A stretch of DNA of 64,000 bases from Candidatus Gastranaerophilales bacterium. GTDB lineage: Bacteria > Cyanobacteriota > Vampirovibrionia > Gastranaerophilales > Gastranaerophilaceae. The translations under genes were made by a program, and so were the position numbers. Below, one piece after another: positions 1 to 64,000 of this stretch; position 1 is the stretch's first letter, and the number at the start of each line of letters is the position of its first letter. The notes under the pieces are model-generated. The model did no database searches, was not told the origin of the DNA, and was given only the letters and a program-made list of their open reading frames with translations. Where the stretch lies: contig CALURX010000003.1 in NCBI GenBank assembly GCA_944323265.1, forward strand, positions 1 to 64,000, read 5' to 3'.

Positions 1-151
1 GCTTAAATTGGTATATAGATGTAAAACAATTGTTGTATGTTTTTTTTATTTGGACATTAGTGCCTGTTAGGAGAGGGCAGGGGTGAGGTGGGGGTAAAGG
101 GGGAAATATATTGGACTTGTAGTAATATGTCAGGCATTGCCTGATATATGG
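1..151. other. Left chromosomal flank, no gene seen
   Basis: AT-rich intergenic sequence without a convincing reading frame. It holds a G-rich element at about 69-91 of the form GGAGAGGGCnGGGnTGAGG, which recurs in reverse orientation at 20421-20449, and a short perfect hairpin around 127-141 (arms tcaggca and tgcctga). No promoter or RNA gene could be supported. Confidence 0.5.
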
Positions 152-313
152 GCTCAATATTCTCGCTACCCGGACTAGCTCACATTTGTTCGCGTCGTCC
201 GTACGAAAATCCGCCGAACTTCTGGGTCAGAAGTTCTCGTATTTAAGCTTGTACAAAATAAAAAGGACAATAACAAAAGTAATTGTCCTTTTTATGGTGG
301 GCGTTAGAAGACT
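152..313. repeat. 162-bp direct repeat, copy 1, ending in a truncated tRNA-Val 3' end
   Basis: Positions 152-313 and 372-533 are near-identical, differing at only a few bases, with an offset of exactly 220. Each copy ends with about 20 bp of the reverse-complemented tRNA-Val 3' end preceded by the same 14-bp-stem terminator. Copy 1 stops matching the tRNA at 313, whereas copy 2 continues into the full 46-bp att core. This looks like the scar of an earlier integration and imprecise loss at the same tRNA, or a local duplication of the region downstream of the tRNA. Confidence 0.85.
258..295 (-). terminator. Duplicated tRNA-Val terminator (copy 1)
   Basis: Perfect 14-bp inverted repeat (258-271 and 282-295) containing aaaggacaat, with A/T tracts at both stem ends. 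It is the copy in the first 162-bp repeat and lies beside a truncated tRNA end, so it probably terminates nothing now. Confidence 0.7.
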
Positions 314-371
314 TTTCTTGGATTTTCTTCACGCTCGAATAGTTTCGCAAAAGAACCTTCGGTTCAAAATT

Positions 372-533
372 GCTCAATATTCTCGCTACCCGGACTAGCT
401 CACATTTGTTCGCGTCGTCCGTACGAAAATCCGCCGAACTTCGGGGTCAGAAGTTCTCGTATTTAAGCTTGTACAAAATAAAAAGGACAATAACAAAAGT
501 CATTGTCCTTTTTATGGTGGGCGTTAGAAGACT
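372..533. repeat. 162-bp direct repeat, copy 2, leading into attL
   Basis: Second copy of the 152-313 repeat. It runs directly into the prophage attL core, so it is the sequence that lay downstream of tRNA-Val in the chromosome before the prophage inserted. The two copies are separated by 58 bp of unrelated sequence (314-371). Confidence 0.85.
478..515 (-). terminator. Original tRNA-Val terminator, now stranded at attL
   Basis: Perfect 14-bp stem (478-491 with 502-515) and a 10-nt loop. On the minus strand it would follow the tRNA-Val 3' end by one base, so in the unlysogenised chromosome it would terminate the tRNA transcript. Integration moved it about 46.5 kb from the functional tRNA. Confidence 0.75.
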
Positions 534-559
534 CGAACTTCTGACCCTCTCCTTGTAAG
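514..559. other. attL: attL core of the tRNA-Val prophage
   Basis: These 46 bases are identical to 47004-47049, where they form the 3' half of an intact tRNA-Val gene. Here the match ends after gtaag, and the tRNA is not continued, so this is the displaced tRNA 3' end left on the far side of the insertion. Confidence 0.93.
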
Positions 560-608
560 TGGGCAGATTTGAAGAAAAGTACAGTAAAAACAGTACTTTT
601 CAGCTCTA

Positions 609-661
609 TTCGTAAAATAAAAAACTCATTGTAAACATAAAATGGGTACACAATGGGTACA
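609..661. promoter_or_regulatory. Probable integrase arm-type sites, attL side
   Basis: Two direct copies of aatgggtaca occur at 641-650 and 652-661. The same pair occurs just inside attR at 46942-46951 and 46953-46962. The motif attcgtaaaataa near 609-621 reappears inverted beside the attR pair. Closely spaced direct repeats near both ends of a prophage are what lambda-type integrases use as arm sites. That role is inferred. Confidence 0.6.
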
Positions 662-730
662 CAGATTTTATATTTTAAACAAGTATTTTTATCTATATTG
701 CTTCAACGTCCGATAAACTTATTATAAAAA

Positions 731-800
731 AAAGCTAGGATTTTTCAACCCTAGCTATAAAAACCTAACACCACAACTCCCAGAAGAAGTTGTAGGTTTT
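731..800. terminator. Terminator hairpins after the leftward recombinase module
   Basis: The stem agctagg/cctagct (733-739 with 750-756) has A-rich sequence on its left, giving a U tract on the minus strand. A second imperfect stem, aaacct..acaact with agttgt..aggttt (761-798), is followed by T residues on the plus strand. Together they would end leftward transcription of the 812-3511 module and block readthrough from attL. Confidence 0.6.
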
Positions 801-811
801 TTCATGTATGA

Positions 812-1597
812 TTATAACACATTCAGAGCTTGTCTGCATTGTTCTTTTTTGGTGTGAGTATAATTCATTGTTGTTTGTATATTCCTATGATTTGCAAGCT
901 CTCTAATAACTGTCACAGGAACTCCCTTCTCATTTAGGGTGCTACAAAAGGTGTGTCTTAATGTATGAATAGTGATTTGCCTATCCAGCTTCAAATCCTT
1001 TTTCATAAGGTTAAAAAGGTAGTATATATGGTTATAATTAAAATCAAAACCCTCAAGGTTGAAAACTATATTTTTGATTTTATGGTGTATCGGTTGATAA
1101 AATTCCGAATTTGTCTTTTTATCATAGATATAAAGCAAATCACCTTCAACATTATTTTTAGAAACGGATAGGATATTATTAATTCTTAACCCTGTATAAT
1201 AACCAATTAAAATAACTCTTTGTAGGTCTTTTCGGTGGTGTTTCCTTGCCCATAGTGCCATCTGTATCATATCAGCTTTAGTTAAATATAATGTTTTATG
1301 CTTCTTAATCTTATAAAACGGTATCGGCGGTTTATAATCAATTAATCGGTTATCATAAGCATATTTTAAGAGCTTTGATAAATAAGCAGCTTTCGCATTA
1401 ATGGTATTGTTTGAATTATTCTTATTTTTAAGTGTTTGTATATATGAGTTTATTTTTTCATAGTTGATACTTTTAATATCACATTCTGGATTCATTATTT
1501 CAAGCAGTTCATTTTGTTTTGATACAATTACCCTATAACTTGATGTATCTTCATAAAAAAGCTGGTTAGTGATGTTTACTAACTCTTGAAGTTGCAT
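812..1597 (-). CDS. Tyrosine recombinase / phage integrase (left end)
   Basis: A 261-residue tyrosine recombinase. The catalytic arginine lies in TGLR (near residue 152), the HxLRH box in HTLRHTF (near 215), a second His in ANHRN and the nucleophile Tyr in MNYTH near the C-terminus. The N-terminal part has the helical SAM-like DNA-binding character of this family but is short. The start follows a strong AAGGAGG. It is the last gene of a leftward five-gene run and sits 250 bp inside attL. The attR-proximal integrase at 45808 has the excisionase beside it and is the better candidate for tRNA-Val integration. This one could serve a nested element or a local inversion. Confidence 0.9.
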   Translation of the reverse strand: MQLQELVNITNQLFYEDTSSYRVIVSKQNELLEIMNPECDIKSINYEKINSYIQTLKNKNNSNNTINAKAAYLSKLLKYAYDNRLIDYKPPIPFYKIKKHKTLYLTKADMIQMALWARKHHRKDLQRVILIGYYTGLRINNILSVSKNNVEGDLLYIYDKKTNSEFYQPIHHKIKNIVFNLEGFDFNYNHIYYLFNLMKKDLKLDRQITIHTLRHTFCSTLNEKGVPVTVIRELANHRNIQTTMNYTHTKKEQCRQALNVL

Positions 1598-1611
1598 AAT
1601 ATATCCTCCTT

Positions 1612-1782
1612 TTAATTCTTTGTTGTCATTCGGTTGCGGTTAAATCTATCGGACAATTCCAGCCAAGTCAAATCTTTTGAGTATAGACTTAGCTGGATTC
1701 GGTTATCCGATAATGCTCGCAACTGATTTATTAATTGTTTTCTATCTACTGTGATATGAATGTCACCTAAAATCTGTTGCAT
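1612..1782 (-). CDS. Small hypothetical protein (56 aa)
   Basis: A 57-codon frame fills the gap between the DUF6876 gene and the recombinase. It begins MQQILGDIHI and ends NRMTTKN, starting at an ATG preceded by AAGGGAA. The spacing to both neighbours is tight (13-15 bp) and its stop lies just before the recombinase RBS, so it is probably translated in the same operon. I see no recognisable domain. The charged C-terminal half containing Trp-Leu-Glu-Leu could be a small helix-turn-helix or partner protein for the recombinase, but nothing supports this beyond position. Confidence 0.6.
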   Translation of the reverse strand: MQQILGDIHITVDRKQLINQLRALSDNRIQLSLYSKDLTWLELSDRFNRNRMTTKN

Positions 1783-1794
1783 TGTTTATTCCCT

Positions 1795-2136
1795 TTAGTA
1801 TTCACTTGTAAGCATTAATACATCATCCGTTAAAAAGAATTTATATTCTCCTTCTGGTAAATCGGTGTATTCATACTTTTGTGTGTGTATTGTTTTATAG
1901 TTGCCATCAGTATATTTTACTGTTGCTTTTTCGTCTTTGGTTTTTACTGTTATAGCTATAAATGGATATTGTTTTTTCTTTGTCATATAAACCGCTGCAA
2001 TATCATCAACCAACCAAAATGCTCCAGCTTTTTCTGCAAGATACTTGACTCCATCTGTTGCTAATACAGGAAAATAGGTTAATCGGTGATATGCTAAAGT
2101 TCCAGTAAATTCTGTTAAATCTGTTTGTAATGTCAT
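1795..2136 (-). CDS. DUF6876 family protein
   Basis: 113 residues. The opening FTGTLAYHRL, TDGVKYLAEKAGAFWLVDDIA and the acidic end match the DUF6876 family as I remember it. Such proteins occur in plasmids, integrative elements and phages, and have no established function. The gene lies 3 bp downstream of the preceding gene and is part of the leftward accessory module. The family's usual association with mobilisable elements, rather than T7-like phages, hints that this module was acquired separately. Confidence 0.7.
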   Translation of the reverse strand: MTLQTDLTEFTGTLAYHRLTYFPVLATDGVKYLAEKAGAFWLVDDIAAVYMTKKKQYPFIAITVKTKDEKATVKYTDGNYKTIHTQKYEYTDLPEGEYKFFLTDDVLMLTSEY

Positions 2137-2138
2137 TT

Positions 2139-2594
2139 TTATGCTCCTTTTTTTAATACTTGTATGTCTTTGTAAATTGTTATTGTTTCGATTTCTATTG
2201 TGTAATCTTTTGCAAGAGCTTCCGCTGTTTTTACAATGCTTATTGCTAACCGCCTAAAATCTCTTTTTACTTCTAGTGGTACTTCATCATCTTCAATATT
2301 GTGACCAGCTTTGCAAAATATTCTGCCCTCTTTAATTCCACCACGATATAAAACTAAATAACCGCCCGACCGCCCATTAAATTTAGCTTGCCATTCATAG
2401 TTATATTTACGGTCAAATTCATAAATTAATGGGTTGATATAATCTTGATACACTTCATCAACTGAAAGAAGGTCATAGACCTTGCTTTGGAGCTTTTGGT
2501 CTATGACATTGTAAACTTTAAGATTATATGCCAATGATTTGGATAAATTCCAACTGTTCATGGTGTAGTATCTTATTCTTTTTAATGGTTGCAT
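2139..2594 (-). CDS. Hypothetical protein (151 aa)
   Basis: No domain recognised. The sequence is soluble and mixed alpha/beta in character, with an aromatic motif YNYEWQAKFNGRSGGYLVLY in the middle. An alternative start at the internal Met 12 is possible. Spacing to both neighbours is very short (2 bp downstream, 14 bp upstream), so it belongs to the leftward operon. Genes like this often accompany DUF6876 proteins on mobile elements, but I cannot assign a function. Confidence 0.65.
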   Translation of the reverse strand: MQPLKRIRYYTMNSWNLSKSLAYNLKVYNVIDQKLQSKVYDLLSVDEVYQDYINPLIYEFDRKYNYEWQAKFNGRSGGYLVLYRGGIKEGRIFCKAGHNIEDDEVPLEVKRDFRRLAISIVKTAEALAKDYTIEIETITIYKDIQVLKKGA

Positions 2595-2608
2595 TGTTTA
2601 CACTCCTT

Positions 2609-3511
2609 TTATGCTGCTTCTTGATGTTGGTTGTTCATTTGATTAAATAATGCTTTGATGTTTTCTGTCGTGATTTTATGACAACCAACTTTTACAAATT
2701 CGGAGTTAATCTCAATAATTGTATAATGTGAAATTGTCATTCCTTTTTTTAATTTGCCTTTGTTCCATAGCTTAACAAGAGCTTCAACTTCTTTTCTGTT
2801 TACAGTTATATTTTGAGAAGTCCTTACAAGCTCACCGTCAAACCATATAAAAGATAATTCATTTTTAGGATTTAAGTATTTTTTGAGAGCGGCTTTTTCT
2901 TCAAAATATCCGCTTGTGTATGCCATTCGTGCAAGTGCAGCAATATCATATTTTGATATAAATGATTCAAGCTGTTTTTTAAGTTCTTTGGCTTTCTTTT
3001 TCTCAAGGGCAGCTTGTTTTGCTTTGTATTTTGCAAGCTCTTCTGGGTTGGTGATAGTGTCATATAATGGTTGGAATTCTTCCAGCTTTGACATATCAAC
3101 ATCAAATCCATCAATATTTAATAACTCTTTAAGTGTGTAAAAAGCGTTTGTAAAACCTTCTCGGTTTGGTTTTTGTGTCATTTTCTGATTAGAATAATAT
3201 TCAAGGTCATTGTATAAAGTCCGCAATACGCTCTCTGGGTAAAAATCGCTGTGTCCTGTTTCCTGTGGTAGTTCTAAATAATTGTAATATGGCGATGCTG
3301 CTCTTAGTTCTCCAATGTGTTTGGCAGTTGTTGTTGAAAATTTGTTTTTACTGATTAGTAAAATGCTTTGTCCGTCCTTTGTTGTAGAGATTTTACCAAT
3401 GCAGGTTGAATAACTAAAATATTTGTTATTCTCATAAGAGACCGTCATACTTCTGCGGTAGAAGTTACCGCAATGATAAAAAAATGAATGTGCTACATCT
3501 GAATTTTGCAT
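2609..3511 (-). CDS. Hypothetical protein (300 aa), first gene of the left module
   Basis: I start it at the ATG at 3511 because it has AAAGGAAAA at good spacing. The frame continues upstream by ten codons without an RBS. The N-terminal third is rich in aromatic residues. The middle (around residues 165-195) is a lysine-rich coiled-coil stretch with repeated KKK. The C-terminus has a compact domain ending NQHQEAA. No family recognised. It is the first gene of the operon and follows a long structured leader and a sigma70-like promoter at 3681-3709. Confidence 0.65.
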   Translation of the reverse strand: MQNSDVAHSFFYHCGNFYRRSMTVSYENNKYFSYSTCIGKISTTKDGQSILLISKNKFSTTTAKHIGELRAASPYYNYLELPQETGHSDFYPESVLRTLYNDLEYYSNQKMTQKPNREGFTNAFYTLKELLNIDGFDVDMSKLEEFQPLYDTITNPEELAKYKAKQAALEKKKAKELKKQLESFISKYDIAALARMAYTSGYFEEKAALKKYLNPKNELSFIWFDGELVRTSQNITVNRKEVEALVKLWNKGKLKKGMTISHYTIIEINSEFVKVGCHKITTENIKALFNQMNNQHQEAA

Positions 3512-3540
3512 GATGTATTTTCCTTTCTGGTTTGTAAGCA

Positions 3541-3664
3541 TAGCCGAGCCAGCCTATTTATAGGCTGATTCTGCGCTATTCTGTTGTGGTGTTAGGTTTA
3601 ATTTGTGGTTGTTGCTGCCTGTTTATCTCTGTTTTTTTCTGACTGGTTTCTGTCCAGCTCGGCT
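3541..3664 (-). promoter_or_regulatory. Structured leader of the left module
   Basis: Between promoter and first gene the minus-strand transcript can form an outer stem of 8 bp (AGCCGAGC at 3657-3664 with GCTCGGCT at 3542-3549) enclosing an inner 7-bp hairpin (3550-3556 with 3561-3567). It also contains a 17-bp motif (3583-3599) that is inverted relative to 761-777 beyond the recombinase. A regulatory leader is likely but its ligand or mechanism is unknown. Confidence 0.45.
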
Positions 3665-3680
3665 GCAATTTCCTATTAAC

Positions 3681-3709
3681 ATTTTAGCGTCAAAATGGTC
3701 TATTTACAA
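3681..3709 (-). promoter_or_regulatory. Predicted sigma70-type promoter for the left module
   Basis: On the minus strand there is TTGTAA (3704-3709), a 17-bp spacer and TAAAAT (3681-3686). It points into the operon 3511-812, leaving a leader of about 170 nt. Confidence 0.5.
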
Positions 3710-4001
3710 GGATTTTTGACTCAAAACTTTACAATTAAAATCAAAAAAATATATAGGGTTATAAAGATATAAAAATAAATTATTGATGATTTTGGATGGA
3801 TTTGGAGGTGGTTTATATATTTATATAAAATGGCGGTTTTGGGCTTGTTTTGGCTGGTTTTATAGTTTCAATAAAATATTATATTTTATTGAATGTGCCG
3901 TTTTTATTGCGTTTTAGCGTTTCGGAGTTGTGAATATTTCGGAGGGCAAGGGGGAAAATTGACAGGCTCAAAGCGTTATATACCCTTTTAAAAATCTCTG
4001 G
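3710..4001. other. Non-coding gap with a perfect 12-bp palindrome
   Basis: No gene seen. At 3867-3893 there is a perfect inverted repeat with 12-bp arms (ttcaataaaata) around a 3-nt loop. It has no T tract, so it may be a protein-binding site or a stable hairpin rather than a terminator. The rest is very AT-rich. Confidence 0.45.
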
Positions 4002-4028
4002 TAAAAATAAAGGGGGATTTTCACCCCC
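4002..4028 (-). terminator. Late operon terminator after terminase
   Basis: Directly after the terminase large subunit stop, the minus strand reads GGGGG, a 7-nt loop, then CCCCC (arms 4024-4028 and 4012-4016) followed by TTTATTTTTA. This is a typical rho-independent terminator at the end of the late gene arm. Confidence 0.75.
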
Positions 4029-4032
4029 AATA

Positions 4033-5736
4033 TCACTTAATATCAAACCAACCAACATCTGTATCTTGTTCTTGAATACCAAATAACCTTTCAATCTCTC
4101 TGTCCAGCTCTTCTTCAATTCGTTGCTGCATTTCTGCTTCTGGGTCAACTTGAAGCATATCTAAGCAATCTGCAACCGCCATAGCCAAACAATCCAATCT
4201 ATCATCATGACTTAAACAACCTCTGTCTGTGGTTATTCTTGTCATTTGGTAGAACAAAGAATACTCCTGTTGATGTTCTAAAGGGTAAATTTGAATACTC
4301 TCCCTGTCTTCTTTTATAACATTTTTATCAACAATCAACCTGTGCTGATTTAAAACAGGTTCAAGAGTGTCTATAATTCTTCTTTCTTTTTGTGTATTAT
4401 GTCGGATTTCTTCTACGGAGCAAGAGTAAACTCTTCTTAAAACAGGAGAGAGCAAAGTTGTAAACATACCATCACCAAAATTAGATTCTACAACAATTTT
4501 ATTGAGTTTATACTCTTTAGCCATAAAAGCTAATTTCTTTAAATTTTGCTCACAATAACCACCTTGTAACCCACCTTGCTTTAATAAGAATATCTGTGCA
4601 TTTAAAACTCCTACAATAGTGTATGCAAGTTCATCCTTACCTCTGCCAGAAGGGTCTATCGCCATCATTTTGTAGGAGTATGGTAGCCATTTAATATCTG
4701 GAAGTGGTATTGGTAAATAGAATTTATCTGTTCCTATACCATTACAGGGTAAATCTTTTATTATTTGATTAGGAGCAGAACCATAAGCCACCTTCTCTGG
4801 AGCTATTTCTTTATCACAATCCATCACAATCAAATCGGAGCATTTTAATGGATAACGCTCAATGTCAGACAAGGTATTATCTAACATATACTGCATTAAA
4901 AACTTAGAGCGACCTTTTGCTTCTTCCTTTATGATGGTTTCTGTATCAAATCTAAGAGGGTCAGTAGGCTGTCCAGCTAATTCGGGTTTATTCTCCAACC
5001 GCAAAGCAATAGCCGTTGATAAATTACCTTTATATTTCTCTAATTCTGTCGGTGTCGGGTATTTTACAGGGAAAATCTGTACTCTACAACCTTTTGCTTC
5101 CTCTTCATTGTATATAGATGTTTCAGTATGTGGTGTTCCTAAGTATAAAATTCTACCTTTTAACGGTCGGAGTACAGGTGAAAATTCCGTAACTGCTTTT
5201 CTTATAGCTTCTCTTTTGATAGCAGTATCACAATTTTGAGATGTTTCTATATCATCAGCAATAATCTCCACCGCACGATTACCTGTTATCTGTCCAAAGA
5301 TACCAAGAGCTTTACAAGAGGGTTGAATACGAGGTATAGCTGGTCTTACATCAAATTGTAAAGCACTATCCCTCTGTCCGCTTGCTTTATCTGGTATCAG
5401 ATAATTAAGAAAAGGTATTATATTCAACAAATCTCTTGAAAACTTTAAGAATTTACACGCTTCTGTCTGGTTGGCAGAAAGTTCAAGCAGTTGATAATTT
5501 TCTGGGTCATTATCAAACCGCCAATCAGCATAACAACCTGTAATAGTTGATTTTGCTACTCCTCTAAACCCTTCAATAATTGTATCTTCCCAGCCATACT
5601 GCAAAGCATCGGCTATGTCATACTGTATTTCTGTTGGTGAAGGTAGGTTGATATACTTGAAAGCTATATATAAAAAGTTCTTAAAATCCGCTCTTATTTT
5701 CTGTCTTTGAAGATAATCAATTAAAATCTCCGTCAA
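4033..5736 (-). CDS. terL: Terminase large subunit (T7 gp19-like)
   Basis: 567 residues, close to T7 gp19. This is the ATP-driven motor and nuclease that packages phage DNA into the prohead through the portal. Walker A GFRGVAKST is at residues 56-64, Walker B-like VEIIADDIE lies in the first third, and the coupling motif is YLGTPHTE. The RNase H-fold nuclease has its acidic residues in AIDPSGRGKDE, VESNFGDGMF and SHDDRLDCLAMA. The start is TTG, one base after the stop of the small subunit gene and preceded by AGGATA, which suggests translational coupling. It is the last gene of the late operon. Confidence 0.96.
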   Translation of the reverse strand: MTEILIDYLQRQKIRADFKNFLYIAFKYINLPSPTEIQYDIADALQYGWEDTIIEGFRGVAKSTITGCYADWRFDNDPENYQLLELSANQTEACKFLKFSRDLLNIIPFLNYLIPDKASGQRDSALQFDVRPAIPRIQPSCKALGIFGQITGNRAVEIIADDIETSQNCDTAIKREAIRKAVTEFSPVLRPLKGRILYLGTPHTETSIYNEEEAKGCRVQIFPVKYPTPTELEKYKGNLSTAIALRLENKPELAGQPTDPLRFDTETIIKEEAKGRSKFLMQYMLDNTLSDIERYPLKCSDLIVMDCDKEIAPEKVAYGSAPNQIIKDLPCNGIGTDKFYLPIPLPDIKWLPYSYKMMAIDPSGRGKDELAYTIVGVLNAQIFLLKQGGLQGGYCEQNLKKLAFMAKEYKLNKIVVESNFGDGMFTTLLSPVLRRVYSCSVEEIRHNTQKERRIIDTLEPVLNQHRLIVDKNVIKEDRESIQIYPLEHQQEYSLFYQMTRITTDRGCLSHDDRLDCLAMAVADCLDMLQVDPEAEMQQRIEEELDREIERLFGIQEQDTDVGWFDIK

Positions 5737-5737
5737 A

Positions 5738-6010
5738 TTATTTTATCCTTTTAGGGTAAATATTTTTTCTGTCTTGAATAGAAATTACTTCACTTATTTT
5801 CATAGGCGGTAATTCGTCTTCATTATCAAAAGGAAGCTGCATTATTTTATCTGTAAGATTAGCAACTCCTTTATTTGTAACTGTAGCCTGTATGTTGTTG
5901 TTCTTTAGAAAGTTCATAACTATTTCAAGTTCTTTTGGTGTCGGCTCTCCCTCAAGAATGTCATTAAGAACATCAACAAATTTGTCATATAATTTTCTTT
6001 CTTTATCCAT
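5738..6010 (-). CDS. terS: Terminase small subunit (T7 gp18-like)
   Basis: 90 residues, matching the length of T7 gp18 and occupying the same place directly ahead of the large subunit. It is rich in charged helices, as expected for the DNA-recognition partner, and has no other recognisable motif. The assignment rests on position, length and composition. Its start overlaps the end of the amidase gene by 8 bp, and its stop lies one base ahead of the terL TTG start. Confidence 0.75.
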   Translation of the reverse strand: MDKERKLYDKFVDVLNDILEGEPTPKELEIVMNFLKNNNIQATVTNKGVANLTDKIMQLPFDNEDELPPMKISEVISIQDRKNIYPKRIK

Positions 6011-6485
6011 AATAACCTCGCTTTATTCTGTCATAATAAACTTGAGTTTTATTTCTAAGGTAATCACCGCAAGTCTTTTCTCCATATTTATTTGCATAAG
6101 GTAAAATATTTATATCCTGTTTGCCTTTTGATGATGTATTAGGATATGCAAGTCCAAATTCTGCGTGTGTGATACATTGATTAGGATTAATATTGTATAA
6201 ATAACAAAGCCTTGCAGCCTGTTTACACATAGCTTCTACCTGTTTTTGTAAGGGTGGTGTGTTTTTGTCCTTCATACAACAGATAGCAATACCAATTCTT
6301 CCAGTATTACCACCGCCACAATGACGAGCATATTTGCCATCACCGCAGTTCAAATTATCTTCTGGGGTATATTTTCCAGAAGAAACATTCCCTTCCTTAT
6401 CAACTAAAAAATGATAAGCATTAAAATCAAGCGAACAGGGAGCATAATTACCCCCTGTCCAATGAAAAACTATATTTTTATACAT
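6003..6485 (-). CDS. N-acetylmuramoyl-L-alanine amidase (endolysin, T7 lysozyme-like)
   Basis: 160 residues of Amidase_2 fold. The opening IVFHWTGG carries the first zinc histidine (His8). AYHFLVDKEG and the conserved GNTGRIGIAICC follow, then a second His in ITHAEFG. There is no signal peptide, so release to the wall needs the holin-like protein upstream. It cleaves the amide between muramic acid and L-Ala at lysis. T7 gp3.5 lies among early genes and also inhibits the RNA polymerase, whereas here the gene is in the late operon next to the terminase. Whether it binds the phage polymerase cannot be told from sequence. Confidence 0.93.
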   Translation of the reverse strand: MYKNIVFHWTGGNYAPCSLDFNAYHFLVDKEGNVSSGKYTPEDNLNCGDGKYARHCGGGNTGRIGIAICCMKDKNTPPLQKQVEAMCKQAARLCYLYNINPNQCITHAEFGLAYPNTSSKGKQDINILPYANKYGEKTCGDYLRNKTQVYYDRIKRGYYG

Positions 6486-6670
6486 TAATATCCCATAACC
6501 TTATCTAACTTATGTTCAATTCGGTTTAGCTGGGTTATGATTTGCTCTACAGCATCTTTTGGAGCTGCGTATGCTGCCATCTGTGAAAATGTTACAAAGA
6601 TGTTACAGCTCAAAAGCATTTGAATAACCACAAACACAATTCCATAAACCCAAAGTGTTTTCTTATCCAA
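6485..6670 (-). CDS. Small membrane protein, probable holin
   Basis: About 61 residues when started at the TTG at 6670, which has GGAG eight bases upstream and overlaps the previous gene by 8 bp. A longer TTG start at 6712 has no RBS. One hydrophobic segment (LWVYGIVFVVIQMLL and the following residues) is followed by an amphipathic helix rich in Gln/Lys (EQIITQLNRIEHKLDKV). A one-span protein with a charged tail directly before an endolysin is typical of T7 gp17.5-like (class II) holins. Position and topology support this; there is no family match. Confidence 0.65.
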   Translation of the reverse strand: MDKKTLWVYGIVFVVIQMLLSCNIFVTFSQMAAYAAPKDAVEQIITQLNRIEHKLDKVMGY

Positions 6671-7100
6671 CTTTCTTTCTCCATTTACCAAATATTTTCT
6701 GATATGCTTCAACGGCTAAATACATTGTTTGAGCCGTTACTTTATTTACTCCGCAACTTATTAACGCAGCTTTAAATATTCTGCTTGCAAGATTTCTGTC
6801 ATAATCTACAAAATTCTTATTATCGCAAAGTATGTCATGAAACAAAGCTGGGATTAAAAGTTTCATATTACCTTTACCGATATTAAAAGGAATTGTAGCT
6901 CCATCAAACTTATAACCCTTTGGAGCATACAAAACCAGCTTTGTATCATCTGTAAATGTAATAGTTAATTTTGCTGAATTACAGGTAATAAATTGTTTTT
7001 TGTTTTTGTCTCTGATTTTCTCTTTATCTTCATTGAGCAATACCGACCTTGCGTGTATGTGTGGGTTATTGCTCAATCTAAGTTCTTTTATCTCTTTCAT
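6663..7100 (-). CDS. DUF1353 family phage protein
   Basis: 145 residues. The pattern GYKFDGATIP, followed about 25 residues later by PALFHDIL, and the C-terminal helix with AVEAYQKIFG fit DUF1353, a family common in tail and lysis modules of phages and with unknown activity. The conserved His-Asp pair suggests a metal site. It sits between the LRR protein and the holin-like gene, which overlaps its 3' end. Confidence 0.8.
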   Translation of the reverse strand: MKEIKELRLSNNPHIHARSVLLNEDKEKIRDKNKKQFITCNSAKLTITFTDDTKLVLYAPKGYKFDGATIPFNIGKGNMKLLIPALFHDILCDNKNFVDYDRNLASRIFKAALISCGVNKVTAQTMYLAVEAYQKIFGKWRKKVG

Positions 7101-7107
7101 AAATCTC

Positions 7108-7896
7108 CTAACCTAAAATATCATCTAATGATGGGTAGGTAACTTGTCCATCATTCCAGTAAACTGTTGCAGAAGTAGCACCCCAAGGACATCCAGATAT
7201 ACCATTTTTCGGTTTATCAACATTTATTCTTGTTATTCCGCAAGAGCTAAAAGCATAACTATTGATTGTTGTTACACTAGAAGGTATGGTAATCGTTGTA
7301 ATTGCATTTGAATAAGAAAATACACTACCTTCAATTGTTGTTACAGAATTTGGGATATTAATATTTGTAAGTTTTGAGCATTGAGAAAAAGCTTGCATCG
7401 GAATTATTGTAAGATTGTCTGAAAGTGTAACACTCACAAGATTTGAACATCCCATAAATGCACCATATTCCATTGTCGTAACACTATTGGGTATAGTAAT
7501 TTCTGTTAAAGAAGAACAACTACTAAATGCTTGTGACGGAATATTTGTGATATTGTTTGAAAGTGTTACTGAAATTAAACCTGTGCAACTCATAAAGCAT
7601 TGTGAGCCTAGGGTTGTAACACTATCCGGCATAATTATTGTTAAAGGATTACTGTAATTATAAAAAGCATATCGCCTTATAGATGTAGTTCCATTCGGAA
7701 TAATTAAATTTTCACAATCTCCTTGAATAAGAGCTTTTAATTGAATAGTATCTTCCGAAACAATATTTGTGATAGCTGTAGCATAATTCCTAAAAGTATC
7801 ATTATCTCCAACAGTACCACCTTTGGCTATAATTGCATTTTTAATGGCGGTTTTTGTTGAATTAAGATAATTTAATTTATCTGCAACTGCTCCCAT
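7108..7896 (-). CDS. BspA-type leucine-rich repeat protein, tail-associated
   Basis: 262 residues. The first 45 residues (KLNYLNSTKTAIKNAI.. DTFRNYATAI) resemble the N-terminal segment often seen in phage tail and baseplate-linked proteins. The rest is about seven LRR_5 units of 20-23 residues with the signature LTEITIPNSVTTMEYGAF. Such repeats are typical of surface proteins of gut bacteria and protists. The gene overlaps the tail fibre stop by one base and is probably part of the receptor-binding apparatus, recognising a host surface protein or glycan. LRR repeats are prone to unit gain and loss, giving a route to host-range change. Confidence 0.85.
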   Translation of the reverse strand: MGAVADKLNYLNSTKTAIKNAIIAKGGTVGDNDTFRNYATAITNIVSEDTIQLKALIQGDCENLIIPNGTTSIRRYAFYNYSNPLTIIMPDSVTTLGSQCFMSCTGLISVTLSNNITNIPSQAFSSCSSLTEITIPNSVTTMEYGAFMGCSNLVSVTLSDNLTIIPMQAFSQCSKLTNINIPNSVTTIEGSVFSYSNAITTITIPSSVTTINSYAFSSCGITRINVDKPKNGISGCPWGATSATVYWNDGQVTYPSLDDILG

Positions 7897-9026
7897 TAAA
7901 TCACCTCTCCATTAATAGAATCAAGCAGAGTTGCAATATCGCCAATTTTTGTATCAACTTGAGATTTGTTGTAATAATTGCTCAAAGTCGTATCTGTTTG
8001 TGATTTTGTATAATAGTTTCCAAGTGTAGTATCTACTTGAGCCGTTGTATAATAACCACCAAACAAATTATTAATCTGTGTTTTGGTATAATAATTTTGA
8101 AACGCATCATCAGAAGGTATTGCAGCTTCTTCAATTTCTTCTAACGCTTGATTTTTTCTAGTATCAATAGCCGATAAAGCATTGTCTTTTGCCATTCCGA
8201 CATCAGATACCGCACTTGTGCCAGCACTTGTAATACTTGTTGTTGAGTTTGTTGTTGCAGAATTGATTGATGTAATTGCTTCCGTCTTAGCTGAATTAAT
8301 ACTTATTAAAGCGTTTTCTCCAGCAGTATTTACATCTTCTAATGTTTCACTTGCTAATGTTGCAGAAGTTTGTGCCTGTGTAGCATAACCTTGAGCTTGT
8401 GTTGATGATGTTTGAGCATTTCCAGCATAAGTTTGAGCGTTGTTAGCAGATGTATTTGCTTCTGTTGCTGCCTGTGTTGCTTGATTTGCTTTACTAATAG
8501 CCGTAACAATTCCATCTTCAACCATATCCAAGCGTTCCTCAGTAAGATTTACTGTTGCTTCAAAATCGTCAAATTGCTCCTGTAAATAATCATCACCAGC
8601 TGTAATTTCCGCTTCTAAGTCTGATTTAAAAGTATTTACAGTATTTGTAAGCTCTGTTGTTGTATCATTTAGAGTTTCTTCAACATCTTCTTTAAATTGA
8701 GTATTGTTGTCATAAAGCTCTTGCATTGAGTAAAATAATTGTTTTTGTGCAAGGTTTTGGTTTTCTTCATTAAGGATTGATTTATCTGAAAATACAACCA
8801 TTTGCGAATTAATCGGTGTTTCTCTTCGTATTGAGATAACATCACCAGCATTAAGTGTAACCCAATCGGCAACTTGTAACTGGCTTTCATTTAGTTTTAG
8901 CCAAGAGGACGAAACTCCGTTTACATATACCCTTATGTATCTCGTATCTATACAATCAAAAGGGATAGTAAATATTCTACTATCCCCATCATAAATATAG
9001 TCTTTGCGAGCGTAAAACTCTGTCAT
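7896..9026 (-). CDS. Tail fibre protein (T7 gp17-like N-terminus)
   Basis: 376 residues. The N-terminal 70 or so (YDGDSRIFTIPFDCIDTRYI, then RRETP) match the T7 gp17 anchor that joins fibre to tail. A long alanine- and glutamine-rich coiled coil with repeated NAQT/TQAQ units follows (about residues 150-300). The C-terminus has four repeats of the form YYTKxQxDTTLxN typical of trimeric fibre shafts. There is no enzymatic or large receptor-binding head domain, so binding may be delegated to the following LRR protein. Confidence 0.92.
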   Translation of the reverse strand: MTEFYARKDYIYDGDSRIFTIPFDCIDTRYIRVYVNGVSSSWLKLNESQLQVADWVTLNAGDVISIRRETPINSQMVVFSDKSILNEENQNLAQKQLFYSMQELYDNNTQFKEDVEETLNDTTTELTNTVNTFKSDLEAEITAGDDYLQEQFDDFEATVNLTEERLDMVEDGIVTAISKANQATQAATEANTSANNAQTYAGNAQTSSTQAQGYATQAQTSATLASETLEDVNTAGENALISINSAKTEAITSINSATTNSTTSITSAGTSAVSDVGMAKDNALSAIDTRKNQALEEIEEAAIPSDDAFQNYYTKTQINNLFGGYYTTAQVDTTLGNYYTKSQTDTTLSNYYNKSQVDTKIGDIATLLDSINGEVI

Positions 9027-9028
9027 TT

Positions 9029-12000
9029 TTAAAACATACTCCTTATTTTTTCAGCAGTTCCATCAAGATTTTGATTGAGGATTTTATTCATTTTCTCAAT
9101 CTCCAACTCCTCTTGTGCTTCTTGAAGTGTTCTGCCATTTTTATCAACATATTGAGAATTACTGTTCAAAACTTCTTCTTTAGCAGCTTCGTTGTAATCT
9201 CTAAAAATATCATTCAAAGCATTAACCTTTGTATCATCTTGTGCCGACCATTTAATCTCATTGTCAATGCCATCTGGCATAGCTTGATAATCTGGGTTTG
9301 TAACAAGTTCATTAATGGCTTCTTTTAAGGTTTTACCACCTATGGTAATTGTGCTTAACTCTTCTTGCATAGCATCATAAGCACTTCTGCCTGTTTCTGG
9401 GTCTTTGAAGTTCTTAAATTTGAGTTTAGTACCACTTAAAACAGTTCCTATATCACTGGGAGAATAACCATGTTCCGCTAATCTTGCAAGTTCTTGATAT
9501 TCCGGCTCATCACCATCTCTGCCAGCAGTTGTTACAAGCAAACCATAAATATCTTGTCTATCCCCAAAGACATCTCTTCTGTAATCACCAAGTCCACGAT
9601 TAAAGTAACTATTAAATAATCTCTCATACATGGTTTTTGGTTGTGTTACGCTTTTTTCCCCTATAGAAGAAACATTCTTTACCAATGCTGTCATAGGTAA
9701 AAATCCTTGAGCTGTTTGTGCCATAGCCTTTTCCCAATCAACAACATTTTCGGGGTCAGTAAGAATTGACAATTGCTTCAAACCAGTTCTAAAAGCAGCT
9801 TTATCAATAAAGTTATTAATAAGAGCAGCTCCAACCTGTTGAGAGAATTTCACCCAATTTTGTTCGTCTTCCGGTGTGATTATAGATTGTCCGATATTAA
9901 AACAATCAGCAGCAAAGCCTAACATTGTATGTATCGGTTCATAACCTTGATATGATACCCAATAAGAATTACCGTCAATCGGATTAGTAACTTTTACTGA
10001 ATAAGGTCTCCAGCCCGTTTCAAACAGAGCTTTTCTTTCTTTTTTATCAGTAGGAGCAGAGCCTGTAATAACTCCATTTGCTGCCATCATAGTACCCAAA
10101 GCTAGCGAGAATGTTCCAAATGCAATCTGTGAACGTGCCAATGCCCCTTCTGGAGTTTGTGATAGTAACAATCTCCTTTGAGCTGGTGATAATACCGCAT
10201 ACAAGCCATTATGGTCTAAGTTCATCTGTAAAATGTTTGCTCCTGTTTTCACAAAAGGAAAAATGAATTTTACAAACGGACACTTATTAGCTTCATTATT
10301 CAAGAGTTCCGCAAATCTCATAACTGCGGTTTGCTCTCTCATAACCTCTTCTTCGCCTGTTAAATTATTGAACATTTTACCACTCAAATTATTTTGATAA
10401 AGAATTGTTTTAGCTTCATTATATGCTTCAATGTCTAATGGCTTCCCTTCCCTATCAAATTTCTTCTTAAAGAGTTTATCTGCCATAGTATTAATCCACT
10501 CTTCATTTTTACTCATACCAGCTAATTCTGCCATTTTGTCAGCTTGATTTAAGCATTTAGCTTTACATATAGAGCGATAATTAAGCTGTGACATAAATTC
10601 ATCAGTTGCACCCATAGCTCTTGTCATTACGGAATGAAAATTCTGTATTTTATGCCATAAATTATCATCACTCATCTCATGAAAACCTTTAAACACTCCA
10701 TCTTCAAGATTTAATGTGTCAGCACTAAGATTTGTTAGCTTGCCTTCTCCTTGTAAAAAAGCCTGCTTCATCATCTGCCAGCTTTCACTCCAATTTGAGA
10801 GCATAACCTTATATGTATTCCAACCTTCTTTACTCATTACTTCACCACCACCTAAAAATCCGCCTAAGATTTTTCTGGCTGGAAAGTATGCCGTATTCAT
10901 AAAACCAGAGCCAACATTCTTTAATAGTGACCCCATACCTGAAAGCAAGTTATGAACATAATAAGAAGCTATGCCACCTTGAGAAGATGTCCAATTTGTA
11001 ATAGTTTTAATCTTTCCTTCGGTTTTAGGGGCAAGCAAAGCTGCATTATATACATCCTTATATTGTTGCATTGTAATCAAATCTTCCAGCTCCTTGTAAA
11101 TAGCTTGAATATCTGTTTTTCCATGAGTTTTTAACAGATTATCAATAACTTGATTAAATGCTTTTGCAAATTCAGAATCAGTTGTTAATAAATCAACCAA
11201 TGCACCATCTCCAAATGAAGCAATCTTATTGTAAATAGATTCTTTCATTTGATTAATATTAAGTTGCTCACCCTTAGTAAATTTAAGATTGAACATTTCT
11301 TTTATCTCTTTATCAAGCAAATCGGCAAATTCTTGAATACCTTGCTTTGTAAGTTCAGATAATCTCATAGAGCCAAATGTAGCCAATGCCCGATTTACGA
11401 GTTTTTGAGAATTTAATAATGCACCTGCCCCAGAGCGAGCTTCATTGACATAGTTGTTTATCCTTGTAACCATATCGCAAATATTACGCTGTGTTTCTAT
11501 CGGAGCATTTTTACCAAGTTCTTCAATCTTGTCTGATAAGATACTTAATATCTTTGTAGCAGCCATTTCTTTACGGACTAATATATCTAATGCCCTTATA
11601 TCACCTGTAAAAAATGCTTGTTTTAATGCTTCCAAGTCTTCTTCTGCGGCATTTTCATAAATTTTTGCAACACGCTCTGAATCCTTTGCAATTTCTTCAA
11701 AAGTTCTGTTGTAATTCGGATAAAATTCATCAGCTTTATTTATAATCTCTTCAATATCTGCTGATGTTTCAACTTTCAAATCACCACTAACTACATCATT
11801 AACAACCTCTTCTACCGTTTGTTTTTCAGCAATCGAAGAAGTAGCTGGAGCTTCTTCTGGTGTAGTTTCCTGTATAACTTTCTCTTCTTTGATAGCTGGT
11901 GTCGGTGTTTCATCTACAATATTATCAACTGCTTTATGTCTTCCTACGGATTTCTTGTAAGTATAACCAACCGCAACATCTCCCTCATTCATTCCGTTAT

Positions 12001-13939
12001 ATCTTGAAAAGTGTTTTACACTCTGGTCGGGTACTTCACTTGTAGCAATATCTCTTGCGTGTTCAATCTCTGCTCTCAATGTTGCATAAGGGTTCTTAGC
12101 GTTTTTATCAATCTGTATAACAATGTTGTGTAAAGTTTCAGATGGAGCTTTGCTAAGTTCTAAATTCTTTGCATACTCTTCTGCAATATTGAAAATATCC
12201 ATAAAGTCAGAATAATACGCTTCTTGAATTTCCTCTGGTAAACCACTAACTCTTGATACAAATTTATCCGTCAGAGCTTTTTCTTGTTCATGTGTAAGAC
12301 TAGGATTTTTCTTAATTTCGGTAATAATATCTTTTAAAGATTCATCTACCTCAATCATCCCTTGTGTCATAGGGTCTGTGATATTAACTTTCCAAAAATG
12401 TCCACGCTTTGACATTGTGATATATTCCATTTTTGAACTAAGTTTATCCTCAAACTCTTTCAAACGCTTTTTATTATTTTTAATATCAGCTTTTGCTTCA
12501 ATTCTTTTCTTTGAAGACTTTTTACCGAGATATGCAGTAGCTTTTGTATTTCCATCAACCTGTTTACCCTCAACCATCAATCCATCAACAAATTCTACGC
12601 TGATATTATTATCAATCTGTAACTTGTCTTTATAATTCTTGATGATTTTTGTAGCAGTTGTTTTGTTCAAATCTTCATTTGTTCCAATCCAACCCCTATT
12701 CTCCCAAGTATGCCGTACTGCATCGTTTTGTTGTTTTAAAGCAGTATCACCAACATAAACTGGAGTATTTGAAAGAGTATCAGCTTTTGCTTTATCTCTT
12801 GCCAACATTTGTTTTCTGTATTCGTCTTCCGATACTTTATAAGCATCTTTCCAATTATTTATGCTTATATCCCAAGTACCGTCTTCATGCATAAAGATTT
12901 CTTCACCATCTTCAAGCACTTTGAGCATAGCTTGAGCTTCTTCCAAGTCTTTTGCTGGTAATCTGTCTATTATTAATTGAGAGCCTTCTTCGCCTGTTAT
13001 ACCTGCTTCATTTTTAATATTTTCAACGGCTTCAAGCATATCTGCTTTTGTTGCAAGTTTTTCAACCTTAATATCATCTAATGCAACCTGTCTTAACGCT
13101 TCTTCTGCTTCCTCTGCTGTTGTGGCTTTTGCAGCTCTTTTTATATTTTTTAAAACACTACCAAATAAAGGTTTGATACCAAATTCAACCGCATTACCTA
13201 CTCCCATACCGAGAATAAATCCTTCAAGAACATTCTTGAATTTTGCTTGAGTTGCTGTATCATTATCATCTGACTGCAACCACTCCAAGTATTCATTTTG
13301 TCCGAACATATCGGCTAAATGTCCTTCGTTATCTTCTGGTCTGTAAAGAATATAATCCGCAATAGCACCAGATACCGCACCACCAAGAGTTGCATTAATA
13401 AACTTTGCACCAGCCTTCTTAAATAAATTTGCCTTTGCTCCTGTCTTAATAATATCTGTACCAGAGAATAATTTTTGTATGCCAGAACCTAATTTGTATG
13501 CTTTAGATGCCTTATTTACAACACTAGCACCTTTTATAGCTCCGCCAATCCAACCACCGCCTAAGAATAATGAAGCAGTACCAGCTAAATATCTGTAACC
13601 GTACTTAAAACTTTCTCCAACTCTTGTTTTGCTCTCATATTGCCATTCTTTTGATTTTGGAGCAAATAAGTGTGATGCTTCAACTCCTAAAGATATTCCT
13701 ACATCTTTGAGAGTTTCTCCTACCGATAATTTTTCATATTCTTTCCCTTCTTGAGGGTGTTCAATACCAAGTTTATCGGCAGTTTCATAAAGTTTATTAG
13801 AGCTTCCTTCTGATTTTGTTTCAGAATTTTCTTGCTCTAAGAACCCTAAATCCTCTAACTGTTTATCAGTAGCAGGAGTAGGATTTGCTAACTCTTCCCA
13901 CTCCTCTGCCGACAAACCTTTATATCTAAATTCTTCCAA
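9029..13939 (-). CDS. Giant internal virion protein (gp16-like ejection protein)
   Basis: 1636 residues, larger than T7 gp16 (about 1318). It follows the M23-bearing internal protein and precedes the tail fibre, the position of gp16. Glycine-rich hydrophobic stretches near residues 110-200 (LFLGGGWIGGAIKG and others) and near 1270 could insert in membranes during DNA ejection. Long charged helices fill the centre. I see no lysozyme-like catalytic motif. The peptidoglycan-cleaving function appears to lie in the neighbouring protein instead. The start is TTG, two bases after the preceding stop. Confidence 0.85.
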   Translation of the reverse strand: MEEFRYKGLSAEEWEELANPTPATDKQLEDLGFLEQENSETKSEGSSNKLYETADKLGIEHPQEGKEYEKLSVGETLKDVGISLGVEASHLFAPKSKEWQYESKTRVGESFKYGYRYLAGTASLFLGGGWIGGAIKGASVVNKASKAYKLGSGIQKLFSGTDIIKTGAKANLFKKAGAKFINATLGGAVSGAIADYILYRPEDNEGHLADMFGQNEYLEWLQSDDNDTATQAKFKNVLEGFILGMGVGNAVEFGIKPLFGSVLKNIKRAAKATTAEEAEEALRQVALDDIKVEKLATKADMLEAVENIKNEAGITGEEGSQLIIDRLPAKDLEEAQAMLKVLEDGEEIFMHEDGTWDISINNWKDAYKVSEDEYRKQMLARDKAKADTLSNTPVYVGDTALKQQNDAVRHTWENRGWIGTNEDLNKTTATKIIKNYKDKLQIDNNISVEFVDGLMVEGKQVDGNTKATAYLGKKSSKKRIEAKADIKNNKKRLKEFEDKLSSKMEYITMSKRGHFWKVNITDPMTQGMIEVDESLKDIITEIKKNPSLTHEQEKALTDKFVSRVSGLPEEIQEAYYSDFMDIFNIAEEYAKNLELSKAPSETLHNIVIQIDKNAKNPYATLRAEIEHARDIATSEVPDQSVKHFSRYNGMNEGDVAVGYTYKKSVGRHKAVDNIVDETPTPAIKEEKVIQETTPEEAPATSSIAEKQTVEEVVNDVVSGDLKVETSADIEEIINKADEFYPNYNRTFEEIAKDSERVAKIYENAAEEDLEALKQAFFTGDIRALDILVRKEMAATKILSILSDKIEELGKNAPIETQRNICDMVTRINNYVNEARSGAGALLNSQKLVNRALATFGSMRLSELTKQGIQEFADLLDKEIKEMFNLKFTKGEQLNINQMKESIYNKIASFGDGALVDLLTTDSEFAKAFNQVIDNLLKTHGKTDIQAIYKELEDLITMQQYKDVYNAALLAPKTEGKIKTITNWTSSQGGIASYYVHNLLSGMGSLLKNVGSGFMNTAYFPARKILGGFLGGGEVMSKEGWNTYKVMLSNWSESWQMMKQAFLQGEGKLTNLSADTLNLEDGVFKGFHEMSDDNLWHKIQNFHSVMTRAMGATDEFMSQLNYRSICKAKCLNQADKMAELAGMSKNEEWINTMADKLFKKKFDREGKPLDIEAYNEAKTILYQNNLSGKMFNNLTGEEEVMREQTAVMRFAELLNNEANKCPFVKFIFPFVKTGANILQMNLDHNGLYAVLSPAQRRLLLSQTPEGALARSQIAFGTFSLALGTMMAANGVITGSAPTDKKERKALFETGWRPYSVKVTNPIDGNSYWVSYQGYEPIHTMLGFAADCFNIGQSIITPEDEQNWVKFSQQVGAALINNFIDKAAFRTGLKQLSILTDPENVVDWEKAMAQTAQGFLPMTALVKNVSSIGEKSVTQPKTMYERLFNSYFNRGLGDYRRDVFGDRQDIYGLLVTTAGRDGDEPEYQELARLAEHGYSPSDIGTVLSGTKLKFKNFKDPETGRSAYDAMQEELSTITIGGKTLKEAINELVTNPDYQAMPDGIDNEIKWSAQDDTKVNALNDIFRDYNEAAKEEVLNSNSQYVDKNGRTLQEAQEELEIEKMNKILNQNLDGTAEKIRSMF

Positions 13940-13941
13940 AA

Positions 13942-15984
13942 TTATTTAATCCCTTTTGCAAATGTTTCAACATTAATAAGTTCAAGGTTTCTATTCCAAA
14001 AGTCAGCGTGTAAATGACTTCCTGTTGAATAACCTGTATTTCCAACTTTAGCAAAGACTTCGTTTGGTAATATTGTCTTTCCTTTAAGATGTTCTACATT
14101 ATTCTTCAAATGCATAAATCTTGCATAAGTTCCGTTTTCGTATTGAATAACAACATAGTTTCCTGTGTCTTTTAAATATCCAGCCAAAACCGCAGTTCCA
14201 GCCATATTGCAGTTTCTAACATTTGTTCCTTCTATAGCTCCTAAATCGTAACCTCTATGCGGACTTACCTTGCCATTAATTTTTCTATTCTGATTTATAC
14301 CAGATGTGATATTACCTTTAATCCTTTGTCCATAGCCACCTCTTATATATCCGAGCTTCTGAAACGCTTTTGAAGCAGAATCAAAAGAATATGAAGGTAG
14401 GCTTTGAGATCTTATGTAATTACCATTCAAAAGTAAGCTGACATTCTTATTACGATTTTGTTTCATTTGATAAATTGCATTTGCAACTCTCTCTATTTGA
14501 CTAATTTTTGTCTTAGCTTCTTCTGGGGTAAGTTTTCCGTTATCTACATCTATTATTACTTGATTGAGTTCATCTTTTAAGTCTTTCAATCCTTGTGTTC
14601 TTAATAATGTTTTTCCGTAAATACCGTCTTTAGCAAGTTTTTTATTCAAATCCGTAAAAGCAGTTTTAACCTCTTTAGATTCAGTTTTTGCTTCTCTATC
14701 TAACCTATCAACGAACTGTAAACCTTCTTTCCAGCCTATTTGTCTATTTAGTAAAGCATTATACACATCTTCGCCTTTTAGAGTTCCCATAGCTGCTTTT
14801 CTTCCGAGTTCTGCCAATACAGAAGGGTCGCTATCCACCTCTTTTAGTTGCGACATAGTGTTTTTAGCACTTGCAACCGAATGTATAAATGATATTCCAT
14901 TTTCCTCGATACCATACTGTTCAATCAAATTTATTGCCTGTCGTTGTATTTCTGGCGGTGTAGCATTTTGATTTTGTCTATACCAAGTAAAAAATTCTCT
15001 TGTTGCATTATCTGTTGCAATCTTTAAATTTAATTGCTGATAATCATAATCCGCTTTCAAATCTTCATACGCAGCCCTCTTTGCAGTTTTTAGAAGTTTA
15101 TGTATTTCTACATCATAATTCGGTATGATTTCATTTAATGGAGTTCCATCAATAGTTATATCTCTAATCGCTTTTTCTAAAACAGGTGTTTTAATATTAT
15201 CGGCGTTTTCTACGATATATGCTTGCAAAGCTACTCCAAGCACATTTTTTGCAATATCATCTTTAGGTATTCCATCCTTTAAACACTCATCAATCTTGTC
15301 GTTTATTGTATTTGAAAGAGCTTGAGTTTTTTCTGATTCTGTTTTTAATCCATAAGTATTTGTTCCAAGCCTAAATGCTAAATCACTTCCTTGCTTAATC
15401 AGACTATTATTGTAATTGTATTCGCTGTTCTTAACTGTATAAGTCTGCGAAATGTTATAACAATCGTTGCTAAATTTCTCCACAAACTCTGCATATTGTA
15501 TGGGGTCAAGTTCAACCTCATTAAAAGCCGTAAACATTTCCTGTTTTGTATCATTGATGAATTGGGAAAATTCACTCTCCGACATTTTACTAAGATTAGG
15601 ATTAGAATTAATTTTTAATACAGAGCTTCTATATATGTCTTGAGCTACAAGCCTTTTATATGAATCCTTTATATAAGGATTAAACTTTGCCATTCCCTCT
15701 ACATTTTTAGATACTCTTGCCCATTCCTTTTTGTTGTGTATAGCTTCTGTCTTTTCATACGCAACCAAAGCTAACTCTTGAGCGGCTTTTTGCAAATGAA
15801 CATCATAATCTATAATCCCTTGTCCTATCTTAACTAACGCTTCTGCATTAGCTCTTGTTCTTGTTGCTTCTGTCAAGTCCGGCTGATATTTTACCAGCTT
15901 ATCTACAGGAGCAGCTTGAGGATTAAGGGTTAAATCTTCAACAGAATCCGACTTAACCCTGTTATTATTATTTTGATATGGCAT
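13942..15984 (-). CDS. Internal virion protein with C-terminal M23 peptidase
   Basis: 680 residues. The first 500 are helical and charged, as in T7 gp15-like ejection proteins. The last 130 form a LytM/M23 metallopeptidase: HRGYDLG contains the first His and Asp of the zinc site, and the HLHADFW motif supplies the later His residues. This domain would cut peptide cross-links so that the ejection channel can cross the wall. T7 carries a transglycosylase on gp16 instead, so the wall-cutting activity has moved to a different chemistry and a different subunit. The gene shares its start base with the stop of the upstream gene. Confidence 0.88.
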   Translation of the reverse strand: MPYQNNNNRVKSDSVEDLTLNPQAAPVDKLVKYQPDLTEATRTRANAEALVKIGQGIIDYDVHLQKAAQELALVAYEKTEAIHNKKEWARVSKNVEGMAKFNPYIKDSYKRLVAQDIYRSSVLKINSNPNLSKMSESEFSQFINDTKQEMFTAFNEVELDPIQYAEFVEKFSNDCYNISQTYTVKNSEYNYNNSLIKQGSDLAFRLGTNTYGLKTESEKTQALSNTINDKIDECLKDGIPKDDIAKNVLGVALQAYIVENADNIKTPVLEKAIRDITIDGTPLNEIIPNYDVEIHKLLKTAKRAAYEDLKADYDYQQLNLKIATDNATREFFTWYRQNQNATPPEIQRQAINLIEQYGIEENGISFIHSVASAKNTMSQLKEVDSDPSVLAELGRKAAMGTLKGEDVYNALLNRQIGWKEGLQFVDRLDREAKTESKEVKTAFTDLNKKLAKDGIYGKTLLRTQGLKDLKDELNQVIIDVDNGKLTPEEAKTKISQIERVANAIYQMKQNRNKNVSLLLNGNYIRSQSLPSYSFDSASKAFQKLGYIRGGYGQRIKGNITSGINQNRKINGKVSPHRGYDLGAIEGTNVRNCNMAGTAVLAGYLKDTGNYVVIQYENGTYARFMHLKNNVEHLKGKTILPNEVFAKVGNTGYSTGSHLHADFWNRNLELINVETFAKGIK

Positions 15985-16583
15985 TATGCGTAACCTCCAG
16001 AATATGCAATCGTACTGACTTTAATTGGAGTATATCTGTTAGATTTGTTACTCCAAAAGTTAAATTGAGCATTACTTTTCTGTGTTTTAGAGTAGTCTGA
16101 TAACAAACCCCCTATTCCACCAATTAAAGATGATGAAGAAGTTGAAGTATATTGTTGTTGAAGGTTTATAGCGTTTATTGCTTGCACTCTTAATCCTTCA
16201 AGTTCATTACTATACTGTAATCCTTTCATCTGTAAATTTCTTGCAGCAGTATAATTACTAACCGCCGTTGCTCTGTCATAACCTTGAAATAAATTTTCTA
16301 AAGATAATCCAGCTATACCACTTGATGCAGCACTAGCTTGAGCCGTAGCTTTTCTTTGCAGATTTTCTATATAAATCTCTTGAGTATGATTTGTTGTGGC
16401 TTCTTGCTCTTGAGCATATCTGGTATTCATAGCTTGCGTTTGTTGTATAAAATTACTTAATGCTGATTGTGTTTGGAGTGATTGATAATTTGCATACGCT
16501 TTGGCTTCCTTACTTGCTGCCATATAATTACTGATAAGACCGCCAGCAGAAATGCCAAGTCCTATCGCACCTATATTACACAT
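15984..16583 (-). CDS. Internal virion protein (gp14-like)
   Basis: 199 residues. It starts with a glycine-rich hydrophobic segment (IGAIGLGISAGGLISNYMAA), followed by Ala/Gln-rich helices, ASSGIAGLS and a C-terminal GGIGGLLSDY. This layout is typical of gp14-like core proteins, which form the outer-membrane part of the ejection channel in T7. It is immediately upstream of the peptidase-bearing internal protein, as gp14 is upstream of gp15. Confidence 0.85.
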   Translation of the reverse strand: MCNIGAIGLGISAGGLISNYMAASKEAKAYANYQSLQTQSALSNFIQQTQAMNTRYAQEQEATTNHTQEIYIENLQRKATAQASAASSGIAGLSLENLFQGYDRATAVSNYTAARNLQMKGLQYSNELEGLRVQAINAINLQQQYTSTSSSSLIGGIGGLLSDYSKTQKSNAQFNFWSNKSNRYTPIKVSTIAYSGGYA

Positions 16584-16618
16584 TTCTTATACCTCTCTTT
16601 GTAGATTGTATTATCATT

Positions 16619-16693
16619 CCACCGTATTTTCTTAGTGTTTTTTACAAGTTTATATAAAAACTCCCATAAGAAAATACTAAACTATCGTGGTGG
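16619..16693 (-). other. Long stem-loop between gp13-like and gp14-like genes
   Basis: Arms 16624-16634 and 16667-16677 are a perfect 11-bp inverted repeat, and outer arms ccacc/ggtgg (16619-16623 with 16689-16693) extend it with an asymmetric internal loop. A further small hairpin lies in the loop. There is no U tract, so an RNA-processing or stability element in the late transcript is more likely than a terminator. Confidence 0.5.
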
Positions 16694-16695
16694 TT

Positions 16696-17112
16696 TTACT
16701 CCCTCACTTTATAAAACTGTAAAAATTCAAATTCATTAATTATTATAGGATTTGATATAGTCATACCGATACTCCTTAACCAGCTTATGTGGGTTGAGTT
16801 TCGGCTATCTACGGCATTGATTAAAATGTCGTATTTTTGTAGCCATTTTTTTGTATATTTAATCCCCTCTCTAACAAAAGTAAAAGGGTGATTAGTACAT
16901 TCGTCACTACCAAAAAACCAAACAGAGCCAAATCCTATTGGCATATTGTATTTAGCAATTCCAAACATACCTATAACTGTGTCTTTGAATTTTACAGAAT
17001 AACATTCATCAGAAAGAACAAATCCTCTTAATAGTGCCTGTTCAGGGGTTAAATTCAAAGCTGCAGCTTCTCTAATATCATCAAATCTTAGGTTTTGTGC
17101 TAAAGAAAACAC
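16696..17112 (-). CDS. gp13-like core protein (DUF2833/GNAT-fold)
   Basis: 138 residues from the GTG at 17112. The family (T7 gp13, DUF2833) has a degenerate acetyltransferase fold. Here the core is GFVLSDECYSVKFKDTVIGMFGI, then VWFFGSDE and the final SWLRSIGMTIS. The frame stays open 14 codons further (IIDKIYIEISVLDD) to an in-frame TGA at 17157, with GAGGTG just ahead of two ATT codons. T7 gp13 begins with a similar segment, so the real start may be a rare ATT at 17151 or 17154. The role is in assembly of the virion core or tail. Confidence 0.75.
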   Translation of the reverse strand: MFSLAQNLRFDDIREAAALNLTPEQALLRGFVLSDECYSVKFKDTVIGMFGIAKYNMPIGFGSVWFFGSDECTNHPFTFVREGIKYTKKWLQKYDILINAVDSRNSTHISWLRSIGMTISNPIIINEFEFLQFYKVRE

Positions 17113-17227
17113 ATCATCTAAGACTGATATTTCAATATAAATCTTATCAATAATTCACCTCAAAAACCTGTCCCATGACTTAATTTTATAGTAAAATGAT
17201 ATTGCACTTTGAAAGTGTAACATAGAG

Positions 17228-17456
17228 TAAAAAATGGCTCATTTTCTATAAGAAACCTAATCAGCAATAACATTTAAGAACTCGGATTAGTTTCCGACTA
17301 GAAAGGGGGTCATATATGGATAATTTCAATTTGACTTTAATTATAATCTTTTTGATTTTATGCGTATTAAAAAATGGCTCTCATCTTCACAGATAAGAAC
17401 CATTTAAGAACTCTTAGAGCTATTTGGTAGTCTGGTAAACTACCACTCTATGTTTT
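17228..17456 (+). ncRNA. Structured plus-strand unit around a mini-peptide, type I toxin-antitoxin-like
   Basis: This gap runs against the late genes. It carries two imperfect direct copies of a block with taaaaaatggctc, ataagaa and catttaagaactc (17228-17283 and 17368-17413). One hairpin of gaaacctaatc with gattagtttc lies before the peptide, and another of aaatggctct with agaaccattt follows it. A final hairpin ggtagt/actacc is followed by T-rich sequence. The arrangement fits a stable mRNA for a small toxin with antisense control, but the RNA species are inferred. Confidence 0.5.
17316..17396 (+). CDS. Hydrophobic 26-residue peptide, putative type I toxin
   Basis: This ATG frame of 26 codons is preceded by a strong GAAAGGGGG. 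The peptide begins MDNFNLTLIIIFLILC and ends in a basic tail, so a single short membrane span is followed by polar residues. It is transcribed opposite to all surrounding late genes and sits between the gp13-like and tail tubular B genes. TxpA/BsrG- and Fst-type toxins are similarly small and hydrophobic. A chance frame is possible given the AT richness, but the RBS, hydrophobicity and flanking hairpins together make it worth listing. Confidence 0.5.
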   Translation: MDNFNLTLIIIFLILCVLKNGSHLHR

Positions 17457-17499
17457 TATTATACAACATTTTACTTTTTTTTCAACATTTTATTACAAA

Positions 17500-19830
17500 T
17501 TATTTTCCACGAATATTAAAATCTCCTAACCATTCAAGAGATAAAAAACAACTCGGTAAATAACTGTCATTTGAGATTATAATATCAATATCTTCATTTT
17601 TTGATATTATCGGTAATAAAAATGTTCCGTTTGATATTGTTATTTTCCCTAAAGTTGCCTTATCTGTACCACAAATCATTCCAGTAAATTCAAACTGTGA
17701 AGCTATTTGAGTCGTATATTTAGGTATAACATTAATCTTAAAATACCCTGTTTCTGTATAGCTTAAATTAATATCTCGCAGCATTAAGATGCCTTCTTTT
17801 ACTTTTGTAGTACCATTTGTAAGTTGTTCTCTATAATACATTTTTGGTAGTTCCCAAGTAGATTCAAAAGTGTTGCCGACAATTACATTGTCATACTCTC
17901 CATCAATATCAAATCTTTGAGGGAAATTACTTGTAGTTGTATAATCAAGTGGGACTCCATCTTCATTTAGTATTGTAATCTCATTATCGGGCATATAGGG
18001 TAGATTTATTATAGTTCTTCCTACACTATGAATAGGATTTTCAAAATACAATTTTCTGTCTAAGTAACAAAGAAAATCTAAATTTGTTTCTTTGTTCTTA
18101 GGAGAAAAATTCATTTTTTCCAAGTAAATTCCATCTGAATATTGCATATACAGGTACATAAAGTTTTCTTTAAAATCAACATTTAAAACTTTTGTATTCT
18201 TAAAATTCCATTTGCTCCAAGCCGATTGAGCTTTTTGTTCAGAACTATAGTAATAGTTGTAAACATAAATACTGTCTGTTTCACTTTTTGAAAGGAAGCA
18301 AGCAATATTGTTTGCCGTACTTCCTGCTATCTTATACATTCCGTTTGGTAAATAACTGGGTACTTGTTCCGTTATATCTCTTGCGTTTATTGTATATGTA
18401 GATGTAATAAAAATCTCCATAACTCTTGAGTAATTACCATTTTCAAATAAGAAAAAACCTGTTCCACCTGCATTGATTGGTTTACAATATTTTGAGCAAG
18501 GATATTCCATTGTTAAATCACAACCTACGGTGCTATTAGAGAATACATCACCGCCTTTTATTGAAAATTCCGAAGTATTAGAAAAAAGCAGCAATTCTTC
18601 ATTAAAAGGCAAGCTATGAGTTAAACTTACCATCTTTGAGTTAGAACCAACATCAATGGGGTCAGTTTCTAAATCCGTAAGTGTAGTTTTCTTAAAAAAT
18701 GAGAATATATCTTGTGTATCAGAATATATTGATTTATCTGCCGATAAAAAAGCTAATCTGCCTTTATGAGTAAATATATCCTGTATCGTATTTCCAATAA
18801 ATGAAGGTGTGGGAGCAGAATCTTCATCTCCGGATTTGCGTTCTGTCCAATCTATCTCTTGAAAGCTAAAAGTTCCGTTTGCTTGTCTTATCAATGCGTG
18901 TGGCATTGTTGCCGCATTGAATTTGTATTGTATATTGGGGGAGCAGCACTCTTGCCAAGCTCCTGTTCCAAATTCACTACCGTCAGCAGTTGAAAATTGG
19001 ACATAATAATCGTCAGAAATATTTACATCTTCACCTATTATTTTCATAATAAAACCATTTGGTGCTACTAGAGGTAAATCATTCAAACTGTTTGCTTCTT
19101 TGTAAAAACAATATAAATCACAATCCGAATTACTATCTGATGTTTGTATTGTAAAATCACCACCAATTCTTTTGGTTAAAAGAATTGTAGAGTTTTGTAA
19201 TTGTATATTCCAATTTGTAGTACCTAATTGAGCTACCATTCCGTCATATAATGCTTTTGCGATAGTTGTAGTTTTGCAATCCGCTCTATCAGTAGCAGAT
19301 GTAGTTTTACTGGCTACTTGAGTGCCATTGACCGTAATTTTATAATCAGTTGCATAATCTCCCTGTTTTATGAAAATTAGTGCACTTGCTGGATAAGGAT
19401 TGGTAAATGTTTCACTTGATAATTGAGCCGTTACAGTCCTATTCAAGATAAAAGTATAATCTGCAATTGTTGTTGCAACTAGGTCTTTTAGCGGATTTAA
19501 TGTTGTTATATAATCAATTGAACTGGATTTGTCATAAGTAACTGTTTTGGCATTTCCTTCTAAATCAAAAACTTTTATTCCTTCTGTTGAATCCCCTGTG
19601 ATTATAACTCCGTATTCTTCATCTTCTTTAATAATGGTATGTATCAAAGGGTGATTTGTGAGAGTATCCATTAATCTTGCAATATATTCTGTCGGAGGTC
19701 TGTCTTTTAAACCGACAGAGGGGGAAGGGAAATAATTAACTAAACTCTTTGCTTGATTAGGGTACATGAGCTTATCAACCTGTTGTGATACTCCGCCAAT
19801 AAAATTTGCAATTGTATCTCTAACCAACAT
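17500..19830 (-). CDS. Tail tubular protein B (T7 gp12-like nozzle)
   Basis: 776 residues, about the length of T7 gp12 (794). The N-terminus DTIANFIGGVSQQ followed by MYPNQAKSLVNYFPS is the conserved gp12 opening. FTHKGRLAFLS in the middle and the repeated beta-rich segments are typical. It forms the nozzle of the short tail and contacts fibres. Its start overlaps the tail tubular A stop by one base. Confidence 0.93.
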   Translation of the reverse strand: MLVRDTIANFIGGVSQQVDKLMYPNQAKSLVNYFPSPSVGLKDRPPTEYIARLMDTLTNHPLIHTIIKEDEEYGVIITGDSTEGIKVFDLEGNAKTVTYDKSSSIDYITTLNPLKDLVATTIADYTFILNRTVTAQLSSETFTNPYPASALIFIKQGDYATDYKITVNGTQVASKTTSATDRADCKTTTIAKALYDGMVAQLGTTNWNIQLQNSTILLTKRIGGDFTIQTSDSNSDCDLYCFYKEANSLNDLPLVAPNGFIMKIIGEDVNISDDYYVQFSTADGSEFGTGAWQECCSPNIQYKFNAATMPHALIRQANGTFSFQEIDWTERKSGDEDSAPTPSFIGNTIQDIFTHKGRLAFLSADKSIYSDTQDIFSFFKKTTLTDLETDPIDVGSNSKMVSLTHSLPFNEELLLFSNTSEFSIKGGDVFSNSTVGCDLTMEYPCSKYCKPINAGGTGFFLFENGNYSRVMEIFITSTYTINARDITEQVPSYLPNGMYKIAGSTANNIACFLSKSETDSIYVYNYYYSSEQKAQSAWSKWNFKNTKVLNVDFKENFMYLYMQYSDGIYLEKMNFSPKNKETNLDFLCYLDRKLYFENPIHSVGRTIINLPYMPDNEITILNEDGVPLDYTTTSNFPQRFDIDGEYDNVIVGNTFESTWELPKMYYREQLTNGTTKVKEGILMLRDINLSYTETGYFKINVIPKYTTQIASQFEFTGMICGTDKATLGKITISNGTFLLPIISKNEDIDIIISNDSYLPSCFLSLEWLGDFNIRGK

Positions 19831-20393
19831 TAAATAAAGCTCCTTATATTACCGTTATACATATCCGGTATCATTGTGTAATCGCCAATTTCTAATTCGT
19901 GTTGCTCAAGTGCAATTCTTGCTTCCGATAAATCTTCTTGAGTATATGCACACGCTTTTTCCGAGCCTAATTCTCTTTTTACAAATTTGTATGCAGCAGA
20001 CATTTTTGCATACTCTCTCGCTACCTCTGGAAGTTCATCAAATTCCAAACAAAAGACAACAGAAGCTTTCAATGTTTTATCAATCTTGAATGTATGCTCT
20101 TGTTTGTCATATAATTTGCCATTCCTAACTACATAACGATTTTTGTAATAAGAAGGCATATTTATCATAATCAGATTTGAGGGTACTATAATTTCATTGT
20201 CTGTATTCGGTACTAAGGGATAATTGTCTTCTGAATTAAAATCCCAGCCTTGAAGCTGGATTCTTCTAATTTCATCATTCAAAATCTTTTCTGCCGATAT
20301 TGTGAAATAGCTTTTTGTTCCTTCTAAAGAATTAAGCGGAGATTGACCGATACACGAAAGCATTGTGTTTATTGCTTCTAATTTTGTTGTCAT
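19830..20393 (-). CDS. Tail tubular protein A (T7 gp11-like adaptor)
   Basis: 187 residues. AINTMLSCIGQSPLNSLEG, followed by WDFNSEDNYPLVPN and a helix with YAKMSAAYKFVKRELG, is the gp11 signature. It forms the dodecameric ring that joins portal and nozzle. A terminator-like hairpin lies just upstream, separating it from the capsid gene as Tphi does in T7. Confidence 0.93.
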   Translation of the reverse strand: MTTKLEAINTMLSCIGQSPLNSLEGTKSYFTISAEKILNDEIRRIQLQGWDFNSEDNYPLVPNTDNEIIVPSNLIMINMPSYYKNRYVVRNGKLYDKQEHTFKIDKTLKASVVFCLEFDELPEVAREYAKMSAAYKFVKRELGSEKACAYTQEDLSEARIALEQHELEIGDYTMIPDMYNGNIRSFI

Positions 20394-20420
20394 TGTTGCT
20401 CCTATTAATTGGTTGATACC

Positions 20421-20449
20421 TCATCCCAGCCCTCTCCAAAAGGAGAGGG
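20421..20449 (-). terminator. Hairpin after the major capsid gene, partial terminator
   Basis: A perfect 8-bp stem ccctctcc/ggagaggg (20430-20437 with 20442-20449) lies 16 bp after the capsid stop. It is followed on the minus strand by CTGGGATGAGG instead of a U tract. It occupies the position of the T7 Tphi terminator. The element GGAGAGGGCnGGGnTGAGG also occurs at 69-91 in the chromosome, so it may be a dispersed repeat used as an attenuator. Confidence 0.5.
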
Positions 20450-20464
20450 AGGAGAGAAAAGTAG

Positions 20465-21421
20465 TTATGCAGCTTCTGCTGAAATTTCAACGGCACATTC
20501 TGGTCTCAAAATGCCATGTCCTTGTAAAATTCTTGCAGTAAGCAAGTGAGATAATCTTTCTAAAATCCATTTTGGTTCAACTATCAATCCTTGTCTTGAT
20601 ACAGTACCAATTGCTTGTCGATTCATTACAAGAGCTGCCGTATTTGTAAAATCTCCGTAATAAACATTATTTGGTTTCGTTGTATCAATGGATTGAGTAA
20701 TATTAGTTTGTGGTAAATGGTTTGTTTTAATTATTTGAATACCATTTAATTTGCCAGTTGTACCTTCTGAATAAGAGCCTGTTCCTATATCGTGATTTTT
20801 AATATCTTCATATTGAGCAAGCAAAGAATATTGAAGCGGTCTGACAAATGCGTATCTGTCTGTTTCATCAACATTCTTTTCATCAAGTTCAACTCCAGCA
20901 GTATAGATAGCTGCTGCAAGCAAAGAAGCATCCGTTTTAGCATTAGCCCCGGCTTTAATTACAGAACCGCCTGCTCTGCCTTGAACAGTACCGCCAGCTC
21001 TTGCAGCCAATACCCCAACTTGAAGAAGTTGCTTATCTTCTGTATTAGCTAACGCTTTAGCCATTTCACTAACAATTTCTGCTCTATCATCATATTCTTG
21101 TAGTTTCACATCTAAGTCGTGAATAAGGATATCTGATACCAAGAAAGGGTCAAGATTAATTGTAATCTCGTTGTGAGCAATTGATTGATTTCCGAGCAAA
21201 GAATCGCCAACTGTAACATACTTAGCAGAGGTCGTACCAAGTACAGGAAATGTCGCCGATTTACCTTTTGTAATCGTTTTATGTCTTACATAATTTTTCA
21301 TTACTCGCTTTGCATCAAATGCGGTTAAAAGTTCCGGGATAAACTGGTCTCTAAAAAGAGCCATAACATCACCAGATAGGTTCGCTTGCCCTAATCTGGT
21401 AAAATTAAATTCGTCTGTCAT
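20465..21421 (-). CDS. Major capsid protein (T7 gp10-like)
   Basis: 318 residues of HK97 fold. It starts FNFTRLGQANLSGD and continues with GKSATFPVLGTTSAKYVTVGD, LVSDILIHDLDVKLQEYDDR and a C-terminal VEPKWILERLSHLLTARILQG. All are characteristic of podovirus gp10-like capsids, slightly shorter than T7 gp10A (345). There is no obvious slippery frameshift for a minor B form at the 3' end. Confidence 0.95.
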   Translation of the reverse strand: MTDEFNFTRLGQANLSGDVMALFRDQFIPELLTAFDAKRVMKNYVRHKTITKGKSATFPVLGTTSAKYVTVGDSLLGNQSIAHNEITINLDPFLVSDILIHDLDVKLQEYDDRAEIVSEMAKALANTEDKQLLQVGVLAARAGGTVQGRAGGSVIKAGANAKTDASLLAAAIYTAGVELDEKNVDETDRYAFVRPLQYSLLAQYEDIKNHDIGTGSYSEGTTGKLNGIQIIKTNHLPQTNITQSIDTTKPNNVYYGDFTNTAALVMNRQAIGTVSRQGLIVEPKWILERLSHLLTARILQGHGILRPECAVEISAEAA

Positions 21422-21437
21422 TAATTAAAAAATCTCC

Positions 21438-22106
21438 TTAAATTCCTAAATCAATACCAGCTTCTCTTGAAGCAGTAACTTTCTTTTGAACATCAGCTCT
21501 ATATGCTTCATCTACCCTGTATTTTGGGTTTGATATAGCTTCAAACATTTCTGCTTGAGAGCGAAAAATATCCTTAGCTGGTTTTCCACCTTCCCCTTGT
21601 GTGTAATTTGGGGTAATTCCTTCTTTTTCTTCCATGCGATTTTTTAAATCCTTTAATATAATTTGAATAACACTTTTATCTGTTATTCCGTTGATTGATT
21701 TGATTTCAGCTTCTGATAAATTTTCAGAAGCCCATTTGATAACATTATCAAAAGTTTCTCTTCCACCTATACATTCGGCTATTTCATTCTTTTCTTGTTC
21801 AGCTTTTGCAATCTGTCCTTCAATAAAGTTATCAACAAGCTCTCCTGTAATACCTACCTCTGCAAGTTGTTTTCTTGTAGATTCTGATATTTTCCCTGTT
21901 GCAATAAACTCCTTTTGTAGTTCTGCATAGTCAAATCCTTTTGTCTGCAAAACCTCTTGAGCCTGTTCCTGTGTTTCTGCAACTATTTCTGTTTTTTCTG
22001 TTTCATTCTCTTGCTCTGTTTCCACAGTTTCAGGTTCATTAGAAGTTTGAGTAACTTCGGTTTGTTCATCCAAAGTTTCTGGGTTAATATTTTGTTCTTC
22101 TGACAT
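21438..22106 (-). CDS. Capsid scaffolding protein (T7 gp9-like)
   Basis: 222 residues. The acidic N-terminus is very rich in Glu and Thr, with a helical middle and the basic C-terminal tail KVTASREAGIDLGI. Position between portal and capsid and the charge profile are diagnostic for the gp9 scaffold, which guides prohead assembly and leaves during maturation. Confidence 0.88.
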   Translation of the reverse strand: MSEEQNINPETLDEQTEVTQTSNEPETVETEQENETEKTEIVAETQEQAQEVLQTKGFDYAELQKEFIATGKISESTRKQLAEVGITGELVDNFIEGQIAKAEQEKNEIAECIGGRETFDNVIKWASENLSEAEIKSINGITDKSVIQIILKDLKNRMEEKEGITPNYTQGEGGKPAKDIFRSQAEMFEAISNPKYRVDEAYRADVQKKVTASREAGIDLGI

Positions 22107-22114
22107 ATTTACCC

Positions 22115-22375
22115 CTAATAGTTTCTAACCACTTGAATATTTGGCATAGCAGAATAAATTTTCTTTTGCTTTATATTTTCTGCTTCTTTAGAATTTGCAA
22201 GTAATGTTTTCATAAGTTTTAACTTCTTTTCGGGAGTTTTAGCTCCTCTTATATCATCTTCGGTAGGAGTTGCTTTTTCTTCCTCTTTTTCATCTTCTGT
22301 TTTTACTGACTCTTGCGTTCCTTCTACCTTTACTTCAGTTTCTTCAACCGTTTTCTCTTCTTTAGTTTTTGCCAT
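22115..22375 (-). CDS. Small highly charged protein between portal and scaffold
   Basis: 86 residues, more than half Glu, Lys and Thr. The first half is acidic and the second half basic (TPEKKLKLMKTLL), ending MPNIQVVRNY. No family recognised. T7 has no separate gene here, though related podoviruses carry small charged proteins at this position. It may assist the scaffold. Spacing to both neighbours is about 8 bp, so it is co-translated in the operon. Confidence 0.65.
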   Translation of the reverse strand: MAKTKEEKTVEETEVKVEGTQESVKTEDEKEEEKATPTEDDIRGAKTPEKKLKLMKTLLANSKEAENIKQKKIYSAMPNIQVVRNY

Positions 22376-22383
22376 AAATCTCC

Positions 22384-24009
22384 TTATACAATATTGTCAT
22401 TTTGTGAATTTTCTTGTTGTTTTAAAAGCATATCTCCATATTTATTAACAGCATTTGGAGCAACTGTTTTCAGCAGTTCCTGTTGTTGCATAGCTTGAGC
22501 CTGTTCTTGTCTTTCTTCTTCCGAGTAGAACATACCCTCAATGTCAAGGTTAAGAGAAGCAGCGACATCATTTGCAACTTTTTCAACTTTGCCACCTAAC
22601 TGTTGTAAAGCCGGAGCAATCTTTGTCATAATATCCAAAAATGTTACAAGTTTATTCAAATCAGAGCTTCTGCCTAATGCTTCAAGCCCTGTTGTAACCG
22701 TCAGTTTAACATTCTTATCTCTAATCAAATCGGGTAGTGCATTTTTCTTTTCTTTCTTTAGATGAAAGAATGTAATTTTGACATAAGCTCTTTGAAAATC
22801 CTTACACATAATTGAATAATGGTTGCCGAGTGCTTCTTCCAAATCTTGAGCCATTTGCCTGATTTCTTCTGCCGTTACACGCTCTGCATCTCTTTGGATT
22901 GCAGCTTTCATAACAAAAATACGATTTAATCTTCTCTCTATTTTATCCGCTTCTGCCTGTGCTACTTGTAAATCATAGTATTTGTTTGCCTGTAAAGGCT
23001 GGACATCTTCAACTCTTCCTAATGCAAAACCGCCATTCTTTGCTTCTGCCAAGTGCTTAATCTTTGTTAATCCGTTTGGATTTACAAGCATGACCAGCTT
23101 ACTTCCAGCTAGTGAAGCCTGTTTTATTGCAAGTGAAAGTGTATCAAGGTATGAAATATCTCCAATATATTCTTCAACTAAACCTCTTCCATAACTCTCT
23201 CCATCAATCCTCACATACCTTAATGCAATAAAAGGACACACATCAATCGGGTATTTCCCCCTTGAAGCTGGCAATTCTACTCCCTCACACTCTTGATAAA
23301 TCTCCCAATGTTTTTGTTTTCTTCTAAAAACTGTATAAAGTGTAAGTTCTTCCTCTTCAAGTCTTTTTGCCATCTCTTTATCTTTGGCTTTTCTTTCTAA
23401 AACTTTCATCATAACAAGTTCTTGTACTTCTTCTGGAAGAGAATACAAGCTGATTGTTTCTTCTGTGATTGCTTTGATAACATTTCCACAGTAATCACGC
23501 TTCACGCAAAATCTGTCCAATGGGTAATATTTTAATCCCTCTTTTGGATCGTGTACGAGAAAAACATTTCCAGCTATATACAAATGTTTAAGAGCTTCTC
23601 CAGCACAAACCCTATCTGCTAATTGTTCTTGATAATCAAGCAACATCTTTTCAATTCTTGATAATCCCTTATTTAATTCCGTCTGATATTGACTTGATGT
23701 AATTCCTGCAAGTTCCGCCTGTTGTTTGATTACTAAATCATCCATTGAAAATTTGAAAAAAGTTTGATTTGGCGGTAACATTGTGAGAATTACTTTTGAA
23801 GCTAAATTATTTATGCCATCAGCTCCTACCGATTGGTTTGGAGTTTCAATTTGTTTGATAGCATTTTGCTTATTCATATTGTCGACTATTAGTGATGGAA
23901 TTGTATATTTTGCAGCCAGTTTTGCTTTTTCTAAATATGGCTGTCGGTCTTGTTTCATACTTTCGTATTCGGAAGCAAGAGTTCGCCTTTGGGGTAATTC
24001 TTTCTCCAT
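22384..24009 (-). CDS. Portal protein (T7 gp8-like head-tail connector)
   Basis: 541 residues, near T7 gp8 (536). Recognisable parts are YTIPSLIVDN, the NLASKVILTMLPPNQTFFKF segment, FIALRYVRIDGESYGRGLVE, and the C-terminal crown with MQQQELLK. It forms the dodecameric portal, where terminase docks for packaging and gp11 binds afterwards. Confidence 0.95.
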   Translation of the reverse strand: MEKELPQRRTLASEYESMKQDRQPYLEKAKLAAKYTIPSLIVDNMNKQNAIKQIETPNQSVGADGINNLASKVILTMLPPNQTFFKFSMDDLVIKQQAELAGITSSQYQTELNKGLSRIEKMLLDYQEQLADRVCAGEALKHLYIAGNVFLVHDPKEGLKYYPLDRFCVKRDYCGNVIKAITEETISLYSLPEEVQELVMMKVLERKAKDKEMAKRLEEEELTLYTVFRRKQKHWEIYQECEGVELPASRGKYPIDVCPFIALRYVRIDGESYGRGLVEEYIGDISYLDTLSLAIKQASLAGSKLVMLVNPNGLTKIKHLAEAKNGGFALGRVEDVQPLQANKYYDLQVAQAEADKIERRLNRIFVMKAAIQRDAERVTAEEIRQMAQDLEEALGNHYSIMCKDFQRAYVKITFFHLKKEKKNALPDLIRDKNVKLTVTTGLEALGRSSDLNKLVTFLDIMTKIAPALQQLGGKVEKVANDVAASLNLDIEGMFYSEEERQEQAQAMQQQELLKTVAPNAVNKYGDMLLKQQENSQNDNIV

Positions 24010-24017
24010 CTAATCTC

Positions 24018-24353
24018 CTATACAGGTATATTTAATCCTGTTTGGTTTGTATCACCTGTGTTAATCCCTGTAGTACCAGTGTTTGTTTTGTTGAGAGGTA
24101 TTCTTAAAGAGTTGATTGCTCTTTTTTCTGATTTGTTTTCTCTTAATTGACTTGCCGTTTTCTCAACAGATTTTGGTACTTTTGTATTCATATTATTAAT
24201 GGCATTTACTGTTTCTGCCTGTTGCCTTTGAGCAGCTTGAGCTTGCTGTTGTTGAGCTTTTGCCAACTTATTAGAACTTGCAGCACTAATTGCAGCACTA
24301 GCAGCCATAGTTCCAACCGCAACAACGGCTGGTATAATTGCTGGTGGACACAT
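24018..24353 (-). CDS. gp7.3-like small virion protein
   Basis: 111 residues. The N-terminus is a hydrophobic Ala-rich segment (PAIIPAVVAVGTMAASAAIS), the middle is Gln/Ala-rich and the C-terminus is SLRIPLNKTNTG.. ending GLNIPV. T7 gp7.3 likewise ends in KSLSVARSSGGGINI and precedes the portal gene, where it is needed for tail assembly and host adsorption. I take this as its counterpart on position and on the shared tail motif. Confidence 0.7.
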   Translation of the reverse strand: MCPPAIIPAVVAVGTMAASAAISAASSNKLAKAQQQQAQAAQRQQAETVNAINNMNTKVPKSVEKTASQLRENKSEKRAINSLRIPLNKTNTGTTGINTGDTNQTGLNIPV

Positions 24354-24388
24354 ATTTTACACTCCTATTATTTACTACATACAAAAAC

Positions 24389-24416
24389 AACCACCAATAT
24401 TATTAAAATGGTGGTT
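24389..24416. terminator. Hairpin between gp7.3-like and upstream small gene
   Basis: Perfect 8-bp stem aaccacca/tggtggtt (24389-24396 with 24409-24416) with a 12-nt AT loop. On the minus strand it is followed by GTTTTTGTATG, a weak U tract. It could separate the 66-residue gene's transcript from the late operon. Confidence 0.45.
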
Positions 24417-24459
24417 ATGATTCTTTATATAAATTCATGTAAATTTTATAAATTATAAA

Positions 24460-24660
24460 TTATAAATCTTTTTTGTTATCTAATACATTTTCTTCATTAT
24501 ATTGTTTTTCTATTTTTAATTTATCTATGACTTGTTGTTGTCCTATTAATATACCTAGTTCAAATTCTGTTTTATATGTTCTGGGCAATATATCTTTAAA
24601 ATCTCTTTCTAAACATTTAATTAGTTTATCTGATATTGGTGGATATGTTTTTTCATTCAT
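24460..24660 (-). CDS. Hypothetical protein (66 aa) at the head of the late arm
   Basis: The ATG is preceded by AGAGGTAG. The sequence (KLIKCLERDFKDILPRTYKTEFELGILIGQQQVIDKLKIE) is mostly helical. The stretch ELGILIGQQQVIDKL is typical of small phage-encoded proteins of unknown role. It is transcribed divergently from the recombinase at 24764 and is the first leftward gene after the central module, so its promoter may also start late transcription. Confidence 0.6.
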   Translation of the reverse strand: MNEKTYPPISDKLIKCLERDFKDILPRTYKTEFELGILIGQQQVIDKLKIEKQYNEENVLDNKKDL

Positions 24661-24676
24661 TTTATACTACCTCTTT

Positions 24677-24731
24677 CCATATAGGGGTCATTGAAAATTT
24701 TGAAGGAAATTTCTCATTGACCTGTATATGG
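24677..24731. promoter_or_regulatory. Divergent control region with imperfect inverted repeat
   Basis: Between the 66-residue gene and the recombinase, ccatataggggtcattga on the left is mirrored by tcattgacctgtatatgg on the right, with few mismatches. A further gtatagaa at 24737-24744 matches the arm motif of the inverted sites at 25480-25668. This suggests an operator shared by both genes and possible autoregulation by the recombinase. Confidence 0.45.
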
Positions 24732-24763
24732 AATATGTATAGAAAAGGAAGGAGAAAATTACA

Positions 24764-25303
24764 ATGAACAAAGTTGAACCTATTAGAAACAAAAATGATT
24801 TAAAAAGGGTAGAGCGGATTTTGGCTAAAAATCCAAGAGATTTGTTAATGTTCACAATCGGAACAAATTGTGGATTAAGAATCTCTGATATTTTAGCACT
24901 TAATGTCGGTGATGTTAGAGGGAAAAACTATATTCAGCTCACGGAAAAGAAAACAGGTAAGTTTAAAAAGTTTCCTGTAAATGCTAAGTTAAAACCCATG
25001 ATTGAAGAATTTACGAAGGGCAGAAAATCTGATGAACCATTATTTATGACAAAATTCCAAAACAGGTTAGGGCGAGTAACTGCGTATTACACAATAAGAC
25101 AGGCTTGTAATGAAGCTCATCTTGAAGAAAAATTTGGAACACATACGCTAAGAAAGACTTTTGGGTATCATCACTACAAGAAATATAAAGATGTAGCCAT
25201 GCTTCAGAAAATTTTTAATCATTCCAGTCCTGCGGTTACACTAACATATATTGGTATCGAACAAGAAGAAATTGATGAGAGTTATAACAATTTTATTTTA
25301 TAG
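24764..25303 (+). CDS. Short tyrosine recombinase, probable DNA invertase
   Basis: 179 residues, essentially only a catalytic domain. It has CGLRISDILAL (catalytic Arg, about residue 43), a beta-hairpin Lys region TEKKTGKFKKF, HTLRKTFGYHH (His-x-x-Arg), FNHSS and the nucleophile in TYIGI. The strong GGAAGGAG RBS supports the start. It lacks the N-terminal arm-binding and core-binding domains of an integrative enzyme. It is not next to an att site but directly upstream of two inverted 30-bp sites and the glycan operon. That context fits a local inversion switch. Small recombinases of this size do occur in phages without known function, so the role is inferred. Confidence 0.88.
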   Translation: MNKVEPIRNKNDLKRVERILAKNPRDLLMFTIGTNCGLRISDILALNVGDVRGKNYIQLTEKKTGKFKKFPVNAKLKPMIEEFTKGRKSDEPLFMTKFQNRLGRVTAYYTIRQACNEAHLEEKFGTHTLRKTFGYHHYKKYKDVAMLQKIFNHSSPAVTLTYIGIEQEEIDESYNNFIL

Positions 25304-25479
25304 TTCAAAGCGTCTTGTAATGGTGGTTTGAATACATAATTTAAGAATACAGAATTAACAAACTGTACAAAAAAATTATAAATTCATTCTATCATGAAAA
25401 TTGACAAAAAATTTTAATTTATAAATATTTTTAATTAAAAATCTAAAACCCAATAATATTAATAAAAACTCCTAAAATG

Positions 25480-25509
25480 TTCTTTACAATATTAACATTG
25501 TGTATAGAA
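25480..25509 (+). other. Left inversion site (candidate crossover site IRL)
   Basis: 30-bp element with 8-bp ends ttctttac and gtatagaa around a 14-bp centre. Its 19-bp right part, attaacattgtgtatagaa, is perfectly repeated in inverted orientation at 25639-25657. Overall 27 of 30 positions match the reverse complement of 25639-25668. With 11-bp arms the 8-bp spacer reads attaacat here and its reverse complement in the right site. Confidence 0.75.
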
Positions 25510-25638
25510 TTTTAATTCCAATTTGTATAGAACCATTATAAAACAAACAAAAATTAAATGTTTTTCTATACAAAAATTATGTATAAAATCGTAAAATAAT
25601 TGTTACTTAAAATCGTCAAATGCCCTACTCCTATTGTG
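25510..25638. promoter_or_regulatory. Putative invertible promoter segment
   Basis: 129 bp of AT-rich DNA between two inverted recombinase-like sites, directly upstream of the glycan operon. On the minus strand it holds a perfect TATAAT (25535-25540) that currently points away from the operon, with a weak -35. On the plus strand there is a weaker TATAAA at 25582-25587. Two further half-sites (tttgtatagaa at 25522-25532 and ttctatacaaa at 25564-25574) could be accessory recombinase contacts. Which orientation is ON cannot be decided from sequence. Confidence 0.6.
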
Positions 25639-25668
25639 TTCTATACACAATGTTAATTGTGTATAGAA
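25639..25668 (-). other. Right inversion site (candidate crossover site IRR)
   Basis: Arms ttctatacaca and tgtgtatagaa are perfect mirror images, with spacer atgttaat between them (11-8-11), like XerC/D-type core sites. It is the inverted partner of 25480-25509. Its end lies 21 bp before the ATG of the first glycan gene. Alternatively it could be a dimeric operator. Confidence 0.75.
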
Positions 25669-25689
25669 AAGTATGAGAAAAGGTTTTTG

Positions 25690-26643
25690 ATGGGTACAAG
25701 ATTAATAAAAAATTATGATTTAGACTCTGATTTAGAGAAAATAGGAGTTACTTATAGTATAGAAGCTCCAAAAGTGTCAGTTATTGTACCAACATATAAC
25801 AATGAAGCTTATCTTGAAAAATGTCTTAAATCTCTTGTCCAACAAACTCTTAAAGAGATTGAGATTATTGTTGTTAATGACGGTTCAGAAGATAATACTG
25901 AAAGTATATTAAATATTTTCGCAAAACACGACTCAAGAATAAGAGTTATTTATCAACGACATCAAAAGCAAGGGGCTGCAAGAAACAGTGGAATGAAAGT
26001 TGCCAAAGGTGAATATATCGGCTTTGTTGATTCTGACGATTGGGTTGATTTAAATTATTACGAAAAACTTTATAAAGCTGCTAAAAAACATAATGTTGAT
26101 ATAGCATTGGCAACAAATGTAAGGATAGGAAACGGCAGAACTAAGAAGCGTTTAGAAATTACAGCAGAAGTAGTTGCTAATACTTTGCAATCAAAAATTG
26201 ATATTGGTAATCAAGCCAAAAATCCCTGTCCTACTAACAAGATTTATCGCCGTAGTATGTTAGAAAAAAACAATATTGTATGGTTAGAGGGATGTTACTG
26301 TGAAGATAAGTTATTTACTATTCAAGCTGTTTATTACGCTAATGCTATTGTCAGTGTTCCGGATATAAATTATTACTACTACAGGAATCCTAATTCTACG
26401 GTAAATTCAAGGTCACGAAAGCTTACTAATGACAAAAAGAGGGCAAAATTGGATGTCTTGAATTTCTTGAAGGAGAAAAATGCAAATATTAGGGATTGTG
26501 AGTTTTGGGCAATAACTGATGAAATAAAATTGTTAGGAATTAGTATATTTCAAAGAGAAGAAAGCTTAAATAGTTATCGGTACAAATTATTTGGATTAGA
26601 AGTTTTCCGAATAATTAATAAAGCTATAAAGGATAAAGTATGA
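25690..26643 (+). CDS. GT2 family glycosyltransferase
   Basis: 317 residues from the ATG at 25690, which has AGAAAAGG. The frame extends upstream through the inverted repeat, but that is unlikely to be translated. The GT-A fold is shown by SVIVPTYNNEAYLEKCLKSL, VNDGSEDNTESIL, GAARNSGMKVAKGEYIGFVDSDDWV (DxD) and a C-terminal EDKLFTIQA. It would add a sugar, probably to a lipid-linked acceptor at the inner membrane, as an early step of glycan assembly. It is first in a seven-gene operon, with a 4-bp overlap to the next gene. Confidence 0.92.
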   Translation: MGTRLIKNYDLDSDLEKIGVTYSIEAPKVSVIVPTYNNEAYLEKCLKSLVQQTLKEIEIIVVNDGSEDNTESILNIFAKHDSRIRVIYQRHQKQGAARNSGMKVAKGEYIGFVDSDDWVDLNYYEKLYKAAKKHNVDIALATNVRIGNGRTKKRLEITAEVVANTLQSKIDIGNQAKNPCPTNKIYRRSMLEKNNIVWLEGCYCEDKLFTIQAVYYANAIVSVPDINYYYYRNPNSTVNSRSRKLTNDKKRAKLDVLNFLKEKNANIRDCEFWAITDEIKLLGISIFQREESLNSYRYKLFGLEVFRIINKAIKDKV

Positions 26644-27863
26644 GTTTAAAAAAGGTTGTACGAAATTTTATAGCAAAGTATCAAGAAAAGTTTTGTTTGA
26701 ATAATTATAAGAAAATCCTTACTCGTGTTCAAAACAAAAAAGGAAAAATCAGAGTTTTATTTTTGGTTAGAGAAAATCAAAAATGGTCTTATCAATCGTT
26801 GTATGAGTTATTAGAAAAAGATGAAAAGTTTGAGCCTTTGGTTGTTGTAAGCATATTAGAAATCACAAGAAAAGGAAAAGATAAAACTCGGCAAAATATA
26901 GATGAAACATATAGATTTTTCCGTTCTAGGGGTATGGAAACAGAGTTTGCTTATAAAAAGGGCAAATATGTTGATTTAAGAGAGTTTAATCCCGATATAA
27001 TATTTTACGACCAACCATGGGATTTACCTAAAATTCATCAGCCGCAAGAGGTTTCAAAGTTTGCATTAACTTGCTATACTCCATATGGAATTAGTTTGTT
27101 AAATTTAAAATCCGATTATACACAAGATTTTCACAGGTTACTATTTAGATATTATATTGATTGCAAAGCTAATAAGGAAAGATTTGAAAGCTACAGAAAA
27201 AATAATTCACATAATTGTGTAATTATTGGTTATCCTAAATTGGATAATTACTTTATTTCAACATCTACAAAAGTATGGAAGGATGAAAATAAAATTAAAG
27301 TTATTTATGCTCCTCATCATTCTTTTGATAAGAATGGGCTTAATTTAGCGACTTTTAAAGAAAATGGGAATTTGATACTGGAGCTAGCAAAAAATAATCC
27401 TCAAACCACGTGGGTATTCAGACCTCATCCTAGATTTAAACATCGAGTATTAAGAAATAATATTATGAATAAAAGTGAAGTTGAAAATTATTATAACGAG
27501 TGGAGAAAAATTGGAGTCATTTTTGAAGAAGGAGATTATTTAGGTTTATTTCAAAGTTCAGACTTGATGATAACGGATTGTAGTTCATTTTTAATGGAAT
27601 ATTTACCTACAAACAAACCTTTACTCCATCTTATTAATCAGAACGGTGTTAATAGTAATAAGCTAGGTAATGAAGTAGAAAAATTATTATATCAAGCTCG
27701 TACAAATGAGGAACTAATAACTCAATTCCAAAAATTAATCCATAATAAAGATGATGAAAAGAGGATGGAAAGAGAAGACTTTATTAACAAAACATTTTCT
27801 TTTAAAGATAGTAACAAAATTTATACAAATATTAATTACATTATAGGAGAGCAGCATGACTAA
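26640..27863 (+). CDS. CDP-glycerol:glycerophosphate transferase family protein (1)
   Basis: 407 residues. The C-terminal half carries the Glyphos_transf (TagB/TagF) motifs: IYAPHHSFD, WVFRPHPRFKHRV, then LMITDCSSFLMEYLPTNKPLLHL. The N-terminal half has a Rossmann-like domain (KIRVLFLVRENQKWSYQSL). Family members move polyol phosphate from a CDP donor onto a lipid-linked acceptor. With no TagD-type glycerol cytidylyltransferase here, the donor may be the CDP-polyol made by the next genes. It overlaps the following gene by 8 bp. Confidence 0.88.
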   Translation: MSLKKVVRNFIAKYQEKFCLNNYKKILTRVQNKKGKIRVLFLVRENQKWSYQSLYELLEKDEKFEPLVVVSILEITRKGKDKTRQNIDETYRFFRSRGMETEFAYKKGKYVDLREFNPDIIFYDQPWDLPKIHQPQEVSKFALTCYTPYGISLLNLKSDYTQDFHRLLFRYYIDCKANKERFESYRKNNSHNCVIIGYPKLDNYFISTSTKVWKDENKIKVIYAPHHSFDKNGLNLATFKENGNLILELAKNNPQTTWVFRPHPRFKHRVLRNNIMNKSEVENYYNEWRKIGVIFEEGDYLGLFQSSDLMITDCSSFLMEYLPTNKPLLHLINQNGVNSNKLGNEVEKLLYQARTNEELITQFQKLIHNKDDEKRMEREDFINKTFSFKDSNKIYTNINYIIGEQHD

Positions 27864-28554
27864 TATTGCACTAATAATAGCTGGAGGAGTTGGAGCTAGA
27901 ATGCAACAAGCAATTCCAAAACAATTTATGACTGTTTTTGATAAACCAATTATTGCATATACAATGGAATGTTTTGAAAAACATCCTGCAATTGATGTTA
28001 TTGCAGTGGTTTGTTTAGACGGGTGGGATAATGTTTTAGAAAGTTATGCTAAGCAGTACAATATTACAAAGTTAAAACACATCTTTCCTGCTGGTAGTGT
28101 AGGACAAGAATCAATAAAAAATGGAATTATGGGTTTAGCTGAAATTTATGATAAAGATTCTGTCGTACTGATACATGATGCTATTAGACCTAATTTATCT
28201 AAAGATATTATTTCTGATTGTTTAAGTTCAATTAAAACAAAAGGTTTTACTGTTGTTGTTGTACCTTGTAATGAAGCGATGATGGAAACTTATGATTTTG
28301 AAACATCTAACAAGGCATTTCCTCGTGATAATTTAAAACGAACTCAAACACCGCAAGGAGCAACTCTTGGACAGTTAGTGGAATTACATAATAAAGCGAA
28401 AGAATTAGGAATAACTGAATCTATTGCAACCTGCACATTAGTAACTGAAGTTGGTTGGAAAATTTATTTTTCAACAGGCTCTGGAAAAAATATAAAAATT
28501 ACAACACCAGAAGATATTGAGATTTTTAAAGCATTATTGAAACAAGAGGGATAA
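27856..28554 (+). CDS. IspD/TarI-like cytidylyltransferase
   Basis: 232 residues, full length for the family. The CTP-binding loop reads AGGVGARMQQAIPKQF. VLIHDAIRPNLS, VVPCNEAMMETYD and RTQTPQGATLGQL follow, and the C-terminus is KNIKITTPEDIEIFKALL. It activates a sugar-alcohol phosphate or related substrate with CTP. IspD makes CDP-methylerythritol and TarI makes CDP-ribitol. The neighbours (AraD-like epimerase, SDR enzyme, two polyol-phosphotransferases) favour a CDP-pentitol for surface polymer, not isoprenoid synthesis. Confidence 0.88.
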   Translation: MTNIALIIAGGVGARMQQAIPKQFMTVFDKPIIAYTMECFEKHPAIDVIAVVCLDGWDNVLESYAKQYNITKLKHIFPAGSVGQESIKNGIMGLAEIYDKDSVVLIHDAIRPNLSKDIISDCLSSIKTKGFTVVVVPCNEAMMETYDFETSNKAFPRDNLKRTQTPQGATLGQLVELHNKAKELGITESIATCTLVTEVGWKIYFSTGSGKNIKITTPEDIEIFKALLKQEG

Positions 28555-28557
28555 TTA

Positions 28558-29604
28558 ATGTATATAAATAATCAAAAATATAAACATGATATAAGTAAAA
28601 TCCTATGTCCTACTTTTAAAGCATTTAAAAATAAAATATTTTTTATAACAGGGGCAAGTGGTTTAATAGGTTCTTTTTTAATTGATACTTTAATGTATTT
28701 GAATATTGTAGAAGATTATAATATTAAAATTTATGCTACTTTTACTCATTTAAAGAGTTATGAAGACCGTTTTATTAGTTATATAAATAACAAATTATTA
28801 ATTCCTGTTGTACAAGATATTATAAATCCAATTCAAAATATTGATGATGTAGATTATATTATTCACACTGCAAGCAATACACATCCATTACTTTATGTAA
28901 CAAAACCAGTAGAAACAATAAATCTTAATATACAAGGAACTTTAAATGTTTTAAACTTAGCACAACAAACACAAGCAAAAATGATACACTTGTCAACACT
29001 TGAAGTTTACGGGGAAGATAAATCGGTTGATAGTTTTAAAGAAGATGATATTGGTTTAGTAAATTTCAATATAACCAGAGCTTGTTATCCAGAAAGTAAA
29101 AGATTAGCAGAAACATTGTGTCATAGTTATATACAAGAATATGGTACAAATATCAATATTGCTCGATTAGGTTATATTTATGGTGCTACTGTAAAATTAA
29201 ATAGTTCAAAAGCTGATGTTCAATTTTTAAATAAAGCTCTTAATAATGAAGCAATTGTACTAAAAAGTGATGGGCAACAAAAAAGGTCATATTGTTATGT
29301 TGCAGATGTTGTAAATGCACTATTAACGATTTTAATTAAAGGTAAAAATTCAGATGTTTTTAATATTGCAAGTGATTCTGGCAATGTTAAATTGTTGGAT
29401 TTTGCAAAAATATTAGCAGATATCGCTCATGTTGGTTTGGTATTTGAAGTTGAAGGTGAATTAGAAAAATTAGGCGGCTCAAAAGTCACTAATTCTACAT
29501 TAGATAATAAAAAATTAAAAAATATAGGTTGGAACTCTAAATTTTCATTAAATGAAGGAATTTTATCCACCTATAGTATTAAAAAGGAATTAATGAATGC
29601 TTGA
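28558..29604 (+). CDS. Extended SDR (NAD-dependent epimerase/dehydratase family)
   Basis: 348 residues. The nucleotide-binding TGASGLIGSFLID is at the N-terminus, the active-site region is STLEVYGED, then CYPESKRLAETLCHSY contains the Tyr-x-x-x-Lys pair, and KRSYCYVADVVNALL is typical of sugar-nucleotide SDRs. It could reduce or epimerise the activated pentose derivative made with the neighbouring cytidylyltransferase. The exact reaction cannot be read from sequence. The gene starts 3 bp after the previous stop and overlaps the next start by 8 bp. Confidence 0.85.
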   Translation: MYINNQKYKHDISKILCPTFKAFKNKIFFITGASGLIGSFLIDTLMYLNIVEDYNIKIYATFTHLKSYEDRFISYINNKLLIPVVQDIINPIQNIDDVDYIIHTASNTHPLLYVTKPVETINLNIQGTLNVLNLAQQTQAKMIHLSTLEVYGEDKSVDSFKEDDIGLVNFNITRACYPESKRLAETLCHSYIQEYGTNINIARLGYIYGATVKLNSSKADVQFLNKALNNEAIVLKSDGQQKRSYCYVADVVNALLTILIKGKNSDVFNIASDSGNVKLLDFAKILADIAHVGLVFEVEGELEKLGGSKVTNSTLDNKKLKNIGWNSKFSLNEGILSTYSIKKELMNA

Positions 29605-30280
29605 AGAAATAAAACAAGAAGTATTGGAAGCAAATTTAGCTTTGGTTAAATATAATTTAGTAATTTTTACTTGGGGGAATGTTTCAGCAAGAATAGAGAA
29701 AAATCTTGTTGTTATAAAACCTTCTGGAGTAAAATATGAAAAAATGACGGCTAAAGATATGGTAGTAGTTGATTTAGATGGAAACATTATAGAAGGTAAT
29801 TATAAACCTTCATCTGATACACCAACACACTTAGAAATTTATAAAGCATTTAGTAATATAAAAGGAATATGCCATACACATTCAAACTATGCTACATCTT
29901 TTGCTCAAGCTGGGTTAGGGATTGAATGTTTAGGAACAACACATGCTGATTATTTTTACGGTTCTATTCCTTGTACACGAAGTTTGAATAAAGAAGAAAT
30001 TGAAAGAGATTATGAAGCTAATACAGGGAAAGTGATTGTTGAAACATTTAAAAATCTTAATCCACTAAGCATTCCAAGCGTATTAGTTAAACAACATGGG
30101 GTATTTAGCTGGGGAACATCAGTAAAAGAAGCTGTACATAATGCAGTAGTCACCGAAGAAGTTGCAAAGATGAATTTTCAAACTTTACTTTTACCATCAT
30201 TAGAAATGAATTTTTCTCAAATGCTATTAGATAAGCATTATAACAGAAAGCACGGAGTGAATAGTTATTATGGGCAATAA
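29597..30280 (+). CDS. araD: L-ribulose-5-phosphate 4-epimerase (AraD-type)
   Basis: 227 residues, close to E. coli AraD (231). The alignment from memory is strong: TWGNVSARI, VIKPSGVKYEKMTAKDMVVV, KPSSDTPTHLEIYKAF, ICHTHSNYATSFAQ (zinc His pair), GTTHADYFYGSIPCTR and the C-terminal LLDKHYNRKHG. The enzyme interconverts L-ribulose 5-phosphate and D-xylulose 5-phosphate in a retro-aldol reaction. No arabinose catabolic genes are present, so here it probably draws pentulose phosphate from central metabolism into the glycan precursor. Carrying it on a phage is unusual. Confidence 0.9.
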   Translation: MLEEIKQEVLEANLALVKYNLVIFTWGNVSARIEKNLVVIKPSGVKYEKMTAKDMVVVDLDGNIIEGNYKPSSDTPTHLEIYKAFSNIKGICHTHSNYATSFAQAGLGIECLGTTHADYFYGSIPCTRSLNKEEIERDYEANTGKVIVETFKNLNPLSIPSVLVKQHGVFSWGTSVKEAVHNAVVTEEVAKMNFQTLLLPSLEMNFSQMLLDKHYNRKHGVNSYYGQ

Positions 30281-31517
30281 TTTAAGTTTGTTAGAAACAA
30301 TTTTTTCTGTAAAAAATGTAGCAAGAAGACATAAACAACTTTGTATTTTAGGTTTGAAACTAAAATTGAAAAGACCATATTACAACAAGCATTTGTATGA
30401 AAATTTGCCAATTAAACAAAATAAAATTATTCTTGAATCTTGTTTAGGTGCTTATAATTGTAATCCAAAATATATTGTAGAGGAAATTTTAAAAAGGGAT
30501 TTGCCTTATGATATTGTTTGGGCTGTTGATAAAAAAACAAATAAAGACAGTTTCCCAAAACAAGTAAGGATTATAGATAAAGGAAGCCGAGAATATTTTA
30601 AAGAATGTGCAACTGCAAAAATATGGATATCTAACGAAAGAATAAAACAATGCGTAAAAAAAGGATTATACAAAAGAGCAGAGCAGATTTATATTAATAC
30701 TTGGCACGGTTCTCTTGGTGGTAAAAAATGTACTATTGATAGAGGAACTTTGCCATTTGAAACATTAGAACCTTATATGATTGAAGCAGAACAAGTAGAT
30801 TATTTAATTAGCAATAGTGTATATGAAGATAGTTTTTTAAAGCGAATGTTTTGGGATAAAGGCACAGTTCTACGATTAGGACATGCAAGAAATGATATTT
30901 TTTTTAATACAGTATTACAACAGAAAGCTAAAGAAAAACTCTATTCTGTTTACAATATACCTACAACAAGTAAAATTGCCCTGTATGCTCCAACTTTTAG
31001 AGATGATAAGGATATGAACTGTTATACACTAGATTATGAAACATTAAAAAACAGTTTAATGAAAAAATACGGTGGGCATTGGATAATATTAGTAAGATTA
31101 CACCCTCAATTATTTAAAATTAAAGACCAGTTTATTGTTGACAAAAGTATTATAAATGTAACGGATTATCCAGATATGCAAGAATTATTAGTTCTCGCAG
31201 ATACATTAGTAACAGACTACTCTAGCTGCATTTTTGATTTTATGCTTACACGAAAACCTGCATTTATTTTTGCCACTGATATAGAAAAATACAATAATAC
31301 TAGAGGTCTATATGATTCATTGGAAACAACCCCTTTTTCTGTAGCAACTAATAATAGTGAACTAGCAACTATAATTACCAAATTTGATTATAAAAAATAT
31401 AGTAACAGAGTTGAAAAATTTTTGAAAGATAAAGGGTGTATGGAAGATGGACATGCTGCTAAAAAAGTTGTTGATTTGATTGAGGAAATTATAAAAAATG
31501 AATATCATACAAAATAA
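30270..31517 (+). CDS. CDP-glycerol:glycerophosphate transferase family protein (2)
   Basis: 415 residues, with the full family pattern: YNCNPKYIVEEILKR, YINTWHGSLGGKK, IALYAPTFRDD, WIILVRLHPQL and TLVTDYSSCIFDFMLTRKPAFIF. It is distinct from the copy at 26640 and closer to TagF-type polymerases. The first enzyme might prime the chain and this one extend it with polyol phosphate. It overlaps the araD stop by 11 bp and the ABC transporter start by 20 bp. Confidence 0.9.
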   Translation: MGNNLSLLETIFSVKNVARRHKQLCILGLKLKLKRPYYNKHLYENLPIKQNKIILESCLGAYNCNPKYIVEEILKRDLPYDIVWAVDKKTNKDSFPKQVRIIDKGSREYFKECATAKIWISNERIKQCVKKGLYKRAEQIYINTWHGSLGGKKCTIDRGTLPFETLEPYMIEAEQVDYLISNSVYEDSFLKRMFWDKGTVLRLGHARNDIFFNTVLQQKAKEKLYSVYNIPTTSKIALYAPTFRDDKDMNCYTLDYETLKNSLMKKYGGHWIILVRLHPQLFKIKDQFIVDKSIINVTDYPDMQELLVLADTLVTDYSSCIFDFMLTRKPAFIFATDIEKYNNTRGLYDSLETTPFSVATNNSELATIITKFDYKKYSNRVEKFLKDKGCMEDGHAAKKVVDLIEEIIKNEYHTK

Positions 31518-33261
31518 TGAAACTATAGATAATTATAAAAAAATATTTCCTTTTATAAAACCCTATTTTGGGCGTGCGTTTTTAGCTTTTAGCTTGGCAA
31601 TTCCTATCGGCTGTTTAGATGCGGTAATTGCACTTTCCCTAAAACCATATATGGATATTGTTATGGTTGAAAAGACAACACAATCTCCTTGGTATATTCC
31701 TATACTAATTATTGCGTTTACATCAATACAAGGGATTTTAAATTATGTTTCAACATATATGAATGATTGGGTAACATATAAGGTAACAAATGACTTAAAA
31801 AAAGCATTGTATGAGAAATTAATGCATAAAAGTTCGGTGTATTTTGATACAAAGACATCTGGTGATGCTCTGAAAAGATTTAACAATGATGCTGATACTG
31901 CCTGTAAAGGGTTGCTAGGTAGTATTAAACTAATTGTTTCAAGAGTTTTTTCTTCAATATCTTTAATTGGTGTTTTAATTTATAACTCGTGGCAACTATC
32001 AATTATTGCAATTTTTATGCTAGGTTTAGCTATTGTTCCTCTTACAAAAGTGAAAAATCGTATAAAATCAGTCACTAATAAGTCAGAATCAGAAAATGCA
32101 ACTGTAATAACTTCATATAATGAGGCTTATAATGGTAGTAAAGTTGTAAAAGCTTTTAATTTGTATGAAGTTCAGAAAGAAAAATTTGCACATCAACTCG
32201 AAAGGTTATTTAACCTAAAAATAGAAATAACACGCAAAACAGGTAGTATTTCTCCTATGATGCATATTATAGTATCTATTGGAATAGGATTAGCTATCGC
32301 ATATGGAAGTTATTTGATACAGAACGGTACAATTACAAGTGGAAATTTTGTATCTTTTGTTACTGCCTTGATTATGTTATATACCCCGATTAAAGGTCTT
32401 GGTACTAACATGAAAAGTATGCAAACTTCATTACTTGCATTAGAAAGAGTTGTAAAAAATCTTAGTGCAAAAGAATACATTGTAGATAAATCATCCTCTA
32501 TCGTTTTAACTGATTTTAAAAATGATATTATATTTGAAAATGTTTGTTTTGAATATAAAAAAGGAGTTCCTGTTCTAAAAAATATTAATTTTACAGTTAA
32601 TATAGGTGAAACATTAGCTCTTGTAGGAAATTCAGGTGGAGGCAAATCGACAATTGTAAATTTAATTCCCAGATTCTATAAAGTAAAGCAGGGTGCGATT
32701 AAAATTGATGGTATAAATATTGCAGATTACAAAATAAATTCTTTGCGTGACAATATTTCTATCGTGTTACAAGATAATTTTTTATTTGCAGGAACAATTC
32801 GAGAAAATATTTTAATGGGAAATTTGCAAGCTACAGAGGAGCAAGTGCGACTTGCGGTTCACAATGCTTGTCTTGATGAATTTGTATATAGCTTGGAGAA
32901 CGGTCTAGAAACATACATAGGAGAGCGTGGAGTATTATTATCGGGGGGGCAAAAACAAAGGATTGCTATAGCACGTGCATTTATTAAAAATGCCCCTATT
33001 GTTATCCTTGATGAAGCTACCTCTGCATTAGATAACAAATCAGAAGCAGTTGTACAACAAGCAATAGATAATTTAATGAAAGATAAAACTGTATTTGTAA
33101 TTGCACACCGATTGTCAACAATTCAGAACGCTGATAGAATAGCAGTTATAAATGAAGGTGAACTTGTGGAACTCGGTAAGCATGAAGAACTTATGCAAAT
33201 TGAAAACGGCAAGTATAAAGCTTTGTTTGAAATGCAGTTTAAAAAAGAAGAAATTGCTTAA
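31498..33261 (+). CDS. Type I ABC exporter (MsbA/PglK-like), probable glycan flippase
   Basis: 587 residues with a fused membrane and ATPase domain. About six membrane spans lie in residues 20-310. Walker A ALVGNSGGGKST is near 375, the signature is LSGGQKQRIAIARA, Walker B is IVILDEATSALD and the switch is IAHRLSTIQ. As the last gene of the glycan operon, it would move the lipid-linked product across the inner membrane, much as PglK or MsbA do. Classical wall teichoic acid export uses the two-gene TagGH system, so this cluster has its own style of export. Confidence 0.9.
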   Translation: MNIIQNNETIDNYKKIFPFIKPYFGRAFLAFSLAIPIGCLDAVIALSLKPYMDIVMVEKTTQSPWYIPILIIAFTSIQGILNYVSTYMNDWVTYKVTNDLKKALYEKLMHKSSVYFDTKTSGDALKRFNNDADTACKGLLGSIKLIVSRVFSSISLIGVLIYNSWQLSIIAIFMLGLAIVPLTKVKNRIKSVTNKSESENATVITSYNEAYNGSKVVKAFNLYEVQKEKFAHQLERLFNLKIEITRKTGSISPMMHIIVSIGIGLAIAYGSYLIQNGTITSGNFVSFVTALIMLYTPIKGLGTNMKSMQTSLLALERVVKNLSAKEYIVDKSSSIVLTDFKNDIIFENVCFEYKKGVPVLKNINFTVNIGETLALVGNSGGGKSTIVNLIPRFYKVKQGAIKIDGINIADYKINSLRDNISIVLQDNFLFAGTIRENILMGNLQATEEQVRLAVHNACLDEFVYSLENGLETYIGERGVLLSGGQKQRIAIARAFIKNAPIVILDEATSALDNKSEAVVQQAIDNLMKDKTVFVIAHRLSTIQNADRIAVINEGELVELGKHEELMQIENGKYKALFEMQFKKEEIA

Positions 33262-33264
33262 TAT

Positions 33265-33297
33265 AAAAAGAACTAACAATTAATGTTAGTTCTTTTT
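33265..33297. terminator. Bidirectional terminator between glycan operon and repressor
   Basis: Perfect 14-bp stem aaaaagaactaaca (33265-33278) with its complement (33284-33297) and a 5-nt loop. A tract on the left and T tract on the right allow termination from both sides of these convergent genes. Confidence 0.88.
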
Positions 33298-33315
33298 TGT
33301 TTCAATTTAATTAAA

Positions 33316-34014
33316 CTAAGCTAGTTTTGAGTTGCTATTCCAAATTACTTTTCCAATGATTTCATCATTTTTACCAAATTTCTTGATTCTATTTATTAAT
33401 CTTTTTGGCATATTGTTTTTTATAGTATTTGTTCCTACAATTTCTTCAATATCACCATCCCAACCAATATTTAGACATTTTATCAGATATTTATTTTTAT
33501 GCTTAACTAAAAAATATGATATGCCTGTAGCTGTTTTAATGCTCTTGTCAATCATTAAAATATCGTTTCTACCAATTGGTTTTAAAGAATCATATTGAAA
33601 AATATCAAAAAAATCTTGATCTTTTACTTGAAACATTACAAGATTTTCTGGCTCTACCTGCATAACATGTTTTAACCATCGTGTATCAAAGTAAATACAC
33701 ATGCTATCGTCAATATCTTCTGGTAAATAATTCTCGCTAAGGGGGTAAAATGGTATACGTGTCACATTCTCTTGTGGAGCATAATTAATCTCTTTATCAG
33801 TTTCTACATCGTAAGAATATTTTTTTAATAAAGCCAGTTTTAAAGCTGGTGGTAATTTTGCCCTACCTTTATTTTGTAATACTCGTGAAATCATTTGAGG
33901 GAATATATCCAAATCTTTTGCAACTTGTGCTTGGGTTAATTCCTTCTCATTAATATATCTTTGGAAATTCATCTTTTCGTTTAGGGTAGGTACATCTCTT
34001 TCTAATATTGCCAT
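33316..34014 (-). CDS. CI-like phage repressor (XRE HTH plus S24-like domain)
   Basis: 232 residues. The HTH lies at about residues 20-60 (KELTQAQVAKDLDIFPQMISRVLQN). The C-terminal half has the fold signature of LexA/CI repressors: VTRIPFYPLSE, MCIYFDTRWLKHV, then NDILMIDKS and a Lys in YLIKCL. Where the family normally has GDSM with the catalytic Ser, this protein reads KDQDFF, so autocleavage may be lost. It is transcribed leftward, convergent with the glycan operon and divergent from the early genes, and presumably binds the operators around 34360-34383. Confidence 0.87.
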   Translation of the reverse strand: MAILERDVPTLNEKMNFQRYINEKELTQAQVAKDLDIFPQMISRVLQNKGRAKLPPALKLALLKKYSYDVETDKEINYAPQENVTRIPFYPLSENYLPEDIDDSMCIYFDTRWLKHVMQVEPENLVMFQVKDQDFFDIFQYDSLKPIGRNDILMIDKSIKTATGISYFLVKHKNKYLIKCLNIGWDGDIEEIVGTNTIKNNMPKRLINRIKKFGKNDEIIGKVIWNSNSKLA

Positions 34015-34058
34015 AATGATAGTCCTTCCTTATAGAAAATTTATCTTCTGTCAAAACA

Positions 34059-34087
34059 ATAATACAGGAAATTAAATAGAAAAGCAA
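34059..34087 (-). promoter_or_regulatory. Predicted repressor promoter
   Basis: On the minus strand there is TTGCTT (34082-34087), a 17-bp spacer and TATTAT (34059-34064). It lies 45 bp upstream of the repressor ATG. Confidence 0.45.
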
Positions 34088-34271
34088 TACCTTTTTATAG
34101 TTTTGTAAACTTTTGATGATAAACTTGTCTAATTGTCAACAATTTATGAGAAAAATATTTACAAAGCTATAAGAATAAGAGGATTTATTTACGCTGAATG
34201 CTAATCTAGCCTGCTAATCTTAATAAAAAATTGATAAGGTTAATATGGTGCTGAAAGCCGCAGTCTAATAC

Positions 34272-34310
34272 TCAACCCCTTAGATAATAAGGGTTTATCC
34301 GAGTTTTATT
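34272..34310 (+). terminator. Hairpin with T-rich tail in the early control region
   Basis: Nested arms actc..aacccctta and taagggttt..gagt are followed by ttttatttcttttc. It may attenuate transcription entering from the left or end a short upstream RNA. Weak support. Confidence 0.35.
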
Positions 34311-34360
34311 TCTTTTCCCTTATGCATGCTTGTTCTCGATCGCGATAGTTTCTGTGATTT

Positions 34361-34395
34361 CTATTTTGATAATCACAAAATAGGATTGCCTATAA
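34361..34395 (+). promoter_or_regulatory. Early rightward promoter P1 with operator
   Basis: TTGATA (34366-34371), an 18-bp spacer and TATAAT (34390-34395). A perfect 8-bp inverted repeat (ctattttg at 34361-34368, caaaatag at 34376-34383) overlaps the -35 region and is a good candidate repressor operator. Confidence 0.6.
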
Positions 34396-34436
34396 TGCTT
34401 ATAAATACAGCCTTTTGCAAAATTTAAAGTAAAAAG

Positions 34437-34465
34437 TTGCGACAAAAATTTAATCGTATTATAAT
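34437..34465 (+). promoter_or_regulatory. Early rightward promoter P2
   Basis: TTGCGA (34437-34442), a 17-bp spacer and TATAAT (34460-34465), 250 bp upstream of the first early gene. With P1 it forms a tandem pair read by host RNA polymerase to express the phage RNA polymerase. The leader between 34466 and 34716 contains a small hairpin (atcaac/gttgat near 34552) and no other clear signal. Confidence 0.55.
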
Positions 34466-34716
34466 CAGAACATCGATTTGAAAAACAAATTACAAATCAC
34501 TTCTTAACCCCGTTTTTAACAGGTTTGAGAAAAGAGGGGCAGAGCGTAGTCATCAACAAAGGTTGATTAGGGTTAAAAGCAAGCGACAACTTGTTTCCAC
34601 TTCCAAAGTCGCCCCCCTTTTCTAACAAAGTGGATGAAAAGTTCAAGGTCAAGCAGCGACCGGTTTGGTTTTTCAAATTAAAATGTACACACAAGGAAAT
34701 TAGAAAGGTGAAAACA

Positions 34717-35100
34717 ATGGAAAAGACTCCAAAAAACAAAGTAAACAATAGGAAAAACAATAAAAAGGAGAGTAAAATGAAGAAAAGAAAACGAAAGAAG
34801 AGTGTTAATACGAATAGAACTCAAGGAAAAGTTCTTAACCTCTTAAAAAGGCATTTACCAGAGAAGGTAGCGCAAATGCTGCTACAGGCTAGGACGATAC
34901 AACAGGACGGTGAGAAGCCCGATATTCCAGAATACAAATGTGCGACATGCGGACATTACCGTGACGGCAAGTGTTACCGTGAAGAATCGGAATTCGTGTA
35001 CAAGGTTAATCCGTTTGTGAACAAATGCTTTGTGCACACAAATTACGGAGCGAGTATACATCAATTCAAGCTCGGAGCGGTTAAGCGTGATGCTTCTTGA
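34717..35100 (+). CDS. First early protein, lysine-rich with zinc-ribbon-like Cys cluster
   Basis: 127 residues from the ATG at 34717 (AAAGGTG upstream), or 107 from the in-frame ATG at 34777, which has an even better AAAAAGGAG. The N-terminus is extremely basic (KKRKRKKS). The C-terminal half has CATCGHYRDGKC and a later CFVH that could bind zinc. T7 early proteins at this place (gp0.3, gp0.7) act on host defences and transcription. This one is unrelated, and I cannot say more than nucleic-acid binding is plausible. Confidence 0.65.
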   Translation: MEKTPKNKVNNRKNNKKESKMKKRKRKKSVNTNRTQGKVLNLLKRHLPEKVAQMLLQARTIQQDGEKPDIPEYKCATCGHYRDGKCYREESEFVYKVNPFVNKCFVHTNYGASIHQFKLGAVKRDAS

Positions 35101-35134
35101 TATCGTCCTAAATGACTGCTGGGGAAGGCTCTAA
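35090..35134 (+). CDS. 14-codon leader ORF ending at the RNA polymerase start
   Basis: ATG at 35090 encodes MLLDIVLNDCWGRL and stops with TAA at 35132-35134, directly abutting the TTG of the polymerase gene. A Shine-Dalgarno (GGGGAAGG) for the polymerase lies within it. The same pattern (mini-ORF, TAATTG, core gene) recurs before endonuclease I, suggesting coupling by termination-reinitiation. It may be coincidence. Confidence 0.35.
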   Translation: MLLDIVLNDCWGRL

Positions 35135-37591
35135 TTGCTCAATCAACAGCTTGCTCTTGAACAATCTGCTGTTATAGATTGTAAATCAAGATTTGATAAG
35201 GATGTAGAGCGTGCTATCCAAATCAATAGCTATGCTAGAACCAAAACAGCAAATCTAGTAATTTCATATATTATTACTGATTTTACTGACGAAATAAAAA
35301 AGTATCTGAAAAACTATAGCAAAGGGGTAGCTGTTCGCTCAACCCTCGCTGCTGAGGTTATTTCAAGACTCAAATATACAGATACCGCCGCTGTTGTAGT
35401 TGCCAGAATTATCTTCAACGGATTATTCAAAAACCGTTCAATTCAATCAATGTACCGTGAAATCGGGCAAGGATTAGAAGACGAGTGGAAGATGGGGCAG
35501 TTCAAGAAAGAAAATCTTGCTTACTACAACAAAATCCTCACAGATATGAGAAAACGAGGTGCTAAAAGCAATCGTATAAAGACTGTAATGAACTTTGTCT
35601 TCTCAAAAAGCTTGGATTTTCATACTGAAACGTGGTCTGTTTCAGAAAAAATCCACGCAGGGATGGTACTTTTACATTTGTTTATTGAGTCAACTGGGCT
35701 TATTGAGATTACAGATTTTTTTGTAAAAGGTAAGCACCATAAACAGGTTCAGCCATCAGAAAAACTGTTGAAGTATATTAATGATTTGAATGAAAAATTT
35801 GAATTATTGCACCCACAGTTTTTACCGATGGTATGTGAGCCAAAAGAATGGACTGGAATTTTTGATGGAGGATATGTTTCACCCTATATCAAGAGAAACA
35901 AACTTATCAAAAATAATTCCAGAAAATATCTTAAAAAACTAGCAGATACACCCATGCCAGAGGTTTATAGTGCTATCAACCATATTCAAAATACGGCTTG
36001 GCAGATAAATCAAAAGGTATTGGGAATCGTTGAAACGCTGTGGGAAGAAGGACACGCTATTGCTGAACTCCCAGACAGAGAGGATGAAGCAATACCAGTA
36101 TTCCCATTTCCGGACTTAGCTGAAGGTGAAACTTTGACAGAAGAAGAACTTGAAGTTAAGAAAGCTTGGAAGCGAGAAGTGTATGAGATTCATAAAAAGA
36201 ATGTGCAGAAACGCTCTTATAGAATCTTTGTATCGCTCGTTTTAAGGATTGTCCGACAGTTCAAAGATTATGAGAAGATTTATTTCCCGTATCAAATGGA
36301 CTTTCGAGGAAGGATTTATCCCATTCCTGTATTATTACAACCACAGGGAAGTGACCTTGCAAAAGGATTATTAAGATTTGCGGAAGGAAAAGCTATAAAA
36401 GGTAATCCAGATGCTATCAAATGGTTCTTGATACATGGTGCTAATATGTTCGGATTTGACAAAGCAAGCTACGCCGAGCGTATAGAATGGATAAATAAAA
36501 ACAAGGTTGAAATATTATCGTTTGCTAAAAACCCCTTAGAAAACAGGGGGTGGGCGGAAGCAGATAAGCCGTTTCAGTTCTTGGCTTGGTGTTTTGAATA
36601 CGCAGAGTTCATACATAACCCCGATGTGTTCAAAACCCAAATCCCAATACAATTAGATGGTACTTGTAATGGTTTACAACATTACTCCGCATTGTTGAAG
36701 GATGAAGTAGGCGGTAAAGCCGTTAATTTAATTAATAGTGACAAACCTTCTGATATTTATGAAGAAGTCGCCAAAAAGTTAAAAAACGGACTGCAAGCCG
36801 TGCAAGATAATGAAATACTTGCTAAAAAGTGGTTAGAATTAGGTTTCGACCGCAAATTAACAAAGCGACCAGTAATGGTTCTACCGTATGGCGGTAGTGA
36901 GTATTCATGCAGAGAATTTATTGCAGATTATTTGCAAGAAAATTACTCACTAGAATACATCTGGAAACACTTTGAGATTGGAAATAATCCTAACGACAGT
37001 TTATTCAAGGTATCGTTATATCTCTCTAAGTATTTGTGGAGAGCAATTGAAGGTACACTTGGAGCAGCTATAGAAGGTATGAATTATCTTAAAAAAGTTG
37101 CAAGTATAGTAAGTGCCAAAAGCGACTACATTGAGTGGAAAACTCCGGCAGGACTTATTGTACGGCAAGAATATAAAGCTCAAAAGAAGAAGGTTATTCG
37201 TACAGAGCTTTATGGCAGTATTATTCGGACAAATGTAAATCTTGATACAGACAAAGCCGATAGACGAAAACAGACTAACGGTATCTGTCCTAATCTAATA
37301 CATAGTCTTGATGCCGCTTGTTTAATGATTTATTTGAATAAATGCAAACAGGCTGGAATTAACAGTATTATGAGTGTTCATGACTGTTATGCGGTACACG
37401 CAACAGAAACAGAACTATCAGCAAAGCTTTTAAGAGAAGCTTTTGTTGAGATTTACAAGCAACCAATCATACAGAATTTTTTATCCGATATAAAAAAGAA
37501 TTTACCCTGTGAAGTGAAGCTACCAGCTTTACCACCAGAAGGAAGACTTGATATTGAGGATGTGTATGACAGTCAGTATTTCTTCAACTAG
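35135..37591 (+). CDS. T7-like single-subunit DNA-directed RNA polymerase
   Basis: 818 residues (T7: 883). Hallmarks in order are YQMDFRGRIYPIPVLLQPQGSD (about 386-410), motif A IQLDGTCNGLQHYSA with catalytic Asp (about 505), motif B KRPVMVLPYGGSEYS with Lys and Tyr (about 575) and motif C SVHDCYAVH with the second Asp (about 746). It transcribes phage genes from its own promoters and so controls the switch to replication and late genes. The start is TTG at 35135, after GGGGAAGG. No recurrent phage promoter could be picked out by eye. Confidence 0.97.
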   Translation: MLNQQLALEQSAVIDCKSRFDKDVERAIQINSYARTKTANLVISYIITDFTDEIKKYLKNYSKGVAVRSTLAAEVISRLKYTDTAAVVVARIIFNGLFKNRSIQSMYREIGQGLEDEWKMGQFKKENLAYYNKILTDMRKRGAKSNRIKTVMNFVFSKSLDFHTETWSVSEKIHAGMVLLHLFIESTGLIEITDFFVKGKHHKQVQPSEKLLKYINDLNEKFELLHPQFLPMVCEPKEWTGIFDGGYVSPYIKRNKLIKNNSRKYLKKLADTPMPEVYSAINHIQNTAWQINQKVLGIVETLWEEGHAIAELPDREDEAIPVFPFPDLAEGETLTEEELEVKKAWKREVYEIHKKNVQKRSYRIFVSLVLRIVRQFKDYEKIYFPYQMDFRGRIYPIPVLLQPQGSDLAKGLLRFAEGKAIKGNPDAIKWFLIHGANMFGFDKASYAERIEWINKNKVEILSFAKNPLENRGWAEADKPFQFLAWCFEYAEFIHNPDVFKTQIPIQLDGTCNGLQHYSALLKDEVGGKAVNLINSDKPSDIYEEVAKKLKNGLQAVQDNEILAKKWLELGFDRKLTKRPVMVLPYGGSEYSCREFIADYLQENYSLEYIWKHFEIGNNPNDSLFKVSLYLSKYLWRAIEGTLGAAIEGMNYLKKVASIVSAKSDYIEWKTPAGLIVRQEYKAQKKKVIRTELYGSIIRTNVNLDTDKADRRKQTNGICPNLIHSLDAACLMIYLNKCKQAGINSIMSVHDCYAVHATETELSAKLLREAFVEIYKQPIIQNFLSDIKKNLPCEVKLPALPPEGRLDIEDVYDSQYFFN

Positions 37592-37610
37592 AAGAAAAAG
37601 GAGAAAAAAT

Positions 37611-37826
37611 ATGTTTAGAAAAGAAACAGAGTGCTTTATAAGCACACAGGAAATGCTTGCAAAAAAAGGTTATCACACAGTTGTTCCAAAAGTCGGAGAA
37701 CTGGGTAAAGCCTTAATGCAAGCCAGCAAAGAAAAACCAGAGTGTAAATGGTTAAAAAAGCATTTAGACCAGTTTTTCAAGGAATTAAGACGAGAAAATA
37801 AGAGCAAAAAAAGAAATGAGTATTAA
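37611..37826 (+). CDS. Small hypothetical protein (71 aa)
   Basis: Starts at the ATG at 37611, preceded by AAAAGGAG. A longer frame reaches back into the polymerase gene but lacks an RBS. The protein is basic and helical (FISTQEMLAKKGYHTVVPK, WLKKHLDQFFKELRRENKSKK). No family recognised. It overlaps the next start by 11 bp. Confidence 0.65.
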   Translation: MFRKETECFISTQEMLAKKGYHTVVPKVGELGKALMQASKEKPECKWLKKHLDQFFKELRRENKSKKRNEY

Positions 37827-38109
37827 AAGTAAAACTGCTGAACTCCTCTATGATTTAATGCTAAGGACTAACCCTCAAAGGGTTGCCCTTAGTGCATTAA
37901 AAGCAATTGACGGAGTGCAAGCAGAAAAGGTAGAAGACCAGTTATTAGGACTAGCTGCGGTGTTGGTATGCATGTTAAATCATTATGGATTATCGCATGT
38001 TGATGTATTGGGTATAGCCGATAATATGGTGTTTTCGGGGAATAACAACAATATGATACCCGAATTTAAGGCAATTAAAAATTACATGAAATCAGAATGG
38101 GAGATTTAA
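37816..38109 (+). CDS. Hypothetical protein (97 aa)
   Basis: A helical protein with a hydrophobic centre (QLLGLAAVLVCMLNHYGLSHVDVLGIADNM). No domain recognised. It lies between the polymerase and the ssDNA-binding protein, where T7 carries small host-takeover genes, and is translationally linked on both sides (11-bp overlap upstream, 3-bp gap downstream). Confidence 0.65.
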   Translation: MSIKSKTAELLYDLMLRTNPQRVALSALKAIDGVQAEKVEDQLLGLAAVLVCMLNHYGLSHVDVLGIADNMVFSGNNNNMIPEFKAIKNYMKSEWEI

Positions 38110-38112
38110 AAA

Positions 38113-38742
38113 ATGGCAAAAGATTCAGTTAGAATTAAATATTCGACAGGACTCGGCGAAGTGACAGGCTTCGTAAGTGTAGCAAAACCTTCTACAACAT
38201 ACGATAAAGACGGTTTATATCAATTAAATATTTTGATTGATAAAAAAGAAGGCAAAGCTTTGCACCAAAAAATAGAAGAGCTTATTCAAGAACAATTTGA
38301 AAAGTTCAGAAAGAATAATAAAAAAGCCGATATTACAGCATGCATACCTTACATAAAGGTAGAAAAAGATGAAAACGGCAGAATTATTAAAGAAATACCT
38401 GACCCAGACGGCAGATATATCCTCAAAACAAAAAATAAAGCATATATCAAAGACGGCAAAATCGGACAAAAAATACAGGTGTTTGATTCAAAGCTCAATC
38501 CAGTAGACGTAGTAAACTTTGGTGAGGGCTCAAAAGTAAAACTAGGTATTACGCTTGAAGGATATTCAAGCAATCTGGGAACAGGTGTATCTGTTAAACT
38601 TAGAGCCGTTCAAATTATTGAAGTTAAGAACTATAGCGGATTCAAAGCAGAAGACTTCTTTGGTGAAGAAGACGGCTATGAATATTCAGAAGATGAAGAA
38701 ATTATTACTGCTGACGAAGAAGATGAAGAAGCTGATTTTTAG
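38113..38742 (+). CDS. Single-stranded DNA-binding protein (gp2.5-like)
   Basis: 209 residues. An OB-fold core (GEVTGFVSVAKPSTTYDKDGLYQLNILIDK.. and LGITLEGYSSNLGTGVSVKLRAVQI) is followed by a strongly acidic C-terminal tail (DEEDEEADF). The tail is the docking element that T7 gp2.5 uses for polymerase and primase-helicase. Position before endonuclease I matches T7 gene order. Confidence 0.9.
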   Translation: MAKDSVRIKYSTGLGEVTGFVSVAKPSTTYDKDGLYQLNILIDKKEGKALHQKIEELIQEQFEKFRKNNKKADITACIPYIKVEKDENGRIIKEIPDPDGRYILKTKNKAYIKDGKIGQKIQVFDSKLNPVDVVNFGEGSKVKLGITLEGYSSNLGTGVSVKLRAVQIIEVKNYSGFKAEDFFGEEDGYEYSEDEEIITADEEDEEADF

Positions 38743-38751
38743 AGGGGATAA

Positions 38752-38799
38752 ATGAAACTAGATTTTAGTTACTCTTACAAGTATGGAAGTGAAACATAA
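38752..38799 (+). CDS. 15-codon leader ORF ending at the endonuclease I start
   Basis: ATG at 38752 after AGAGGGG encodes MKLDFSYSYKYGSET. Its TAA (38797-38799) directly precedes the TTG start of endonuclease I in the same frame. The endonuclease RBS (GGAAGTG) lies inside it. Likely a coupling peptide. A nonsense mutation splitting a longer endonuclease N-terminus is the alternative. Confidence 0.45.
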   Translation: MKLDFSYSYKYGSET

Positions 38800-39228
38800 T
38801 TGGCTAAAGCAAAGCATTTGCCCCCGGAGCAAGTCGGATTAAAACTCGGCTTCCGAAGCGGACTTGAGAAGGACATTGCAGCTCAACTTAGAGCTAGTGG
38901 GATTGACCCTAAGTATGAAAGTTTGAAACTTAAATATCGTGTGGAAAAAGACCATACATATACCCCAGACTTTCCTATTACAAACACAATTATTATTGAA
39001 ACCAAAGGAAGGTTTTTAACTTCTGACAGAATGAAAATGCTTTTAATCCAAAAGCAGCACCCCGAATACGATTTTAGATTTGTATTCAATAATTCTAAAG
39101 CTCGTATTTCAAAAATCTCCAAAACAACTTACGGAGAGTGGTGTGAGCGTAACGGATTTAAGTATGCTGACAAAGTTATTCCTCAATCTTGGATAGAAGA
39201 AATTAAGTTATTAAATAAGGAAAATTAA
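38800..39228 (+). CDS. Endonuclease I (T7 gp3-like Holliday junction resolvase)
   Basis: 142 residues, near T7 gp3 (149). FRSGLEKDIAAQL holds the catalytic Glu, HTYTPDFPITNTIIIETKGRF the Asp, Glu and Lys. QHPEYDFRFVF and YGEWCERNGFKYADKVIP follow as in T7. It resolves branched replication intermediates and can degrade host DNA. It starts at TTG 38800, abutting an upstream stop. Confidence 0.95.
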   Translation: MAKAKHLPPEQVGLKLGFRSGLEKDIAAQLRASGIDPKYESLKLKYRVEKDHTYTPDFPITNTIIIETKGRFLTSDRMKMLLIQKQHPEYDFRFVFNNSKARISKISKTTYGEWCERNGFKYADKVIPQSWIEEIKLLNKEN

Positions 39229-40845
39229 TTGACATTATCACACCAACCTTGTGCCGACTGTGGCTCAAGTGATGCCTTGATGATTAATGATGATGGCTCT
39301 ACTTATTGTTTCTCTTGCGGTACTCACCATTCTTGTAGTGATGTGAGTGCTGCTCCAGAGAAGCAAAAAGAAATGCCAAAAGACTTTCTCAAAGGGGTAT
39401 CAAAGGATATTGAAAGTAGAGCTTTGAGCAAATCTACTTGTTCTCGATATAAGTACAATATTGGCAAAGATAAAGACAGAGAAATCCAAATAGCTACTTA
39501 TAGAGATTTAGACGGTAATCCGATTTTTCAGAAAATCAGATATCCTAATGAAAAAGAATTTAGGATTGTCGGTAAATTTAAACCATTGCTTTATGGTATG
39601 CACCTATTCAGAGGAAATGACAAGAAGCTGATAATAACAGAGGGTGAAATAGATTGTTTATCCGTATCACAAGTTGTTAATGGTTATCCTGTTGTTTCAA
39701 TACCAAACGGAGCTAATAGTGCAAAATTAGCCATAAAGCATAATCTAAAATGGCTGGAGCGGTTTGAAGAAGTAGTTTTCTGCTTTGATATGGATGAAGC
39801 TGGCAAAGAAGCAGCTAAAGAATGTGCTGCAATTCTTTCTGTCGGAAAAGCTAAAATTATGTCTTTACCACTTAAAGATGCTAATGAAATGCTTAAAGCA
39901 GGCAGAACAGATGAACTTTATAAAGCAGTTTGGAATGCTTTAGAATACCGCCCAGACGGCATTGTATATGGCTCTGAATTATGGGAAGAAATTGAAAAAC
40001 CTGTAACATACGGATTAAGTTATCCGTTCCCTACATTAACAAAGCTGACTTACGGCATTAGAACATCAGAAATGATTGTATTTGGTGCTGGCACAGGTAT
40101 GGGAAAGACAGAGTTTTTCAAGGAAATAGAAGCAGACTTACTAATAAATCATAAGCAGAACATTGGTATTATTCACTTAGAGGAACAAACCAGAGAAACT
40201 ATATTAGGCTTAATGAGTAAGCATAGCTCAATTAAGTTTCATCTGCCAACATCTGAATATACCCCAGAACAAAAACGAAAAGCATTTGATGAAACAATCG
40301 GTACTAACAGGGTATTCATTTATGATAGCTTTGGAACAACCGATTTGGACACAATCAAAAATACAATTCGCTATATGGTTAAAGGTAAGGATTGCAAATA
40401 TGTCTTTCTCGACCATATTACAGCTCTTGGGGATGGGCTGGAAGACGGAAACAATGTAAATCAATATATGCGTAAAGTTGTTTCTGAACTTGCAAATTTG
40501 ACAAGAGAACTTGATTTTACTCTCTTTACGATTTCACATTTGCGTAAGCCAGACAACAAAAAGCCACATGAAGAAGGTGGAAGAGTGCATTTAGATGATT
40601 TATACGGAGCTGCTGCTCTAAAACAATGGTCTAGCTATGTTTTCGGCTTAGAACGAAATCAACAAGCTACGGATGAAAATGAAAGACACACTACCACCCT
40701 AAGATGCCTTAAAGACAGATATACAGGTGTTGCAGCAGGTCAGACATTTAAAATCAAGTATGACAAAGACACAGGTCGTCTTGTTGAGTTAGATAGAGAG
40801 CTTACAATTGCAGATTTAGTTAATGACAATGATGGAGATTTTTAA
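39229..40845 (+). CDS. DNA primase-helicase (T7 gp4-like)
   Basis: 538 residues (T7: 566). The N-terminal zinc domain has CADCGSSDAL..CFSCG. TOPRIM motifs are IITEGEIDCLSVSQ and FCFDMDEAGKEAA. The DnaB-like helicase has Walker A GAGTGMGKTEFF (about 286), Walker B YVFLDHITALGDG and motif FTISHLRKP. It unwinds the replication fork and makes primers for the phage polymerase. The start is TTG right after the endonuclease stop (TAATTG), so translation is coupled. Confidence 0.96.
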   Translation: MTLSHQPCADCGSSDALMINDDGSTYCFSCGTHHSCSDVSAAPEKQKEMPKDFLKGVSKDIESRALSKSTCSRYKYNIGKDKDREIQIATYRDLDGNPIFQKIRYPNEKEFRIVGKFKPLLYGMHLFRGNDKKLIITEGEIDCLSVSQVVNGYPVVSIPNGANSAKLAIKHNLKWLERFEEVVFCFDMDEAGKEAAKECAAILSVGKAKIMSLPLKDANEMLKAGRTDELYKAVWNALEYRPDGIVYGSELWEEIEKPVTYGLSYPFPTLTKLTYGIRTSEMIVFGAGTGMGKTEFFKEIEADLLINHKQNIGIIHLEEQTRETILGLMSKHSSIKFHLPTSEYTPEQKRKAFDETIGTNRVFIYDSFGTTDLDTIKNTIRYMVKGKDCKYVFLDHITALGDGLEDGNNVNQYMRKVVSELANLTRELDFTLFTISHLRKPDNKKPHEEGGRVHLDDLYGAAALKQWSSYVFGLERNQQATDENERHTTTLRCLKDRYTGVAAGQTFKIKYDKDTGRLVELDRELTIADLVNDNDGDF

Positions 40846-41254
40846 AGAAATGAAAATATTAGAAAAACAGTTGAGAACTCTTCGAGAAGAGTATGAAAAG
40901 AAGGTAAAAGAATTACTAATGGGGCGTTATCCCTATTTGTATTTTTATATTTCACCCACAGGGAATATCTCTGTGTGGGTGCGAAGGAATGATAAAGACG
41001 GCACTGGGATAGCAATACCGTCAACAAATATTTATACATTTGATGAGAATTATTTTGATGAACTTAATCAAAAAATCAAACCAGCTTCATTAGAACCTGA
41101 AAAATATTTTGTATGTACAAAATGCGGAGAAGTGAAGTCTATAAATGAGTATGAAGCAAGCGTTATGGCTGCGGATTATTGCAAAAATTGTGCTGAAAAG
41201 CCATCAATAAAAGCGTTAATTATTGAAAGTAAAAAGGAAGGTTTTTATGACTAA
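40823..41254 (+). CDS. Hypothetical protein with coiled coil and zinc ribbon (143 aa)
   Basis: The start could be Met 1 (40823), Met 4 or Met 10; none has a strong RBS and the gene overlaps the primase end. An N-terminal coiled coil (MKILEKQLRTLREEYEKKVKEL) is followed by a small beta domain and a C-terminal pair CTKCGEV..YCKNCA spaced like a zinc ribbon. No family recognised. Its 3' end overlaps the next small zinc-ribbon gene. Confidence 0.65.
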   Translation: MTMMEIFKEMKILEKQLRTLREEYEKKVKELLMGRYPYLYFYISPTGNISVWVRRNDKDGTGIAIPSTNIYTFDENYFDELNQKIKPASLEPEKYFVCTKCGEVKSINEYEASVMAADYCKNCAEKPSIKALIIESKKEGFYD

Positions 41255-41447
41255 GGGTAAATGTACTTTAGATTGTTGCGATATGACAAATTTTGATATT
41301 GATTTCATAAGATTTGAAGATACAGCTTTAGATGAAGAGCTAACAGGTGAAAATTGCCCCCAATGCGGTTATCCTATCGTAATTGAAGAAGGGCTGGAAT
41401 TATGTTATCGCTGTGGCTGGTATCGAGGAATGGAAGAGGAAGATTAA
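41247..41447 (+). CDS. Small zinc-ribbon protein (66 aa)
   Basis: From the ATG at 41247, preceded by AAAAAGGAAGG. An N-terminal CTLDCCDM and a clear four-cysteine ribbon, CPQCGYPIVIEEGLELCYRCGW, end the protein with acidic residues. Probably binds nucleic acid or the polymerase. It sits between primase and polymerase and its stop abuts the polymerase TTG start. Confidence 0.7.
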   Translation: MTKGKCTLDCCDMTNFDIDFIRFEDTALDEELTGENCPQCGYPIVIEEGLELCYRCGWYRGMEEED

Positions 41448-43262
41448 TTGGCTCTAATATTTGATATTGAGACCAATGGGCTTTATGAAGATACTACAAC
41501 TATTCACTCTCTTGTAATATACGATACGGATTCTCAAAAGACATATAGCTGTGCTGACCAAGATGGCTATATGTCTATAAGAGAAGGTATAGAATTACTG
41601 GAACAATCAGATGTTATTGTCGGACATAATGTTATAAAGTTTGATATTCCTGTAATTCAAAAGTTTTATCCTAGTTTTAAACCTCAAGGTAAAATTTTTG
41701 ACACATTGTTAGTATCAAAGCTCGTTTATCCAGACATAGGGGTTATGGATGATATAAATATCAGAAAAGGGCGTTATAAAGCCAGTTTAGTTTTAAAAAA
41801 CGGCAAAAAGAAAGTAATCAGAGGGTCTTATTCTCTTTTTGCTTTTGGCTACAGATTACAAGAATACAAAGGAGATTATTGTCAACAGGATGATTGTTGG
41901 CTCGAATGGTCGGTTGATATGCAGAGGTACTGTGAGCAAGATGTTACAGTTACTAAGGTTTTGTATGAACGATTGCAAAAATATGACATACCAGAGGAAA
42001 CAATAAATCTTGAAAATAAATTTGCACAAATAATTTTCTTACAAGAACAGAGAGGAATATACTTTGACAAAGAAAAAGCTATTGAACTCGCAGCAAAACT
42101 CACTAAACAAAAACTTGAACTTGAAAAAAGAATTAGACTTGCTTTTCCCAATGAAATCAGAGAAGAGGTCTTTATTCCAAAAGTCAATAATAAAACAAGA
42201 GGTTATGTTAAAGGAGTACCATTTACTAAAAAGACTGTGGTTGAATTTAATCCGTCTTCTCGGCAAATGATTGCTAACGGATTAATTAGGAAATATGGCT
42301 GGAAACCTGTAAAACACTCCGAAACAGGTTTACCAGTAATTGATGAAGAAGTATTAGAAACTTTAGATTATGCAGAAGCACCTCTGTTAAAAGAATACTT
42401 CTTGATTACAAAAACGCTCGGACAGCTTGCAGACGGTAAAAATGCTTGGTTAAAGATGATTGCCAAAGATGGTGCAATACATGGACATGTAGATACTATC
42501 GGAGCTGTAACTTGCAGATGTACTCATAATTCACCTAATTTAGCTCAAGTGCCTGCCGTAGGTGGGTTTATGGGTAAGGAGTGCAGAGAATTATTTATAG
42601 CAAGAGAAGGATATAAGCTCGTTGGCTGCGATGCAAGCGGTTTGGAGCTTAGATGTCTGGCTCATTATATGAATGATTCTGATTATACGAATGAAATATT
42701 AAATGGTGATATTCATACCAAAAATCAACAAATGGCAGGGCTTAAAACAAGAGCAGAAGCTAAAAGGTTTATCTATGCCTTCAATTACGGTGGAGGAGAT
42801 GAATTAATAGGTTCTATTGTCGGTGGTACAAAAGAAGACGGTAAAAAAATCCGTAAAAAATTCTTACAAGGATTACCGAAGCTCAACCTTTTAATTAACG
42901 GAGTAAAAGCTAAAATTAAAGAAAAAGGTTATTTAAAAGGGATTGATAAGCGTACTCTCAAAGTCAGAGAACAATACAAGGGGTTAAATGTTCTTTTACA
43001 ATCCGCTGGTGCAATTGTAATGAAAAAAGCACTTTGTATTCTATATGACGATTGCTTGAATAAAGGTTGGCAGTACGGAAATGATTTTGCTTTTGTTCTA
43101 AATGTTCATGACGAATATCAAGCCGAAGTTAAGCCAGAATTTGTAGATGAATACAAAATACTTGCAGTAGAAGCAATTAAAAAAGCTGGTGAAGCTCTCG
43201 GTTTTAGATGTCCGCTAGACGGTGAAGCAAAAGTTGGGAATAGTTGGTATGACACTCACTAG
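41448..43262 (+). CDS. Family A DNA polymerase with 3'-5' exonuclease (T7 gp5-like)
   Basis: 604 residues (T7: 704). Exonuclease motifs are FDIETNGL at the N-terminus and VGHNVIKFDIPVI. Polymerase motif A is GCDASGLELRCLAHYM (about 394), motif B KRFIYAFNYGGGDELIGS (about 438) and motif C NVHDEYQAEV (about 551). It replicates the phage genome with the primase-helicase and SSB. The region between exonuclease and palm is shorter than in T7, so a thioredoxin-binding loop of the T7 kind may be absent. TTG start in a TAATTG junction. Confidence 0.96.
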   Translation: MALIFDIETNGLYEDTTTIHSLVIYDTDSQKTYSCADQDGYMSIREGIELLEQSDVIVGHNVIKFDIPVIQKFYPSFKPQGKIFDTLLVSKLVYPDIGVMDDINIRKGRYKASLVLKNGKKKVIRGSYSLFAFGYRLQEYKGDYCQQDDCWLEWSVDMQRYCEQDVTVTKVLYERLQKYDIPEETINLENKFAQIIFLQEQRGIYFDKEKAIELAAKLTKQKLELEKRIRLAFPNEIREEVFIPKVNNKTRGYVKGVPFTKKTVVEFNPSSRQMIANGLIRKYGWKPVKHSETGLPVIDEEVLETLDYAEAPLLKEYFLITKTLGQLADGKNAWLKMIAKDGAIHGHVDTIGAVTCRCTHNSPNLAQVPAVGGFMGKECRELFIAREGYKLVGCDASGLELRCLAHYMNDSDYTNEILNGDIHTKNQQMAGLKTRAEAKRFIYAFNYGGGDELIGSIVGGTKEDGKKIRKKFLQGLPKLNLLINGVKAKIKEKGYLKGIDKRTLKVREQYKGLNVLLQSAGAIVMKKALCILYDDCLNKGWQYGNDFAFVLNVHDEYQAEVKPEFVDEYKILAVEAIKKAGEALGFRCPLDGEAKVGNSWYDTH

Positions 43263-43274
43263 GAGTAAAAAATA

Positions 43275-43862
43275 GTGAAAACAGGAAATGACAGAGCGGT
43301 TTTTACTTGTTTAGGTGCAAGTAATCACGCTCTTGAAGACAGGGAAAATGATGATTATTATGCAACAGAGCCAAAAGCAGCAGAGCTTCTTTTAGAAGTT
43401 GAACCCGAATTGAATAATATCTGGGAATGTGCTTGCGGAGCTGGACACTTAGCAGAAGTATTCAGAAAAGCAGGAAAATTAAATCTTGCTACAGACATTG
43501 TAAATAGAGGTTATGGTGATGGCATAAGAGATTTTCTGGATGAAAATATTATCGGTTATATAGGTGATATTGTTACAAATCCGCCATACAAATATGCCGA
43601 AAAATTTGTTACAAAAGCTCTTGAAATTGTGCCAGATGGAAACAAGGTCTGTATGTTTCTAAAAATACTCTTTCTTGAAAGTAAAAGCAGGAAAAAGTTA
43701 TTTAAAAAATACCCTCCAAAAGTAATTTATGTATCAAGTAGTAGAATAACTTGTGCAAAAAACGGTGATTTTGAAAGTTACCCCTCAAGTGCTTTAGCAT
43801 ACGCTTGGTATGTATGGGAAAAAGGCTATCAAGGCGAAACAGTTGTAAAATGGATAAATTAG
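43275..43862 (+). CDS. Adenine-type DNA methyltransferase (phage copy)
   Basis: 195 residues from a GTG with AGGAG upstream. The SAM-binding region is ECACGAGHLAEVF and the catalytic motif NPPYKYA. The C-terminal KNGDFESYPSSALAYAWYVWEKGY and conserved FLKILFLESKSR are shared with the protein at 60003, which is homologous along its whole length. The NPPY motif points to N6-adenine methylation, perhaps protecting phage DNA from restriction. No target recognition domain is evident, so the specificity is unknown. Confidence 0.85.
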   Translation: MKTGNDRAVFTCLGASNHALEDRENDDYYATEPKAAELLLEVEPELNNIWECACGAGHLAEVFRKAGKLNLATDIVNRGYGDGIRDFLDENIIGYIGDIVTNPPYKYAEKFVTKALEIVPDGNKVCMFLKILFLESKSRKKLFKKYPPKVIYVSSSRITCAKNGDFESYPSSALAYAWYVWEKGYQGETVVKWIN

Positions 43863-43864
43863 TG

Positions 43865-43955
43865 CTACGCACGTAGATAAAGGGAACGGCTAAAAGTTAA
43901 TATTACAAGTTTGTAGGTAAAAGTGCCGTTTCCGCCTTAAAAACACCTACAAACT
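43865..43955 (+). ncRNA. H-type pseudoknot RNA element ahead of the endonuclease VII gene
   Basis: A small hairpin ctacg-ca-cgtag (43865-43876) is followed by two interleaved stems. Stem 1 pairs gggaacggc (43882-43890) with gccgtttcc (43925-43933), 9 bp with one G-U. Stem 2 pairs agtttgtaggt (43908-43918) with acctacaaact (43945-43955), 11 perfect bp. The order 1-2-1'-2' defines an H-type pseudoknot with loops of 17, 6 and 11 nt. It fills the 112-bp gap between the methyltransferase and endonuclease genes. Its role is unknown. Confidence 0.65.
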
Positions 43956-43974
43956 AGAAGATGAAGTAAAAAAA

Positions 43975-44322
43975 ATGAGAAAATGCCCTAAATGTGGGAG
44001 GATACTCCCAGAAACGGATTTTGCTCCACGCACAAGACATTGTAAACTGTGTCGTAGAGATTATGATTGGCAATATAAATACGGAATATCGCCAGAACAG
44101 TACCTTGAACAATATAAAGCTCAAGGCGGAAGATGTAAGATTTGTGGTACTAAATTGCCAGATGACAAGTATTTAGATGTAGACCACGATAAAGATACAG
44201 GTGTTATAAGAGGGCTACTCTGTAATAACTGTAACAAGGGTTTAGGTATGTTTAAAGAAAATACAGAAGCTCTCCGTAATGCTGCAAACTATTTGGAAGG
44301 ATTCAAATGTCAAGAACAGTAA
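43975..44322 (+). CDS. Endonuclease VII family nuclease (HNH/His-Me finger)
   Basis: 115 residues. An N-terminal zinc pair (CPKCGRILPETDF and HCKLCRRDY) is followed by YGISPEQYLEQYKAQGGRCKIC, the catalytic DVDHDKDTGVIRGLLCNNCN and a C-terminal helix. This is the Endonuclease_VII family (T4 gp49-like), often a freestanding homing-type gene in phages. Here it is lodged between methyltransferase and exonuclease. The phage already has endonuclease I for junction resolution. It overlaps the exonuclease start by 16 bp. Confidence 0.92.
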   Translation: MRKCPKCGRILPETDFAPRTRHCKLCRRDYDWQYKYGISPEQYLEQYKAQGGRCKICGTKLPDDKYLDVDHDKDTGVIRGLLCNNCNKGLGMFKENTEALRNAANYLEGFKCQEQ

Positions 44323-45092
44323 TTGTTGATGGTGATGTAGTCGTATATAAGGTAGCAGAAGCGGTAGCTGACAGCTTTGAAGTTGCAACTGTTGAACAAG
44401 ATGATTTTATTTATCGTAACATTGGTTGGGCTTCAAAAGAAGCTGCTAACAGATATTTAGATGAAATGATTAATGAAATTTGCTTATCCTGTAAAGCTCA
44501 AAATGTATGTATCTGTTTATCAGATATGGATTCTAATTTTAGAAAAAGTTTAAATCCTTCATATAAAGCTAATAGGAAGTCCATTAAGCCTATTTTGTAT
44601 AAATACTTGCGTAAATATATGATTGAAGCAGGTTATATGGTTTATGAGCGAGCTAGCCTTGAAGCAGATGATGTAATCGGTATCTTAGCTACAAGTACCA
44701 AAATCATCAAGGGAGATAAAGTTGTTTGGAGCTTAGATAAAGACTTTAAAACAGTCCCCTGCAAGTTTCATAGAGCCAGCATTAAAGGTGATGATAAAAG
44801 TAAAATCATATCCGAAGCCGAAGCTGATTGGTGGTTTATGTATCAAACTCTTGTAGGTGATGCTGTAGACGGCTACTCTGGTTGTAAAGGTATAGGTGAT
44901 AAAACAGCAAGAAAAACTCTGGGGAAAGTAGGTGAACACACTCTCTCGGAAATGTGGCAAGCTGTTATAGATACCTACAAATCTAAGGGGTTTACGGAAG
45001 AGGATGCATTGTTAAATGCAAGAATGGCTCGGATTTTAAGAGCAGAAGATTACGATTTTAAGAATAAGGAAGTTAAACTATGGCAGATATAA
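44307..45092 (+). CDS. 5'-3' exonuclease (T7 gp6-like, FEN family)
   Basis: 261 residues. Acidic motifs include VIVDGDVVVYK at the N-terminus, EADDVIG and SLDKDFKTVP. The helix-hairpin region is LVGDAVDGYSGCKGIGDKTA. It removes primers and degrades DNA 5'-3' for recombination and nucleotide recycling. Gene order after the polymerase matches T7. Confidence 0.93.
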   Translation: MSRTVIVDGDVVVYKVAEAVADSFEVATVEQDDFIYRNIGWASKEAANRYLDEMINEICLSCKAQNVCICLSDMDSNFRKSLNPSYKANRKSIKPILYKYLRKYMIEAGYMVYERASLEADDVIGILATSTKIIKGDKVVWSLDKDFKTVPCKFHRASIKGDDKSKIISEAEADWWFMYQTLVGDAVDGYSGCKGIGDKTARKTLGKVGEHTLSEMWQAVIDTYKSKGFTEEDALLNARMARILRAEDYDFKNKEVKLWQI

Positions 45093-45616
45093 TCAATTGG
45101 GATAACAAATTTGGAGTTATCGAAGGCGGTAAAAAGGTTATTGATGGTGTTGGACAAGAAGCCGAAGTAATTACAAATCAATTTGGCGGTAAGCAAAGTA
45201 AAACCCCTGCTGCGTTACATCTTGTTGACCCAGAATTTTTAAGCAACATATTTTATGGAGCTGATGAAGTGATAAATTGTATTGCTAAATTTATGCTAAC
45301 AGATGAAAAACAATTATTAATTACAGCAGCTCTTGAAATTGATTTTAAAGAATTAGGTGGTAATTCACATTCAGAAGCCTTGATTGAGATTGGAAAAATT
45401 CTTCAAATAGGTGCTGAAAAATATACTCCTAATAATTGGAGACTAATACCGCAGGAAGAGCATCTAAACCACGCTCTCATACATTATATAGCATACTTGG
45501 CTAGTGATACTCAAGATAATCACCTTCAACATTGTATGTGTAGGCTCATGATGGCTTATGCTACTGAACGCACAAAAGGTTTTTATTACACTAAACCACT
45601 GGGAGTTAGTGCGTAA
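45080..45616 (+). CDS. dATP/dGTP diphosphohydrolase-like phage protein
   Basis: 178 residues. The C-terminal part, IGKILQIGAEKYTPNNWRLIP..LNHALIHYIAYLASD..LQHCMCRLMMAYA, matches the domain labelled dATP/dGTP diphosphohydrolase N-terminal, an all-alpha fold related to MazG-type enzymes. It may trim the dNTP pool in favour of phage replication. The N-terminal 90 residues are unfamiliar. Genes for an alternative base (PurZ, DatZ) are absent, so I do not infer a modified genome. It overlaps the exonuclease by 13 bp. Confidence 0.75.
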   Translation: MADIINWDNKFGVIEGGKKVIDGVGQEAEVITNQFGGKQSKTPAALHLVDPEFLSNIFYGADEVINCIAKFMLTDEKQLLITAALEIDFKELGGNSHSEALIEIGKILQIGAEKYTPNNWRLIPQEEHLNHALIHYIAYLASDTQDNHLQHCMCRLMMAYATERTKGFYYTKPLGVSA

Positions 45617-45811
45617 ATGTTTGGATTAATGAAGGTCAAGGCATTTGCAGCAGATCTGGGAGTACCAGAAAGTACGATTTATTCTTGGAGAAAAAGAGGG
45701 GATATTCCCCCCTCTTGCTTCAAGTGTATAGGTGGAAAAATTTTTGTGAAAATTAATGAAATGAAATTGTGGCTTGACAAGTCGGAAAGTGATGCTACAA
45801 CGGTCTTATGA
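45617..45811 (+). CDS. xis: Excisionase-like small HTH protein
   Basis: 64 residues with a MerR/excisionase-type winged helix: [30 protein letters not shown], then [15 protein letters not shown]. It starts directly after the previous stop (TAAATG) and overlaps the integrase start by 4 bp. Such proteins bend DNA at the attachment site and set the direction of recombination. Confidence 0.82.
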
Positions 45812-46875
45812 GCAGAAATTATAAAAACGGAATTGCCGAAGAAAATGGTAAGTTTTACGGCAAAATAAAAATTCAAGGTGTTCAGCGACAATTCTTGTGT
45901 CATGGAGCAAAAAATAGGACAGAAGCTCAAGCAATTGTAGATTCTGAAAGATTTAAACTCCGTCAAGAATTGGGCGGTATTCGTTCAAAGTGTGAAGATA
46001 CAAAATTTTCTCAATTAGTAAAATTATATAAAGCTCACTCTTTGATAAATAAAACAAGAAGTCATGGAGACATAGCAATATTAAATGTTATACAGTTTTA
46101 TTTTAAAGATATTAAAGTGAGTACAATAACCCCCAGCAAGATTCAAAGATTTATTACTTATTTGGTTGATGAAAAAAAATTATCTCCAGCTTCCGTAAAT
46201 AAATATCGTTCTGTATTACGAAAAATGTTTAATCTAGGCATTGATAACGGAAAATGTAATACAAATCCTGTTAAAAAAGTTAAAGAGCTTAGAGTTGATA
46301 ATACCAGAACAAGAGTTTTAAACAAAAGAGAAGAAATTAAGTTATATAAGACTTTAAATTCTTTTCGTAAAGTTAAAACTAGAGAAGGTGAAATTAAAAA
46401 CTTTGCTCCATTTAAGCGTGTTAAAAGATTAATAACACTTGCTCTTAATTCTGGTATGCGTAAAGGTGAAATGATTAATTTTAAATGGCTTGATATAAAC
46501 GAAGATTTTACAATTATAACTGTATTAAACTCAAAATCTGGTAAAAGTCGTGAAATACCCATTAATCAAAAATTGAGATTAGCTTTGAAAGCTATGTATA
46601 AAGTAAAAGGTGATAATGAGTATGTCTTTACAAATCCAGAAACAGGTACTAAATATGTTGATTTAAAAAGAGTTGTTGGTAGTCTTTTTGAAGCTGCTGG
46701 TCTTGATGATTTTACGCTGCATTGTTGTCGTCATACTTTTGCTACAAGGTTACTTGATAAGGGAGCAGATATAAGGACAGTACAGGAGCTTCTCGGACAC
46801 GCAGATATACGAATGACAGAGAGATATACACATTCCAATAAAGATAAAAAAATGATGGCGGTCAATTTATTATAA
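45808..46875 (+). CDS. int: Phage integrase (tyrosine recombinase), attR-proximal
   Basis: 355 residues with the complete domain set. The N-terminus resembles an arm-binding domain ([21 protein letters not shown]). A core-binding helical domain follows (residues about 70-160). The catalytic part has [42 protein letters not shown]. It lies 128 bp from the attR core, with xis upstream and arm-type repeats downstream, so it is the likely enzyme for the tRNA-Val insertion. Confidence 0.95.
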
Positions 46876-46880
46876 AAACT

Positions 46881-46912
46881 TTAGGGAGCTTTCAAAGCTC
46901 TCTTTTTTTTAC
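46881..46912 (+). terminator. Terminator after integrase
   Basis: gagct/agctc stem (46886-46890 with 46896-46900), extended by weaker pairs, followed by tctttttttt. It ends the rightward early-replication operon just before the attR arm sites. Confidence 0.8.
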
Positions 46913-46933
46913 AATAAGTTTATTATTTTACGA

Positions 46934-46962
46934 ATAGCTACAATGGGTACATAATGGGTACA
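46934..46962. promoter_or_regulatory. Probable integrase arm-type sites, attR side
   Basis: Two direct copies of aatgggtaca (46942-46951 and 46953-46962), the same as those at 641-661 inside attL. A tattttacgaat motif just before them is the inverse of one near 609. Confidence 0.6.
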
Positions 46963-46979
46963 TAAGTATAAACATTAAA

Positions 46980-47001
46980 AAAGAGGGTTGGAAACCCTCT
47001 T
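46980..47001. terminator. Phage-supplied terminator for tRNA-Val
   Basis: Perfect 9-bp stem aagagggtt/aaccctctt (46981-46989 with 46993-47001), three bases from the attR core, with an A tract on its left that gives a U tract on the minus strand. It replaces the tRNA terminator that integration moved to 478-515. Confidence 0.7.
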
Positions 47002-47003
47002 AA

Positions 47004-47049
47004 ATGGTGGGCGTTAGAAGACTCGAACTTCTGACCCTCTCCTTGTAAG
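47004..47049. other. attR: attR core of the tRNA-Val prophage
   Basis: 46 bp identical to attL (514-559). Here it is continuous with the rest of tRNA-Val, so the prophage restores the tRNA 3' half on integration. Confidence 0.93.
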
Positions 47050-47080
47050 GGAGACGCTCTACCAACTGAGCTAAACGCCC
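47005..47080 (-). tRNA. tRNA-Val (anticodon TAC)
   Basis: 76 nt including an encoded CCA. The reverse strand begins GGGCGTTTAGCTCAG, the anticodon stem TCTCC/GGAGA holds the loop CTTACAA with TAC, and the T arm contains GTTCGAGTC. The acceptor pairs GGGCGTT with AACGCCC. The 3' half is the prophage crossover site. Confidence 0.95.
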
Positions 47081-47117
47081 GGATTTTGCGCTAAACCTTG
47101 GAAACAATTCCTGTCCC

Positions 47118-47132
47118 CTGAGCTAAACGCCC
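47118..47132 (-). repeat. 15-bp remnant of the tRNA-Val 5' end
   Basis: ctgagctaaacgccc repeats positions 47066-47080 exactly, that is the acceptor and D-arm start of tRNA-Val, 52 bp upstream of the gene. It cannot form a tRNA alone. It may be a leftover of a tandem tRNA copy or of an older recombination. Confidence 0.6.
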
Positions 47133-47266
47133 TTAACCGGCTGTCAACAAATGCTATAATAATCTAAACAAAATCTGTTGTCAAATACTTTGTTTATAAT
47201 CCGCTTAATGTATTTAAAATATTATACTGTTTGTTTACAATATAGACAAATAAGAAAGGAGTTTTT

Positions 47267-48667
47267 ATGGAAATTAAAGTTGTAGAAAACGCCAAGGCAA
47301 TAGAATCCGATATCCTTGTCGTAAGCATGTTTGAAGATGAAAAAACTTCTGTTGAACTTGCTAATACCTATGCTCTTGAGCAAGATAATTTTAAAGGCAA
47401 GTTCTCTGAAACATATCTTCTTCCTACTTATGGAAAAGAAGTCTTTAAAAAAGTTCTTGTGCTTGGGCTTGGTAAAAGAGCAGAATTTAATCAGGACAAA
47501 ATGAGAGAAGCAGTGGCAAAAGCTATTAAAAAAGCTATGCAGATGGAGGCTAAAAAAGTCGCATTTTCTCTTGACGGAATTGATTTTGATTATTCGGAAC
47601 AATTCGCAATGGGCGCTTTTATTGCTGATTATACATTTGATAAATACAAATCAGAAAAGAAAGACAATAAGGTTCAGGAAGTTTATGTTCAGGCGAATGC
47701 AGATTTGGTCAATAAGGCGGAAAAAATTGCAGCTGCAATGACTTTTGCAAGAAACCTTGCGAATGAACCGGCGCAGTTCGCAACGCCGACAGAGCTTGCC
47801 GCAATTGCGTGTGATTTAGGTTTAGAAACTCAGGTGTATAATAGAGAAGATTGTGAAAAAATGGGCATGGGTGCTTTTCTTGCTGTAGCAAGAGGAAGCT
47901 CTCAAGAGCCGAAGTTTATCCATATGAGATACCAGGTTGACAATCCAAAAAAGAGAATTGCCATAATAGGTAAAGGTATCACGTTTGATAGCGGCGGATT
48001 GGATATTAAACCGCCATCTTCCATGCTCACAATGAAAGACGATATGTCTGCAGCGGCATGCATTCTTGGTGTTATGAGTATAATAAAAGAATTCCATCCG
48101 CAGGTAGAAGTTCATGGGCTGATTGCGGCATGCGAAAATATGCCCGGATGCAGTGCTTACAAACCGGGTGATATTTTAACCGCGAAGAACGGTAAAACAA
48201 TAGAAGTTGACAATACTGACGCAGAAGGCCGCTTGACACTTGCAGACGCACTTTGTTACGCTTGTGAACTCGGTGTTGATGAAGTAATTGACCTTGCAAC
48301 ACTGACAGGTGCTTGTATGGTAGCATTGGGAACGCAGGCTTCCGGTATTATGGGTAATGATGAAACTCTGGTTAAGAACCTGATTGATACTGCAAAAAGA
48401 AGCGGTGAGCGTTTCTGGGAACTTCCTCTGTGGGAAGAATACTTTGACAGCCTGAAAAGCGATATTGCGGATATGAAAAATACCGGTTCCCGTTGGGGCG
48501 GAGCTTCTACTGCCGGTGTTTTCCTGCAAAAGTTCGTGAAAGATGTTAAATGGGCGCATATTGATATTGCAGGTACTGCCTTTTTAGAAAAACCTCAAAA
48601 AGAATTTATTAAAGGCGCAACAGGCGCAGGGGTTCGAACTTTATTGAACTATATTCTGGAACAATAA
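47267..48667 (+). CDS. pepA: Leucyl aminopeptidase (M17, PepA-like)
   Basis: 466 residues. The catalytic C-terminal domain has GKGITFDSGGLDIKP, MKDDMSAAACILG, and the M17 signature NTDAEGRLTLADAL with metal ligands Asp and Glu. The N-terminal macro-like domain (residues 1-150) is normal for the family, which removes N-terminal residues from peptides and may bind DNA. Good RBS AAAGGAG. It is the first chromosomal gene after tRNA-Val and carries its own terminator. Confidence 0.96.
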   Translation: MEIKVVENAKAIESDILVVSMFEDEKTSVELANTYALEQDNFKGKFSETYLLPTYGKEVFKKVLVLGLGKRAEFNQDKMREAVAKAIKKAMQMEAKKVAFSLDGIDFDYSEQFAMGAFIADYTFDKYKSEKKDNKVQEVYVQANADLVNKAEKIAAAMTFARNLANEPAQFATPTELAAIACDLGLETQVYNREDCEKMGMGAFLAVARGSSQEPKFIHMRYQVDNPKKRIAIIGKGITFDSGGLDIKPPSSMLTMKDDMSAAACILGVMSIIKEFHPQVEVHGLIAACENMPGCSAYKPGDILTAKNGKTIEVDNTDAEGRLTLADALCYACELGVDEVIDLATLTGACMVALGTQASGIMGNDETLVKNLIDTAKRSGERFWELPLWEEYFDSLKSDIADMKNTGSRWGGASTAGVFLQKFVKDVKWAHIDIAGTAFLEKPQKEFIKGATGAGVRTLLNYILEQ

Positions 48668-48687
48668 AAAGTTCAGGTTTTATTTAT

Positions 48688-48716
48688 GGGGCGGCATTTT
48701 GAAAAAATGCCGCCCC
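48688..48716 (+). terminator. pepA terminator
   Basis: 13-bp stem ggggcggcatttt (48688-48700) with its complement (48704-48716) and GAA loop, followed by taattttt. Confidence 0.9.
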
Positions 48717-48771
48717 TAATTTTTGAACAATTTTTATTATTTATCGTTATATAGTAAAAGGGGGTGCAAGT

Positions 48772-49059
48772 ATGAAAAGGTTTCTTTCTCTTCTTTGCTT
48801 ATTTTCAATATCAATTCTTTCAACACCTGCTCATGCAGTGCCGCCCCCTAATGGCGGAGGGCATGTCTTAAGGGCGGGGCCGGGGATTCGTCGACTTCCG
48901 CCGCCGCGCAGACATTATGCTCCGCCTCCGAGAAGATACGGAGGGTTTGTGTATCGGCCTTACTGGTGTGATTACACTATGAGGGTTTGTAATGATTTTT
49001 ATTATCGTCCGTATTACGGAAGCGGGGTTATGATAAACATTCCGATAAGGTTTCAATAA
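48772..49059 (+). CDS. Secreted Pro/Arg/Tyr-rich small protein
   Basis: 95 residues. A clear signal peptide (FLSLLCLFSISILSTPAHA, cleavage after AHA near residue 22) precedes a mature part full of PPP, RR, YR and GG segments, with two Cys. Good RBS GGGGGTG. The function is unknown. Similar short low-complexity secreted proteins are common in gut Gram-negative lineages. Codon use is more GC-rich than in the prophage, fitting a chromosomal gene. Confidence 0.75.
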   Translation: MKRFLSLLCLFSISILSTPAHAVPPPNGGGHVLRAGPGIRRLPPPRRHYAPPPRRYGGFVYRPYWCDYTMRVCNDFYYRPYYGSGVMINIPIRFQ

Positions 49060-49094
49060 ATAGTTTTATTCTTTCTCAAAACTAACTACATCCC

Positions 49095-49127
49095 AACTCT
49101 TATCTTTTTGATAAGAGTTTTTATTTT
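49095..49127 (+). terminator. Terminator between secreted protein and small gene
   Basis: 10-bp perfect stem aactcttatc/gataagagtt (49095-49104 with 49110-49119), then tttattttttt. Confidence 0.9.
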
Positions 49128-49149
49128 TTTAATATGCTACACTGTTATT

Positions 49150-49374
49150 ATGCTTGATATTCAAACCGGCGAAGATGTGGAAACTTTATACAGGATGGTT
49201 CAGATAAAGGGCGGCAAGCGGGTCGACAAATTTCGAACCACGGATATAAAGCGTGCTTTGCGTTTCCATAGGTGGTACGTAAAAAGATACGGGGAAGGCC
49301 TGTTGATGGAGATTCTTCCTAAACATAAGGTTTATGATTGGAAGGAGAAAAGAGTAGAATATTCTTTTGAGTAG
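49150..49374 (+). CDS. Small basic hypothetical protein upstream of the Y-family polymerase
   Basis: 74 residues from the ATG at 49150. A start further upstream would overlap the terminator. The sequence is MLDIQTGEDVETLYRMVQIK, then a basic stretch RALRFHRWYVKRYGEG and a Trp-Lys-rich end. No family recognised. Its stop is 5 bp before the umuC-like start, so the two are probably co-transcribed. It does not resemble UmuD. Confidence 0.6.
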   Translation: MLDIQTGEDVETLYRMVQIKGGKRVDKFRTTDIKRALRFHRWYVKRYGEGLLMEILPKHKVYDWKEKRVEYSFE

Positions 49375-49379
49375 GGTGT

Positions 49380-50600
49380 ATGTCAAATCAAAAGTACATA
49401 GCATTAATAGATTGTGACAGTTTTTTTGTTTCTTGCGAGCGGAAGCTTAATCCGGAGCTTAACGGACTTCCGGTAAGTGTTGTATCTGGCGGGCGCGGGT
49501 GTGTAATATCACGCTCAAGAGAGGCAAAAATGCTCGGGGTGCCGATGGGGATTCCGCTTTTTCAGGCTGTGGAAAAATTTCCCGAGTGTATTTATATTAC
49601 GGCAAATCACTATGCTTATACAAAAATCTCCGGCATGGTTATGAAGATTTTGAGAGAGTTTAGTCCGAATGTTGAAGTTTATTCTATAGATGAGGCTTTT
49701 GTGGACTTCACAGGGCTTACCAAGCTGTATAAAAAGAATTATTATGAACTTGCAAGGCTTTTGCAAAAGAGAGTTTGGGAGGAGGCAGGAATTCCGGTTT
49801 CAATAGGTGTAAGCAGCACCAAAACTCTTGCAAAGCTTGCATCTGACAAATCAAAAAACCGAAGCAACCATGTTTGCCTTGTCGGAAAATGTAAAATTAA
49901 CGGACTTTTAAACCACACCGAAATACAAGAGGTCTGGGGCATCGGCCGCAGGTTGGGCGTTAAACTCCGCGGGCTCGGGGTAAGAACAGCATTGGATTTT
50001 GTACAAAAGCCGGACTGGTGGATAAAGGCGAAGCTCGGGAAAAACGGACTTGCGATGAAAGCTGAACTTACAGGTAATATGGTGTCGCCGATATCAGACA
50101 AAATTGAGCTTCCAAAATCTATAAGTGATACAAAATCTTTTCTGGAATTTTCATCTGATTTGAATTTTTTAAAAAATGAACTTGCAATCCATGTTCACGA
50201 TGTTTGTACACGCCTGCGTAAAATTAATTGTAAGTGCTCTACGGCAGGATTAATACTTAAAACAAAAGATTTTATAACCTTATATGAAAAAGTCTCTATG
50301 CCGTCTTCAACTGATTTTGAATTTGAAATCTCACGTGCGGTGTTTCCGCTTCTGGAGAAAATGTACAGTCCGAATGTTCTATATCGCAGCATTGGAATAG
50401 TTTTAGAAGATTTCAATACTTGTGATGAAGAACAGCTCCAGCTTTTTAATGATAATTCAAATCGCGAAAAGAACGAGAAGCTCGGTAAAAGTCTTGATAA
50501 ACTTGAAAAGAAATTTGGGCGCAATATTGTGAGAACAGGATTTGTAAACAAAGACGTTCCGTTCAAACAGGGTTTCTTAACCAAGCCTAAAGATGTTTAG
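49380..50600 (+). CDS. umuC: Y-family DNA polymerase, UmuC-like
   Basis: 406 residues. ALIDCDSFFVSCERKLNPEL, VVSGGRGCVISRSREAKMLG, the catalytic YSIDEAFVDFTGL and GVSSTKTLAKLASDKSK are the family motifs. The HhH region EVWGIGRRLGVKLRGLG and the C-terminal little-finger domain follow. It would copy damaged DNA under stress. No umuD or LexA box is visible next to it, so how it is activated is open. No TATA/-35 pair is obvious ahead of the two-gene unit. Confidence 0.93.
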   Translation: MSNQKYIALIDCDSFFVSCERKLNPELNGLPVSVVSGGRGCVISRSREAKMLGVPMGIPLFQAVEKFPECIYITANHYAYTKISGMVMKILREFSPNVEVYSIDEAFVDFTGLTKLYKKNYYELARLLQKRVWEEAGIPVSIGVSSTKTLAKLASDKSKNRSNHVCLVGKCKINGLLNHTEIQEVWGIGRRLGVKLRGLGVRTALDFVQKPDWWIKAKLGKNGLAMKAELTGNMVSPISDKIELPKSISDTKSFLEFSSDLNFLKNELAIHVHDVCTRLRKINCKCSTAGLILKTKDFITLYEKVSMPSSTDFEFEISRAVFPLLEKMYSPNVLYRSIGIVLEDFNTCDEEQLQLFNDNSNREKNEKLGKSLDKLEKKFGRNIVRTGFVNKDVPFKQGFLTKPKDV

Positions 50601-51597
50601 CTTTGTGTTTTTTGTGTTCTTTTCCCCGATACCCCATTCCGGCTCTGTAACCTGATATTGAATATAAAGTCGGAAGCGTAGGCTCTATCCACCTTAAGCC
50701 TGACATGACAGCAACGGTTGCAATATCATCGGAGTGCAAACATATATCAAGCGCCTCCGGCTCGCGTGTTTTTTCAGGCGTATTGCTGTTATGCCGGAAT
50801 AGTTTGTTGATGAATTTTTTGCCAATCAAGTTTGCTATTGCACTTCCGCCGATAACTCCTGTGGCAATAATTCCTGCAACCATGCCAAGAGCTCTTGCTG
50901 ATTTTGATTTAACATTCGATTTCTCCATAATCCCGAGTGCGGCTCCTGCGCCGATATTGCAGAGAAATATGTTTGCAAGATACTGATAACTCCCCTCTTT
51001 TATCTTATTGGGGATTTTTTCTTTGTAATTATCGCTCACGATTCTATCCCCGCAAATCCCGCCTAATATTCCTCCGACAACCGGTATCAGACCGAAAACT
51101 GATAAGCGTCCGATTTCTGAAAAAATCTCCTTGGATGTAATATTGTCAGGCTCCGGAATCAGTTTTTGCAGAAGCTTCTTACCCTCATTGGTATTAAGGT
51201 TTTCGGAAAGCGATTTTATTTCATTAAGGCTTAAAATTTCTGTTTTGGCTTTGTGAAGAATATCTTTCGTATTTGTATCAATGTGGTTTTTACTCAAAAA
51301 TTCATTAACGTGTTTGGTGCTTAATTTTTCAATTTCTTTCAGGCTAACCATCTTCGGAGCGGATTTAAATAATTTAGAAGTTATTTTTGGTGCAAGAAGA
51401 GAAGAACCTACCGCTCCGAACATAGTCAGACCATTTTGGATAAATCTTTTTTGCCTGTCCTCGAGTGGTGTATTAAATGTATCATTGAGGACGATTCCTG
51501 CCGCTGCACACGATAACAGCGGCGGAACCATTTGAGCAAAATTGGTTACTAATCTGGGCTGGTCAAGAAACCGGCCGATATTTTTAATAGTAGTCAT
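50587..51597 (-). CDS. Hypothetical membrane protein (336 aa)
   Basis: Four glycine-rich hydrophobic segments (MVPPLLSCAAAGIVLND, FGLIPVVGGILGGICG, IFLCNIGAGAALGIM and ALGMVAGIIATGVIGG) alternate with charged helices. No family recognised. It resembles proteins I associate with Gastranaerophilales, but cannot be checked here. It overlaps the umuC end by 14 bp in the opposite direction. Confidence 0.7.
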   Translation of the reverse strand: MTTIKNIGRFLDQPRLVTNFAQMVPPLLSCAAAGIVLNDTFNTPLEDRQKRFIQNGLTMFGAVGSSLLAPKITSKLFKSAPKMVSLKEIEKLSTKHVNEFLSKNHIDTNTKDILHKAKTEILSLNEIKSLSENLNTNEGKKLLQKLIPEPDNITSKEIFSEIGRLSVFGLIPVVGGILGGICGDRIVSDNYKEKIPNKIKEGSYQYLANIFLCNIGAGAALGIMEKSNVKSKSARALGMVAGIIATGVIGGSAIANLIGKKFINKLFRHNSNTPEKTREPEALDICLHSDDIATVAVMSGLRWIEPTLPTLYSISGYRAGMGYRGKEHKKHKAKHL

Positions 51598-51683
51598 TTG
51601 TTTGGTTATCCTAACAATTCTGTTGAAACTTATTGTAAGATAAGCCTAACATTTTGTCAAGCGCCGCTAACTGTTAATTGATT

Positions 51684-52256
51684 TTATGATTTTGTTCCAA
51701 AAAATATAAACTCGGCGGCCTCTTCACCGTATTGATTCTTTATTCTTATATAATCTTCCGTGTTTCTTATTCTGTTTTTTGCACTAACCTGTTGAGGAAT
51801 TTTTGGAGCCTTTGGGTATATAATCGGCTCTTTCTTTTTAACTTCCTTTTCTATTTCTGCAGGTTCCGGTTCTTTTTTTACTTCGGGTTTTATAGTGTTA
51901 TTTTCGTATCGTCTTTTTAACTTCATTTCGGTAGACATCTTTTTCATGTTTTTGCCGACCTGTTTGTAATTTCGGGTATCAAGCTGTTCTTTTATGTAAT
52001 AATCAAGCTCTCTTTTATCGATGTTATGGTCTTCAAATATCTGGAAAATTTTATATCCGATATTTTTGAGATTTTTAATAAAGTTATTATCTTCACTTTC
52101 CGGCATAGATACTCTGGCATATCCATCTTTTCCTTTGCCTATCATGCCGTTTGGATAGGTTTTTATGAGTTTTGCTAACTTGGCTTTTTTAGCCGGATTA
52201 ACACCTGCCTGTGTGATTTTAATTCTGTAAGTGGATTCGAAGTTTACGTTTGTCAT
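51684..52256 (-). CDS. Hypothetical protein (190 aa)
   Basis: The first 90 residues form a compact domain (FESTYRIKITQAGVNPAKKAKLAKLIKTY.. KDGYARVSMP.. NIGYKIFQIFEDHNID). The rest is a charged, Lys/Glu/Pro-rich linker (VKKEPEPAEIEKEVKKKEP) and a short tail. No signal peptide. No family recognised. It is divergent from the TetR gene. Confidence 0.65.
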   Translation of the reverse strand: MTNVNFESTYRIKITQAGVNPAKKAKLAKLIKTYPNGMIGKGKDGYARVSMPESEDNNFIKNLKNIGYKIFQIFEDHNIDKRELDYYIKEQLDTRNYKQVGKNMKKMSTEMKLKRRYENNTIKPEVKKEPEPAEIEKEVKKKEPIIYPKAPKIPQQVSAKNRIRNTEDYIRIKNQYGEEAAEFIFFGTKS

Positions 52257-52347
52257 ATTTATTTTTCCTCTCTGATATAGGAAGAAAAACTTGTAAAAAA
52301 AATTTTTGCTAGCCGGGTTTATTTAAAGAATTATGTGTTTCTTATAT

Positions 52348-52376
52348 TTGACACAATCAAACGTTTGTTTTATAAT
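52348..52376 (+). promoter_or_regulatory. TetR gene promoter with palindromic operator
   Basis: TTGACA (52348-52353), a 17-bp spacer and TATAAT (52371-52376). The spacer holds the perfect palindrome caaacgtttg (52358-52367), a good autorepression site. The ATG at 52383 starts only 6 bases after the -10 element, implying a leaderless transcript. Confidence 0.75.
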
Positions 52377-52382
52377 TTGAAT

Positions 52383-53015
52383 ATGGTTAAGAAAATTAAT
52401 AAGGATGAAAATTCAAAAACCAGGATTTTAGAGGCTGCTACAGCCCTTTTTGCCAGAAAAGGTTATGACGGCACCAGCATCAGAGATATTTGTAAAGAAG
52501 CCGGAGTGAATCTCTGTATGATATCTTATTATTGGGGCGGTAAGCAGGAACTTTATCAAGGGATTATTGAAAATTTACTTGAAAAGCAGATGGAATATTC
52601 AAAAGGTTTTCTGGATTTGAACAGGAATCCGAAAGATATGAGTATGGAAGAGTGTTCTGATTTGTTGATAACTATATCAGAGAGGTTTGTTGATTTTTTC
52701 TATACAAATGTGTCTGCGGATTTGATAGTTTTGCTGTTGAAAGAACAGCAAAAACCGGATTTTATTGTAAAATCTCCGGTGTTGGATTATGTGAGAAGGG
52801 TTGTTGCAAGAGCCTTGAATCGGGAGGCTGATGACAGGATTGTTATATTTAAAACTCTTTTTATGTTGTCTCAGGTGAATTCTCCGAGAATTCTTCCGGC
52901 TTTTTCTCTTAGGCTGCTCGGGCAAGAGGAGTTTTGCGCGGAGGACATAAAAATTATAAAAGATAATGTAAAACTTTATATTAACTCATTAATTAAGGAG
53001 GGGTGTGATGTTTAA
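52383..53015 (+). CDS. TetR/AcrR family regulator of the efflux operon
   Basis: 210 residues from the ATG at 52383. The N-terminal HTH reads RILEAATALFARKGYDGTSIRDICKEAGVNLCMISYYWGGKQELY. The C-terminal ligand domain is long and helical. It is first in an operon with an outer-membrane factor, a periplasmic adaptor and ABC-2 transporter genes, and probably represses them until a drug or metabolite binds. Overlaps the next gene by 8 bp. Confidence 0.93.
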   Translation: MVKKINKDENSKTRILEAATALFARKGYDGTSIRDICKEAGVNLCMISYYWGGKQELYQGIIENLLEKQMEYSKGFLDLNRNPKDMSMEECSDLLITISERFVDFFYTNVSADLIVLLLKEQQKPDFIVKSPVLDYVRRVVARALNREADDRIVIFKTLFMLSQVNSPRILPAFSLRLLGQEEFCAEDIKIIKDNVKLYINSLIKEGCDV

Positions 53016-54333
53016 AAAATTATCCCTGATGTTATTTTCATTGTTTTTCGCGCAGAGTTGTTTTGCTGTGGATGTTAATGAGTTAAATCTCGGCTTTTTT
53101 AGCAGGTTTAATGATGAAAATTTGAACTGTTATATCCAAGAGGCATTGAATAATAACCATGATTTGAAAAAGGCAGCGCATGTTGTTGAACAATACCGGC
53201 AGCAGGCAAAGTATTCCCTGGGAAGAGAATTGCCGTCCTTGAGTGTAAGTGCAAATTATCTGGGAATAAAAGTTCCGCAGCTGGATAATTTTCAATTGAA
53301 GGATAATGCCTTTATACTTCCTTTTGTAGCAAGCTATGAGGCTGATTTTCTCCTGAAAAACAGGGATAGAACAAGGGCTGTTAAGAAAAGCTATGAGGCT
53401 GCAAAATATCAGGAAAAAGCAGTATACCTTGCGCTTTTGAGTGATGTTGCAACTGTTTATACAAATATTTTACAGTATGATGATTTGATAGAAAAACAAT
53501 CGGAGTATTTAAAAAATCAGGAAGAGATTTTAAATAGAAGCGAGAAAAAATTTGAGCGCGGAGTTATAAGCTCAACCGAATTAAATATTGTAAAAAAGAG
53601 TGTAGAGGGAGCAAAGAATACTCTTGAGAATCTTAAAAAGGAACGTGAAGTTGCTATGATGCAGCTTGCCGTTTTAACAGGAAACTCATCTTCAAACATC
53701 GCAGATATGAAGGTTGGAGATTTTGACAAATTTGAATACTCGGGAGTGATTCCTGATGAGATAAGTTCTGATGTAATTTTTTCAAGACCTGATGTAAAAG
53801 CTTCAGAAGCTAATCTTGAAAAGGCTAAAATTGATGTAAGAGTTGCTAAAAAAGAATTTTTCCCTACATTTAATATAGTTGGCGTCTGGGCATTTAATAC
53901 AATTGCTCCCGGAACTTTCTTCTCCTGGGAATCTTCGCTTGCCGCAATTATAGCAGGGGCTTCGCAGGACATTTTTAAAGGCGGACGAAAGGTCGCAAAT
54001 TTGAAACTCCAAAAAGCAAAGTATGAAGAGCTTTTTGAGGACTACAATCAAACAAATTTAGACGCTGTTAAAGAGGTGAATACCGCACTTTGCCTAATCA
54101 AGCATGACAGGCAGGTTGAGGATAATACAAAATCTCAGCTTAATTATGAACTGCAGAATTTCCAGAATACGGAAAATAAGCTTAGCCGCGGTGTGGTTTC
54201 AGAGCCTGAATATTTGACGGAAGAAAACAGGCTCATAAATTCACAAGCAGCGTATACACAGGCTAAAACGCAGAGGATTGTTAATTATTTTACATTATAT
54301 AAAGCCGTCGGGGGTAAATTTATCGGAGGGTAA
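53008..54333 (+). CDS. TolC-like outer membrane efflux protein
   Basis: 441 residues from the ATG at 53008 (AAGGAGGGG upstream; a GTG three bases earlier is possible). A signal peptide ends at CFA-VD. Repeated coiled-coil halves (EALNNNHDLKKAAHVVEQY and LEKAKIDVRVAKKEFFPTF) and the RGVISSTELNIVKKS/RGVVSEPEYLTEENR pair are typical of outer-membrane factors. It forms the outer channel for the ABC pump. Its presence shows that the host has an outer membrane. Confidence 0.92.
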   Translation: MFKKLSLMLFSLFFAQSCFAVDVNELNLGFFSRFNDENLNCYIQEALNNNHDLKKAAHVVEQYRQQAKYSLGRELPSLSVSANYLGIKVPQLDNFQLKDNAFILPFVASYEADFLLKNRDRTRAVKKSYEAAKYQEKAVYLALLSDVATVYTNILQYDDLIEKQSEYLKNQEEILNRSEKKFERGVISSTELNIVKKSVEGAKNTLENLKKEREVAMMQLAVLTGNSSSNIADMKVGDFDKFEYSGVIPDEISSDVIFSRPDVKASEANLEKAKIDVRVAKKEFFPTFNIVGVWAFNTIAPGTFFSWESSLAAIIAGASQDIFKGGRKVANLKLQKAKYEELFEDYNQTNLDAVKEVNTALCLIKHDRQVEDNTKSQLNYELQNFQNTENKLSRGVVSEPEYLTEENRLINSQAAYTQAKTQRIVNYFTLYKAVGGKFIGG

Positions 54334-54336
54334 ATT

Positions 54337-55188
54337 ATGAAGAAAAAAGCAATCGTTTTGATATTAATAGTTTTAATTATTGGCGCGACTTTAGGATTTT
54401 TGCATTTTAAAAACCGTAAAGCAGGAAATGAACTTACGCTTTACGGCAATATAGAGATTCGTCAGGTAGATTTGAGTTTTCAAGTCAGCGGTAAAATAGA
54501 AAAAATGTTCAAAGAAGAAGGGGATACTGTTAAGCCCGGTGAATTGCTTGCTGTGCTGGATAACAAGGATTATGTCTCAAATTTGGAAAAGGCAGAGGCA
54601 GATGTTGAAAGGACACTTGCTTTGAAATCTGATGCGGAATCTAAATTTGAACGTCAGGCTCCGTTAGTTGAAGACAATACAATTTCAAAGCAGGATTATG
54701 ACACTCTTTTGAATACAAAAAACAGAACAAAAGCTGATTACGAGGCTGCTTCTGCACAAAGAAATTATGCCAAAAACCAGCTTGATTATACAAAAGTATA
54801 TGCTCCTGAGGAAGGCATAATAATGATAAGGGTTCAGGAGCCGGGAGCAAATGTTTCTAAGGGCCAGCCGGTATATACTATGGCTAAAACAAAACCTGTA
54901 TGGGTAAGGGCTTATGTAAATGAAACCGATTTAGGTAATATTAAGTACGGTCAGGAGGTAAATGTATATACGGATACGGTTAACCCCAAAACCGGAGAAA
55001 AAAGAATGTACAAAGGTCAGGTCGGATATATTTCGCCGGTTGCTGAATTTACGCCAAAAACCGTGCAGTCAACTGATATAAGAACGAATCTTGTTTACCG
55101 TATAAGAGTTTATATTTATGACATAGATGAATATCTGCGTCAGGGTATGCCTGTAACGATAAAGGTTGATTTAACCGATGAGGGGTAA
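54337..55188 (+). CDS. HlyD-family periplasmic adaptor (YbhG-like)
   Basis: 283 residues. One N-terminal membrane anchor (AIVLILIVLIIGATLGFLHF) is followed by the lipoyl halves QVDLSFQVSGKIEKMFKEEGD and YTKVYAPEEGIIMIRVQEPG around a helical hairpin, then a beta barrel. It links inner-membrane ABC transporter and TolC-like channel. Three bases separate it from the previous stop. Confidence 0.92.
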   Translation: MKKKAIVLILIVLIIGATLGFLHFKNRKAGNELTLYGNIEIRQVDLSFQVSGKIEKMFKEEGDTVKPGELLAVLDNKDYVSNLEKAEADVERTLALKSDAESKFERQAPLVEDNTISKQDYDTLLNTKNRTKADYEAASAQRNYAKNQLDYTKVYAPEEGIIMIRVQEPGANVSKGQPVYTMAKTKPVWVRAYVNETDLGNIKYGQEVNVYTDTVNPKTGEKRMYKGQVGYISPVAEFTPKTVQSTDIRTNLVYRIRVYIYDIDEYLRQGMPVTIKVDLTDEG

Positions 55189-55191
55189 GGG

Positions 55192-56763
55192 GTGAATACA
55201 GCAGAAATAAACAACCTGACAAAAACATTTGGGAAACTCACCGCTCTTGATAATCTGTCTTTAAATATTGAAAAAGGTAAAATTACCGGGTTAATAGGCG
55301 CAGACGGTGCCGGAAAAACCACGCTTTTAAGAACAATTATCGGACTTTTGCTTCCTGATGAGGGCGAGATTTTAACGCTTGGTTTTAATCCTGTAACACA
55401 AAAAGAAGAGTTAACTCCGCTCATAGGCTATATGCCTCAAAAGTTTGGGCTTTACGAAGATTTGACGGTTATTGAAAATTTGACACTCTATGCGGATTTG
55501 AAAAATGTTCAGCACGACTTTGACAGAATGTTGGAATTTACCACTCTAGCTCCGTTTCAGGATAGACTTGCAGGCGCTTTATCAGGCGGTATGAAACAAA
55601 AACTTGGATTGGCTTGCACACTTCTCGGCAGCCCTGAATTTTTACTTCTGGATGAACCCTCTGTCGGGGTCGATCCTATTTCACGCAGGGATTTGATGAG
55701 AATGGTGCGAGAGATGATAAACCCTAATACAACTGTGTTATGGTCGACAGCGTATCTGGATGAAGCGCACAGTTTTGATACGGCAGTAGTTATTGATAAG
55801 GGAAAGGTTATTTATAACGGCAAGCCGCATGATTTGGCTGAAACCCCGCAGGAATTTGAAAACAAAGTTATTGATCTTATGGGAGGATATAAGCAAGAGC
55901 CTTCCAAAATTGCTGAAAATTATGAATATAAAACGCCCCTTTCTGCGGAGCGAAAAACAAAGAACAGTGAGTTTGATACGAACAATCCTTTGATTTGCCC
56001 TGTAGAGGCCGATAATCTGGAGAAAAAATACGGCAGTTTTTATGCGGTTAAAAACAATTCTTTCTGCATAAAAAAAGGCGAAATCTTTGGCCTTTTAGGG
56101 CCGAACGGAGCCGGAAAATCTACTTCATTCAAAATGATGTGCGGGCTTGCAAAACCGACAAAAGGAACTGCAAGGATTATGGGAATTGATATTACAAAAG
56201 ATCCGGAAAAGGCGCGTTCAAACTTAGGGTATATGGCACAGAAGTTCTCACTTTACGGAAGCCTCAAGGTCAGAGAGAATCTCGAGTTTTTTGCGGCGGC
56301 CTATGGTATAACATCCAAAAACAGAGCTTCTAAAGTTCAAGAAATTATAGAAGTTTTCGGATTAAAAAATTATGCGGAACAAAAAAGCGAAGAGCTTCCG
56401 CTTGGGCTTAAACAGCGATTGTCAATGGCTTGTGCTTTAATACACAATCCTCCGGTGTTGTTCTTAGATGAACCTACATCAGGCGTTGACGTTATTACTC
56501 GCCGTGATTTTTGGAATCATATTACATCTCTTGCGAAAAAGGGAGTAACAATCCTTGTTACAACCCACTTTATGGATGAAGCTGAATACTGTGACAGAAT
56601 AAGTCTTTTCTATCACGGAGAAACAATAGCTCTGGGTACGCCGGAGGAATTAAAACGCAAGGCATTAGGATTAATTAAACCCTCTCTCGCAAGGGGCGAG
56701 GAAGAACTTCCGACAATGGAAGAAACTTTCATAACACTGATAAAGGAGAGTGAAAAAGAATGA
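55192..56763 (+). CDS. ABC transporter ATPase with two fused domains (YbhF-like)
   Basis: 523 residues from a GTG. Two complete ATPase units: domain 1 GADGAGKTTLL, LSGGMKQKLGLACTLL and LLDEPSVGVDP; domain 2 GPNGAGKSTSF, LPLGLKQRLSMACAL and LFLDEPTSGVDV. The domain 2 signature has LPLG in place of LSGG, as is seen in some ABC-2 exporters. Powers the two permeases that follow. Overlaps the first permease by 4 bp. Confidence 0.93.
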   Translation: MNTAEINNLTKTFGKLTALDNLSLNIEKGKITGLIGADGAGKTTLLRTIIGLLLPDEGEILTLGFNPVTQKEELTPLIGYMPQKFGLYEDLTVIENLTLYADLKNVQHDFDRMLEFTTLAPFQDRLAGALSGGMKQKLGLACTLLGSPEFLLLDEPSVGVDPISRRDLMRMVREMINPNTTVLWSTAYLDEAHSFDTAVVIDKGKVIYNGKPHDLAETPQEFENKVIDLMGGYKQEPSKIAENYEYKTPLSAERKTKNSEFDTNNPLICPVEADNLEKKYGSFYAVKNNSFCIKKGEIFGLLGPNGAGKSTSFKMMCGLAKPTKGTARIMGIDITKDPEKARSNLGYMAQKFSLYGSLKVRENLEFFAAAYGITSKNRASKVQEIIEVFGLKNYAEQKSEELPLGLKQRLSMACALIHNPPVLFLDEPTSGVDVITRRDFWNHITSLAKKGVTILVTTHFMDEAEYCDRISLFYHGETIALGTPEELKRKALGLIKPSLARGEEELPTMEETFITLIKESEKE

Positions 56764-57920
56764 AAATACTTCTTGCACTCATAAAAAAAGAGATAAAACA
56801 AATTCTTCGTGACCCAAGCAGTATTATTATAGCTTTTGTACTGCCGTTTATATCTATTATGATTTACATGTACGGAATAAATCTTGATTCCGTAAAAGTA
56901 ACCATGGGGATTAAAAACGATGATCCGAACCCCGAGGTTGCGACCCTTGTAAAGTCTTTCGGACACAGCAAGTATGTTAATTCAATTTATTTTGATAATA
57001 TAAAGGATATTGAAACGGCGGTTATTCGCTCCAAAATCAAGGGTGCGGTTATAATACCGAATGATTTTTCAACAAAACTTGCAAGAGGACAAAATGCTGA
57101 CTTGCTGATTATTACTGATGGGTCAGAAGTTAATACTGCAAATTATGTTCAAAGCTACGCCATGTCTATTGCAAACAGCTGGCTTACAACAAGTAAGTAT
57201 GCGGGTTCCGTAAAGCGTCCGATAATTAATGCCGAAGTCCGGACGTGGTATAATCCCGATTTGAATAGCCATTATTTTATACTCCCGGGCTCTATTGCAA
57301 TTACAATGACTTTAATCGGAATTTTGTTAACTTCGCTTGTTGTTGCTCGTGAGTGGGAGCGAGGAACTATGGAGGCTATGCTTTCTACGTCAGTCAAAGC
57401 AATTCATATTGTTCTCGGGAAATACATCCCCTATTTTATTTTAGGTATGTTATCGCTGATTTTTAATATATTTCTATGTGTTGTAATATTTCAGATACCT
57501 TTCAGGGGAAGTTATGTTATTTTGTTTATTGTAAGCGCTCTTTTTCTTTTTACTTGCCTTGGAATCGGATTAAATATTTCATCCTTGCTTAAAAATCAAT
57601 TTCTGGCAAGTATGGTTGCAATGAGTGTAGGATTTATGCCGGCCCTAATGCTTTCCGGGTTAATGTTCCCGATAAATTCTATGCCGGTTTTCTTTCAGTA
57701 CCTTACAAGAATTCTTCCGCCAAGATACTATGTCTCGTTTGTAGAGAGTGAGTTTATGGCAGGAGGGGTGAACAGTATCAGGCTGGAAAATGGGATATAT
57801 CTAACACTCCTTGGATTGTTGTTTTTTGCTGCAGTTTATAAAAATACTTCTTTGAGGTTAGAGAAAAGCGCATCGGGCCGCTTGAAAAAAGAAGCGGCTG
57901 AAAGGCGGGTGAGTGATTAA
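56760..57920 (+). CDS. ABC-2 type permease (YbhS-like)
   Basis: 386 residues. One N-terminal span (SSIIIAFVLPFISIMIYMYG), a periplasmic domain of about 150 residues, then five spans including SIAITMTLIGILLTSLVVA followed by REWERGTMEAMLSTSV, and a conserved PINSMPVFFQYLTRILPPRYY near the end. Works as a heterodimer with the next gene to expel a hydrophobic substrate. Confidence 0.92.
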   Translation: MKILLALIKKEIKQILRDPSSIIIAFVLPFISIMIYMYGINLDSVKVTMGIKNDDPNPEVATLVKSFGHSKYVNSIYFDNIKDIETAVIRSKIKGAVIIPNDFSTKLARGQNADLLIITDGSEVNTANYVQSYAMSIANSWLTTSKYAGSVKRPIINAEVRTWYNPDLNSHYFILPGSIAITMTLIGILLTSLVVAREWERGTMEAMLSTSVKAIHIVLGKYIPYFILGMLSLIFNIFLCVVIFQIPFRGSYVILFIVSALFLFTCLGIGLNISSLLKNQFLASMVAMSVGFMPALMLSGLMFPINSMPVFFQYLTRILPPRYYVSFVESEFMAGGVNSIRLENGIYLTLLGLLFFAAVYKNTSLRLEKSASGRLKKEAAERRVSD

Positions 57921-59036
57921 ATGATTCGAAGTTTTTTCCGCAGGGTTCTTGCTTTAATGAAAAAAGAATTTATAACAATCTGGAATGATCCTAAAACCAA
58001 GGGGATAATAATTGGGCTGCCTATCGTGCAATTGTTAATATTTTCAAATGCTGCGACGATGGAGGTTCAGAATATTGATGTCGTAACTCTTGACCACGCC
58101 CAAAGTGTTGAATCCCGAGAACTTATATCAAGGTTTGAACATTCTCCAAGGTTTAGAAATTTTTATTTTGTCGATAATGAAGCCGAGTTTAAAAAGAAAC
58201 TGGATACTCAAAAAGTTCAAATAGGACTGCTGATAAATAATGATTTTTCCCGAAACATAAAATCTAATAATACTGCAAGTGTACAAGTTGTTGCTGACGG
58301 CAGACAAACAAATTCCGCATCTATTGCGTCAGGTTATGCCTCACAAATTATTACTGCTTATGGGGCAGAGATTTCTAACCAAAAAAATGGGGCAGGAATA
58401 AATGCCTCTGTGCGTAACTGGTTTAATCCTAATTTAGAATATAAATGGTATATTCTGACAGTAATTGTTGCAATGCTCTCTCTTGTTACGACTTTAATTT
58501 TAACGGCTTTGTCGATAGCAAGAGAGCGGGAACTCGGAACATTTGACCAGCTTATCGTAAGTCCTCTGTCCTCGCTGGAGATTCTTCTGGGAAAATCAAT
58601 TCCTCCGCTTATAATAGCAATGGCACTGACAATGGTTATGACCGGGATTGTAATTATATTTTTCCATATACCGTTTGCAGGTTCATTCCTTTTGTTTATG
58701 ATTGCAATATTCATTTCCTTATTGGCAATTGTCGGAGTAGGACTTTATATCTCAGCTATTTGTAATACTCAGCAGCAGGCGATTCTGTCGGCTATGACAT
58801 TTATGATGCCTGCGGTACTTTTATCCGGATTTATTTCTCCTATAGAAGATATGCCGGTATTTTTACAATACTTAACCTTGCTTAATCCTGTAAGATTCTT
58901 TATGCTGCTATCAAGAGGGATAATTTTAAAAGGAATGGGAATAGAAGATGTTATAATAAACCTTATCCCTTTAATAATTATAGCTGCAATAACTTTAACC
59001 CTTGCCGGACGTACGTTTAAAAGAAAGCTGGGTTAA
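57921..59036 (+). CDS. ABC-2 type permease (YbhR-like)
   Basis: 371 residues, the same fold as the preceding permease and starting directly after its stop. REREELGTFDQL-type coupling helix (here ARERELGTFDQLIVSPL) and SPIEDMPVFLQYLTLLNPVRFF at the last periplasmic loop are family hallmarks. Last gene of the TetR-TolC-HlyD-ABC operon. Confidence 0.92.
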   Translation: MIRSFFRRVLALMKKEFITIWNDPKTKGIIIGLPIVQLLIFSNAATMEVQNIDVVTLDHAQSVESRELISRFEHSPRFRNFYFVDNEAEFKKKLDTQKVQIGLLINNDFSRNIKSNNTASVQVVADGRQTNSASIASGYASQIITAYGAEISNQKNGAGINASVRNWFNPNLEYKWYILTVIVAMLSLVTTLILTALSIARERELGTFDQLIVSPLSSLEILLGKSIPPLIIAMALTMVMTGIVIIFFHIPFAGSFLLFMIAIFISLLAIVGVGLYISAICNTQQQAILSAMTFMMPAVLLSGFISPIEDMPVFLQYLTLLNPVRFFMLLSRGIILKGMGIEDVIINLIPLIIIAAITLTLAGRTFKRKLG

Positions 59037-59046
59037 GGGAGACCTC

Positions 59047-59325
59047 TTACTTGCTGCACTCCTCAATTATCCCGGTTTTCATGCCAATGGATAGTCCTTG
59101 AATGAGGGATGGATCTTCAGAGGCCCAAATTTTTTTATTAGTTGAAAACCTGCAAGCACATTTATACTGGTTATCCGGATACATAAAGCAGGTTGCATTT
59201 GCAGTTTTTTGAGGGGTTTCTGTAAAAAAGCTATTTAAATCTTTGTTAATTACAACCTCTGCAGCATAAGCAAAAGTTATTCCTAAGCAAAGTAAAAGCG
59301 ATATGTATATTATTTTAATTTGCAT
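59047..59325 (-). CDS. Small secreted protein (92 aa)
   Basis: The N-terminal signal peptide (IKIIYISLLLCLGITFAYAA) is likely cleaved after AYA or AA. The mature part of about 70 residues has four Cys (ATCFMYP, YKCACRF and EECSK) which could form disulfides. No family recognised. It is convergent with the efflux operon. Confidence 0.7.
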   Translation of the reverse strand: MQIKIIYISLLLCLGITFAYAAEVVINKDLNSFFTETPQKTANATCFMYPDNQYKCACRFSTNKKIWASEDPSLIQGLSIGMKTGIIEECSK

Positions 59326-59356
59326 AAAACTCTCTCATTGATTTCAAAATAAAAAA

Positions 59357-59427
59357 CTCCCGGAGATGGATTCGAACCACCGTTAAAAGAGCCAGAATCT
59401 TTCGTCCTGCCACTAGACGATCCGGGA
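59357..59427 (-). tRNA. tRNA-Gln (anticodon CTG)
   Basis: 71 nt without encoded CCA. The reverse strand starts TCCCGGATCGTCTAG, the anticodon stem AAAGA/TCTTT holds loop TTCTGGC with CTG, the T arm carries GGTTCGAATCC, and the acceptor TCCCGGA pairs with TCCGGGA followed by discriminator G. Confidence 0.88.
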
Positions 59428-59830
59428 ATAATTTATATACTGATTCTACAACGAACAAATATTTATTGTCAATAAAAACTCCCCAGGTTGGACTGTCTTG
59501 CTCGCCGGCGTTAAATGGGTCTACGGTTGCCGCCTGCAATGGCTTTGCCATTTTGCCGTCAAGCCTTCGCCCTCTGCCGGCTCGCGCTCGAACCTAAAAC
59601 AAGGCTTTGCCTTGTGGTTCTCGTCCAACTTTAGGGTTTTGGTTAAAACAAAAGCAGGGGCACGCCCTGCTTTAATTTCAATAATAAAAAACTCCCCCAA
59701 AAGTTTTGTGACCGAACTTTTTTCATAGAGCTGTATACCAGTATTATTAATACTCCTATGGCATTTTTCTATCAACTTAAAGGTGTATTTGCCAACACAT
59801 AAAAATTTCCAGAAATGGTCGGAACTCTGT
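59428..59830. repeat. Non-coding region with tRNA-tail-like repeats and small hairpins
   Basis: No gene seen. The block aataaaaaactccc that precedes the tRNA-Gln 3' end (near 59348) recurs at about 59471 and 59684, each followed by unrelated sequence. Between them are several short GC-richer palindromes (aatggctttgccatt, aaggctttgcctt, gcaggggcacgccctgc). It resembles a mosaic of dispersed intergenic repeats or att scars at the tRNA. Confidence 0.5.
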
Positions 59831-59889
59831 ATCATACCGTTCCAAAATCGCTGATAGAAAATATCTTTCTATATAAGGGCGTTAATAAA

Positions 59890-59930
59890 ATCCCCTTATA
59901 TTGTCAAACTCCCTTAGTGCTTGACAATAT
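59890..59930 (+). promoter_or_regulatory. Control region of the second methyltransferase
   Basis: attgtcaa and ttgacaat form an 8-bp inverted repeat around 59897-59925, with tataat directly after it. This is a possible operator and promoter for the gene at 60003. Confidence 0.35.
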
Positions 59931-60002
59931 ATAATGTGTCCTGCTCTTTATAGCGGAAATAGTGAACTAAATTCTTTCATGTAATTTAGCAAGGATAAGA
60001 AC

Positions 60003-60575
60003 ATGAAAGAAGGTACATTTATTAATCTTGGAGCAACTAACCATGCGAGAGGAATAAGAGAAAGTAATGACTACTATGCAACTGACCCTATAGCAGGAAG
60101 GTTACTGTTAGAAGTTGAACCGGATTTGAATAATATTTGGGAATGTGCCTGTGGTGAAGGACATTTAGCACAAGTCTTTGATGAAGCAGGTAAATTAGGT
60201 AAAGCAAGTGACCTTATAGATAGAGGTTATGGAAGTGTAGAAGATTTTTTATCTAATACACAGCCTTATCACAACGGTGATATAGTCACTAATCCACCAT
60301 ACAAATACGCACAGGAATTTGTCGAACATGCTTTGAGTAAAGTAGATGAAGGCAGAAAGGTTTGTATGTTTTTGAAAGTGCTATTCCTTGAAAGTCAGAG
60401 CAGAAAAGAACTATTTACTCAACATCCGCCTAAGATTATTTATATATCAAGCAGTCGGATTAATTGTGCTAAAAATGGAGATTTTAAAACGTACAGCAGC
60501 AGTGCAATTGCCTATGCTTGGTTCGTATGGATTAAGGGATATAAAGACGAAACGCTTATAAAATGGGTAAATTAA
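60003..60575 (+). CDS. Adenine-type DNA methyltransferase (second element)
   Basis: 190 residues, homologous from end to end with the prophage enzyme at 43275 (by eye about 60% identical). Shared parts are NNIWECACG, VTNPPYKYA, VCMFLKVLFLESQSRKELF and INCAKNGDF. It has its own ATG and lies outside the prophage, at the start of the right-edge element. Either both elements took it from a common phage pool, or it serves as cross-protection against a shared restriction system. Confidence 0.85.
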   Translation: MKEGTFINLGATNHARGIRESNDYYATDPIAGRLLLEVEPDLNNIWECACGEGHLAQVFDEAGKLGKASDLIDRGYGSVEDFLSNTQPYHNGDIVTNPPYKYAQEFVEHALSKVDEGRKVCMFLKVLFLESQSRKELFTQHPPKIIYISSSRINCAKNGDFKTYSSSAIAYAWFVWIKGYKDETLIKWVN

Positions 60576-60653
60576 GTATTGTATTTTATAAAACTGCACT
60601 CTTGTATTTTACAAAATAACAGATACATATTTTACATTTTGACACACTTATAC
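60576..60653. repeat. Iterated tattttacaaaat motifs upstream of the AAA ATPase gene
   Basis: Four related copies occur at about 60580, 60605, 60628 and 60651 at near-regular spacing (about 24 bp), the last merging with the -35 element. Such iterons suggest a regulator-binding array. Confidence 0.45.
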
Positions 60654-60682
60654 TTTACAAAATGGTAAAAGAATGCTATAAT
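60654..60682 (+). promoter_or_regulatory. Promoter of the AAA/DUF4143 gene
   Basis: TTTACA (60654-60659), a 17-bp spacer and TATAAT (60677-60682). The ATG at 60689 follows 6 bases after the -10 element, so the message is probably leaderless, as for the TetR gene. Confidence 0.65.
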
Positions 60683-60688
60683 CCAATC

Positions 60689-61906
60689 ATGGTAAAGCAA
60701 AGATGGATTGAAGATAAAATTAAAACTTCGCTTGCAACCAGACGAGTTACAGTCCTTGTCGGTGCAAGACAATGCGGTAAAACGACTCTTGCATTTGAAC
60801 TTGCCAAACCTAATGACTTTGAATACGTTACTCTTGATGATGAAGAAGATGTTGCAAACTCTGACCCTAATGGTTTTATTAAGCATAACAAGCAAACCAT
60901 GATTATTGATGAAATTCAGAGGGTACCTAAACTTATTACTGCAATTAAAAAGGTTGTGGATACAGATACAAGGTACGGACAGTATATAATAACTGGCTCT
61001 GCGGATATTCAAAGTCTACCGTCTGTTAAAGAATCCTTAGCAGGCAGGGCAAAGAAAATTCGCTTAAGACCCTTTACTTATGGTGAATTTTTAGACTTAC
61101 AACCTAAATTTTTTAACCGTTTAATGAACAAGGAATTTATAAATAATAACGGTTATGATAAACGTAAAATTATTGAAATAGCTTTTAAAGGCGGATTTCC
61201 AGAGCCCTTATTACATCAAGACGAAATAAACGTAAAAGAGTGGTATGAGGATTATACAGACTTAATCCTTGACCATGATTTAAAATACATTGCTAACATA
61301 AAACGGCAAACAAAGTTAAGAATGCTGTTTAATATTATTAACGCATATTCTTCTAAATTTATAACCAAGTCTGATTTATCAAGGGAACTTGCTATATCAA
61401 GACCTACACTAGATGAATATTTAAGCCTGTTAGAAAAAGTTTATTTAATAGACTCTGTACCGGCTTGGTTTAGCAGAGATTATGAAACAGCTAATGATAG
61501 AGATAAGTATTTTATGTGTGACACAGGTCTGATGTGTTCGATTTTAAATTGGAACGAAAAAGAGGTTTATAAAGATAGTGATAAATCCGGTAAACTTACA
61601 GAAACTTTTGTATACAATCAGTTAATACCACAGGTAGAGTTGGAACGAAATGTTGTTTTATCTCATTATAGAGATAGCAGAAAACGGGAAATAGACTTTA
61701 TTATAGAAACGGATGATTCTATTTATGGTATAGAAGTAAAATCCGGCACCGATATTAAGCTGGATTCCTTTAAGCATTTAGAATGGTTTAGAGATAACAT
61801 GGCAAAAGATAAACCTTTTACAGGGATTGTTATATATACAGGTGAGCGTACAATGCACTGGAAGAATGGCATGTATACTGTTCCTATAAATAATTTATGG
61901 GAATAA
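60689..61906 (+). CDS. AAA family ATPase with DUF4143 domain
   Basis: 405 residues from the ATG at 60689. A frame nine codons longer would start upstream of the -10 element. Walker A VGARQCGKTTLAF, Walker B MIIDEIQRVPKL, and the sensor TGSADIQSL followed by GRAKKIRLRPFTYGEFL are typical of the AAA_14/DUF4143 family. The C-terminal part has a winged helix (TKSDLSRELAISRPTLDEYLSLLEK) and a nuclease-like DUF4143 core, REIDFIIETDDSIYGIEVKSG, containing a D..E.K pattern. Such proteins are frequent in gut bacteria and mobile elements; function unproven. Confidence 0.9.
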   Translation: MVKQRWIEDKIKTSLATRRVTVLVGARQCGKTTLAFELAKPNDFEYVTLDDEEDVANSDPNGFIKHNKQTMIIDEIQRVPKLITAIKKVVDTDTRYGQYIITGSADIQSLPSVKESLAGRAKKIRLRPFTYGEFLDLQPKFFNRLMNKEFINNNGYDKRKIIEIAFKGGFPEPLLHQDEINVKEWYEDYTDLILDHDLKYIANIKRQTKLRMLFNIINAYSSKFITKSDLSRELAISRPTLDEYLSLLEKVYLIDSVPAWFSRDYETANDRDKYFMCDTGLMCSILNWNEKEVYKDSDKSGKLTETFVYNQLIPQVELERNVVLSHYRDSRKREIDFIIETDDSIYGIEVKSGTDIKLDSFKHLEWFRDNMAKDKPFTGIVIYTGERTMHWKNGMYTVPINNLWE

Positions 61907-62025
61907 ATATTTTGCCGGTAAATTGCCACATTCTTGTCGGAAAGTCAAGTTCTTAGGAAAAAACACTCCATAATCAATATGGTGCAAAGCTCCTGTAAAA
62001 GGCTATTTCTGCATATCTTCCTTAT

Positions 62026-62328
62026 TTAAGACTTTGGTGTGTTATCTTCATGACCCTCTATTGGACTTTTAGGCACAATTCTTAATTCAAAGCCAAACAA
62101 GTCAACTATTTGCATAATTTCTGTAAGCTTAAAGGAAGCACGTTTAATTTTATTCAACATGCTAGTCCTAGAGTCAGAGCGTCCATAAACTTCCTTGCAT
62201 TTAATTGCTAATGCAGGAGGCTTGATATTTTGTTGTAACATAAAATCTCGTAGAAATTCACGAGCTTTTTGTTTAACTTCTTCCGGTACCTCATATTTAG
62301 GGGGTGATTTCTTCTTAGTATTTGCCAT
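62026..62328 (-). CDS. Small HTH-type regulator (DUF6471-like)
   Basis: 100 residues. A basic N-terminus is followed by a helical domain (VKQKAREFLRDFMLQQNI, IKCKEVYGRSDSRTSMLNKIKRASFKLTEIMQIVDLFGF) resembling DUF6471/XRE-like folds with a recognition helix at SRTSMLNKI. It is transcribed divergently from the next genes, and the region between them has two direct tgtcgcgtta copies. Likely the element's regulator. Confidence 0.65.
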   Translation of the reverse strand: MANTKKKSPPKYEVPEEVKQKAREFLRDFMLQQNIKPPALAIKCKEVYGRSDSRTSMLNKIKRASFKLTEIMQIVDLFGFELRIVPKSPIEGHEDNTPKS

Positions 62329-62369
62329 ATTATTGACCTCCTTCTTTATAATAACACATTTTCTATCAT

Positions 62370-62431
62370 TGTCGCGTTAATGTAACATTTTGTGTCGAAA
62401 CAACAAAGGTCATATTGACAATGTCGCGTTA
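62370..62431. promoter_or_regulatory. Divergent control region with two TGTCGCGTTA operators
   Basis: Direct repeats of tgtcgcgtta at 62370-62379 and 62422-62431. The second directly follows a TTGACA (62415-62420) facing right. The spacing of 52 bp (about five helical turns) would place bound regulators on the same face. Confidence 0.5.
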
Positions 62432-62479
62432 TCGATACATCATGAAAATGTAGACAGTACAACGAAAGGAGACACAAAC

Positions 62480-62770
62480 ATGGCAAAAGTAATCATAACA
62501 AATTTAAACGTAGAAGAAGAAGTTAAAATCATCAAGACTTGGGAAGAAAAAATTGCAGAGCTTTCTCAAATGAAGGAAGAGAAAGTTAATCAGATTAAAG
62601 AGCTTATGGAAAAAGAGCAATTATCGGAACTTCAAGCCGGCACATTTACAATCAGGCTTTCAGAAGTTGTAAGAAATAACTTCAACACTTCAGCATTTAA
62701 GAAAAAATACTTGGAACTTTATAATGCTTTTATAAAACAATCAACTTACAAAAAATTTTCAATAGTGTAG
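62480..62770 (+). CDS. Hypothetical protein, coiled-coil (96 aa)
   Basis: Starts at the ATG at 62480 after GAAAGGAG. Residues 15-50 are a Glu/Lys coiled coil (EEEVKIIKTWEEKIAELSQMKEEK). The C-terminal half (ELQAGTFTIRLSEVVRNNFNTSAFKKKY) resembles the region of phage proteins that pair with host-nuclease inhibitors, but the match is weak. A strong hairpin (62763-62772 with 62778-62787) follows. Confidence 0.65.
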   Translation: MAKVIITNLNVEEEVKIIKTWEEKIAELSQMKEEKVNQIKELMEKEQLSELQAGTFTIRLSEVVRNNFNTSAFKKKYLELYNAFIKQSTYKKFSIV

Positions 62771-62787
62771 GGTTTATCCCTACACTA
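62763..62787 (+). terminator. Intercistronic hairpin
   Basis: 10-bp perfect stem tagtgtaggg/ccctacacta with a 5-nt loop, overlapping the stop codon of the preceding gene. No U tract, so it may protect or attenuate the mRNA. Confidence 0.5.
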
Positions 62788-62825
62788 TCAGCAAAGCAGG
62801 CAGTTAAACGAAAGGATATAAAGCA

Positions 62826-63434
62826 ATGGGACAAAGAACAGCATTTTTAATTAAGCGGACATATTGGAACGGTAAAGTAAATATAAGATTAGTTCATCAT
62901 CAATGGGGTATAGGCAGAGTTATGCACAATCATTTTATTAAAGCCTTCTTTGAAATGATAACTAATAATTATTATCCGGCTAAAACACTTAAAGACTTTA
63001 TGACAATCATTGATGATGAGGATTCTATCTATAAAGAACAGAACTTTAGAAAAGATAGTAAAAGAATACCCGATGTATTTGATAAGAAGGTTATTAAAAG
63101 ATACTTCTCAAAGACGGATAACAACAACGGCGGAATGATTATTGATATTAAAGAACAGCAATCGGATAAACAGCCTTGCTCATTAAAGATTGAGGATTTA
63201 AAGATAAGCTTTATTGTAGGTGATGAAGAATGCAACTATGACTATGATTTGGACAAATACATAGGTGATAAACCTTTTGAAAGGCTCTACACCGGTGAAG
63301 AGTATGTAAGAATATCATGCAATGGTGAGTATGCGTATCCGGAATTTATCAGCATGTGGAATGGATTTATTAATCAATATGGAATTGAGGAAATTTCAGA
63401 CAGCAAACAAATTGAAAATGAGTTAGTAGCATAG
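62826..63434 (+). CDS. Hypothetical protein (202 aa)
   Basis: No family recognised. The opening TAFLIKRTYWNGKVNIRLVHHQWGIGRVMHNHFIKAF is a beta-rich start seen in some plasmid and ICE proteins. The rest is mixed with an acidic centre (IVGDEECNYDYDLDKYIGD). The ATG has GAAAGGATA upstream. Between this gene and the next there is a ggggg..ccccc hairpin. Confidence 0.65.
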   Translation: MGQRTAFLIKRTYWNGKVNIRLVHHQWGIGRVMHNHFIKAFFEMITNNYYPAKTLKDFMTIIDDEDSIYKEQNFRKDSKRIPDVFDKKVIKRYFSKTDNNNGGMIIDIKEQQSDKQPCSLKIEDLKISFIVGDEECNYDYDLDKYIGDKPFERLYTGEEYVRISCNGEYAYPEFISMWNGFINQYGIEEISDSKQIENELVA

Positions 63435-63456
63435 GGGGATTCAATCCCCCTTTATA
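63434..63456 (+). terminator. GC hairpin between two hypotheticals
   Basis: gggggat/atccccc (63434-63440 with 63444-63450), loop tca, then tttataaaaa. Could terminate partially. Confidence 0.55.
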
Positions 63457-63474
63457 AAAAAGGATTTAAAGATA

Positions 63475-63687
63475 ATGGCAAAGATTTATTCACTATATTA
63501 CAAGTATGGCGATAAAAAAGAACTTATTTTACAAGGGAGTGACAGGGACACTATTTATGCAGAATTAAGGAAACGAGCATTAAAAGCCCTAAATAACGGT
63601 AGAGAAATATTTTTCTATAACCATGGCTTCCATTTAAGTGAATATTGCACAACAGGTTATTACATAAGAGCAAAGAAAGTGAATTGA
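63475..63687 (+). CDS. Small hypothetical protein (70 aa)
   Basis: AAGGATTTAAAGATAATGG start context. Compact sequence (IYSLYYKYGDKKELILQGSDRDTIYAELRKRALKALNNGREIFFYNHGFHLSEYCTTGYY) of the kind seen in small plasmid or phage genes beside recombinases. Not recognised. It ends 3 bp before the recombinase start. Confidence 0.65.
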   Translation: MAKIYSLYYKYGDKKELILQGSDRDTIYAELRKRALKALNNGREIFFYNHGFHLSEYCTTGYYIRAKKVN

Positions 63688-63690
63688 TTT

Positions 63691-64000
63691 ATGGGTAAAG
63701 TATTTGCATACATTAGAGTTTCAACAAGGGAACAAAAGGAAGATAGGCAACTAGACAGCCTTAGAGGATTAAAAGTCGATGAAATCATCATTGAAAAGGC
63801 TTCGGGTAAAAACTTTGTCGGTCGTGAAAAGTATCAGCAAATGAAAGCGCAATTAAGAGCCGGCGACCTTGTTATAGTGCATTCTATCGATAGATTTGGC
63901 AGGAATTATAAACAGATATGCAATGAATGGGAAGCCCTTGTAAATATGGGGGTTGATATACAAGTGCTTGATATGCCGGTTTTAAACACTAGAGATAATC
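63691..64000 (+). CDS. Serine recombinase / resolvase (partial, runs off window)
   Basis: The first 103 residues are present. FAYIRVSTREQKEDRQ holds the catalytic Ser in VST. KASGKNFVGREKYQQMKAQLRAGD, VIVHSIDRFGRNYKQI and the GVDIQVLDMPVL strand follow as in Tn3/Hin-type resolvases. The DNA-binding end lies beyond the window. It marks the right-hand region as a mobile element and may mediate its resolution or integration. Confidence 0.93.
   Translation, partial: MGKVFAYIRVSTREQKEDRQLDSLRGLKVDEIIIEKASGKNFVGREKYQQMKAQLRAGDLVIVHSIDRFGRNYKQICNEWEALVNMGVDIQVLDMPVLNTRDN

Follow-up and report, generated by a model that had tools for sequence, protein, structure and literature searches.

Related switches and phage-borne coat genes

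FimB and FimE of E. coli, which act with fimS, are tyrosine recombinases of about 180-200 amino acids devoid of a core-binding domain, and they invert a short promoter segment. Invertible promoters, or "invertons", are located ahead of capsule loci of gut bacteria, e.g., Bacteroides (PMC10939037, PMC11892184, PMC8375218). The gtr operon of phage P22 and the Salmonella gtr loci are controlled by an OxyR/Dam epigenetic switch at GATC sites (Broadbent et al. 2010, PMC2909390). In the Rin shufflon of Bifidobacterium prophages, a phage-encoded tyrosine invertase serves the tail receptor-binding protein genes of the virion (PMC6109161). In the case of PinQ, encoded by the cryptic prophage Qin and acting on e14, a prophage inversion alters the host adsorption of other phages (PMC12529663).

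The locus described here belongs to a window of 64 kb, at the start of contig C3 in a Candidatus Gastranaerophilales genome (2.24 Mb, 106 contigs). Very probably, it is an invertible-promoter switch complete in itself, which a temperate phage carries as cargo. Its comparison with the systems above leads to the following points: (i) as for P22 and Salmonella gtr, surface-glycan genes lie on a prophage, and the phase-varying lysogen population known for gtr is proposed here (PMC2909390); unlike gtr, the switch would be a DNA inversion by a dedicated recombinase and would govern a whole polymer operon instead of a three-gene modification set; (ii) as for invertons, short inverted sites surround a promoter (putative here), capsule or surface genes come next and a recombinase is nearby, whereas known invertons are described as bacterial and this one is found in temperate phages, in a different phylum (Gastranaerophilales); (iii) Rin acts on tail genes and is XerD-like with a core-binding domain, whereas here the putative promoter of host-surface genes is concerned and the protein starts at the catalytic domain; (iv) unlike those of the tail-fibre invertases Gin, Cin, Min and Rin, the segment is intergenic, ahead of glycan genes, and not within tail or receptor-binding genes; (v) PinQ differs as a serine recombinase acting on a 1,797-bp coding segment, in cryptic prophages, with a chimeric tail protein as product. 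No GATC, i.e., no site for gtr-type Dam/OxyR control, is found in 25304-25690 (sequence read directly). A limited literature search gave no description of host-surface genes preceded by an invertible promoter that a phage carries along with its own recombinase, nor any of phase variation in Gastranaerophilales or of invertons in Melainabacteria. Within that search, the combination is new; its parts are known.

Inverted sites and small tyrosine recombinase

The elements of the switch are the following:

24764..25303, + strand: small tyrosine recombinase, 179 aa, proposed invertase (PF00589, E=4.4e-23; phrog_216)
25480..25509, + strand: left recombination site, TTCTTTACAATA-TTAACA-TTGTGTATAGAA, 27/30 inverted match to the right site
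25510..25638, no strand: interior of the invertible segment, 129 bp, with homologous interiors in both orientations in relatives L032 and L033/L034
25535..25540, - strand: putative -10 box TATAAT of the invertible promoter, pointing at the recombinase in the window copy (OFF)
25639..25668, - strand: right recombination site, TTCTATACACAA-TGTTAA-TTGTGTATAGAA, perfect 12-bp dyad arms

Inverted repeats (27/30) thus surround a short segment upstream of an operon, as in an inverton. The preliminary description had reported these two 30-bp sites, and they stand alone in the window: among 212 overlapping 600-bp stretches only this one reaches 27, the next reaching 24. In 500 first-order Markov simulations of the region (within 450 bp), the best pair has 24/30 and none reaches 27/30. 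The 19 perfect bp reported within the sites (attaacattgtgtatagaa) are also present. The layout then proposed, i.e., 11-bp arms and 8-bp spacers (attaacat and its reverse complement), can be read in the sequence, but the invariant core deduced from 40 site pairs is of 6 bp with 12-bp arms. The cores are TTAACA (25492-25497) and TGTTAA (25651-25656). Additional half-site-like copies of TGTATAGAA are located at 24733-24744, ahead of the recombinase, and at 25521-25532 and 25564-25575, inside the segment; these are possible accessory or autoregulatory binding sites.

A small tyrosine recombinase does lie just upstream of the sites, as previously stated. The Pfam catalytic domain spans residues 23-165 of the 179, i.e., the protein starts at its catalytic domain, and longer recombinases match it from their catalytic part. 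Among its relatives, R39, K63, H127, H153 and Y162 are invariant and R130 is found in 14/15; the protein thus has the catalytic signature of tyrosine recombinases (R...K...H-x-x-R...H/W...Y). Sequence and fold matches in the PDB are XerC/XerA-like (moderate model, pLDDT 75). Like FimB/FimE, it is a short, catalytic-domain-only recombinase beside a short segment with a putative promoter; unlike them, it has other sites, is phage-borne and is associated with glycan and not fimbriae. With the FimB/FimE models NF007370 and NF007371 it scores 18.8 and 32.3 bits, far under the cut-offs of 221 and 222; it thus appears to work like FimB/FimE and is not classed with them.

The recombinase relatives come from Candidatus Gastranaerophilales genomes. 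Five more paralogues are found in the same genome, G000 (C21:20936, C17:5405, C69:385, C41:10443 and C3:77250). Those on C21 and C17 also have inverted-repeat-like sequence downstream; that on C41 is directly before a gene resembling pheS and has no obvious site pair. A paralogue (C21, C17, C69 or C41) could act in trans at the switch. In L044, R130 is replaced by cysteine, yet the two sites are identical (24/24); this recombinase has possibly been inactivated recently or is served in trans. A 27-bp inverted repeat (81%) is located at 24675-24733, between a divergent phage gene and the recombinase, and could be a divergent promoter pair or an operator.

Prophage setting

The phage features needed here are:

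514..47049 (ends included), no strand: T7-like prophage, attL 514-559, attR 47004-47049
33316..34014, - strand: phage repressor-like regulator adjoining the phage RNA polymerase (weak helix-turn-helix match)
35135..37591, + strand: T7-type phage RNA polymerase (PF00940, E=1.1e-109)
45808..46875, + strand: full-length prophage integrase beside attR (PF00589 with SAM-like N-terminal domain)

The prophage (46.5 kb) is bounded by a perfect 46-bp direct repeat (514-559 = 47004-47049), i.e., the 3' half of tRNA-Val, whose gene is at 47005-47080 on the minus strand. Between the att sites, a minus-strand late block contains terminase, portal, major head and tail genes, and a plus-strand early block contains the phage RNA polymerase, a T7-type primase-helicase, DNA polymerase A, a 5'-3' exonuclease and the full-length integrase. 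Both blocks are present in related prophages and virus contigs. The repressor-like protein has 31% identity with the protein at the equivalent position in the related phage G287.

Recombinase, switch and glycan operon occupy the junction of the two blocks, with the portal end of the late block on one side and, on the other, the early-block end that carries the repressor-like and RNA polymerase genes. No close copy of this cassette is found in the inspected stretches of the T7-like G287, G289, parts of G288 and the G223 C1 prophage; the cassette is thus cargo. The integrase at attR is kept in related phages. It leaves the small recombinase free for another job and suggests that the latter is not needed for prophage integration. 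This bears on another reading, in which recombinase and sites are the att/integration module of a small mobile element, with the glycan operon as its integrated cargo. The recombinase indeed belongs to the integrase superfamily, and the cassette moves between unrelated phages (see below). However, besides the prophage having an integrase of its own, the sites are inverted, 129 bp apart and on one side of the cargo instead of flanking it, and inversion, not excision, is seen in relatives; such a module is highly unlikely.

Since the phage encodes a T7-type RNA polymerase, the sites might also be promoters of that polymerase, giving phage-controlled transcription and no switch. The motif is repeated around the locus, and its TATAGAA end recalls the SP6 promoter. 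Nevertheless, the 64 kb have 7 TGTATAGAA copies, of which 6 are localized at 24.7-25.7 kb and none is ahead of other phage transcription units; moreover, sites of this kind are also found next to Mu-like phages and at loci without detected phage genes. The motif being confined to the switch locus, this explanation is rejected as next to impossible.

It must be noted that the whole late block (window 812-24353, int2 to portal) is inverted with respect to G287, G288, G289 and G223, where the early genes run in the same direction as the late ones. Another integrase-like gene, at 812-1597, is now beside attL. Inverted repeats joining the edges of the inverted block were sought and none was convincing. 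The stretch just left of attL (window 200-560) contains another, partial copy of the tRNA end (20 bp, 294-313) as well as repeated flanking sequence, which suggests that an element had already integrated at this tRNA before.

Glycan operon

The genes following the right site are:

25690..26643, + strand: glycosyltransferase family 2, first operon gene (PF00535, E=2.9e-42)
26640..27863, + strand: CDP-glycerol glycerophosphotransferase-like protein (PF04464)
27856..28554, + strand: IspD/ribitol-5-phosphate cytidylyltransferase-like protein (PF01128; under NCBIfam cut-offs)
28558..29604, + strand: NAD-dependent sugar epimerase/dehydratase (PF01370)
29597..30280, + strand: L-ribulose-5-phosphate 4-epimerase, AraD-like (NF006047 353.7 bits, cut-off 257; PF00596)
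30270..31517, + strand: TagF/TarF-like polyol-phosphate transferase (PF04464, E=2.8e-70; TarF model under cut-off)
31498..33261, + strand: MsbA-like ABC exporter (PF00664 and PF00005; MsbA model 518.6 bits, cut-off 602)

The first ATG (25690) is 21 bp past the right site, in agreement with the preliminary description. The operon (25690-33261) is located between attL and attR, i.e., these surface-glycan genes are phage-borne. Its gene content suggests that the product is a polyol-phosphate, teichoic-acid-like surface polymer.

The gene that directly follows the switch, compared in 37 relatives, is mostly a glycan gene: glycosyltransferase 2 (10), glycosyltransferase 1 (4), Bac_transf, a sugar transferase (3), Stealth (3) and DegT, an aminotransferase (2). 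Another recombinase occupies this position in 6, the rest being single cases. A second, diverged recombinase directly after the switch is found in L037, L042, L059, L066, L103 and L109, so the promoter may control a second recombinase in some loci. In L188, a second, diverged recombinase is directly before the first one.

Spacer covariation

Of the 68 loci with enough flank, 45 show an inverted pair scoring 20/24 or better in the 600 bp that follow the recombinase, vs. 1/80 for control stretches taken 1.5 kb further on. A strong site pair is missing at about a third of the related loci. In the 40 distinct pairs, the two sites (30 bp each) never differ in columns 13-18 (100% identity); across loci, only column 13 (T) is constant among these six, the other five having 27-77% identity. 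The 40 pairs contain 30 different central octamers. Identity over the central 8 positions is 95.6% within pairs vs. 53.9% between pairs, and the observed within-pair value is reached by 0/10,000 permutations. On the basis of these alignments, central 6 bp that match within a locus and differ between loci are the mark of a recombination spacer.

Among viral recombinase relatives at 40-54% identity, a site pair of at least 20/24 is found in 0/15; the association with sites is thus confined to the close clade. Recombinase relatives at 43-51% identity (L198-L262) are common in other phage contigs. L017-L031 are similar to these and have no inverted site pair in those checked, thus the role of the 43-51% relatives is probably different.

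Inversion in relatives

Three of the 80 genome loci, i.e., L032 (CALUQF010000038.1), L033 (CASFPS010000019.1) and L034 (CALUVP010000175.1), encode recombinases 91% identical to that of the window. Between L032 and L033/L034, the 12-kb flanks are 99.7-99.99% identical, and the interior is identical (129/129) only as reverse complement, vs. 48/129 in direct orientation. The window interior has the orientation of L033, opposite to that of L032. The upstream neighbours in L032-L034 are terminase, endolysin and tail chaperone genes; these loci are thus phage DNA too, of another type.

L049 and L050, both beside Mu-like phage genes, have three sites. The second segment (143 bp) is inverted between the two, and the half-sites TTTTGTTGAAG and TCAGTTGACT are swapped, as strand exchange in the spacer requires. 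A third, more diverged pair in opposite orientations is L040 vs. L084 (about 80% identity). The L049/L050 arrangement, in Mu-like prophages, is a version of the switch with three sites and two segments, which permits more than two states.

The earlier proposal that the sites invert the intervening DNA is thus supported by near-identical phage-borne loci with an inverted homologous segment (L032 vs. L033/L034; L049 vs. L050). Both orientations exist in relatives (L032/L033, L049/L050); the window copy is present in one assembly and one orientation, and from its relatives we infer that it flips too.

Opposite orientations in different assemblies could be assembly artefacts at a short inverted repeat, the segment being under the typical read-pair span and contigs often ending near the sites. 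However, the sites have in common a perfect arm of about 20 bp at most, and the k-mers used were probably longer (SPAdes, IDBA and k127, as judged from contig names), two of the three assemblies (L032/L033/L034) agree base for base, and the half-sites of L049/L050 are distinguishable and exchanged. The contig ends themselves are unevenly distributed, as mixed orientations would give: 14/80 contigs stop no more than 300 bp after the recombinase, vs. 4 before it (one-sided p=0.015), and some end inside a site (L102, L061). This excess is a hint that samples contain mixed orientations, although other explanations exist. An artefact is thus most improbable. The last 34 bases of L095 (AGATCGGAAGAGCACACGTCTGAACTCCAGTCAC) are a sequencing adapter remaining in the public assembly.

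The same observations bear on the possibility that the repeats are operators of a repressor or autoregulator, possibly the recombinase-like protein itself as a DNA-binding regulator, and that nothing is inverted. Two crossover sites do not call for the further TGTATAGAA copies upstream of the recombinase (24736) and inside the segment (25524, 25564), which would suit operators. On the other hand, inversions are observed in relatives, the active-site residues of the recombinase are kept, and the spacers are locus-specific and match within a pair, whereas repressor sites have no reason to covary. Operators alone are thus very unlikely here and, being contradicted by the inversions and the spacer covariation, are refuted for the family. 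The preliminary description named, as its refutation, a lack of the inverted orientation in related prophages together with site conservation explained by repressor binding; the relatives' inversions and the covariation speak against both parts.

Putative promoter and proposed mechanism

The TATAAT previously noticed in the 129-bp interval is present (25535-25540, minus strand) and directed away from the operon. In the window and in L032-L036, TATAmT (TATAAT/TATACT) is kept 31-32 bp from the same segment end. Of these, only L032 has the -10 box directed toward the operon; in L033, L034, L035, L036 and the window, it is directed away. No clear -35 box is recognisable in the segment, thus promoter activity is inferred from the -10 box; a promoter-consensus scan of the segment gave nothing above shuffles, with a consensus which may not be that of the host. 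The 21 bp between right site and ATG leave little room for another promoter. With the conserved -10 box in the segment and this short gap, the window copy looks OFF.

The following mechanism builds on features read from the DNA, i.e., sites, recombinase, prophage limits, inversion of homologous segments, spacer covariation and conserved -10 box. The 179-aa recombinase would bind the two 30-bp sites that follow its gene in inverted orientation, each with 12-bp arms and a 6-bp spacer, and flip the intervening 129-bp segment. This segment would carry an outward-reading promoter. In the L032-type orientation, the promoter would read over the right site into the glycan operon 21 bp off (ON); in the window orientation, it would read back toward the recombinase and the operon would be without promoter (OFF). 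In a lysogen population, some cells would then display the surface polymer encoded by the prophage and others would lack it. The lysogen coat would thereby change, and the likely benefit would be a variation of its phage receptors and antigens.

Spread among phage types and meaning

A second scan gave, besides L015, 13 virus contigs (L185-L197) with recombinase relatives at 65-84% identity. Several are Mu-like, with Portal_Mu and Phage_tail_S genes, Phage_tail_S being directly before the recombinase. Glycan operons are the cargo in L185, L195, L196 and L197. Large PMP-repeat/autotransporter-like proteins are found further downstream in L188 and L194, L190 being weak. In these three Mu-like or other phage contigs (L188, L190, L194), the PMP-repeat or passenger-repeat proteins near the recombinase have 1,158-1,594 aa; the large gene of L190 is on the opposite strand. 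Phage genes of such kind lie beside at least 15/80 genome loci; loci without detected phage neighbours may be chromosomal, or their phage may simply be unrecognised.

The cassette is thus carried by at least three unrelated types of temperate phages: T7-like (window), terminase/endolysin type (L032-L034) and Mu-like. The version in a T7-like prophage that had been put forward is confirmed as to the prophage, with its defined ends, and the place of recombinase and operon; it is not special to T7-like phages, since at least three phage types and loci without recognised phage genes have it.

Phages that alter the coat of their lysogens and bacteria that flip coat promoters were already known; here one phage combines coat genes with a machinery that would flip their promoter. 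Phages with little else in common have this cassette too. It is probable that unrelated temperate phages of Gastranaerophilales share a portable phase-variable cargo cassette, in which recombinase and invertible promoter are combined with a surface module that can be exchanged (glycan operons, or large PMP-repeat/autotransporter-like proteins in some Mu-like phages), and which diversifies the surface of their own lysogens and tunes superinfection and immune exposure. In this uncultured gut lineage, the lysogens of one clone are thus predicted to be mixed in phage sensitivity and antigenicity, by phage design.
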